DNA of 28,459 nucleotides, taken from a virus. A program made the position numbers and the translations under genes. The notes under the pieces were generated by a model that ran no database searches, was not told where the DNA came from, and worked only from the letters and a program-made list of their open reading frames with translations. The stretch covers positions 1 through 28,459 of the IMG/VR virus record IMGVR_UViG_3300035204_001819; one strand, written 5' to 3'. Shown piece after piece: positions 1-28,459 of this stretch; the first letter of the stretch is position 1, and every line of letters begins with the position of its first letter.

Positions 1-1146
1 AGCAGAAGTAAGCACTCCGTCCCCACCTTCAAAATACTCGACATCTGAAGAAGCTATGTTCGTGTGGGCAGTATTTTGGGTACTGTTGTCTCCAGCATCC
101 CTCCACGCTGACGTGCAGAATCTATTGATTGAGTCTTTCGACTCAAAAATCATAGTTACGGGACAGGTGCAGGATTCTGTTAGAGAACGCCCCTCTGTAC
201 CATCACTGGATTCTACTTTGACCCAGCGACGATTGTCTTTTCCGTGGTCAAATTTTCCTTCAAAATCATCCAAATCATCTTTTCCTACTGTCATTCCTTT
301 AGGGAACGCAGCATCAATATGAAGAATTATTTTTTCAGTTTGGGACTTAAAAAGTTCATGAGTGAAAACTCTAAACATATCATTCGCACATGCCGCTAAA
401 GCTTTTTCACGATTCCCTTTGAATTTTTTCATCGCCTTTCTGGTGAATTGAAACCCCGTTACGCTTGAATGGAGCCTTACCGCCTCATCAATATATTTTT
501 TAATTACGCTATTCTTATATCTGCTCTGGGATAAATCGGGCATATTCCCCGTTAAAGGACTGTACATCGAACCAATAAAATCCTTGAGGATAAATCCGTT
601 CCCCCCATACCGATGTATAAGGACTTCGAAATTCGGAAATTTAATTAACCACGAATCAGTATGTTTGAAAAGTTCGTCTTCCCAATTTGCCCATATAGCC
701 TCTTTACTAGACTCGTAGTTATACTCGACTTCACCATCTGTCTTTTTACGATTTGTAACTAATAATTTTTTTGCTATATCTTCCGAAATTTCCAGCACCG
801 CACCTGTGGTCTCTACTTCTTTTTTTGCGTAAATTTCCCAAGTTCGATAAAGCTGCTCCTTAAATTCTTCACTAGGCTGGCCCGTATCCAAGGTAGAAGT
901 AACAAATCCACTGATAAGTTTTCTCAACTGGTCTTGGAACAACGCCTCCAACAAGGTATCCCTTGAGATTGGATTCTTGGCAAGATGATCGTAGTCAAGC
1001 GTTCCTCTTGGATTGGTTATCGCTGGAGCATGAGACATCCCCTCTTCATAACTCTCAGAGTTTATCGCCTTTTGCATCTCCTGAACCTGTGCATACAAGC
1101 TCATCGGAGTCGAAAGCTCAGATATCTTTTGCGTTAAAAAAATCAT
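1..1146 (-). CDS. Unknown protein, N-terminal 382 residues, cut by the window edge
   Basis: The minus-strand frame starts at ATG 1146 and stays open to base 1, so the C terminus lies outside the window. The start overlaps the stop of the upstream 44-aa gene as TAATG, which supports both the start and co-translation. The translation begins MIFLTQKISELSTPM and is soluble, mixed in charge and without signal peptide or membrane segment. A central stretch is rich in aromatic residues and the C-terminal visible part is rich in Asp, Gly and Ser. I recognise no domain. A virion-associated protein is possible because of its size and position, but nothing seen proves that. Confidence 0.8.
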   Translation of the reverse strand, partial: MIFLTQKISELSTPMSLYAQVQEMQKAINSESYEEGMSHAPAITNPRGTLDYDHLAKNPISRDTLLEALFQDQLRKLISGFVTSTLDTGQPSEEFKEQLYRTWEIYAKKEVETTGAVLEISEDIAKKLLVTNRKKTDGEVEYNYESSKEAIWANWEDELFKHTDSWLIKFPNFEVLIHRYGGNGFILKDFIGSMYSPLTGNMPDLSQSRYKNSVIKKYIDEAVRLHSSVTGFQFTRKAMKKFKGNREKALAACANDMFRVFTHELFKSQTEKIILHIDAAFPKGMTVGKDDLDDFEGKFDHGKDNRRWVKVESSDGTEGRSLTESCTCPVTMIFESKDSINRFCTSAWRDAGDNSTQNTAHTNIASSDVEYFEGGDGVLTSA

Positions 1147-1280
1147 TACTTTAATTTTTTCTTGTCCCGAAACTCTCTCCACTCATTGTTCGGGCAGTAA
1201 TTCCAACCCTGTTTGACTTTAGCCGCAGCCTCCTCGTTGGAGACCCTGAATATCTTCTTTCCTTTTTTTACATTTTTCAT
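1146..1280 (-). CDS. Small basic protein, 44 aa
   Basis: ATG at 1280, stop TAA at 1148-1146, overlapping the next ATG by one base (TAATG). The product is Lys-rich with a compact motif GWNYCPNNEW near residues 26-35, flanked by charged ends. It is preceded by the conserved leader GGTAAGTTTTAT, the same leader found before the starts at 8535 and 9231, and by a pentamer repeat array. Coding status rests on the overlap, the shared leader and a protein-like composition. Function unknown. Confidence 0.65.
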   Translation of the reverse strand: MKNVKKGKKIFRVSNEEAAAKVKQGWNYCPNNEWREFRDKKKLK

Positions 1281-1294
1281 AACAACTATAAAAC

Positions 1295-1364
1295 TTACCT
1301 TGCCGCACCGTACATTACCACACCTGACCAGTCCTGACCTGAGACTACCCGACCGTACTAGACC
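1295..1364 (-). repeat. Pentanucleotide array A, 14 units of GGTNN
   Basis: Read on the minus strand from 1364 to 1295 the sequence breaks into 14 consecutive 5-base units. Nine units begin with exact GGT and the others mostly differ at one of those three bases, while the last two bases vary freely. The array fills the gap between the 73-aa gene and the 44-aa gene and runs into the leader GTTTTAT before ATG 1280. There is no good hairpin and no open frame, so it is non-coding. Confidence 0.8.
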
Positions 1365-1376
1365 AAATTATTTAAA

Positions 1377-1598
1377 TTAACCTAACCCCGCTCGCTTGAT
1401 AGCCCTTTCTTGAGCCATTCCCCATATTTCTTTCATAGTAACTGTATAAACTACCGAGGTCCCTTTCGGTCGAACCTCCAAGTAATCTCCGTATTGTCCA
1501 GAGCCCGCTTTTAGGGTTACTACCAAGGGGCGTGTCCGACCCCTGTCACGAATTTCGGTGTTTGTTAGTCTTGCAACGCTTTTAGTTAGTCTTGTCAT
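1377..1598 (-). CDS. Hypothetical basic protein, 73 aa
   Basis: ATG at 1598, 24 bases downstream of the rIIA-like stop, so probably in the same transcript. The product is Arg/Lys-rich at the N terminus (MTRLTKSVARLTNTEIRDRG), followed by a beta-like segment with alternating hydrophobic residues (RPLVVTLKAG, TSVVYTVTM) and an amphipathic C-terminal helix. No Cys/His metal site and no membrane segment. A small nucleic-acid-binding protein would fit the charge, but I do not recognise the family. Confidence 0.65.
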   Translation of the reverse strand: MTRLTKSVARLTNTEIRDRGRTRPLVVTLKAGSGQYGDYLEVRPKGTSVVYTVTMKEIWGMAQERAIKRAGLG

Positions 1599-1622
1599 AT
1601 ATTTTAATTTATTTATTTGTTT

Positions 1623-3878
1623 CTAATTCGCATAGCGATCCATCGCCTTGACGTAATTTGCTACGCCTTCATAATCTTTTTTACGCATTTCATAGGTGCT
1701 TATCTTACTCAATAGAGGGTAGGTATTCTGAACTAATTTAACTGCCTTCTCAAGGTTGTGAGATGGCCTAAGAGACTTGATCTCTACGCCATGGTGCTTG
1801 GCTACGTCAAGAATTCCCTCAGTGGATTCCTTTTCTTCTTTGGATAAGCTCATCTCTTCAGCCTTCTCTGCGAGATCCATCATCGGTCCTTCTTCAACGT
1901 GATCTTTTATACTCATCGCCATTTTTAAATAATCTTCATCCACCTTTCTAATATGAAGTTGGTTTGCCAAAATTTGTAACATTCCCTTCGAATGCATGAT
2001 TGCCTTAACCTTCAAGGACATATAATCGACGATCTCAATCCAATTAGATGCATCTCTAAATTTATATTCTGTTGCTGCTTTTACTCCATGAATAACTGGT
2101 AAGTCAATCCCAAGATTTTTGAAATCCCTCCTCACATTCCTGTTGAAGTCGTAAGCGTCAACTTCCCTCCTGTAAGTGCGACCGTCATAACGAGAATCCA
2201 GAACATAAGGTCTGTACTTATCAATCCTAACGTAGACTCCACCCTTGGTGAAATCAACCGTATCGCACTCCCAGAAGTCAGAATTTTTATGGTTATCACC
2301 CCAACGGTTGCGACTAGGACGTCTGACACCAGAACATTCTTCCTCACTTTTAAGCACCACGACTTTGGCAGCATTCTTCGGATTATATTCGCCGCTTCCG
2401 TAAGAGGCGGTATTTATGTTAACTCCATGTTCAGAAGGATCTACCTCTGGTAATTCAGACAAGAGTCGAACAGGCGCATCAAAATTATGCTCTTTGATAT
2501 AATTAGCCTTTGCCTTTTTACTTGGGTAACGAACAACATAAACCTTGTTGTCTGCTAAGAAAGGGCAAATCCGTAACAATATACCCCGCCTATTACCTAT
2601 GTCATTTTCGATAATGATATTCTCTTTACTGCATTCTATGCAGCTCTGAGTTTTGCCAACGTACCGATCTGATTTGCTGCTATGATCATAACGAGCGACT
2701 TTCATGTCGTCGTTGGAATGATACTTTGAGGAATCTACTTTTTCCCCGTTCCATTCGATAGGAAACCTGTTCACGTCTCTCAACGCAGAATAAACATTAG
2801 ATCCTCTATTCAACTCACCAAACATTACCTTCGACTCGTACATAGTCTCGCACCCATCAAATCTAACTGTTAGTTGGGAGTGCAGATCATCAAAGGTAGA
2901 AACTAATTTTGATACAATAGCTTCGTTGGTTTTCTTAATGTATTGCAGCATCTCTCGACTAGCCGCCATTTGAATTTCGCCAATTTCAAAATCAAAATGC
3001 CAAGACCCGTGTTCGAAAACCCTAACCTTGGAGATGATATCTTGCAGTTGCTTCTCTTTTCTAGAATGCCCTTTTTTGTTAGCCTCTGCGACGAAACCAT
3101 TGAGATACTTAATTACGGGCTCAAGATCCACTTCGTAACCAACGTTGCCCATGCTCGCTGTGATCTCTCTCCTGTGAGAAGCGAGAAGTTTCCATCCTTC
3201 CCCCTCGTATTCAGAATCCAAAGGCTCGATATCCTCCAACCATGAATCTAATTGATCTTCGCCAAGGCCATGGATGATAGGCTTGACTTTAAAAAATCGA
3301 AAAACTTCTTTGCCTGTTTCGATGAATTCATCAATATCATATTCATTAACAGGGATAACAATTTCTGTACCGTTTTCTTCGCTAGATTTCTCGGAAGAGA
3401 GGGCAGTAATTTTTCCAATATCGGATTCGTCGATCCAAGCATTATAAGAAGTCTTTTTCCCTTTAATGAAAGTGTTAATTAAAAAATTATCACCGTAAGC
3501 AAATGCACTTTTTGAGCCAATCCCCAATTGACCATTGTAGAGATTAGAATCTCTTTTCTGGCTTTTGCCGTAGTAGCAATAAATTGTATTTATTTCTTTC
3601 TTACTAAGTCCTCGCCCGAAATTGCGAATTTTGAGACAGGGATCGAAACGAGTTGGAAAAGTAACCTCAATTGGGCGATTCGGTATGCCACACGCTACAT
3701 GTTGATCATATGCATTAGTTGAATACTCTCTAATAGCCGCTTTAGTTTTGTCGGAATAAAGTGAGTCACGGAGTATCCCAAAAACATAAGCTAACCCGTC
3801 ACTGGAATCGATACCGAAAGAAACGGATTCTCCAAGGTTAAGTGTCTTTACTTCTCTTTCTTTTGTTATTGTCTTCAT
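1623..3878 (-). CDS. rIIA: rIIA-like GHKL-family ATPase, 751 aa
   Basis: This resembles the rIIA protein of T4-like phages, a membrane-associated factor linked to lysis timing and protection against exclusion systems. GHKL ATPase motifs are visible: the N-box in REYSTNAYDQH near residues 47-57, the G1-like IRNFGRGLS near 86-94 and the G2-like GQLGIGSKSAFAYG near 115-128. G1 carries Asn where Asp is usual (NFGRG), so ATP binding may be modified. Residues beyond about 250 are less conserved and mainly charged. Length is close to that of T4 rIIA. A near-consensus sigma-70 promoter lies 40 bases upstream. No rIIB candidate is seen downstream. Another GHKL protein is the alternative. Confidence 0.8.
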   Translation of the reverse strand: MKTITKEREVKTLNLGESVSFGIDSSDGLAYVFGILRDSLYSDKTKAAIREYSTNAYDQHVACGIPNRPIEVTFPTRFDPCLKIRNFGRGLSKKEINTIYCYYGKSQKRDSNLYNGQLGIGSKSAFAYGDNFLINTFIKGKKTSYNAWIDESDIGKITALSSEKSSEENGTEIVIPVNEYDIDEFIETGKEVFRFFKVKPIIHGLGEDQLDSWLEDIEPLDSEYEGEGWKLLASHRREITASMGNVGYEVDLEPVIKYLNGFVAEANKKGHSRKEKQLQDIISKVRVFEHGSWHFDFEIGEIQMAASREMLQYIKKTNEAIVSKLVSTFDDLHSQLTVRFDGCETMYESKVMFGELNRGSNVYSALRDVNRFPIEWNGEKVDSSKYHSNDDMKVARYDHSSKSDRYVGKTQSCIECSKENIIIENDIGNRRGILLRICPFLADNKVYVVRYPSKKAKANYIKEHNFDAPVRLLSELPEVDPSEHGVNINTASYGSGEYNPKNAAKVVVLKSEEECSGVRRPSRNRWGDNHKNSDFWECDTVDFTKGGVYVRIDKYRPYVLDSRYDGRTYRREVDAYDFNRNVRRDFKNLGIDLPVIHGVKAATEYKFRDASNWIEIVDYMSLKVKAIMHSKGMLQILANQLHIRKVDEDYLKMAMSIKDHVEEGPMMDLAEKAEEMSLSKEEKESTEGILDVAKHHGVEIKSLRPSHNLEKAVKLVQNTYPLLSKISTYEMRKKDYEGVANYVKAMDRYAN

Positions 3879-3917
3879 CTTTTAGTATCTAAGTTCTATT
3901 GCGTTTAACGTGGGAGA

Positions 3918-3946
3918 ATAGTAAAGCCTTTTTCTCATAGTGTCAA
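3918..3946 (-). promoter_or_regulatory. Strong sigma-70-type promoter for the rIIA-like gene
   Basis: Minus strand: TTGACA at 3946-3941, a 17-base spacer, then TACTAT at 3923-3918. This is a perfect -35, optimal spacing and a good -10. It lies 40 bases upstream of ATG 3878 and points into rIIA. It is one of four near-consensus promoters on this strand. Confidence 0.8.
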
Positions 3947-3998
3947 CAACAAACTTTATCTTTTTCATCTTTTTATTATCACTACAAAAGACTATCCT

Positions 3999-4010
3999 AG
4001 TGTAATTATA
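3999..4010 (+). promoter_or_regulatory. AGTGTAATTA motif before SpeD
   Basis: The motif AGTGTAATTATA ends four bases before ATG 4015. Close relatives (GTGTAATTACA) sit just upstream of starts at 6887, 23192, 24621 and 24668. No Shine-Dalgarno sequence is visible before SpeD, so this may be a -10-like element giving a very short leader, or a regulator site in the divergent rIIA/SpeD region. Confidence 0.4.
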
Positions 4011-4014
4011 CGAT

Positions 4015-4371
4015 ATGGAGAATTGGGAAGAACTGGCCCCTGATATTTTCAGGCAAAGATTGGTAATAGAAGGAACTTTGTACTCTCCGTTTAAGGCGGA
4101 AGACATGACTACTTACTGTCGTGAGATTACCAAAGTTCTCAATATGACAGAGGTAACATCGCCAGTGTGCAATTACGATCCTGACTACGGGTGGTGTGCA
4201 TATACCCATTGGAAAGAATCTGGTATGCACATATATTCGTGGGACGACCATTCCCCTCCATTTTTCTCAATAGACCTCTATACTTGCAAGCCTTTCGATC
4301 CAATGGATGCAATTAGATATACGGAGCAGTTCTTCGAAGAAAACCTAATTAAGCTCACTTGGAAAGAATAA
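4015..4371 (+). CDS. speD: S-adenosylmethionine decarboxylase-like protein, 118 aa
   Basis: Family role: AdoMet decarboxylase is made as a proenzyme that cleaves itself before a serine to form the pyruvoyl cofactor, giving decarboxylated AdoMet for spermidine synthesis. The visible signature is ESGMHIYSW at residues 68-76, aligning without gaps with the bacterial ESHISIHTW, so Ser69 would become the pyruvoyl group. IDLYTC follows at 86-91 with Cys91 at the catalytic cysteine position, then PFDP. Tyr74 replaces the second His of the usual motif, and a His occurs two residues earlier. The length matches bacterial SpeD. It is one of only two plus-strand genes, is divergent from rIIA, and no spermidine synthase is in the window. 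Family assignment is good; activity is uncertain because of the changed residue. Confidence 0.8.
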   Translation: MENWEELAPDIFRQRLVIEGTLYSPFKAEDMTTYCREITKVLNMTEVTSPVCNYDPDYGWCAYTHWKESGMHIYSWDDHSPPFFSIDLYTCKPFDPMDAIRYTEQFFEENLIKLTWKE

Positions 4372-4387
4372 TTAAAGTGAGTCTTTG

Positions 4388-4415
4388 CGGGATATATTTA
4401 AATTAATTTATATAA
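4388..4415 (-). repeat. 28-base A+T-rich element, copy 1
   Basis: This 28-base stretch (starting CGGGATATATTTA on the plus strand) matches 10160-10187 at 26 of 28 positions; only the two central bases differ. Both copies sit at the 3' end of a minus-strand gene run, this one 7 bases beyond the methyltransferase stop. No matching CGGG-pairing arm is seen here, so unlike copy 2 it does not form a clear terminator. Confidence 0.6.
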
Positions 4416-4422
4416 AAGAAAT

Positions 4423-5079
4423 CTAACCCCTGAACTCGTAAGCGTGGATTTCAGGTCCATAACATCCGGGTCTCCAGCGACTCGTAAAAGGAGCGGATAG
4501 CTCTTCATCCCTAAAAAATCCGTATTTACTTGTTAAATTTTTTAAAGACTTCACGTCGTAAAATACCCGTGCATAATCACTGTGTTTATACCTACCTTGC
4601 CCTTCACGTTTCGGCTGTTCCGAGTGTTCGTGAGCGAAATTAACATACAAAACGAAAATGCCCCCAACAGACATGCACTTATTCAAATTAAGCAAACACT
4701 TTTCTAGTTGTTCAGAGCCACAATGAATAAATACTTGGCAAGCAACTGCAAAATCAAACCTCTCACCAAAGCTCTTAAAATCGAAATCTGGATTATAAGA
4801 AAATTTAGGCTTCTTCAAGTTGATCATAGTCTCCGATAACTCGTACTTTAGTCCTTCCCTAGCCCACTTCTCCTCTGGTTCGACACCGTGGTATTTTTCT
4901 GGGTCAAGATACGGGATTAAATGCCTTCCTAATCTAAGTGAGCCGCAGCCTATGTCTAACAATTTGTCCGTTGTCTTCAGTCCAAAATTCGATATTAAAT
5001 AAGTAAAATTTTTAGCACCAAAGTGATAGTAATTAGCGTCCGGTGCGACGAACGACCTGTAATTCATTTTTTCCAACAT
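4423..5079 (-). CDS. Class I SAM-dependent methyltransferase, 218 aa
   Basis: The glycine-rich SAM-binding loop LDIGCGSLRLG is at residues 41-51, followed by an acidic strand end in HGVEPEEKW and a motif IV-like segment FDFAVACQVFIHC. This is the Rossmann-like class I fold. The substrate cannot be told; the C-terminal part (residues 150-218) is aromatic and basic and probably forms the acceptor site. It is the last gene of the run 6887 to 4423 and starts one base after the preceding stop. Association with a sulfotransferase and a nucleotidyltransferase-fold gene suggests a small-molecule, glycan or nucleic acid substrate, not a classical DNA methyltransferase, because no DPPY or PC motif is seen. 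Confidence 0.8.
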   Translation of the reverse strand: MLEKMNYRSFVAPDANYYHFGAKNFTYLISNFGLKTTDKLLDIGCGSLRLGRHLIPYLDPEKYHGVEPEEKWAREGLKYELSETMINLKKPKFSYNPDFDFKSFGERFDFAVACQVFIHCGSEQLEKCLLNLNKCMSVGGIFVLYVNFAHEHSEQPKREGQGRYKHSDYARVFYDVKSLKNLTSKYGFFRDEELSAPFTSRWRPGCYGPEIHAYEFRG

Positions 5080-5080
5080 T

Positions 5081-5590
5081 CTAATCCTTGAAAAGCTTAT
5101 GGATATTCCTATCGTCTATTGAAAACCCTTTGCTTAAATACTTTACGAGTCTCTTGGCTTTATTGCAATTTTTATGGGTAGTATTGTTTCCTGTATAAAC
5201 CAACTTCCTTTCCTTTATGTCTTCCCAAAAGCTTGGGTGACAGTACAACTCTCCTTTATTATCGAAAGCCACACAACAAATTGTATAATCAAAATTATTA
5301 ATTGTTTCTTCTGGAGTCTTCCCAAGATGGAGTAAGTCAAATTCTTGTTCTTTTAATGAAAATTTTCCTCCAAGTCTTAATTTTTTAACGTAAGTAGAGC
5401 CAAGGTTTGCAAATCTTTCGGCTGCGATTAATCTATCTCTTTTTGATTCAAAATACATGTCAGTGTCGTTAATGGGTTTTCCAATTATCATACTCACTAT
5501 TGCTCCCCCAGCGATCCAGCAATGACCATTAAAGTTCTTCAAAAGCGGAGTAAACCTTTTTGCTATTTGCTCTTTTGTACGCCTTTTCAT
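5081..5590 (-). CDS. Nucleotidyltransferase-fold protein (Pol beta-like), 169 aa
   Basis: The segment CWIAGGAIVSMIIG at residues 24-37 followed by NDTDMYF at 41-47 matches the GG...DxD core of the Pol beta nucleotidyltransferase superfamily. Asp42 and Asp44 would be the metal ligands. A third acidic candidate is in EFDLLHL near residue 85. The C-terminal third is Lys-rich. It overlaps the sulfotransferase stop by four bases (ATGA). Similar stand-alone proteins occur in phages, but the substrate is unknown; tRNA-end or small-molecule nucleotidylation are both possible. Confidence 0.65.
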   Translation of the reverse strand: MKRRTKEQIAKRFTPLLKNFNGHCWIAGGAIVSMIIGKPINDTDMYFESKRDRLIAAERFANLGSTYVKKLRLGGKFSLKEQEFDLLHLGKTPEETINNFDYTICCVAFDNKGELYCHPSFWEDIKERKLVYTGNNTTHKNCNKAKRLVKYLSKGFSIDDRNIHKLFKD

Positions 5591-6246
5591 TTCTCGAAAC
5601 TATAACCAAAATAATCTATTTCTTCTTTAGTGTGTTTGCCAACTAATTCCCTTGTCTCGCTATCATAATATTTAGAGTAATGATCGTGTTGACCACTATT
5701 AAATTCATGCAAATACGTATCTTCAATAGAACAGTCTTTTTTTGGCTCTGGAAGATCTAATTTCCTTCTGATTTCATTAAAGTCGTTATGTAAATTTTCA
5801 AATTTATAGATTTTATCAGCCAAAATATTCCCGTCCTCATCTCTTACCCATTGAAATTGTTGAGCCCAGCATACCCCATCTCGTTTAGGCGCAATCATTA
5901 CTTTCACCCAATCTTTGAAACTCCATATCAAGGCCCATTTTTTTTCTGGATGTAATAGCTGCCATCGTTCACTTCTCTGATACGTATACAACGAAACAAG
6001 GCGAGCCCATGGATTTCTGAAAAAACAAAATTTAAAGTAACTATTAAAATCCTCCCGTGTTAAAATATTCGATTCTTTCAGGTCTTTCAAAAGAGAATGG
6101 GGACTTTTCTCTTCCTCTCCGCATTCGCAGTTTAAATCTGTCATTCGGCAAGAAAGCCCGTAGCCTTTTAATGCAAAAGATATACTCGTCCCTCCCGCTT
6201 TAGGTATGTGGCAAAACACAAATTTATATTTTGGGGATATGATCAT
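5587..6246 (-). CDS. PAPS-dependent sulfotransferase family protein, 219 aa
   Basis: Two PAPS-binding motifs of the sulfotransferase superfamily are clear. The 5'-phosphosulfate loop is HIPKAGGTS at residues 13-21. The 3'-phosphate site is FFRNPWARLVSLY around residues 75-87. The order strand-loop-helix at the N terminus and the F-G-Y-S ending are typical of the carbohydrate/Sulfotransfer_2 type. No membrane anchor is present, so it would act in the cytoplasm. A second, divergent sulfotransferase (12634-13254) and an APS kinase (10180-10746) lie in the window. The gene overlaps its neighbours by four bases on each side. Acceptor unknown; glycan, lipid or tyrosine are options. Confidence 0.85.
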   Translation of the reverse strand: MIISPKYKFVFCHIPKAGGTSISFALKGYGLSCRMTDLNCECGEEEKSPHSLLKDLKESNILTREDFNSYFKFCFFRNPWARLVSLYTYQRSERWQLLHPEKKWALIWSFKDWVKVMIAPKRDGVCWAQQFQWVRDEDGNILADKIYKFENLHNDFNEIRRKLDLPEPKKDCSIEDTYLHEFNSGQHDHYSKYYDSETRELVGKHTKEEIDYFGYSFEK

Positions 6247-6887
6247 TTTTCTTCGGTATTCACCACCCCATAGTCATACCTTTCGTCGTCACTAGTAACC
6301 CACTTCCAGTTTTGTTCAACTGACCATCTGTGATTATGAAGTTTCCTCTCTATTACCATCTGATTTGGTTTAACACAAAAGGAGGGATCGTGACATCTCA
6401 ACCTATTATTGGGTTGAATGGCATAATTACCGTTATCTAATTCTACAAAATGACCACATTTATGCTGTCCCGCTGACTCCGAAAATGTAACATCTACTAT
6501 ATTTGAATCTTCGTGGGCCCAATCCAAAGTAAATAAATACAACCCTTCATATTCTTTTTTACGCCGACTAATATATTTTATTTTAGAATATTTAAGAGCA
6601 GAAAAACAAGTAACTGAAATATGATAACTAAAACAATCCCAAAGCATTAATTCATCCAGCTCCATAGCTGGAGCCCCCTCTTTAGAACAGAAAGCGTGAA
6701 TAGGAAGCCTCCAGAAAATACCCCCATCTTCTTGTAAGCAATGAAAAAGTGGGACGTTACTAGGGATGCTTGCCACGCCGAAAAGTAGGCATGGATAATA
6801 AGTTCCATGGCCGTCCTCCATGTTCCTTAAAAACTCGCCCCTCACAAAGCATTCTTGCGGAGGGATATTCGCATTAAGATACGCCAT
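6243..6887 (-). CDS. Unknown phage protein, 214 aa
   Basis: ATG at 6887, just after the tRNA 3' end and a TGTAATTACA palindrome. The sequence is rich in Cys, His and Trp (for example PPQECFVRGEFLRN near the start and a Cys/His-rich region HKCGHFVELDNG past the middle), suggesting metal binding, but no classical zinc-finger spacing is clear. The N-terminal half looks like a compact alpha/beta domain with YPCLLFGVASIP. It overlaps the following sulfotransferase by four bases. I do not recognise a named family and cannot give a function. Confidence 0.7.
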   Translation of the reverse strand: MAYLNANIPPQECFVRGEFLRNMEDGHGTYYPCLLFGVASIPSNVPLFHCLQEDGGIFWRLPIHAFCSKEGAPAMELDELMLWDCFSYHISVTCFSALKYSKIKYISRRKKEYEGLYLFTLDWAHEDSNIVDVTFSESAGQHKCGHFVELDNGNYAIQPNNRLRCHDPSFCVKPNQMVIERKLHNHRWSVEQNWKWVTSDDERYDYGVVNTEEK

Positions 6888-6890
6888 ACA

Positions 6891-6900
6891 TGTAATTACA
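6891..6900. promoter_or_regulatory. TGTAATTACA palindrome between the tRNA and the start at 6887
   Basis: Perfect 10-base palindrome, extended on the minus strand to GTGTAATTACAT, three bases before ATG 6887. Same motif as at 3999-4010, 23206-23215 and 24627-24638. Candidate operator or -10-like element. Confidence 0.4.
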
Positions 6901-6906
6901 CATGTT

Positions 6907-6983
6907 TGGTACTCTCACTGGGACTTGAACCCAGAACCCTCTGTTTAGAAGACAGATGCTCTATCCAATTGAGCTACGAGAGC
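6907..6983 (-). tRNA. tRNA-Arg(UCU), CCA encoded
   Basis: On the minus strand positions 6983 to 6910 fold as a full cloverleaf. The acceptor stem GCTCTCG pairs with TGAGAGT through two G-T wobbles; the D stem is GCTC/GAGC, the anticodon stem TCTGT/ACAGA with loop CTTCTAA, and the T arm CTGGG-TTCAAGT-CCCAG. The anticodon UCU reads AGA, a codon favoured in A+T-rich phage genes. The discriminator A is followed by encoded CCA at 6909-6907. The 5' end lies four bases after a 25-unit pentamer array, so the tRNA is probably cut from a longer transcript. Confidence 0.95.
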
Positions 6984-6987
6984 AAGT

Positions 6988-7112
6988 CACCATACCGGAA
7001 CAAGCCTTACAAGAACAAACCAAACATCAGCAAACCTAACTTCACCTAACCGAGCCTTTCCGTACCTCGCCAAACAACACCTCACATCACCTGACCCCAC
7101 CCCACCCAACCT
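6988..7112 (-). repeat. Pentanucleotide array B, 25 units of NGGTN
   Basis: The longest of four such arrays. Read on the minus strand from 7112 to 6988, it is 25 consecutive 5-base units in one phase, most being NGGTN or one mismatch away (AGGTT, GGGTG, AGGTG, TTGTT, AGGCT and so on). It starts just after the stop of the 142-aa gene and ends four bases before the tRNA. There is no open frame or strong hairpin in it. Confidence 0.8.
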
Positions 7113-7123
7113 GACGGCAAATT

Positions 7124-7552
7124 CTATTCCTGAGAATCTTCTTTGCGTTTTTCTTCCTGACGCAATTTGTAATCCTTGATCCTCTTTTGGACATCAAGGT
7201 ACTCCTTGCTCCGCAGAAAAGCCTTCTCTTTAACCTCTTCTAAGTCGCATTCGTCCTGTAACTGAACCCATGCCTCTGTATAACGCCGTTCGCACTCTTT
7301 AACATAATCAGGTCCATGCTTGAGGCAAACTGGGTGATCAGGGTCAGTCCATAGCCTTTTGTCAAAAATATAACGATCATCCACCACTGGCTCAAAGTCA
7401 GGGTGTACAATATGTTGTGCCCGACTAGGGCTACAACGTATATGCCTAGCTCCCGCAAAAAGCAATGTCTCAGGCTCATTCCAAGCTATCGCAGACACTC
7501 TAACTGCATCCTCACGGGCGCTCATTTCCTCACCGCACTTATCGCACGTCAT
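7124..7552 (-). CDS. Hypothetical protein with N-terminal CxxC, 142 aa
   Basis: The product begins MTCDKCGEEM, a CxxC knuckle, with later Cys and His residues (GARHIRCS, HPVCLKHG) that could complete one or two zinc sites. The C-terminal 50 residues are highly charged and probably helical, ending KLRQEEKRKEDSQE. ATG at 7552 overlaps the previous stop by one base (TAATG). A zinc-ribbon nucleic-acid or protein-binding role is plausible; the family is not recognised. Confidence 0.7.
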   Translation of the reverse strand: MTCDKCGEEMSAREDAVRVSAIAWNEPETLLFAGARHIRCSPSRAQHIVHPDFEPVVDDRYIFDKRLWTDPDHPVCLKHGPDYVKECERRYTEAWVQLQDECDLEEVKEKAFLRSKEYLDVQKRIKDYKLRQEEKRKEDSQE

Positions 7553-7788
7553 TAATTACCTTTCTTCTTTCTCTTATGCGCCTCCCGATACTCAGCAACT
7601 TTTTCAGGATTATCCTTCTGCCATTGCTTGGAATACGCAATAAGTTTTTCCTTATTATTTTCATAATAATCTTTAGCTCGCTGCTTCGTAGCTTCTTTAT
7701 TTGCTTCTCTGTATTTTCTTTGTCGTTCCTGAACACGAGCTTTATTTTTCTGATACCACTGAGCTTTATATTTTGGTCTATCTGACAT
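7552..7788 (-). CDS. Small basic helical protein, 78 aa, HNH N-terminal-like
   Basis: The protein consists of repeated short helices of the type KAQWYQKNKARVQERQRKY and YYENNKEKLIAYSKQW, spaced by about 12-13 residues. Such YxxNKEK repeats are common at the N terminus of phage HNH endonucleases, where they bind DNA. No HNH motif follows before the stop, so this is a stand-alone version or a remnant. It may bind nucleic acid by charge. It overlaps the next gene's start by one base. Compare the related-looking 140-aa protein at 13251-13673. Confidence 0.65.
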   Translation of the reverse strand: MSDRPKYKAQWYQKNKARVQERQRKYREANKEATKQRAKDYYENNKEKLIAYSKQWQKDNPEKVAEYREAHKRKKKGN

Positions 7789-7801
7789 GATATTTTCCTT
7801 T

Positions 7802-8152
7802 TTATAGGGTTACTTTCATTCCTGCGGGGTCCAACTTCCCCATCAATTTTTTGAGATCATACTCCGCCTTTCTCCTCCATTTTATCTGGGTAAATAAAGA
7901 GTCAAAAATCTCTTTTTCTTTTTCGGCCTTTTTGATGTCGCAATCACCATTTTCCCATGTTACTCCAGCTTGGTGATCAGAAGTGTTCCCACACCGGAGA
8001 GCGCAAACTATCAGTCCGTAACGTTCTGCAAGATGATCCTCCATCTTGTTAGTCATTGCTTCGTGTTCCTCCAAGTTTGTTATATTTGGGCAGCACCCAT
8101 CTAAATCTGGCGCAATACCATAAGCCGAATCTAATTCTGTATAATGTGTCAT
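7802..8152 (-). CDS. Hypothetical protein, 116 aa
   Basis: ATG at 8152 overlaps the preceding stop by four bases (ATGA). The N-terminal half contains clustered Cys residues (DGCCPN, CALRCGN) and a WENGDCD segment, while the C-terminal half is a charged helix (KKAEKEKEIFDSLF). No transmembrane segment. Metal binding is possible, but the family is not recognised. Confidence 0.6.
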   Translation of the reverse strand: MTHYTELDSAYGIAPDLDGCCPNITNLEEHEAMTNKMEDHLAERYGLIVCALRCGNTSDHQAGVTWENGDCDIKKAEKEKEIFDSLFTQIKWRRKAEYDLKKLMGKLDPAGMKVTL

Positions 8153-8535
8153 TCTTCCTCCAATACTTTTAAAAAATTATCAATACTCTTTCTTGTTTCC
8201 GCTTCTTCTCCGTAGACATCCTCCCATGTCACTTTCTTCCATCCCGAAGTCATGCATTCGTACCACTGTGCTTCTATGCAAACAAAGTCACCCACCATCA
8301 TGGATCTAACCCCTGCTCTTATGAAGGTGTCGCATTCCATGTCCGACCCCCCGTTGAAGCATGCGAATGTCTTTTCCAAAAGTCTCATATGATTTTTTCC
8401 AACCTTGTTCGTTCCCTGACATTCAGGCTCCTCCGAGAATCTTCCCTCGTAAAAAATATTCAATTTACGACACTCCTGCTGAGTTAACTCAGGATACTTA
8501 ATGGCGACTGACAAAATATGATCTTCTTTTTTCAT
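8149..8535 (-). CDS. Hypothetical protein, 128 aa
   Basis: An N-terminal helical part (residues 1-45) is followed by a compact beta-rich C-terminal segment. That segment has a GDFVCIEAQWYECMTSGWKKVTW pattern in pieces: GDFVCIEAQWYEC, then SGWKKVTWE. This resembles short SH3-like or beta-barrel modules in many small phage proteins. ATG 8535 follows the AGTTTTATAATTACA leader and pentamer array C. It is the first gene of the run 8535 to 7124. Function unknown. Confidence 0.65.
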   Translation of the reverse strand: MKKEDHILSVAIKYPELTQQECRKLNIFYEGRFSEEPECQGTNKVGKNHMRLLEKTFACFNGGSDMECDTFIRAGVRSMMVGDFVCIEAQWYECMTSGWKKVTWEDVYGEEAETRKSIDNFLKVLEEE

Positions 8536-8550
8536 TGTAATTATAAAACT

Positions 8551-8615
8551 TACCTTACCTCACCCTATCTTGCTAAACCAAACCGAACCTGACATAATCG
8601 CACCTAGCATCACCA
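8551..8615 (-). repeat. Pentanucleotide array C, 13 units of NGGTN
   Basis: Minus strand 8615 to 8551 divides into 13 units in one 5-base phase, eight of which are exact NGGTN (TGGTG, AGGTG, AGGTT, CGGTT, TGGTT, GGGTG, AGGTA, AGGTA). It is followed immediately by AGTTTTAT and ATG 8535. It lies between the SleB-like gene and the 128-aa gene. Confidence 0.8.
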
Positions 8616-8628
8616 AATTTTAAATTAA

Positions 8629-9231
8629 TCATTTAGCCCTCACAATCGTTGGAGTCTTGTGCTCCTTGCGGAGCTTGTAGAAAACGTGATTGCCAACAAC
8701 CGCAACAGGCTTAATAGGCTTTTTAATCTCTTTCCCGTTGGGTAATTCGATAATCTCAAAGGCCCAGTATGGCGGTGTCTTCATGTACTTCTTACTATAA
8801 TAATGATCGGCATGCCTTGTGTATTCGACATCAATCAATGTTCTGCTTCTGGTGCTCATGTATAGAGAGCGAGCCAGTAGACTAGCGTAAGTTGCCTCTT
8901 TGGTTTTGAGAAGATACTCTACGTCCTTGACGGTCTTACCGCTGTTCCAACAGCTAAACTGTCTGTCCTGTCTACAAATAGTCGTAGCGTGCAAACCCCG
9001 ATTGGCCATTCTCTGGGCAATGGTCCCTGCCACCATGTACATACCTCGTCGTCCTTCCGAACGACTTTCTAGGAGAATGGTGCATGCAATAATTTTTTCA
9101 TGCATATTCAAGGGAGGCGTGAGAGCCTTCATAGTCCTTAATTGTTTCTTGACCCAGACGCTAGCTGGACTTTTCTTCTCTTCCGAAAGCCCCACAAAGG
9201 GGATCAACAATAGTAATAATATCTTTTTCAT
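8629..9231 (-). CDS. SleB-like cell-wall hydrolase with signal peptide, 200 aa
   Basis: Residues 1-16 (MKKILLLLLIPFVGLS) form a Sec-type signal peptide or signal anchor. The mature part matches the SleB/Hydrolase_2 family of peptidoglycan lytic enzymes: LLESRSEGRRGMYMVAGTI at residues 53-71 corresponds to the family's EARGE...G core, with Glu55 the likely catalytic residue. RQFSCW at 90-95 is the family QFSCW-type motif. It likely cuts peptidoglycan at lysis, exported by Sec. I chose ATG 9231 because the conserved GTAAGTTTTAT leader ends just before it and the signal peptide starts there. The longer frame to 9351 would translate repeat array D. No holin is recognised nearby. Confidence 0.8.
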   Translation of the reverse strand: MKKILLLLLIPFVGLSEEKKSPASVWVKKQLRTMKALTPPLNMHEKIIACTILLESRSEGRRGMYMVAGTIAQRMANRGLHATTICRQDRQFSCWNSGKTVKDVEYLLKTKEATYASLLARSLYMSTRSRTLIDVEYTRHADHYYSKKYMKTPPYWAFEIIELPNGKEIKKPIKPVAVVGNHVFYKLRKEHKTPTIVRAK

Positions 9232-9243
9232 TTTAATAAAACT

Positions 9244-9333
9244 TACTTTACCTCGCCTTGCCACACAAAACCGGACCTCACAAAGCCAGAGCCCACACCA
9301 CCATACAATACCCGACCTGAACGCACCACGCCG
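9244..9333 (-). repeat. Pentanucleotide array D, 18 units of NGGTN
   Basis: Minus strand 9333 to 9244 divides into 18 units in one phase, more degenerate than the others (TGGTG, AGGTC, CGGTT and AGGTA alternate with TTGTG, TGGCA, AGGCG). It ends in AGTTTTAT right before ATG 9231. The strong hairpin at 9352-9373 lies just upstream of it. Confidence 0.75.
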
Positions 9334-9351
9334 CCTCATTAAATTCATCAA

Positions 9352-9373
9352 GTGGGGGGCTTTCGCCCCCCAT
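9352..9373. terminator. GC-rich stem-loop after the gene at 9379
   Basis: GGGGGGC (9354-9360), loop TTTC, GCCCCCC (9365-9371), with further T-A and G-T pairs outside. On the minus strand the loop is GAAA, a GNRA tetraloop. It begins 6 bases after the stop of the 221-aa gene. There is no U tract on either strand, so it may be a 3'-end-protecting hairpin and not a classical intrinsic terminator. Confidence 0.6.
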
Positions 9374-9378
9374 GTTAA

Positions 9379-10044
9379 TTAGTCTTCTAATTCAATCACT
9401 TCGTAGTTAACGACCTTGAACCGACCATACATTGGTCGATAATCGCCTACACCATTAAATCGACCAGCTTCAGCTAGCACCTCTTGAAAGTCGATAGAGC
9501 CATCTGCTCCAGTATCATTAATATACTCAGCAGCTAACACTTCGAATTCAAATGTAGCTTCCCATCCTTGTCGGACCAAAGGACGAGCCCTAACAATTCG
9601 ACCACGGGTTGATGGATTAACAACAGACCGTCGATCTTCGTCGTGATCCTTTATTCCGAGGTCAGCAAGTTCATGTCCACCGGACCAAACAATCCCACTC
9701 TTGAATAGCTCGTATGCACCCTTCCGAGTATTGCGAGGGTCTTTCCAAGATTTCGCAGAGTTTCTCATTGCAGAATGAACATACTCAGCAGGAAGTCCAA
9801 TGTTTCCATTCTTACAGCGGAATAGCTTTGCTTCTAAATCGTCTACCATTCGTTTGGAAGAACCTTTTTTAGCACTCGATTTAGCTTCTGTCTCTTCGAT
9901 TATGAATCGATTAAACAGCATGTCTGAAGTGCCTTTGATCGTGAACTTAACCTTGTAAGGTTTGGAGAGATCCAAGATCTCAGAACCAGAGTCTCCTTGT
10001 CCCTGCGATTCTACCGAATCTTTTTTACTAATTACTTTAGCCAT
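9379..10044 (-). CDS. Unknown protein, 221 aa, weakly RAMP/Cas7-like
   Basis: The gene has its own near-consensus promoter and an AGGAAA ribosome site (AAAAAGGAAATATTATG), is followed by a strong hairpin, and so is a single-gene unit made at high level. The N-terminal 25 residues are polar linker. Then come VKFTIKGTSDMLFNRF (residues 32-47), GLPAEYVHSAMRNSAKSW and, near the C terminus, a glycine-rich segment FNGVGDYRPMYGRFKV. The strand at each end and the Gly-rich loop resemble RAMP-superfamily proteins such as Cas7, but that is a visual impression only. Other possibilities are a DNA-binding or abundant early protein of unknown family. Confidence 0.75.
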   Translation of the reverse strand: MAKVISKKDSVESQGQGDSGSEILDLSKPYKVKFTIKGTSDMLFNRFIIEETEAKSSAKKGSSKRMVDDLEAKLFRCKNGNIGLPAEYVHSAMRNSAKSWKDPRNTRKGAYELFKSGIVWSGGHELADLGIKDHDEDRRSVVNPSTRGRIVRARPLVRQGWEATFEFEVLAAEYINDTGADGSIDFQEVLAEAGRFNGVGDYRPMYGRFKVVNYEVIELED

Positions 10045-10097
10045 AATATTTCCTTTTTCCTATAGTGGATGAAACGTTCATTCACTGTCTGCAAACA

Positions 10098-10126
10098 ATA
10101 GTATCAGAATCGAATTTGTTTGTCAA
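10098..10126 (-). promoter_or_regulatory. Strong extended -10 sigma-70 promoter for the gene at 9379
   Basis: Minus strand: TTGACA at 10126-10121, 17-base spacer, TACTAT at 10103-10098, with TGA directly before the -10 box (extended -10). It lies 53 bases upstream of ATG 10044 and just downstream of a terminator. Confidence 0.85.
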
Positions 10127-10137
10127 CGACAAAAGAT

Positions 10138-10167
10138 AAAAAAATACCCCGTAGCAATTCGGGATAT
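10138..10167 (-). terminator. Intrinsic terminator after the APS kinase-like gene
   Basis: On the minus strand ATATCCCG (10167-10160) pairs with CGGGGTAT (10151-10144) around the loop AATTGCTA, giving an 8-bp stem with one T-G wobble, followed by seven Ts (10144-10138). It lies 13 bases after the stop at 10180 and separates the upstream run from the promoter at 10098-10126. Confidence 0.8.
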
Positions 10168-10187
10168 ATTTATTTTAATTTATATAA
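10160..10187 (-). repeat. 28-base A+T-rich element, copy 2
   Basis: 26 of 28 bases match 4388-4415. This copy overlaps the last two codons and stop of the APS kinase-like gene, and its CGGGATAT end forms one arm of the terminator at 10138-10167. Confidence 0.6.
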
Positions 10188-10746
10188 CGGAAAAGCAGTC
10201 GGCTCGATGAAACCCGTCCAGATGGCCTTGCAAGATCTTCCAATTTTGCTCTACAGAGCCATCTGTATTAATGGAGTACGTCGGATTACCCTTTTCAAAT
10301 CCTTCGATGTGATATTCTTTTCTTAGCTCTCTATTCGAGTGCAGGAATATTTCAATCACTTCGCCTCGAACCCAGCCATCATCGTGTCCAGAGAACTTTC
10401 GGATATTGTTTTGCCTCAATTCATCTCTCAAATACTCGTAGGGGTTTACCAAACACATAACCACATGAGTTTCTTTGTCAACGGGACGACTTTTCCAACT
10501 ATTTTCTCCATTGTTAATATAAATGGCTTTCCAGTCACCGTCTTTGCCTTTTTTGTTTAAGTAAGTTGCTACGGCGTTTGCGTTTCTAATATTTTCCTCC
10601 CGCCCTTCTCGCTCATAATTTTTATTAGTAAACATTTCCCTGAACTCATCTCCATCAATGATGAATGGGGTGTCGAGATGATCGGCTAATAATTTACCCA
10701 AGGTAGTTTTCCCTGACGCTGGTTGTCCGTACAATACGTAAATCAT
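10180..10746 (-). CDS. Adenylylsulfate (APS) kinase-like P-loop kinase, 188 aa
   Basis: The Walker A motif GQPASGKTT is at residues 7-15. DGDEFR at 31-36 and GREENIRNAN at 48-57 match the APS kinase (CysC) signatures DGDxxR and ENIRR, which bind APS. The usual central SPFREDR region is replaced by INNGENSWKSRP, and the C-terminal half is diverged, so a related small-molecule kinase is possible. If it is an APS kinase it makes PAPS, the donor for the two sulfotransferases in this window. The gene overlaps its upstream neighbour by four bases and ends at an intrinsic terminator. Confidence 0.7.
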   Translation of the reverse strand: MIYVLYGQPASGKTTLGKLLADHLDTPFIIDGDEFREMFTNKNYEREGREENIRNANAVATYLNKKGKDGDWKAIYINNGENSWKSRPVDKETHVVMCLVNPYEYLRDELRQNNIRKFSGHDDGWVRGEVIEIFLHSNRELRKEYHIEGFEKGNPTYSINTDGSVEQNWKILQGHLDGFHRADCFSVI

Positions 10747-10937
10747 CGTTCGTTAACCTCCGGAAACGTCCCGTCGGGACGCATTCTAAATTCTCCAAAT
10801 TCGCTGTTCATATACCCTTTGATGGATGCATCTATTTCTAATGCTAACTGTTCTCTTGCGGATTCTGATGCCATATTGACATTTCCGTTATAAGAATCGG
10901 AGTACCTATCTATTGCAAGTCTAATTATGTCTTTCAT
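10743..10937 (-). CDS. Hypothetical protein, 64 aa
   Basis: Small acidic, mostly helical protein linked to both neighbours by four-base ATGA overlaps, which supports it being real. The N-terminal part (MKDIIRLAIDRYSDSY) looks like an amphipathic helix. The C-terminal part is Gly/Pro-containing (FRMRPDGTFPEVNER). No motif recognised. Confidence 0.6.
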   Translation of the reverse strand: MKDIIRLAIDRYSDSYNGNVNMASESAREQLALEIDASIKGYMNSEFGEFRMRPDGTFPEVNER

Positions 10938-11770
10938 TTCTTTTCTCCTTCGGATTTGTCTATTAGGTGTCTAAGTTTCCTCATCGCCTTAAACTCTATT
11001 TGCCTAACCCTCTCTCTGGTGACTTTGAATATTTTGCCGATCTCATCTAAGGTCATGGGAGCACCAGTATCTATCCCAAATCTGAATTTTAATACTTCAC
11101 TTTCCTTCTTACTTAACTTGGATAGGAACATAAGCATATGCTTTTTCTCGCTGCTGGACTCAGCATTCTGACAAGGGTCAGAGGTGTTCTCGTCAGCAAT
11201 TACGTTAGCCAAAGCAAACTCGCTATCTCCATCTCTTGAAATATCAGCATCTAGAGAAGAAACGGATTGCCCTGATGCCAAGATCCGTCGAACAATAACC
11301 TCGTCTAAATCAAATCTTAATCCAATCTCTTTGTTTGTCGGTACGTCCTCATTAGTCCTTTCGTATTCGGTAATATATTTCAATATATTATTTCTCAACG
11401 TGTAAACATTTTGGGGGACTCTAATTAGGGACCTATTTGCTCCGCCTAAATCGGCAATATAACGCATGATCCCTTGTCTTATCCACCAAACCGCATAAGT
11501 CGAAAACCGATTATCTTTCTTTCCGTCGAATTTATCTACTGCTTTAGATAAACCAATATTCCCTTCATTAATCAAATCCTCCACATCAATCCCACTAGAA
11601 ATAGAAAATTTATTAGCTATCATAATGACTAGTCTAATATTTGCCTCGATAAATTTTTTCCGAGCAGCTTCGCCTTTTTTTCCTCCTTTTTTTATTTGAA
11701 AAGAAAGAGTTTTCTCCTCCTTCGCTGTCAAAAGCGGGACAACTTCAAAAGAATACTTACCAAATGACAT
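10934..11770 (-). CDS. Sigma-70 family RNA polymerase sigma factor, 278 aa
   Basis: Regions run in the usual order. Region 1.2-like residues are near 10-30. Region 2 spans roughly 40-110, with DVEDLINEGNIGLSKAVDKF, FSTYAVWWIRQGI (2.3-2.4) and a conserved core-binding helix. Region 3 spans about 125-170 (IRVPQNVYTLRNNI). Region 4 spans about 215-272 (TLDEIGKIFKVTRERVRQIE, the -35-binding helix-turn-helix). It looks like an RpoD/RpoS-type group 2-3 factor and is much more complete than the short T4 gp55 late sigma. It probably redirects host RNA polymerase. It overlaps the upstream stop by one base and the downstream start by four. Confidence 0.93.
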   Translation of the reverse strand: MSFGKYSFEVVPLLTAKEEKTLSFQIKKGGKKGEAARKKFIEANIRLVIMIANKFSISSGIDVEDLINEGNIGLSKAVDKFDGKKDNRFSTYAVWWIRQGIMRYIADLGGANRSLIRVPQNVYTLRNNILKYITEYERTNEDVPTNKEIGLRFDLDEVIVRRILASGQSVSSLDADISRDGDSEFALANVIADENTSDPCQNAESSSEKKHMLMFLSKLSKKESEVLKFRFGIDTGAPMTLDEIGKIFKVTRERVRQIEFKAMRKLRHLIDKSEGEKK

Positions 11771-12264
11771 TAGAATATTTTAGTATCAGCAAAATCGACA
11801 AGAGAAACGAATTTCACCTTGCCCTTCGGGACCTTAAAGAAAAGCTCACCTTTCTTTACGTATTTGTTTGGCACTTCATGCTTTTTACTTTTTAGAAGAT
11901 CTCCTCTTTTAACGAAAGCTAGTCTAGTCAAACATCTACTTAACACAACGAAACTAATAGGGGCTCCTAATTTGGTAAATTTTTCTTTTCTTTCTGGGAT
12001 ATGCAAGTCCGCAAAAGGGAACCCCTTTTCTCCAGACCAATTATATTTTATTTCAGGTTCAAAATACGCTATTAGCTTGCCCCCCAAAAGACACTTTAAG
12101 TCGGGGCCGTATTTGTCTTCGTTTTGTATTACTTTTACAAACTCGTATTTTTCGAAATTAATCCTTTTAAGGATTCTAGGTAAAAAATTTATACAAATTC
12201 TTTTAGCCAGCCTATCGTTCTTCGCATGTAATTCAGCGTTAAATTTTTTATACTCACCCTTCAC
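11770..12264 (-). CDS. Unknown protein with PD-(D/E)xK-like motif, 164 aa
   Basis: A basic protein with an N-terminal helical region. The sequence YGPDLKCLLGGK followed after about ten residues by FEPEIKYNW gives the spacing Asp...Glu-x-Lys seen in PD-(D/E)xK nucleases. Downstream SFVVLSR could be the following core strand. This suggests a small nuclease, but the motif is short and could be chance. Overlaps: 11 bases with the upstream gene and one with the sigma factor. Confidence 0.6.
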   Translation of the reverse strand: MKGEYKKFNAELHAKNDRLAKRICINFLPRILKRINFEKYEFVKVIQNEDKYGPDLKCLLGGKLIAYFEPEIKYNWSGEKGFPFADLHIPERKEKFTKLGAPISFVVLSRCLTRLAFVKRGDLLKSKKHEVPNKYVKKGELFFKVPKGKVKFVSLVDFADTKIF

Positions 12265-12619
12265 CTTGCCCCAACGCCCCTTCTAAATATTTCTTTATTT
12301 GTAATTCTTGTTCTTTCGCTTGTTTGCTAAAACCAGCGTTTTCTAAAACATACTGTGTTAAAATCGTCATTTCATTATCTGGGTTTGACCCGTTTTTTTC
12401 AAATATATATAAGATCCACCCAAGAGAAACTTTTTTACTGGGGTCTTTCGTTTTTATTTCTTCTGTATTCCCATTTTTGTATCTAAAAAAAGATTCTACA
12501 GCTTGAGTGCCAGCTTCGCAGCACATCTTATCGAATCTATCTTTGTCATCTGGGTAATCAAGCTCGTTTATTTTAAACTTTTTTTCCCAATTATCTCCTC
12601 GAACAATAAATGTTTTCAT
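12254..12619 (-). CDS. Hypothetical protein, 121 aa
   Basis: A soluble acidic/basic mixed protein beginning MKTFIVRGDNWEKKFKINEL, with a strand-like start and mostly helical remainder. The end (KKYLEGALGQGEG) overlaps the next gene by 11 bases. The start is preceded on the minus strand by GTATAATTAA directly before ATG, resembling the motif before several other starts. No domain recognised. Confidence 0.6.
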   Translation of the reverse strand: MKTFIVRGDNWEKKFKINELDYPDDKDRFDKMCCEAGTQAVESFFRYKNGNTEEIKTKDPSKKVSLGWILYIFEKNGSNPDNEMTILTQYVLENAGFSKQAKEQELQIKKYLEGALGQGEG

Positions 12620-12633
12620 TTAATTATACTCTA

Positions 12634-13254
12634 TTAAAAGGTGTACTTGAACTCATCTAGGTCTTCTTCACTTAATTTTGTAGCTACTTTCTTCGTCTCC
12701 TCATTGAAGAAATCTTGATACGGAGAGTGTCGTGTTGAATTTTTGTGTGGGAGGTTGGCGTCAACATTTTTTATTTCATAATTAGATATGAATTTTTTAA
12801 ATTCTTCATTAATGTTTTCAAACCTCAATATCTCATCCACTTTAATTTTGTTATTCAGAACAAGGTGGGATTTTTGAGAAAGGGAATAAAAAAAATCTTC
12901 TCTTTCGTCGTACATCTTTCTACAGAAAGAATCAAAAGAACATTCAGGATCTATAAAATGAGAAAGAATCCGCTTGTAACTTTTTATGTAAACAAACATT
13001 GAAACCAAACGGTCGTAAGGGTTTCTTACCACCGCAAACGAAGGTACGTTCAAAATTCTACCCCCAAGCTCTTCAACCGCTTCACTCAGTAAGCAATGAG
13101 AAGGAGCAAGGATGCCTCCGTACCTTCCATCGTTCGCTCTGAGGAAACTAATCAACTTTTCATCCCTCACTGTGTTCGCTTTTCCTAAAGCTTCGTAGAT
13201 GGAAGTGCTGGCGTTTTTTGGTATCCTTATGAATGTAACTGATAAATTCATCAA
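12634..13254 (-). CDS. Second sulfotransferase family protein, 206 aa
   Basis: Residues 8-18 FIRIPKNASTS form the 5'-phosphosulfate loop and VVRNPYDRLVSMF near 75-87 the 3'-phosphate motif, both characteristic of PAPS-dependent sulfotransferases. The C-terminal part contains the usual acceptor-independent tail with an NEETKK...DLDEFKY pattern. It shares the fold but little sequence with the protein at 5587-6246, so the two probably have different acceptors and are not a recent duplication. It has no membrane anchor. Start ATG 13254 overlaps the upstream stop by four bases; MM at the start leaves ATG 13251 as an alternative. Confidence 0.85.
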   Translation of the reverse strand: MMNLSVTFIRIPKNASTSIYEALGKANTVRDEKLISFLRANDGRYGGILAPSHCLLSEAVEELGGRILNVPSFAVVRNPYDRLVSMFVYIKSYKRILSHFIDPECSFDSFCRKMYDEREDFFYSLSQKSHLVLNNKIKVDEILRFENINEEFKKFISNYEIKNVDANLPHKNSTRHSPYQDFFNEETKKVATKLSEEDLDEFKYTF

Positions 13255-13673
13255 CGATCTACTTCGAGCTTCTTCATTTCTTGCTTGAATTCGTCGGCTA
13301 GTTTTTTGTAGCGCCCTAATTTTTCTAGAAAAGCTATTTTTTTCTCTTCTTTCATGTCATTATACTTAGCTCTATATTCTGAGATGAGACCTTTGTCTCT
13401 ACGTTTTTTTAAATACATTTTTCTTCTCTCGACGAACAATTCTTTCTCTCCTTTGCTCATTTCGTCCATTCTTTTATTATGATATTTTAGCTGCTTATCG
13501 CTTCTTTTCTTTTTTTCTTCGTCACTTAAATCTTTAACTCTTTTTTTATTTCTTTCCCTGTGTTTCTTTTTCCACTCAGGATCTTCGCTGTATTTTTTTT
13601 GAAACCATTCTGCTTTGTACTGTTTTCTGTGAGCGTTCCTCTCCTCGTCCGTAGTAAATTTGGATTTCCTCAT
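13251..13673 (-). CDS. Highly charged helical protein, 140 aa
   Basis: Almost the whole protein is Lys/Arg/Glu-rich helix or coiled coil with repeats such as YKAEWFQKKYSEDPEWKKKH and DEEKKKRSDKQLKYHNKR. The opening resembles the HNH N-terminal helix repeats and the 78-aa protein at 7552-7788 (KAQWYQKN versus KAEWFQKK), but there is no nuclease motif. It could bind DNA or RNA, or be a structural filler. It has its own promoter at 13683-13712. Confidence 0.65.
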   Translation of the reverse strand: MRKSKFTTDEERNAHRKQYKAEWFQKKYSEDPEWKKKHRERNKKRVKDLSDEEKKKRSDKQLKYHNKRMDEMSKGEKELFVERRKMYLKKRRDKGLISEYRAKYNDMKEEKKIAFLEKLGRYKKLADEFKQEMKKLEVDR

Positions 13674-13682
13674 AGTCTTTTG

Positions 13683-13712
13683 ATATTAAAATTACCATTG
13701 TCATTATGTCAA
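13683..13712 (-). promoter_or_regulatory. Sigma-70-type promoter for the gene at 13251
   Basis: Minus strand: TTGACA at 13712-13707, 18-base spacer, TAATAT at 13688-13683. Only ten bases separate the -10 from ATG 13673, so the leader would be very short. It probably drives the run 13673 to 10180. Confidence 0.7.
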
Positions 13713-13728
13713 CAATCAACTTATTTTT

Positions 13729-14067
13729 TTAAATAACCTCTCTTTTGTGAAAGTATTTTATTTTATGTTGGGTATTCCGATGAGATTTTTCTGCGGGCAA
13801 AGGGGAATAATGATGCCATTCTCCATCTGGTCTTTTTAAGGCTACTTCGTTAAGGCGATCATTTTCTCCATCTACGAATTCGTCAAAAACCGCTCGAACA
13901 AACTCGTTCAGACCTTTGATTCCTAAGTCCTTACCTCTAACAGCCTGAATAACGAGTGTTTGCTGCTCCATTTCTCCATCGAAATGCCATTCCTTGTAGG
14001 CGTCCTCCGACGTAATTGAGTAATTGTAATAAGCTCTTTGAATCCTTGGGAATTTGAATTCCTTCAT
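13729..14067 (-). CDS. Hypothetical protein, 112 aa
   Basis: A single-gene unit behind a near-consensus promoter with a long leader; the ribosome site is GGAAAAAGGAAAAGACA-ATG. The sequence starts MKEFKFPRIQRAYYNYS, has a Trp/His-rich middle (YKEWHFDGEMEQ) and a PDGEWHHYSPLP segment. No membrane segment, Cys cluster or recognised domain. Confidence 0.65.
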   Translation of the reverse strand: MKEFKFPRIQRAYYNYSITSEDAYKEWHFDGEMEQQTLVIQAVRGKDLGIKGLNEFVRAVFDEFVDGENDRLNEVALKRPDGEWHHYSPLPAEKSHRNTQHKIKYFHKREVI

Positions 14068-14134
14068 TGTCTTTTCCTTTTTCCATGGTTATTTAATGTT
14101 CTCAGCCTTTGGTTATGGGCTGCCTTACAACAGA

Positions 14135-14163
14135 ATATTATCAGTATAAGACTATACTGTCAA
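14135..14163 (-). promoter_or_regulatory. Strong promoter with an operator-like dyad in the spacer
   Basis: Minus strand: TTGACA at 14163-14158, 17-base spacer, TAATAT at 14140-14135, preceded by TGA (extended -10). The spacer holds a perfect inverted repeat, CAGTATA-4 bases-TATACTG, at 14142-14159. A protein bound there would block RNA polymerase. The promoter drives the 112-aa gene. Confidence 0.85.
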
Positions 14164-14181
14164 CCTCCAAATTCGAAAGAG

Positions 14182-14607
14182 TTAACCTTTTTCTTCGGTG
14201 AGCCAGCTACTGCTTTGTATTTTACCCCCAAGTCCATAAACAGACTTTATACCTAACTGCTTACAAACCCTATGCTCTGGCGTGTTTTCCCCGTTCGTCC
14301 TGTCTCCTCCATTGCAGAAGAGAAGCTCGTCGTCTGGGTCTTTTATCGATGCGAGTATGGTCAAGGTTTTACAAACAGTTTGGTCTTCGTCTTTCGATGC
14401 AATGGCGAGGTCAACTACCTCAAGACTCTCGATGATCTTCATTCGTTCGTTCATAAGCATAAAAGGCTTTCCCTTTTTCTCTATGAGGAATTCATCCGTA
14501 TTGACGATTACCAGAAGAGCATCAGATATTTCCCTAGCTTTTTCAAAAAGTTCTACGTGCCCAATATGAAGAGGGTCAAATCCTCCGCTTACTATAGATA
14601 TTTTCAT
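14182..14607 (-). CDS. Cytidylyltransferase-like nucleotidyltransferase, 141 aa
   Basis: The HxGH-type nucleotidyltransferase signature GGFDPLHIGH is at residues 8-17, and the second nucleotide-binding segment is degenerate (KIQSSSWLTEE at the end in place of ISTT or ISSS). Family members join CTP or ATP to glycerol phosphate, sugar phosphates, phosphopantetheine and similar compounds. The end SSSWL resembles the substrate-loop SSS of some sugar-phosphate enzymes. Substrate unknown. It is the last gene of the long run that begins near 24.1 kb, which also holds an HldE-type relative at 23220-23696. Confidence 0.8.
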   Translation of the reverse strand: MKISIVSGGFDPLHIGHVELFEKAREISDALLVIVNTDEFLIEKKGKPFMLMNERMKIIESLEVVDLAIASKDEDQTVCKTLTILASIKDPDDELLFCNGGDRTNGENTPEHRVCKQLGIKSVYGLGGKIQSSSWLTEEKG

Positions 14608-15045
14608 CTAATTATTTACTAAAAATTTGTCATGAATCATTTTTCTGAATCCAACCAATTCAAAGCCCGTAAGGTTCCCTCCTTGAGATGTCCTATTGAT
14701 ACAAACCATTATGTTTTTTCGAGAGTCATTCCAAACAAGATCGCAACCTTCTTCCCCTGTGTCGTCCTCCCTTAGGCTAATCCTTAGGGTATCATCTTCT
14801 CCTTCGTATTTAATAGAGGCTGGAGTATCCCCATCGTGATCGAAAACAGATTTCCTAAGAGAAAGTAGCCAAGTCGCTTTTATTAATTCGATTTTTAATA
14901 AATTCCCCGTTATTACATCTAACTCTAATTTTAACGCTCCTTTAATCGGTTCTATTCTCAAGCAAAATTCATTTTTAATTTTTCTATTTTCTAAGGTTAT
15001 TTCGAGTATGTCTTGTGTACTATCGTATCTTATTGGGCTTTTCAT
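14608..15045 (-). CDS. Protein with two DUF2283-like repeats, 145 aa
   Basis: The N-terminal half (IRYDSTQDILEITL ... GNLLKIELI) and C-terminal half (IKYEGEDDTLRISLRED ... GNLTGFELVGF) follow the same plan: Y-D/E-x-x-x-D-x-L strand, then a Gly turn and a Glu-Leu strand. This plan is that of DUF2283 and suggests a two-fold duplication of an all-beta unit of unknown function. The stop abuts the following ATG. Confidence 0.65.
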   Translation of the reverse strand: MKSPIRYDSTQDILEITLENRKIKNEFCLRIEPIKGALKLELDVITGNLLKIELIKATWLLSLRKSVFDHDGDTPASIKYEGEDDTLRISLREDDTGEEGCDLVWNDSRKNIMVCINRTSQGGNLTGFELVGFRKMIHDKFLVNN

Positions 15046-15047
15046 GT

Positions 15048-15356
15048 TTAATATATTTTTAAAAAAGCAGGAGTATCTTCCCCATGATATGCGTCTGTAG
15101 TATTATAGCTCATCCATTCACAAGCCGCTTCCCAAGGGTCTTCTTCGTCAGCTAGGTCTTTACTGAACTCCTCCGACAAAATTTCTAAACATTTGTTATA
15201 GTCATAACATACCTTAGGAGACGCCCCTTTGCTTTCCACGACACCTACGAAAGCTTCAAAATATTCCGGATAAGTCTTTAGGTCTAAACCAAAATTCTCG
15301 CTTATATACTCTTGCAGTTCTTCATTACTGCTGATTCCGACAATGGATTCTCTCAT
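15048..15356 (-). CDS. Hypothetical acidic protein, 102 aa
   Basis: Acidic helical protein starting MRESIVGISSNEELQEYI, with ADEEDPWEAACEWM past the middle. Its start overlaps the previous gene by 32 bases in another frame, and no later ATG fits before the conserved-looking part. The stop is two bases before the next ATG. No motif recognised. Confidence 0.65.
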   Translation of the reverse strand: MRESIVGISSNEELQEYISENFGLDLKTYPEYFEAFVGVVESKGASPKVCYDYNKCLEILSEEFSKDLADEEDPWEAACEWMSYNTTDAYHGEDTPAFLKIY

Positions 15357-15648
15357 ATTCTTTTATTGTTTTCTTTAAGGATACTATTTCTTTTTTTAGA
15401 TTATCGTTTTCCGCTCTTTGCCTCATGCTCCTTTTTTCTTTCTCGCTAAGATCTTCAAAATATTTCTCAAAAGATATATAACCAACATGTTTACCTAATG
15501 AATAAGCTTCTCTCCAAGCTACCCCCAAGGTGTAGCCTCCAGAAAATAAAATTTTTCCTGAAAGATCTTTTATATGAAAGACTGATGGCTTCTTAGTGTG
15601 ATCCCAGACGCACGTAGTCGCAACATGTTCTAGTTCTTTTTTACTCAT
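15325..15648 (-). CDS. Hypothetical protein with C-terminal coiled coil, 107 aa
   Basis: The N-terminal 65 residues look like a small beta-rich domain (SVFHIKDLSGKILFSGGYTLG). From about residue 68 to the end the protein is a charged helix with heptad-like Leu/Ile spacing (LKKEIVSLKKTIKEYER), probably a coiled coil. The gene overlaps the next start by 32 bases. Not recognised. Confidence 0.6.
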   Translation of the reverse strand: MSKKELEHVATTCVWDHTKKPSVFHIKDLSGKILFSGGYTLGVAWREAYSLGKHVGYISFEKYFEDLSEKEKRSMRQRAENDNLKKEIVSLKKTIKEYERIHCRNQQ

Positions 15649-15670
15649 TTTCGCCCGTTGCGTGTTCTAT

Positions 15671-16240
15671 TTATCTCAACTCCTCCCTCAGTAGCCTCCA
15701 TCTACCTCCATCGGTTTCTCTACCTCCAGAATCAAACTCTTTAATCATAGATATTATATCGTCTACGCTATCGAAAATATACTGAGGTGGGAAAGTACCC
15801 ATTAACCATAACGGAGCATTTCTTTTTCCTCCTTCTATAGAAACGAAGATAGGTTTTTTCATTTTGTTCGCCGTAAAGATCTCCTCCGCCGAACCCCAGC
15901 TTGCCACTTTTGGGTTAAGATGAGCAATGATAAAATCACTCCTATCTACCAGATTCAAATCATAACTTCTTATTTCTTTCATTTCGTTATGAACCTTCTC
16001 GTAATCCCCATTAGCCATCCAACTGTCCATGACTTGTCTTTCCGGCTCGCTTTCTCTTACGTCTTTAACGAATGGTTTATCGTAAGGATTATAAACAACT
16101 ATATTTAATTTACTTAATTCCTTTTGTGCTTTTCCCCTCCATACTCGGCCATCTTCGTATTGCATATGGCCAACAAGGTAAACTCTTGTTTTGTAGAGTA
16201 GGTTAGGGCCACCATTTTGTTCGAAATCGATAAAGCTCAT
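15671..16240 (-). CDS. Nucleoside 2-deoxyribosyltransferase-like protein, 189 aa
   Basis: I use ATG 16240, which overlaps the upstream stop as ATGA, and not the longer frame. The fold signature is RVYLVGHMQYEDG near the N terminus, then NPYDKP, a D-x-x-x-V-x-x-SDFIIAHLNP stretch and SWGSAEEIFTANKMKKPIFV. This pattern (GS/T-x-x-E-x-x-x-A, then K-P-hydrophobic) is typical of the nucleoside deoxyribosyltransferase-like family, which cleaves or transfers deoxyribose on nucleosides. The Glu in SAEE is the candidate nucleophile. A role in nucleotide salvage or in making altered nucleotides would fit a phage. Confidence 0.75.
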   Translation of the reverse strand: MSFIDFEQNGGPNLLYKTRVYLVGHMQYEDGRVWRGKAQKELSKLNIVVYNPYDKPFVKDVRESEPERQVMDSWMANGDYEKVHNEMKEIRSYDLNLVDRSDFIIAHLNPKVASWGSAEEIFTANKMKKPIFVSIEGGKRNAPLWLMGTFPPQYIFDSVDDIISMIKEFDSGGRETDGGRWRLLREELR

Positions 16241-17025
16241 ACAAGCTCGGCCTCTCTGATTCTTCGCCTCGCTTCTACCATAATATCTTTTTCTGTAGAG
16301 CGCATTACCCAATTAGGATTGAACAAAATAAAAGTATTTTTTATCTCTAAAGACGAAACGCTACGTGAATTTTTATATCTAATCCATTGCATTCTTTGAC
16401 CATCAAATATTCTCATAACCCAAATAATTTTTTTAATAGCCTCGCAATTTATTCTCAACCGCTCCATCTTTAAACGAGCGTTTTTGGACTCATCCATTCT
16501 AAATAGTTTTCTCTTCTTTATCTCGACTACGCACCCGTCTGGAGTGCGGCTTTCTAATTCAATATATTTAGAACGACCGTTTTCGGTGATCGAGTAGTAA
16601 TAACACTCATTGCCTTTTTTGTGGAGTAAGGGGATCGATAACAATTGTCTTATTTTTACTCTATTATCTTCAGCTTTAAAGTTTTTAGTCCTCTTTATTT
16701 GCCGAAGGTCCTTTTCCAGTTCCTTTTTCGAGCTTTGTTTAAGCCCTCCTTTTGATTGTTTGACTATTCTCCTAATAGTAGATCTAGCCAAAAAATTATT
16801 TTCATCTATAGAGGTGTCGAAATTAGGGTGGTAACTAACTTCTTCATAAGGGTCGGAAACAACCAAAGTAACTCTAGCTTTTCCTTCTATTTTCTTTTTT
16901 GAATTGTTTTTCCGCTGTCTATAGAACCACGCCTTGGCCTTTTTCACCGCAAAACTTCTTGTTTCTGCGAGGATCTTTTTGGTCAATTTCCCATTATGGT
17001 AAACTTTGTATTTTCTATCGGCCAT
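16237..17025 (-). CDS. Unknown basic protein, 262 aa
   Basis: Very Lys/Arg-rich throughout with several long charged helices. A first part resembles a small modular unit (YKVYHNGKLTKKILAETRSFAVKKAKAW), and a later part has beta-like stretches (YYYSITENGRSKYIELES). The strong positive charge suggests nucleic acid binding, but no nuclease, zinc or helix-turn-helix motif is clear. It starts three bases after the dehydrogenase stop and overlaps the next start by four. Confidence 0.65.
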   Translation of the reverse strand: MADRKYKVYHNGKLTKKILAETRSFAVKKAKAWFYRQRKNNSKKKIEGKARVTLVVSDPYEEVSYHPNFDTSIDENNFLARSTIRRIVKQSKGGLKQSSKKELEKDLRQIKRTKNFKAEDNRVKIRQLLSIPLLHKKGNECYYYSITENGRSKYIELESRTPDGCVVEIKKRKLFRMDESKNARLKMERLRINCEAIKKIIWVMRIFDGQRMQWIRYKNSRSVSSLEIKNTFILFNPNWVMRSTEKDIMVEARRRIREAELV

Positions 17026-17028
17026 ATA

Positions 17029-18129
17029 TCAGACTGAAGTTAACCCAAGCTTCTCTAATCTGCTATTAAACGCATCAAAAGGAATATCTTTGTACGATAA
17101 GACACATGAAGTACTATCGTTATTACGTATTTCATCTGCTATTATTCCTTCGCTCATTAAGCTAGCTACCGCAGCAATAGGAAAAGCAGTCGCCCTCTGC
17201 ATGGCGGAGAAATCCCCGTCGCTTTCCACAAGAATTTCTTTTTTCCAACGGAGGGCTCCTTTTTTAAGTTCGGTTTTAATAATTACTATATCTTGATCTT
17301 CATCAGATTGGCGGCAGCCTTCACTAAATATTTGAAACAAACAATCATCAGAAAGCTTACATTTCCTAATTAGAAATTTAACAGCATCGCAATGTCCTTT
17401 GTATCTTATTGTTTTATAGTGACAATCTTTAACGCCACGAGACTTCATGTCGTGTATGGTGTGAGAAGCTCCTCCGCTGGTGTAAAACGCCTCCATTTCT
17501 TGCCGCATGCATTTTAGTTTTACTGCTTCGTGTCCATCCATGCCGTCAACGGTAATAATCTTCCCACCCTCAAGAATTTCACATCTATCTCTGTATTCGT
17601 TTATTAACCCGTCGACAGACCAAGTAACGACATAATCCAAAGGGTGATTGACTGGTTTAGAGGGTAATCCTCCAACCATCATTTCCACCCTCTCAGGAAC
17701 TCCTTGAATTTCTTTGTAGCCCCATTCGGCGAGAATATTAACCCATCCCGGTGCGAGGCCAAGATCCGTCATGACTGGGCGTGTGGCATGCTCTTCTGCG
17801 TATTGGTTTATTTGTTTCGAAACGTCTACACGACCTCCTAGATCGCAATAACGAATTCCCCTATCTACACAAAACTCCGCCAAAGGTAAATTTTGGTGAT
17901 AGGGCAAACTACTAATTAAAACTTCTGGGGCCTCGAAATTAGTTAGGATGTCTTTGTAATCACGTTCTCCACAACCGTAAAAAACCCCATCGCTTGCGCT
18001 TATGTATTTTCTAAACACTTGGCCAGCTTCGGGATTGGAATCTAAACCAACCACTTGGTGACCAAGTTTACACATGGCATAGCAAATCGCTTGTCCCATC
18101 CGGCCTATTCCTGCTACAGCAACTTTCAT
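17029..18129 (-). CDS. Saccharopine/lysine dehydrogenase-like NAD(P)-dependent oxidoreductase, 366 aa
   Basis: The N-terminal Rossmann motif VAGIGRMG is at residues 5-12. Family-specific segments follow: DLGLAPGWVN near 142-151, VGGLPSKPVNHPLDY near 172-186, SVDGLINEY near 190-198, TSGGASHTIHDMKSRG and KTIRYKGH. This set is typical of the saccharopine dehydrogenase family that includes L-lysine 6-dehydrogenase and LYS9. The first makes allysine from lysine. Carboxynorspermidine synthase is a more distant alternative. It lies nine bases after an aldehyde dehydrogenase gene, which would fit oxidation of an aldehyde product to 2-aminoadipate. Substrate is inferred, not shown. Confidence 0.85.
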   Translation of the reverse strand: MKVAVAGIGRMGQAICYAMCKLGHQVVGLDSNPEAGQVFRKYISASDGVFYGCGERDYKDILTNFEAPEVLISSLPYHQNLPLAEFCVDRGIRYCDLGGRVDVSKQINQYAEEHATRPVMTDLGLAPGWVNILAEWGYKEIQGVPERVEMMVGGLPSKPVNHPLDYVVTWSVDGLINEYRDRCEILEGGKIITVDGMDGHEAVKLKCMRQEMEAFYTSGGASHTIHDMKSRGVKDCHYKTIRYKGHCDAVKFLIRKCKLSDDCLFQIFSEGCRQSDEDQDIVIIKTELKKGALRWKKEILVESDGDFSAMQRATAFPIAAVASLMSEGIIADEIRNNDSTSCVLSYKDIPFDAFNSRLEKLGLTSV

Positions 18130-18138
18130 AATTTTTAA

Positions 18139-19620
18139 TTATTTCATCCCTTGTGGGAAACTTAACGTATCCGCATGATTAACTGTCCAGCTCACTTCAT
18201 GAGTCACCGCTCTGAACGTTCTAGCGGCACTTGGGAAACCATTCCCCGATTTCTTTACTCCCCCAAAAGAAAGATGAGATTCCGCAGCAATGGAACCACC
18301 ATTCCAATAGATCATCCCTGCGTCACACTCTTCCCTGCAAATACGAGCTAATCTGTAGTCATTCGTCATAACCCCAACTGCTAGTCCGTATTCCGTATCG
18401 TTATATATACCTATTGCCTCTTCGTTTTTATCGAAAGGAACAATAGCAACATGCGGACCAAATACTTCGGATCTCAAATACTCAGCTTTAGTCCATTCAC
18501 TTTGGTAGACCGTAGGGCTTACAAAAAACCCTTTTTCTCCTATACGTTTGCCCATCAATAGCTTTTCGGCGTTTTCGTCCTTCTCCACCATTTGGTTGTA
18601 AAAATCGACTTTGTTAAATCCCTGCCCATTGATTAAAGGACCATAATAAGCATCGCTAGGCTCTCCTGAGACATCAAAGGGTGCTCCAATTTTCAATGCT
18701 GAAACTTTGTCTACAAAAGCGTCTCTAAATTTATCAACGATATTACGATGAACAATTAATCTACTTGCGGAAACACACCTTTGCCCAGCCAACTTAAAGG
18801 AGCTAGCAACGCAAGCGTCTACCGCCATTTCTAGATCAGCGTCTTCAAATACAAGAACAGCCGACTTGCTTCCCATCTCGCAAGAAGTTGTTTTATTCCA
18901 ACTTTGAGCAGCTTGCATCCTGATCATCATTCCTACATCTGCACTACCAGTGAAGCAAATGTGATCGACGTTTTCGCCTACTAAAGCAGAGCCAGTAGCA
19001 CCGTCCCCATGCACAACATTAAAAACCCCTTTAGGTATGCCAGCTTCTTCGAATATTTCCGCACACAACTGACTAGACATAGGTGCGTCTTCGGAAGGTT
19101 TTAAAACAACAGTATTGCCTTCTACTAGGGCTGGCGCAGCACACCAAAAAGGCCCAATGGCCATGGGGAAATTGAAAGGGGAAACGATTGCGATGACCCC
19201 CTTAGGTTTCCGAAGTATATAACTGTCTTTTTCGTGCAGTTCTGACGCAATCGCTTCCCCGACAGGAGTTTTCCCAGAACCGAATGCATACTGTGACATA
19301 TGCAAAGCTTCAATTACCTCAGCTAAAGATTCATTGAAATTTTTTCCGGTCTCTAAAGAAATTGCTCTAGCAAGATCATCTTTTCTTGAGTCGACTATTT
19401 GTGCTATTTTATTAAAAAAATCCGCTCTCTCAACTCTGCTTTTCCTTTTCCAAGACGCAAATGCTACCCTTGCGGCTGCATAAGCTTTATACACTGTCTT
19501 TGGAGTACTCAAGGGAAAGATACCAAGAACTTCTTCAGAAGACGGATCTCTCTTTTCGAAAGCTAAATCACTCGTTTCCCACTCACCATTTATATAGTTT
19601 TTACCAATATATTCACTCAT
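18139..19620 (-). CDS. NAD(P)-dependent aldehyde dehydrogenase, 493 aa
   Basis: A full-length ALDH. The cofactor-binding FTGSADVG is at residues 223-230, the catalytic Asn in SPFNFP is at 150, the general-base Glu248 is in SCEMGSKS and the nucleophile Cys282 in LAGQRCVSASR. EVFGPHVAIVPF and SFGGVKKSGNG are typical C-terminal motifs. It oxidises an aldehyde to an acid. The closest look is to semialdehyde dehydrogenases acting in amino acid breakdown (allysine, P5C or KGSA types). All catalytic residues are present, so it is likely active. It sits five bases downstream of the halogenase and nine upstream of the lysine dehydrogenase-like gene. Confidence 0.93.
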   Translation of the reverse strand: MSEYIGKNYINGEWETSDLAFEKRDPSSEEVLGIFPLSTPKTVYKAYAAARVAFASWKRKSRVERADFFNKIAQIVDSRKDDLARAISLETGKNFNESLAEVIEALHMSQYAFGSGKTPVGEAIASELHEKDSYILRKPKGVIAIVSPFNFPMAIGPFWCAAPALVEGNTVVLKPSEDAPMSSQLCAEIFEEAGIPKGVFNVVHGDGATGSALVGENVDHICFTGSADVGMMIRMQAAQSWNKTTSCEMGSKSAVLVFEDADLEMAVDACVASSFKLAGQRCVSASRLIVHRNIVDKFRDAFVDKVSALKIGAPFDVSGEPSDAYYGPLINGQGFNKVDFYNQMVEKDENAEKLLMGKRIGEKGFFVSPTVYQSEWTKAEYLRSEVFGPHVAIVPFDKNEEAIGIYNDTEYGLAVGVMTNDYRLARICREECDAGMIYWNGGSIAAESHLSFGGVKKSGNGFPSAARTFRAVTHEVSWTVNHADTLSFPQGMK

Positions 19621-19625
19621 ATCTT

Positions 19626-21065
19626 TTAATTTTGTCTAATATGTTTTTCAACATAATCTTCAGGTTTAATTGCTTGATGCTCTTCAAGTCCGCCATATCC
19701 CCAATTCAACATATGTCTAGATTGTTCGTGATCCAAAGGGATATTCTTAACGCCTACGTCATGGCCTTGTTGAATTAACCAAGTGTGCCAGTTCTGATCA
19801 GTAAAGAGTGAATATTCATTCCTATATGCGGATATACCCTCATCAGGACGCTCTAGAATTTGCATGTAATATCTCTGTTTATCTGAGATTTCTATATGAG
19901 ATTGAGCTTCTTGCCAAAATGGCTCCTTCCTTTGCGTGGCTGTATAATGAGAACCAACAAAATCTACACAACTCTCGAACGCCTGTTTCATTACTGCATT
20001 ATAAATTTCAATATCAGTTTCGTTGTATTGTCTGTCGGTAATCAGTTCAATCATACGTTGAACGCCAAGCTCGATTAACGCAATGCCTGTCGCCTCTAGT
20101 GGTTCTATAAACCCTGCGGACATACCAATCGATACTACATTTTTGTGCCAAAAATTTTCATTGTAGTGGCCATTTTCCCAATCCAATATCTGCATATCTT
20201 CAGGTTTAATCTTGCCATTATGGTGCTCGCTTAATTGCAACATAGCGTCATCAATATTTAATAAACTCTTATTAAATACATAACCTGTCCCTAGTTTATT
20301 CTGTGTAGGGATCTCCCAAACCCAACCGCCCTCCTTTGCTGTACAGGTCGTGTAGCACCTTGAATCTTTCTCCGGTATATGACCCGCTATTGCTATATCG
20401 CATATTAATCGATTCTTTAAATCGTTTCTTTTAGGCTCCTTGCTTAACAACCCTAGTAAGCCCGAACAGTCAACATATAACTCGCCCTTTACTTCTTCAC
20501 CATTCCTTAAATCAAGACTTTTAACATTGCCTTGTTTATCTCTATTAACCTTGGCGACTGGACTTTGAACAAATTTAACTTTATGTCTTAATGCGTCTTG
20601 TAGACAGGGGACAAGTTTTCTACAATCAATATGGAAACCTTGCCTTAGACACCCAAAGAACTTCCCTTCTTTTACGGATAAGTCATAAATACTTGTTCCA
20701 TATCTTTTAAAATCTAGTTCTTGATGATTAGACCACAAGTCGTACTTTGTAATTGGCCCATGGACAAAATAATTCATGATGAATGGATGCCATATCTCGT
20801 TTCCTTTATAACCCCAATCGGGAAATAAAACACCTGTCTTGAAATTCGCTGATATTTTGTCGTACCAATCCGTAATAGGTAACCCGCAATCCATTAAAAA
20901 ATCACTAAAGTTCAAGAGGGTTCCTTCGCCCACTCCAATCGGATTCCCAATCTCTTTATCTATGATTGTGACTTGGACATTAACATTAGAACTTAAACAA
21001 GCCGCAGTCAGCCAGCCCGCCGATCCTCCTCCTACTATTACTACATGGCTTATCGGTGTCATCAT
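19626..21065 (-). CDS. Flavin-dependent halogenase (tryptophan halogenase family), 479 aa
   Basis: FAD-binding GGGSAGW is at residues 12-18. GVGEGT is at 44-49, and FKTG at 75-78 holds the conserved Lys76, the residue that forms the active halogenating species in PrnA-type enzymes. The halogenase signature WxWxIP is present as WVWEIP at 248-253, and EPLEATGI at 321-328 is the conserved flavin-side segment. It would use FADH2, O2 and halide to halogenate an unknown substrate. It is shorter than the typical 510-540 residues. A phage flavin-dependent halogenase (VirX1) is known, so the class has precedent. No flavin reductase is seen, so a host one would be needed. MM at the start leaves 21062 as an alternative. 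Confidence 0.92.
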   Translation of the reverse strand: MMTPISHVVIVGGGSAGWLTAACLSSNVNVQVTIIDKEIGNPIGVGEGTLLNFSDFLMDCGLPITDWYDKISANFKTGVLFPDWGYKGNEIWHPFIMNYFVHGPITKYDLWSNHQELDFKRYGTSIYDLSVKEGKFFGCLRQGFHIDCRKLVPCLQDALRHKVKFVQSPVAKVNRDKQGNVKSLDLRNGEEVKGELYVDCSGLLGLLSKEPKRNDLKNRLICDIAIAGHIPEKDSRCYTTCTAKEGGWVWEIPTQNKLGTGYVFNKSLLNIDDAMLQLSEHHNGKIKPEDMQILDWENGHYNENFWHKNVVSIGMSAGFIEPLEATGIALIELGVQRMIELITDRQYNETDIEIYNAVMKQAFESCVDFVGSHYTATQRKEPFWQEAQSHIEISDKQRYYMQILERPDEGISAYRNEYSLFTDQNWHTWLIQQGHDVGVKNIPLDHEQSRHMLNWGYGGLEEHQAIKPEDYVEKHIRQN

Positions 21066-21233
21066 TCACTCATGTCTTTTAACGTCTTGTCGCTCTAAAA
21101 GTAATAAATAATCCCCGTATTTATCCAAATCTCTTACTACTATTTTAATTGCATCTTTTAATGGAATATTTTGTTTTTCACTTATTTCTTCTGCTACCTT
21201 TTTAAGAATGGATTGACTCACTTGTTTTTTCAT
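21066..21233 (-). CDS. Small helical protein, 55 aa
   Basis: ATG 21233, stop TGA 21068-21066 directly before the halogenase ATG. The product MKKQVSQSILKKVAEEISEK... is an amphipathic helix with Lys/Glu pairs and a second helix ending in LLLLERQDVKRHE. Its start overlaps the NUMOD-like gene's end by 32 bases. The tight junctions support coding. Function unknown; co-translation with the halogenase is likely. Confidence 0.6.
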   Translation of the reverse strand: MKKQVSQSILKKVAEEISEKQNIPLKDAIKIVVRDLDKYGDYLLLLERQDVKRHE

Positions 21234-21873
21234 TTTTGTCTAAAGTATAACCGTATGCTTTTTGGGTCTCACCTAATATTAGCTTTCTGAAAGCACTAGT
21301 TTTTCCATGCGAATATTTTTTGTCTAAATGAGAAAATAAAGTTCGGGTAACCCACTGTTCAAGATTTTCGACGACAATGGGCTCTCCTTCTGGGGAAATT
21401 AATCGAACAGGTTTGTTCCAGCGTTTCTGAATCTTCACTTCCACGCCTTGTTTGTGCCATCCCTTGTGATGTTTTATTTTTCCATGAAGAAGAGCGGATA
21501 TTTTTTTAATTGAGACACCTTCTTGGTCAGAGAATTCGAAGATGTTGTCCTTATTAACCGTAAAAGATTTCTGCGTCCTAGCGTTGACTAAATGAATCTC
21601 ATTTTCCCAAAGGGCCTTCCATCCCTGCGATTTTTTCATTAACCCTATCATCCTAAGGGGGGTTTCAGCTAAACAATAGCCTTGGGAGGTCAGCCTGTTG
21701 CTATCGTCAGGCAGCTCGTAGAACAAATTTTTAATAGCCTGATAATTTAATTTATTCTTTTTGCAAAAATCAAAAAGATTAGATATTTGAATAATCTTAC
21801 CTGTTTCTACTTCCTTCAAAGAAACTGGCTTGCACCAGTGATGCTCCTTTGGGGTCTTTTTGTTCGTCTTCAT
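21202..21873 (-). CDS. NUMOD/IENR1-like DNA-binding module protein, 223 aa
   Basis: Three similar units are seen: KPVSLKEVETGKIIQISNL (residues 15-33 onward), HLVNARTQKSFTVNKDNIF (from about 93) and KPVRLISPEGEPIVVENLE (from about 153). Each has a beta start, a loop and a helix with SIKK or QAIKN, ending in an aromatic-Lys-Gly segment such as HHKGW. This is the plan of the modular DNA-binding repeats that accompany homing endonucleases. No GIY-YIG, HNH or LAGLIDADG motif is present, so it is a binding protein or a nuclease remnant. Its start overlaps the phosphomannomutase gene by 77 bases. Confidence 0.65.
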   Translation of the reverse strand: MKTNKKTPKEHHWCKPVSLKEVETGKIIQISNLFDFCKKNKLNYQAIKNLFYELPDDSNRLTSQGYCLAETPLRMIGLMKKSQGWKALWENEIHLVNARTQKSFTVNKDNIFEFSDQEGVSIKKISALLHGKIKHHKGWHKQGVEVKIQKRWNKPVRLISPEGEPIVVENLEQWVTRTLFSHLDKKYSHGKTSAFRKLILGETQKAYGYTLDKNEKTSESIHS

Positions 21874-22588
21874 TCTTACTATAAATTGTAGTGAGAATAG
21901 ATTTAGTTTCTAAAAAATTTTCTACCTGATGGCATTTTCCATCCTTGTTTTCTTTTATATCCTCTGCTATTTCCCAATCATTACCACATTTAAAAATTTT
22001 ATCCCCGAAAAACACCATTTCTCCACCTATATTCTTTCTAATCCACTTGCTGGCTAGAGATTTGTTATTTCCTTTAGGCTGAATATCTATGCTAATTGCT
22101 CCGCCAAGACAAGCTTCCAAATTAGGATAAAAGGTATTAATAAAAGAAGCCGTCTGCTCCCTTTCTTTAGCCTCATTATCCCAGTTATTATAAAGCATCC
22201 TTTCTTCTTCTGTAGAGCCTCTGCCAGCGACAGAAAAATTCAACATTCCCGTTCTTACTTCTATATGGTTGTTTTGTTTTATCCTGTAGGGAGAACATTT
22301 ACGAATTCTTTCAAGATCTTCTATGAGCTTGTCCGGTGGGGTCCATTTAACTCGGTAAGAAAGCTTACCATCCTCCCAAAGCTCATTTCCCATACAAGTA
22401 AATAACCCCTTGCACTTAGACGAAACCTCCGTGGGTACTTGCTGGTTAAGTTTCGGTAAATCGCTCCCCGACACCAAAAAGACGTTTTTCCCTTTTGCCC
22501 AATTTAAAAAAAAAGAAACAAAACTAGAGTCCATACTCTTTCTTGGTTCAGTAAGAGTACCGTCTACATCGAAAAGAAAATGTCTCAT
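21797..22588 (-). CDS. Eukaryotic-type phosphomannomutase (HAD family), 263 aa
   Basis: FDVDGTLTEPRKSM at residues 6-19 holds the HAD catalytic pair Asp7/Asp9. VSGSDLPKLNQQ follows, then the cap and return segments IEVRTGMLNFSVAGRGSTEEER, IDIQPKGNNKS and FFGDKIFKCGNDWEI, the latter carrying the Mg-binding acidic residues. These match PMM2/Sec53-type phosphomannomutases, which convert mannose-6-phosphate to mannose-1-phosphate for GDP-mannose. I use ATG 22588 (ATGA overlap with the upstream stop) and not the longer frame. The last 25 residues extend past the usual end and overlap the next gene in another frame. Confidence 0.85.
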   Translation of the reverse strand: MRHFLFDVDGTLTEPRKSMDSSFVSFFLNWAKGKNVFLVSGSDLPKLNQQVPTEVSSKCKGLFTCMGNELWEDGKLSYRVKWTPPDKLIEDLERIRKCSPYRIKQNNHIEVRTGMLNFSVAGRGSTEEERMLYNNWDNEAKEREQTASFINTFYPNLEACLGGAISIDIQPKGNNKSLASKWIRKNIGGEMVFFGDKIFKCGNDWEIAEDIKENKDGKCHQVENFLETKSILTTIYSKNEDEQKDPKGASLVQASFFEGSRNR

Positions 22589-22767
22589 TCTCCTTTCTCC
22601 AAAAGTTCTTTCAACATCTTCAAATGAAAACACATCCAGCTTTCACCGATAGACTGTGAGGCTTTAGCTCTCAAAAAGGCCTTTTCTTTATGGCGTCTAT
22701 CCTCCTCGGTAGCCACCTCTATTATTTGGTCTAAAAGCCTTAAAGAATCTTTTTTTTCGTCATTCAT
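22585..22767 (-). CDS. Small charged protein, 60 aa
   Basis: Helical and charged (MNDEKKDSLRLLDQIIEVATEEDRRHKEKAFLRAK), with a KAFLRAK segment also seen as EKAFLRSK in the 142-aa protein at 7124-7552. It overlaps the phosphomannomutase ATG by four bases and the upstream stop by eight, which supports coding. No domain recognised. Confidence 0.55.
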   Translation of the reverse strand: MNDEKKDSLRLLDQIIEVATEEDRRHKEKAFLRAKASQSIGESWMCFHLKMLKELLEKGE

Positions 22768-22915
22768 TCTCGCTATCCTTTAGTTTATCCCGTATGTGCT
22801 GGACGTTCATTTTTTGATCCTTGTCCATTTGAGCTTCTTCTTCAGGAGTTATTCTATCGATGCACTTGGAGAACTTTTTAAGAAGATTTAAATAATTTTG
22901 TTCCTTTTCATCCAT
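22760..22915 (-). CDS. Small charged protein, 51 aa
   Basis: ATG 22915, stop TGA 22762-22760. The product MDEKEQNYLNLLKKFSKCID... is acidic and helical. Its start overlaps the upstream zinc-ribbon gene by eight bases and its end overlaps the next ATG by eight. Coding is likely from the tight overlaps; function unknown. Confidence 0.5.
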   Translation of the reverse strand: MDEKEQNYLNLLKKFSKCIDRITPEEEAQMDKDQKMNVQHIRDKLKDSENE

Positions 22916-23192
22916 TGTAATCATTAAAGTTTAAAATATAGGCATCCGAACCATCAACCAGTTTTACTTTACCGTCTGCTAGAGAACAGGCGTTCTGAAC
23001 GTTGTGGCAAAAACATTCGTGACAGAGAATTGCATCTTTCTTTCGTGGTCCCTTATATTTAATATATAATATTTTCTGATGATCCAATAAGACGTTATAG
23101 TCTGCGTGAGAATAAGTAATACCACAATCATCGCAGGAAATAAGTCTTTTCTGCGAATTATATATATATCTTATTACTTCTGCTGTTAACAT
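22908..23192 (-). CDS. Zinc-ribbon-like protein, 94 aa
   Basis: CDDC at residues 20-23 and the Cys/His group CHECFCH near residues 57-63 form a probable four-ligand zinc site. The remainder is short beta strands (ILYIKYKGPR, KLVDGSDAYIL). The ATG lies in the 3' arm of a hairpin (23190-23207), an odd place for a start. The family is unrecognised; a nucleic-acid or protein-binding adaptor is plausible. Confidence 0.65.
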   Translation of the reverse strand: MLTAEVIRYIYNSQKRLISCDDCGITYSHADYNVLLDHQKILYIKYKGPRKKDAILCHECFCHNVQNACSLADGKVKLVDGSDAYILNFNDYNG

Positions 23193-23215
23193 GCGGATAC
23201 CCGCATGTAATTACA
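23190..23215 (-). promoter_or_regulatory. Hairpin over the start codon plus a TGTAATTACA motif
   Basis: CATGCGG (23190-23196) pairs perfectly with CCGCATG (23201-23207) around four bases, and ATG 23192-23190 is in the 3' arm as read on the minus strand. The TGTAATTACA palindrome (23206-23215) adjoins it. The stem could hide the start codon in the mRNA and so control translation. Confidence 0.45.
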
Positions 23216-23219
23216 CTAT

Positions 23220-23696
23220 TTAAGTTTTAATTTTATCTATTATGTTCGTCGTAGATTTACCTTCTACTTCCTGTAATATTACAATCTCACAATTATTATC
23301 TAGTGCTATTTTCTTTTCGGCAGGATTAAGCGTATCAACTGTATAATCGCCTCCCTTTACCCAAGTATTTGGTTTGGCAACCCGCAGTAGATCTTCTACG
23401 GTTTCCCCATCAAATACTGTGACGAAATCCACAAAACCAAGAGCACTAAGTACAAAGGCTCGATCTAACTCATCATTAACTGGTCTACCTTCTCCCTTTA
23501 GTGCTCTAACTGAAGCGTCGCTATTTATTCCGACTATCAAAATATCACCACGAAGTTTTGCTTCCTGAAGATAAGAGACATGGCCAGCATGAAGAATATC
23601 AAAACATCCATTCGTTAGTACTGTATTATACTTTTGTAGCCCCCTTATTACCAAATGCAAAAAACGAAAAGGAACAATTTTAGGAACAGTAGTCAT
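23220..23696 (-). CDS. HldE/RfaE C-terminal-type sugar-phosphate adenylyltransferase, 158 aa
   Basis: Strong match to the adenylyltransferase half of HldE: TNGCFDILHAGHVSYLQEA (residues 28-46), GDILIVGINSDASVRALKG, GRPVNDELDRAFVLSALGFVD, WVKGGDYT and the final EGKSTTNIIDKI. In bacteria this enzyme makes ADP-heptose from heptose-1-phosphate for lipopolysaccharide. FDxxHxGH at 32-39 binds the nucleotide. It lacks the kinase half, so it is a stand-alone RfaE2-type enzyme. An ATGA overlap links it to the upstream 55-aa gene. Other sugars or polyols are possible substrates. Confidence 0.9.
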   Translation of the reverse strand: MTTVPKIVPFRFLHLVIRGLQKYNTVLTNGCFDILHAGHVSYLQEAKLRGDILIVGINSDASVRALKGEGRPVNDELDRAFVLSALGFVDFVTVFDGETVEDLLRVAKPNTWVKGGDYTVDTLNPAEKKIALDNNCEIVILQEVEGKSTTNIIDKIKT

Positions 23697-23860
23697 TTTG
23701 TTTTAATATAAAGTTCTTTTTCTTTTCTTTTCCCAAAGCTCCTTATGTAAGCTTTTGCTTGTGATTTTCCTTCTTTGGTAAAAGGGAACGCCCCATAGCA
23801 ATAATTCTTATCCTTACTGAGGACTTGATAGAATTTTTTACTTCCTTTTCTTTTTGGCAT
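23693..23860 (-). CDS. Small basic protein, 55 aa
   Basis: ATG 23860, stop TGA 23695-23693 overlapping the HldE-type ATG. The product starts MPKRKGSKKFYQVLSKDKNY and has a beta-hairpin-like YQVLSKDKNYCYGAFPF followed by a Lys-rich helix. It overlaps the upstream gene by 23 bases. Function unknown. Confidence 0.55.
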   Translation of the reverse strand: MPKRKGSKKFYQVLSKDKNYCYGAFPFTKEGKSQAKAYIRSFGKRKEKELYIKTK

Positions 23861-24086
23861 TGGCTTTTTCTCTCTTTAAGATGTTGTGAGTCTTCTTTTC
23901 GAAAGGGCCTTTGCCTTCTAGATACCTAATTCTCCTTAATAATTCGTCCCGTAATTCGTCATCGAACTCGCCTTCTAACTCTTTCCTCTCTAGCTCTTCG
24001 TACTCAAACATGGCTATAGAGACTTCAAGTTCCCACCATTCGTAAGACTTGTTGAATATTCTTATCCTATTTTCGAGATCTAGCAT
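23838..24086 (-). CDS. Hypothetical charged protein, 82 aa
   Basis: Acidic helical N-terminal two-thirds (MLDLENRIRIFNKSYEWWELEV, then FDDELRDELLRRIRYLEG) and a Lys-rich tail ending KKKRK. It has one of the strongest ribosome sites in the window, AGGAGGGGGG eleven bases before ATG 24086, and a candidate promoter at 24114-24142. It is the first gene of the run that continues to 14182. No domain recognised. Confidence 0.7.
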   Translation of the reverse strand: MLDLENRIRIFNKSYEWWELEVSIAMFEYEELERKELEGEFDDELRDELLRRIRYLEGKGPFEKKTHNILKREKANAKKKRK

Positions 24087-24113
24087 AATGCCCCCCTCCT
24101 AAATATTAATAGC

Positions 24114-24142
24114 TAATTATATTATATTAGACGAAATGTAAA
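24114..24142 (-). promoter_or_regulatory. Possible sigma-70 promoter for the 24.1-14.2 kb run
   Basis: Minus strand: TTTACA at 24142-24137, 17-base spacer, TAATTA at 24119-24114, followed 20-30 bases later by AGGAGG and ATG 24086. The surroundings are extremely A+T-rich, so other -10 choices exist (TATAAT at 24121-24116 with a 15-base spacer). Confidence 0.45.
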
Positions 24143-24171
24143 GTATTATAATTACTATTAAATAAAAAAAC

Positions 24172-24333
24172 TCAGAGTAAACCTTCTCTCTCTTCGTCTC
24201 TCTTTCTTCTCATGTAGTCTCTCTTTTGTTTCCTTCTCCTTTCTAGATCTCTTTCGTCATAAGCCTTTCTAGCTTTCTTTACGGCGAGCTTACCTTTCTC
24301 TGTTTTGAAATATTTTTTATGCTTTGTTGCCAT
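24172..24333 (-). CDS. Small very basic protein, 53 aa
   Basis: ATG 24333, TGA 24174-24172. MATKHKKYFKTEKGKLAVKKARKAY is followed by an Arg/Lys/Glu helix (RDLERRRKQKRDYMRRKRDEE). It resembles the helical repeats at 7552 and 13251 in style (TEKGKxAxKKARKAY) and may bind nucleic acid. No upstream overlap supports it, so coding rests on composition and frame. Confidence 0.5.
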   Translation of the reverse strand: MATKHKKYFKTEKGKLAVKKARKAYDERDLERRRKQKRDYMRRKRDEEREGLL

Positions 24334-24435
24334 GGTATATCGTCCACCATAGATTTTTTTTTCGTTTCGGTTTAAAATCGGATTTTTTTTATTTCAAATA
24401 ATATTTACCTTAAAAGTCTCAGGAATTCTAAATTA

Positions 24436-24621
24436 TTATTCTAAATCCTCGCCAGTGATAACTTCACAAATGATAGTTTGATTTTTCACAAAACCCTCCG
24501 CAAAAAGATAGCATAGGATCTTCTCTGCTTCTTCATCTGAAACATCATTAAATAAATCAACAATAACCACCTTTGAGCGAGTCACTTTTATTGTTAAACC
24601 ATTTAGTACCAACTCGTGCAT
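24436..24621 (-). CDS. Hypothetical acidic protein, 61 aa
   Basis: I use ATG 24621 (MHELVLNGLTIKV). The longer frame to 24753 would overlap the signal peptidase gene and adds a non-conserved-looking hydrophobic stretch. The protein has short strands (LTIKVTRSKVVIVDL) and a helix with DEEAEKIL, then TIICEVI. It is divergent from the signal peptidase, with a GTGTAATTACAC palindrome in the 46-base gap. Function unknown. Confidence 0.6.
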   Translation of the reverse strand: MHELVLNGLTIKVTRSKVVIVDLFNDVSDEEAEKILCYLFAEGFVKNQTIICEVITGEDLE

Positions 24622-24626
24622 TACAT

Positions 24627-24638
24627 GTGTAATTACAC
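24627..24638. promoter_or_regulatory. 12-base palindrome GTGTAATTACAC between divergent genes
   Basis: A perfect palindrome centred in the 46-base gap between starts 24621 (minus) and 24668 (plus), so a bound protein could control both. It is the longest copy of the TGTAATTACA motif (others at 3999-4010, 6891-6900, 23206-23215). Confidence 0.5.
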
Positions 24639-24667
24639 TTGTTAACGAACTAGTGATACAAACGAAA

Positions 24668-25183
24668 ATGAACTCAAAGAATAAATTTTTTAGACTTTTA
24701 ATATTGTTAATCATATTCGGCGTCATAATAAACATTGGATATCGAAAATTCAAAGTCGAAGGCGAAAGTATGGATGCGACTTACAAAGATGGGGATACTC
24801 TGCTAGTGGATAAAACTACACATAAAATAAACAAACCAGAGAGAGGAGACGTTGTTGTATTTTATGATATAGAGGAAGACGACTATTTATTAAAAAGAAT
24901 AATAGGTTTACCGGGAGAATTAGTTGAAATTGTAGATGGCGATATCTATATAAATGGAATTTTGCACGAAGACGAATTCAGCCATCTAAAAATCCGAGTA
25001 ATGTTAGTAGGCAGTGCGGGGATACCTTTAAGGAGTTTAGAGTCCGGAAAAATCATTTACGAAAACGAAGACAAAAAATTCCCCAGACTAAAAGAAAACG
25101 AATACTGGGTCATAGGAGATAGCAGAGAAGAGTCTTGGTATGGGACTATCTACAAAGACACAATAACAGGAACAGCTAAATAG
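24668..25183 (+). CDS. lepB: Type I signal peptidase, 171 aa
   Basis: One N-terminal membrane segment (residues 8-24), then KVEGESMDATYKDGD with nucleophile Ser34, GDVVVFYD at 60-67, and YLLKRIIGLPGE with general-base Lys76. NEYWVIGDSREESWYG near the end is the family's box E. This is the Ser/Lys dyad of LepB-type peptidases, which remove Sec signal peptides at the outer face of the inner membrane. The 171-aa length suits the compact Gram-positive-like form. I prefer ATG 24668 to GTG 24653. It is one of two plus-strand genes and faces a group of exported proteins. Confidence 0.9.
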   Translation: MNSKNKFFRLLILLIIFGVIINIGYRKFKVEGESMDATYKDGDTLLVDKTTHKINKPERGDVVVFYDIEEDDYLLKRIIGLPGELVEIVDGDIYINGILHEDEFSHLKIRVMLVGSAGIPLRSLESGKIIYENEDKKFPRLKENEYWVIGDSREESWYGTIYKDTITGTAK

Positions 25184-25197
25184 AATAAAGCTATTCC
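25169..25197. terminator. Stem-loop at the convergent 3' ends
   Basis: GGAACAGCT (25169-25177) pairs with AGCTATTCC (25189-25197) with one C/A mismatch around an A-rich loop. It covers both stop codons (25183 plus, 25191 minus). There is no U tract, so it could be a weak two-way terminator or 3'-end hairpin. Confidence 0.35.
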
Positions 25198-25352
25198 GAA
25201 CAGTCACACTTGCAGTCTGCAATAGAGCAGGAGCCTGAATCACAGCAACCAGCTTTGCAGGAGCACTTGTCGCAAGATAAAACCGCATCAGCGTCTTTAC
25301 AACCGACTGAAAGTAAAACTACGACAGCTATAGATATCATTATTTTTTTCAT
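25191..25352 (-). CDS. Cys-rich putative lipoprotein, 53 aa
   Basis: I use ATG 25352, which begins MKKIMISIAVVVLLSVGC, a lipoprotein-type signal with Cys18 after VG. The -3 residue is Ser and not the usual Leu, so lipidation is probable, not certain. Residues 26-53 hold ten cysteines (27, 30, 32, 36, 37, 42, 47, 49, 51 among them with C-x-C and C-x-x-C spacings), like a metallothionein or disulfide-rich knot. Four bases separate it from the upstream stop. Possible surface-anchored metal-binding or exclusion protein; unproven. Confidence 0.65.
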   Translation of the reverse strand: MKKIMISIAVVVLLSVGCKDADAVLSCDKCSCKAGCCDSGSCSIADCKCDCSE

Positions 25353-25356
25353 TTTA

Positions 25357-25530
25357 TTATTCGTCTTTCGTTCCTTTGCTTTTGCTCTCCTTTTCTTTTG
25401 ATTCTTTCGCATCCTCCTCCATTTTTTTGACCCCTAAACGGTCAAGCCAAACGGTAAAAACCACGCATGCCCCAATGCTAAAAAGCAAAAACCAAAAAAC
25501 ATATTTATATTCGAGTCCTCCAAATGTCAT
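25357..25530 (-). CDS. Small single-pass membrane protein, 57 aa
   Basis: ATG 25530 overlaps the protease stop (ATGA). A membrane helix covers about residues 10-28 (YVFWFLLFSIGACVVFTVWL), followed by a Lys/Glu/Ser-rich cytoplasmic or periplasmic tail of about 28 residues. This is the build of small phage spanin-like or holin-like proteins, but I see no defining motif. It lies between a secreted protease and a putative lipoprotein. Confidence 0.65.
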   Translation of the reverse strand: MTFGGLEYKYVFWFLLFSIGACVVFTVWLDRLGVKKMEEDAKESKEKESKSKGTKDE

Positions 25531-26468
25531 TTGTCTCCCTTTTCTCCAGAAACGAAGGGGGTAATTAACGTGGTGGTTCTAATCATAAACGGGAATTCTT
25601 TTTCTATGAACTTCTTATCCTCCTCTTCTTCTTTCTCTTTTTTCTTCTCGGAGGGAGTATTTTCAACAGGCATTTTTTTGATTTCTTCATCCGTGGGCAT
25701 CTTAATTTTAGGATCTAACGCCCACATGATCTTATGTTCAGTACAATAATCGACCATTCGTCTAACAGGGACAACCAAGTTAAAACCTTCCCCAGCTCCA
25801 CGAACGAGCATACCGATGTACTTAGCGTCTTTTTTAAAGTATATTCCACCACCGCTAGAACCGGGAAAAGCCGTGCATGTTGTCTGGTCAAAGACTCTCT
25901 TGTTAAGTCTTTTTAAAATTCTTCCGTGTTGAGAGTAAATACCATCTGTCATGCTATTCGCCCCTTCTTGCCCAAGTAAGCTTCCGACATGAAGGAGATC
26001 CGTTCCTAAACTTGGGATCTCTTTACTCAAATAAAAAGAAACGGTATCTTTAACAAAATTAAATTTTCTAATCCGAAGCAGTGCTAAGTCATGCCCGTCG
26101 TCTGCATCGCTATACTTTAAAACTTCTGCATCCATTTGTAGTCTACCTACGGTTCTGCCGTCCTGTCTGATTTCCTTAACGACCATCGGGTCTTTAAACT
26201 CCACAATAGTCTTAGGGCTCCCGTTGACCAGAGCTTTTCTTTCCTTACGCAAATTATCCACAACGTGAGCCGCAGTCCAAACGAAGTTCACCATGTTTCC
26301 TTTTGCGTCTTTACGAGTGAAAATAACACCTGACCCCTCACCCGCATTGAAGTTTCCTTCAGCTCGAATGGTTACGGAAACGTTCTGAAGGTGATCCGCT
26401 ATTTTGATATCCGCTCCAGAACAAAGAAACGAAAAGACAAAAAAACAAGTAGTTAATAGAATTTTCAT
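25527..26468 (-). CDS. Secreted trypsin-like serine protease, 313 aa
   Basis: A signal peptide is at residues 1-19 (MKILLTTCFFVFSFLCSGA). The chymotrypsin-fold triad is visible: His68 in WTAAHVVD, Asp127 in DDGHDLALLRI and Ser205 in AFPGSSGGGIYF. The mature protein is a HtrA/trypsin-like peptidase without a PDZ domain. The last 50 residues contain a Lys/Glu-rich linker and a hydrophobic segment (FPFMIRTTTLITPF). Export could be completed by the signal peptidase encoded at 24668. Its target may be host periplasmic proteins or virion maturation. It starts nine bases after the HNH gene. Confidence 0.9.
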   Translation of the reverse strand: MKILLTTCFFVFSFLCSGADIKIADHLQNVSVTIRAEGNFNAGEGSGVIFTRKDAKGNMVNFVWTAAHVVDNLRKERKALVNGSPKTIVEFKDPMVVKEIRQDGRTVGRLQMDAEVLKYSDADDGHDLALLRIRKFNFVKDTVSFYLSKEIPSLGTDLLHVGSLLGQEGANSMTDGIYSQHGRILKRLNKRVFDQTTCTAFPGSSGGGIYFKKDAKYIGMLVRGAGEGFNLVVPVRRMVDYCTEHKIMWALDPKIKMPTDEEIKKMPVENTPSEKKKEKEEEEDKKFIEKEFPFMIRTTTLITPFVSGEKGDK

Positions 26469-26477
26469 TAAAAGAAT

Positions 26478-27119
26478 TTACACCTTTTTTCTATTATTTT
26501 TCTTTATTTTTATAAGTCTATATCCATTCCACTTTACTACATCCGCACATAATTCAATAAATTCATCGACGGTCATATCGCTTTTGGCTTTGTTCGCTAA
26601 AGGGTTAGCTAAGCCTAAATTTTCAAGAGAATTCTTGCCTCCCTTTGAAACAGGTATAATATGGTCTAAATTGTAAGAACTACTGTCATTTATATCTATT
26701 TTTCGACCAGAGAGATAACAACGTGGAGTTTTCCCGATTTTTTTGTCAACATCTTTGATGTCAAAATCTGATTTGGGAGTTGTTGCAGAATACCCGCCTT
26801 TATCCCTTTTTTTATAGAGTTTTATTTTATTTCTCAAAAGTTCCCTTGGGGGCATCCGTTTTTTTCTCTTTTTCCAGCCTCTCCCATTGTCACTCTCTGA
26901 ACCCGCATTTTTAAAGCGACTTATTCGCCTTGAAAGTACAACGTCGCCTCTCCCACGCCTCCTCTTACTTCTTGATAAAGCCTTTTCTTTTTCTGAGGGG
27001 GAAAGGTGGTAAGATACAGTCGATTTGGAGCATTTTAAAATAAAAGATATATCCCTATAGGACTTGCCTTTGCTTCTCAAATCCAAGATTTGAGATCTCA
27101 AATTTCTTACAATTCCCAC
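26478..27119 (-). CDS. HNH endonuclease with N-terminal helix-turn-helix, 213 aa
   Basis: Residues 17-40 (GKSYRDISFILKCSKSTVSYHL) form a recombinase/resolvase-like helix-turn-helix. A long basic linker follows. The C-terminal HNH module spans about residues 132-190: CYLSGRKIDI, then YNLDHIIPVSKGGKNSLENLGLANPLANKAKS, with the metal-binding His pair. Such enzymes are free-standing homing endonucleases or DNA-processing nucleases in phages. It has no intron visible around it. Confidence 0.85.
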   Translation of the reverse strand: MGIVRNLRSQILDLRSKGKSYRDISFILKCSKSTVSYHLSPSEKEKALSRSKRRRGRGDVVLSRRISRFKNAGSESDNGRGWKKRKKRMPPRELLRNKIKLYKKRDKGGYSATTPKSDFDIKDVDKKIGKTPRCYLSGRKIDINDSSSYNLDHIIPVSKGGKNSLENLGLANPLANKAKSDMTVDEFIELCADVVKWNGYRLIKIKKNNRKKV

Positions 27120-27124
27120 CCGAA

Positions 27125-27325
27125 TTACTCTTCTTCCAAGGATCTAACGTAAAAAATGTTGACTTCTTCATTTCCTTTTTTGCCTCCTACTAAAAAAGTT
27201 TCCTCGTCAACAACCCCTTTGATTTCCCCTGTCCATTTTTTACCTTTTTTGGGTCGTATAGACACTTTTTCTCCAACCATATCATCAAGCGGAGACTCCT
27301 CTTCTTTGTTTCGTTTTGGGTCCAT
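27125..27325 (-). CDS. Small SH3-like protein, 66 aa
   Basis: The core VSIRPKKGKKWTGEIKGVVDEETFLVGGKKG followed by a VNIFYVRSLEE strand looks like a small beta-barrel (SH3/KOW-like). An acidic N-terminal stretch precedes it. ATG 27325 overlaps the upstream gene by 41 bases; ATG 27280 (MVGEKVSIRP), just after that gene's stop and 15 bases after GAGGAG, is a possible alternative start. Function unknown. Confidence 0.65.
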   Translation of the reverse strand: MDPKRNKEEESPLDDMVGEKVSIRPKKGKKWTGEIKGVVDEETFLVGGKKGNEEVNIFYVRSLEEE

Positions 27326-27953
27326 AATCTTTTAAGAATAATCTTTCGTACTCTTCTTTTCGAACGGCTAGTCCGACTTGAAGAGTTGTTCTAAATAAGT
27401 TACACCTATTCTCGTTCTTATTGACTTTCGACCTATAAAAAAAGTGAGCAGGAAAAAGTGTTACTTGTCCGGGGAGGTCAGGGAGTTCACAAACATCCTC
27501 TTCTGGTGTATTCTCTGACTCTTTAAATTGTAAGACACCTTCGTTGCCTTCTTCGATGTCTAGATTGGCATTGTACAAAAAAATTACTATCTTGTAATTG
27601 TAATCTTGGTTAGCCGAACTTTGCTTAAAGGGCGTAAGAGACTCTTCTCCTTGGATTAATCTACCGTAAGCCATTGTTGTATTCCAATCGGTCCAGAAAG
27701 GACCATCTTCTACCTTGAACTCTTTATATATTTCCGCCATCAAAAAAGAATAATAAGTATCTCCCAGTAAAGACTTTGTATTTGATACATTGTCTAAATC
27801 ATCAACAACAAAAAATCCAGATTTTTGATATGTCCATCTTTGCTGCTCGAACTTATCTTGAAAAATGGAAGCTACCGTGTACATAGCTGGGTCCTTCAAG
27901 GGGTTCATTTGGAGTATCCGCTCTCTTGGTTGTTTCAGGTATTCGTTTTTCAT
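27285..27953 (-). CDS. 2-oxoglutarate oxygenase-like fold protein, 222 aa
   Basis: The middle of the protein (YNYKIVIFLYNANLD, then GVLQF and LPGQVTLFPAHFFYRS and CNLFRTTLQVGL) follows the double-stranded beta-helix plan of Fe(II)/2OG dioxygenases: strand, acidic turn, G-x-L-x-F, P-G-x-x-x-x-F-P-x-H and R-x-x-x. The distal His and a downstream Arg are present. The usual HxD pair just before the first strand is not: the spot reads LTPFKQSSANQD. So it may be inactive or use other ligands. It overlaps the upstream gene by four bases. Confidence 0.6.
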   Translation of the reverse strand: MKNEYLKQPRERILQMNPLKDPAMYTVASIFQDKFEQQRWTYQKSGFFVVDDLDNVSNTKSLLGDTYYSFLMAEIYKEFKVEDGPFWTDWNTTMAYGRLIQGEESLTPFKQSSANQDYNYKIVIFLYNANLDIEEGNEGVLQFKESENTPEEDVCELPDLPGQVTLFPAHFFYRSKVNKNENRCNLFRTTLQVGLAVRKEEYERLFLKDYGPKTKQRRGVSA

Positions 27954-28243
27954 ATTTGAAATAATGTTTCATTATTAGCACTATTAATAAGCTCCACTTT
28001 CTGAGTCTGTAAAATATCCTTTATTGCCAGTACTGTATTGTTAGACAACGAAGACGACATCTTTTTCGTAAGTTCTATTAAATTGCTATGGACTTTTTTG
28101 CGTTCGCATTTACAGCACTTCTTGAAATATTCAACATCATTAATTAGTTTCAAAAGAGGCTTCGAATTAGCAACTACCCCATTCATATTAGGATCTTTCA
28201 AAAAAAGGTAAAATTCCATTATCGAGGAGAATGTTTTAGTCAT
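27950..28243 (-). CDS. Hypothetical protein, 97 aa
   Basis: Mainly helical, with a CKCERKK segment near residues 43-51 and a long charged/polar helix after it. Overlaps both neighbours by four bases (27950-27953 and 28240-28243), consistent with operon membership. Opens MTKTFSSIMEFYLFL. No domain recognised. Confidence 0.6.
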   Translation of the reverse strand: MTKTFSSIMEFYLFLKDPNMNGVVANSKPLLKLINDVEYFKKCCKCERKKVHSNLIELTKKMSSSLSNNTVLAIKDILQTQKVELINSANNETLFQI

Positions 28244-28459
28244 GTCTCCATAACTTTACACAAAATAAAATAAACAAATAATGTAACGACTTCAATAATA
28301 CCGAAATTAACTAATGGTATTTCGAAAAATGCAATCGCCCCTAGTGAAAACCAAATGGACAAACAAATTGGACAAGAAATTAATTTGGTAAAAAAAGAGG
28401 TCCTGTGTATCAAAAGATACATAGGGTAATCCACCAAAGGATTTTCGTCAGATTTCTTT
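28240..28459 (-). CDS. Membrane protein with CPxC motif, 5' end outside the window
   Basis: The frame is open up to the window edge, so the true start may lie beyond 28459. Inside the window an alternative TTG at 28437 could also start it. The visible 72 residues contain SCPICLSIWFSLG, then hydrophobic helices (LGAIAFF and FGIIEVVTLFVYFIL). The Cys-Pro-x-Cys motif near a membrane helix is like that in DUF1360-type phage membrane proteins. Function unknown. Confidence 0.65.
   Translation of the reverse strand, partial: KKSDENPLVDYPMYLLIHRTSFFTKLISCPICLSIWFSLGAIAFFEIPLVNFGIIEVVTLFVYFILCKVMET

Follow-up and report, generated by a model that had tools for sequence, protein, structure and literature searches.

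Introduction

VIPR (Viral Interference Programmable Repeat), reported in an April 2026 preprint (PMC13142463, doi 10.64898/2026.04.26.720920), is a recently described RNA-guided system that uses a gapped code, a CRISPR-like weapon of phages. According to the preprint, its protein, Vipr, is a RAMP protein with an RRM core and a glycine-rich loop, assigned a place outside all CRISPR RAMPs, and it co-purifies with GGY/NN RNA; the guide (vrRNA) consists of alternating GGY/NN units, with a variable tract of 9–16 units, followed by a constant tail (PMC13142463). Only the NN letters are reported to pair with double-stranded DNA, one base being skipped per unit, usually the wobble base of a codon; the natural targets described are satellites, prophages, and other VIPRs, and repression was demonstrated in E. 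coli (PMC13142463). The vrRNA layouts named in the main text are hammerhead-interspersed, staggered, and single-vrRNA, and the discoverers propose that VIPR is older than CRISPR (PMC13142463). Two further systems bear comparison, specifically the Csm3/Cas7 backbone of Class 1 CRISPR-Cas, in which guide RNA is held in fixed-length steps, and the leader sites of TRAP (MtrB), in which a multimer reads (G/U)AG triplet cores with spacers of 2–3 nt.

The DNA analyzed here, referred to as the window, is a 28,459-nt viral record (IMGVR_UViG_3300035204_001819) from a large phage that encodes RIIA and its own sigma factor. Its arrays were spotted from the raw sequence alone, in an original prediction that knew of no described phage equivalent, a statement since superseded by the VIPR preprint (PMC13142463, 2026).

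Results

Four phased pentamer arrays on the minus strand

The minus strand of the window carries four GGTNN-type arrays of 14, 25, 13, and 18 units, 70 in total (Table 1; coordinates count GGT as the first bases of each 5-nt unit), located within one base of where the original prediction had placed them and, as it had held, free of phase slips in all four. The arrays are spread over 8 kb within the leaders of genes, all on the vipr strand; each is indeed upstream of a co-oriented gene or tRNA, with a start codon directly 3′ of three arrays and a tRNA directly 3′ of A2. The accompanying claim that GGT is held was overstated, since GGT occurs in only 37/70 units and GGY (Y = C or T) in 45/70 (64%), but at least two of the three GGY positions are matched in 69/70; T is the commonest replacement of the first core base (12 units). 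The remaining two bases vary almost freely, as had been proposed, with G21 A19 T16 C14 at unit position 4 and A31 T20 C10 G9 at position 5, where the excess of A is partly due to constant AA units at array 3′ ends.

Chance was excluded as the source of the arrays by the best 13-unit score of the minus strand, which is 34 (32–34 per array); when the whole strand was shuffled 200 times under a first-order Markov model, the best score averaged 20.7 and never exceeded 24. The plus strand scores only 20, and shuffling the letters within each array likewise gives scores well below the real one; same-composition sequences, proposed at the outset as the control for GGT phasing, never approached the real arrays. 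In folding, the secondary structure of the four arrays was not above that of shuffles, which is what a guide RNA would be expected to show. A frame started at TTG (8629–9351) passes through A4; the cell-wall-hydrolase gene plausibly starts at an ATG 3′ of A4 (MKKILLLLLIPF..., with a signal peptide), so that A4, like the other arrays, is non-coding, in line with the earlier view that the arrays are untranslated.

Table 1. Array, tail, RNA, and protein features of the window.
Feature	Position	Strand	NN letters	Remarks
Constant 3′ tail of A1	1288..1298	-		exact copy of GTAAGTTTTAT
Array 1 (A1), putative vrRNA guide	1295..1364	-	CT AC CG AG CA CA CT CA GT AA AC GC AA AA	14 units; 8 kb downstream of vipr
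tRNA-Arg(TCT)	6907..6983	-		immediately 3′ of A2
Array 2 (A2), putative vrRNA guide	6987..7111	-	TG GG GG CA GA GA GT TT GA AC AA TC TA GA TA TT GA TT TT CT AA TT CC AT GA	25 units; without the common tail; 3 nt before the tRNA
Constant 3′ tail of A3	8543..8553	-		exact copy of GTAAGTTTTAT
Array 3 (A3), putative vrRNA guide	8550..8614	-	GA TA GC TA CA TC TT TT AA AG GA AA AA	13 units
Constant 3′ tail of A4	9236..9246	-		GTAAGTTTTAT; overlaps last A4 unit
Array 4 (A4), putative vrRNA guide	9243..9332	-	GT GC CA CG AT AT GG GG CT TT GA CC TT GT AA GA AA AA	18 units; directly downstream of vipr
GC-rich hairpin GGGGGGCGAAAGCCCCCC	9354..9371			between vipr stop codon and A4
vipr, RAMP/Cas7-like protein (P0002)	9379..10044	-		221 aa; just upstream of A4; phrog_4652, PHROG annotation "unknown function"

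The protein encoded beside A4

Genes next to several arrays elsewhere end in a common motif, GxGDxRPxxGRF, which is also present in the window protein 9379–10044. An iterative profile seeded with this protein and one relative gathered 33 open frames in array-bearing loci, the window included. The first PDB match naming SUSP1 Vipr was weak and single; a 26-sequence profile that included the window protein matched SUSP1 Vipr (PDB 36pp_D) with E = 2.2e-37 over 174 positions. The AlphaFold model of the window protein (pLDDT 88) matched Csm3/Cas7-type RAMPs in Foldseek (E 4e-8), and VIA-align superposed it on Csm3/Cas7 subunits with Z of about 12 over about 165 residues; the PDB fold library used ends at 2026-04-08 and SUSP1 Vipr is absent among the matches listed, the link to SUSP1 being that of the sequence profile. 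The G-loop GVGDYRPMYGRF is conserved, with invariant glycines, and the window gene is an intact frame with clade-invariant residues. Taking sequence profile and structural model together, the protein is assigned to the Vipr family; none of Pfam, NCBIfam, and PADLOC matches it.

Phylogenetic analysis placed the window Vipr beside five relatives' Viprs that form its sister group (support 100/99 for all six) and apart from three proteins (L011, L075, and L122) labelled SUSP1-like from shared sequence motifs, so it belongs to another subclade than the SUSP1-like proteins. The fold is shared with Csm3/Cas7, as would be the holding of guide RNA in fixed-length steps; unlike Class 1 CRISPR-Cas, however, the window lacks CRISPR repeats separated by contiguous unique spacers, its step is 5 nt with two putative pairing bases, and PHROGs and Pfam scans of proteins from a subset of the frames revealed no other cas gene.

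Coupling of arrays and vipr in relatives

Scanning the collection by DNA pattern alone (six perfect GGTNN units) recovered unrelated phage contigs with many cleaner arrays, some of which consist of a constant end and variable units; about 30 of these contigs encode a Vipr homologue. Loci were scanned with a 7-member Vipr alignment, the 26-member alignment being too divergent for scanning, and the protein-only search yielded 80 viral loci with Viprs 36–46% identical. Co-oriented GGY/NN arrays surround vipr in 76/80 of these relatives and in 0/80 shuffled loci; a period-5 signal, whose absence from relatives had been named beforehand as grounds for abandoning the prediction, is thus present in 76/80. 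Of the 184 arrays in the relatives, 174 fall between -1 and +2.5 kb relative to the vipr start. Perfect GGY makes up 72% of the units in the relatives' arrays, with the third core base being T about as often as C, and the NN letters are close to uniform. Among the genes beside arrays in the 80 relatives, none is widely conserved except vipr, and a vap accessory gene was recognized neither beside the window vipr nor as a conserved neighbor in the 80 relatives.

These comparisons bear on three other explanations. If the window locus were a decaying, inactive VIPR, its GGY scaffold would be degrading, and both the 25/70 units that are not GGY and the lack of any target in searches with the window guides fit such a state. 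Decay is nevertheless unlikely, since the perfect-GGY share among same-clade relatives has a median of 73% (5–95% range 47–95%), which includes the window and makes its degeneracy ordinary for the clade; moreover, nearly every window unit keeps at least two GGY positions, and the vipr frame has retained its integrity and its clade-invariant residues.

Control in cis by a ring- or filament-forming protein (possibly Vipr itself) that binds GGU arrays in leaders and governs the downstream genes and the tRNA, as TRAP does, would account for the position of the arrays directly 5′ of three start codons and a tRNA, and Vipr-type proteins are reported to bind such RNA (PMC13142463). As the explanation of the arrays it is very improbable: TRAP reads GAG/UAG triplets, not the GGT/GGC core found in 45/70 window units, and the window protein is a RAMP; the NN letters are hypervariable and carry information that regulation would not require; array positions around vipr are many in relatives, and vipr alone is conserved beside them. 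The multimeric GGU-reading RNA-binding protein of the original prediction fits the Vipr RAMP beside the arrays, but the purpose given to it was wrong, the arrays being most likely guides and not TRAP-type sites. An additional cis-regulatory role may exist, because the arrays sit in gene leaders.

A third reading is that the arrays promote gene shuffling, either as recombination seams, which the same prediction had also raised, or as tracts that bind a protein to single-stranded DNA. The arrays are intergenic, and the vipr neighborhood of one relative (L029) resembles a recombination module when judged by eye; however, different arrays have no NN content in common and would thus offer little homology for recombination, and arrays are tied to the RAMP gene and its strand, so this origin is most likely wrong and can practically be set aside.

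A 47.5-kb record that contains locus L127 (hereafter L127) is syntenic with the window; the shared gene order includes vipr near the homologous sigma-factor gene. It has one array, with NN letters differing from those of the window arrays, which suggests that VIPR guides turn over quickly. Protein scans of viral contigs confirmed no close relative of the window Vipr or of the window RIIA, and megablast of the region against phages gave no match.

Array ends and the tRNA

The window contains three exact copies of GTAAGTTTTAT, all at array 3′ ends (A1, A3, and A4), and a ATGAAAAA start follows each of these arrays after a few bases. This constant sequence after the variable tract of 3/4 arrays may correspond to the tail of VIPR; it is, however, very short and AT-rich, with no stable structure seen, in contrast to the structured tail of VIPR. 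A4 begins 46 nt 3′ of the vipr stop codon, and the hairpin between them is a possible transcript boundary or processing element. Promoter- and terminator-like sites in the window were near chance level.

The tRNA was the sole match of an Rfam search, and A2 was the only array abutting a tRNA among the loci compared at that stage. Because A2 is tail-less and ends so close to tRNA-Arg, cleavage by RNase P at the start of the tRNA could generate the 3′ terminus of the A2 RNA. The locus might then represent a vrRNA variant in which one guide is matured by a tRNA and the other three are leader-embedded with a short unstructured tail, a suggestion that is tentative. A tRNA-joined vrRNA is not among the layouts named in the main text of the preprint (PMC13142463). 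In L127, tRNA-Arg(TCT) lies at another site and has no array, and the gene before it has a homologue in the window that lacks a tRNA; the pairing of A2 with a tRNA therefore probably arose in the lineage of the window.

Pairing rule and targets

To compare spacings, 420 twelve-unit guides drawn as a sample from 105 loci were matched against both strands of 5 Mb of collected locus DNA; skip 3 was left out of the count, since an array read with three skipped bases matches itself. Guides matching at least 20/24 letters numbered 15 at skip 1, 9 at skip 0, 11 at skip 2, and 5 at skip 4, and those matching at least 21/24 numbered three at skip 1 and none at skips 0, 2, and 4 or with shuffled guides. 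In one of the best matches (21/24), a guide of L071 paired, with a single mismatch, along 11 consecutive units against the antisense of the G-loop codons (VGDFRPTYGRF) of other phages' vipr; a guide from L154 (20/24) was aimed at RTRPAxKAGW of other phages' vipr, and both matches are in frame, with the skip at the wobble base. The arrays of relatives thus appear to fit the skip-1 rule modestly better than other spacings, which supports the published rule without proving it alone, given how few guides are involved and how rich in vipr genes the searched DNA is.

For the window guides, nothing above shuffled guides was found in the collected loci, the window itself, or L127. Exact cores of 8–9 units from A1–A4 searched against viral contigs, and one 9-unit A4 core searched against genomes, gave no match extending clearly beyond the core. 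The decoded 1-skip matches (9, 9, 41, and 2 viral; 13 genome) extend no more than one or two units past the core, and repeated hits to a single gene family account for most of the 41, so all were taken as chance. The missing targets say little, since cores had to match exactly and sampling of the habitat is probably poor.

Discussion

The arrays of the window are interpreted as the regions that encode the vrRNA guides of a phage VIPR system, with gene 9379–10044 as its vipr, at a probability of roughly 0.92. As in the described system, a phage-encoded RAMP protein of about 200 aa has alternating GGY/NN arrays as neighbors, and the window brings together the RAMP protein, the tandem GGY/NN tract, and the vipr flanked by arrays in a viral genome. 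It differs in that its arrays are dispersed over other genes' leaders and not only beside vipr, that A4 and A2 exceed the reported 9–16 units, that A2 abuts a tRNA, and that no vap gene was recognized.

Under the VIPR interpretation, the arrays would be transcribed from the minus strand into RNA of GGU/GGC units parted by two free bases. Each pentamer would probably be occupied by one Vipr subunit that grips GGY and presents NN, as Cas7/Csm3 does with crRNA; the NN letters would then pair in order with one target base skipped between them (NNx NNx ...), thereby selecting a DNA site, usually within a rival phage or mobile element, where binding would lead to repression. The arrays and their phase, the homology and fold of Vipr, the coupling of arrays to vipr, and the modest skip-1 signal come from the present analysis; formation of the RNP, the 1-nt skip, and repression are carried over from other VIPRs (PMC13142463). 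By analogy with these, the window locus would be expressed and active, with a target of its own.

What is known is the VIPR kind, described in 2026; what is new is one more VIPR locus, which belongs to a large phage and has its guides scattered among gene leaders, one of them attached to a tRNA. The Vipr protein, the array coupling, and the modest skip-1 signal come from data that do not depend on the SUSP1 experiments in the preprint. The leader-embedded and tRNA-joined vrRNAs could amount to a VIPR variant if RNA data show them, and the four decoded guides of the window provide ready queries for the rival element under attack.

Gene neighbourhoods in the window

The neighbourhood formed by the phage-encoded sigma factor and vipr, the gene for the RAMP/Cas7-like protein Vipr, recurs in the syntenic L127 record. 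In the relative L279, tRNA-Arg(TCT) (L279:15883-15959) follows a small gene; the window homologue of this gene (24172-24333) has no tRNA there, and the tRNA-Arg is instead placed behind A2, a period-5 array. The three genes between 17029 and 21065 form a possible metabolic cassette, and such halogenase/dehydrogenase cargo is uncommon in phages. By eye, the product of 12634-13254 resembles the sulfotransferase-like protein.

Annotated genes of the window
Product	Position	Strand	Match	Context
Sulfotransferase-like protein	5587-6246		PHROG	
RNA polymerase sigma factor, phage-encoded	10934-11770			near vipr
Tryptophan halogenase	within 17029-21065	minus	Pfam, 5e-90	
Aldehyde dehydrogenase	within 17029-21065	minus	3e-127	
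Saccharopine-dehydrogenase-like protein	within 17029-21065	minus		

Tandem arrays and putative guides in relatives

In the viral locus L029, about 12 arrays lie in tandem (2217-3406), separated by the constant element GGAATGGTTTAATGAATTTAAT and adjoining vipr (1575-2171), an arrangement that resembles a guide array. The putative guide RNAs (vrRNAs) L071:2780 and L154:3119, which score just 18 of 24 matched bases at their own loci, appear to aim at conserved codons in the vipr genes of other phages, that is, VIPR against VIPR.
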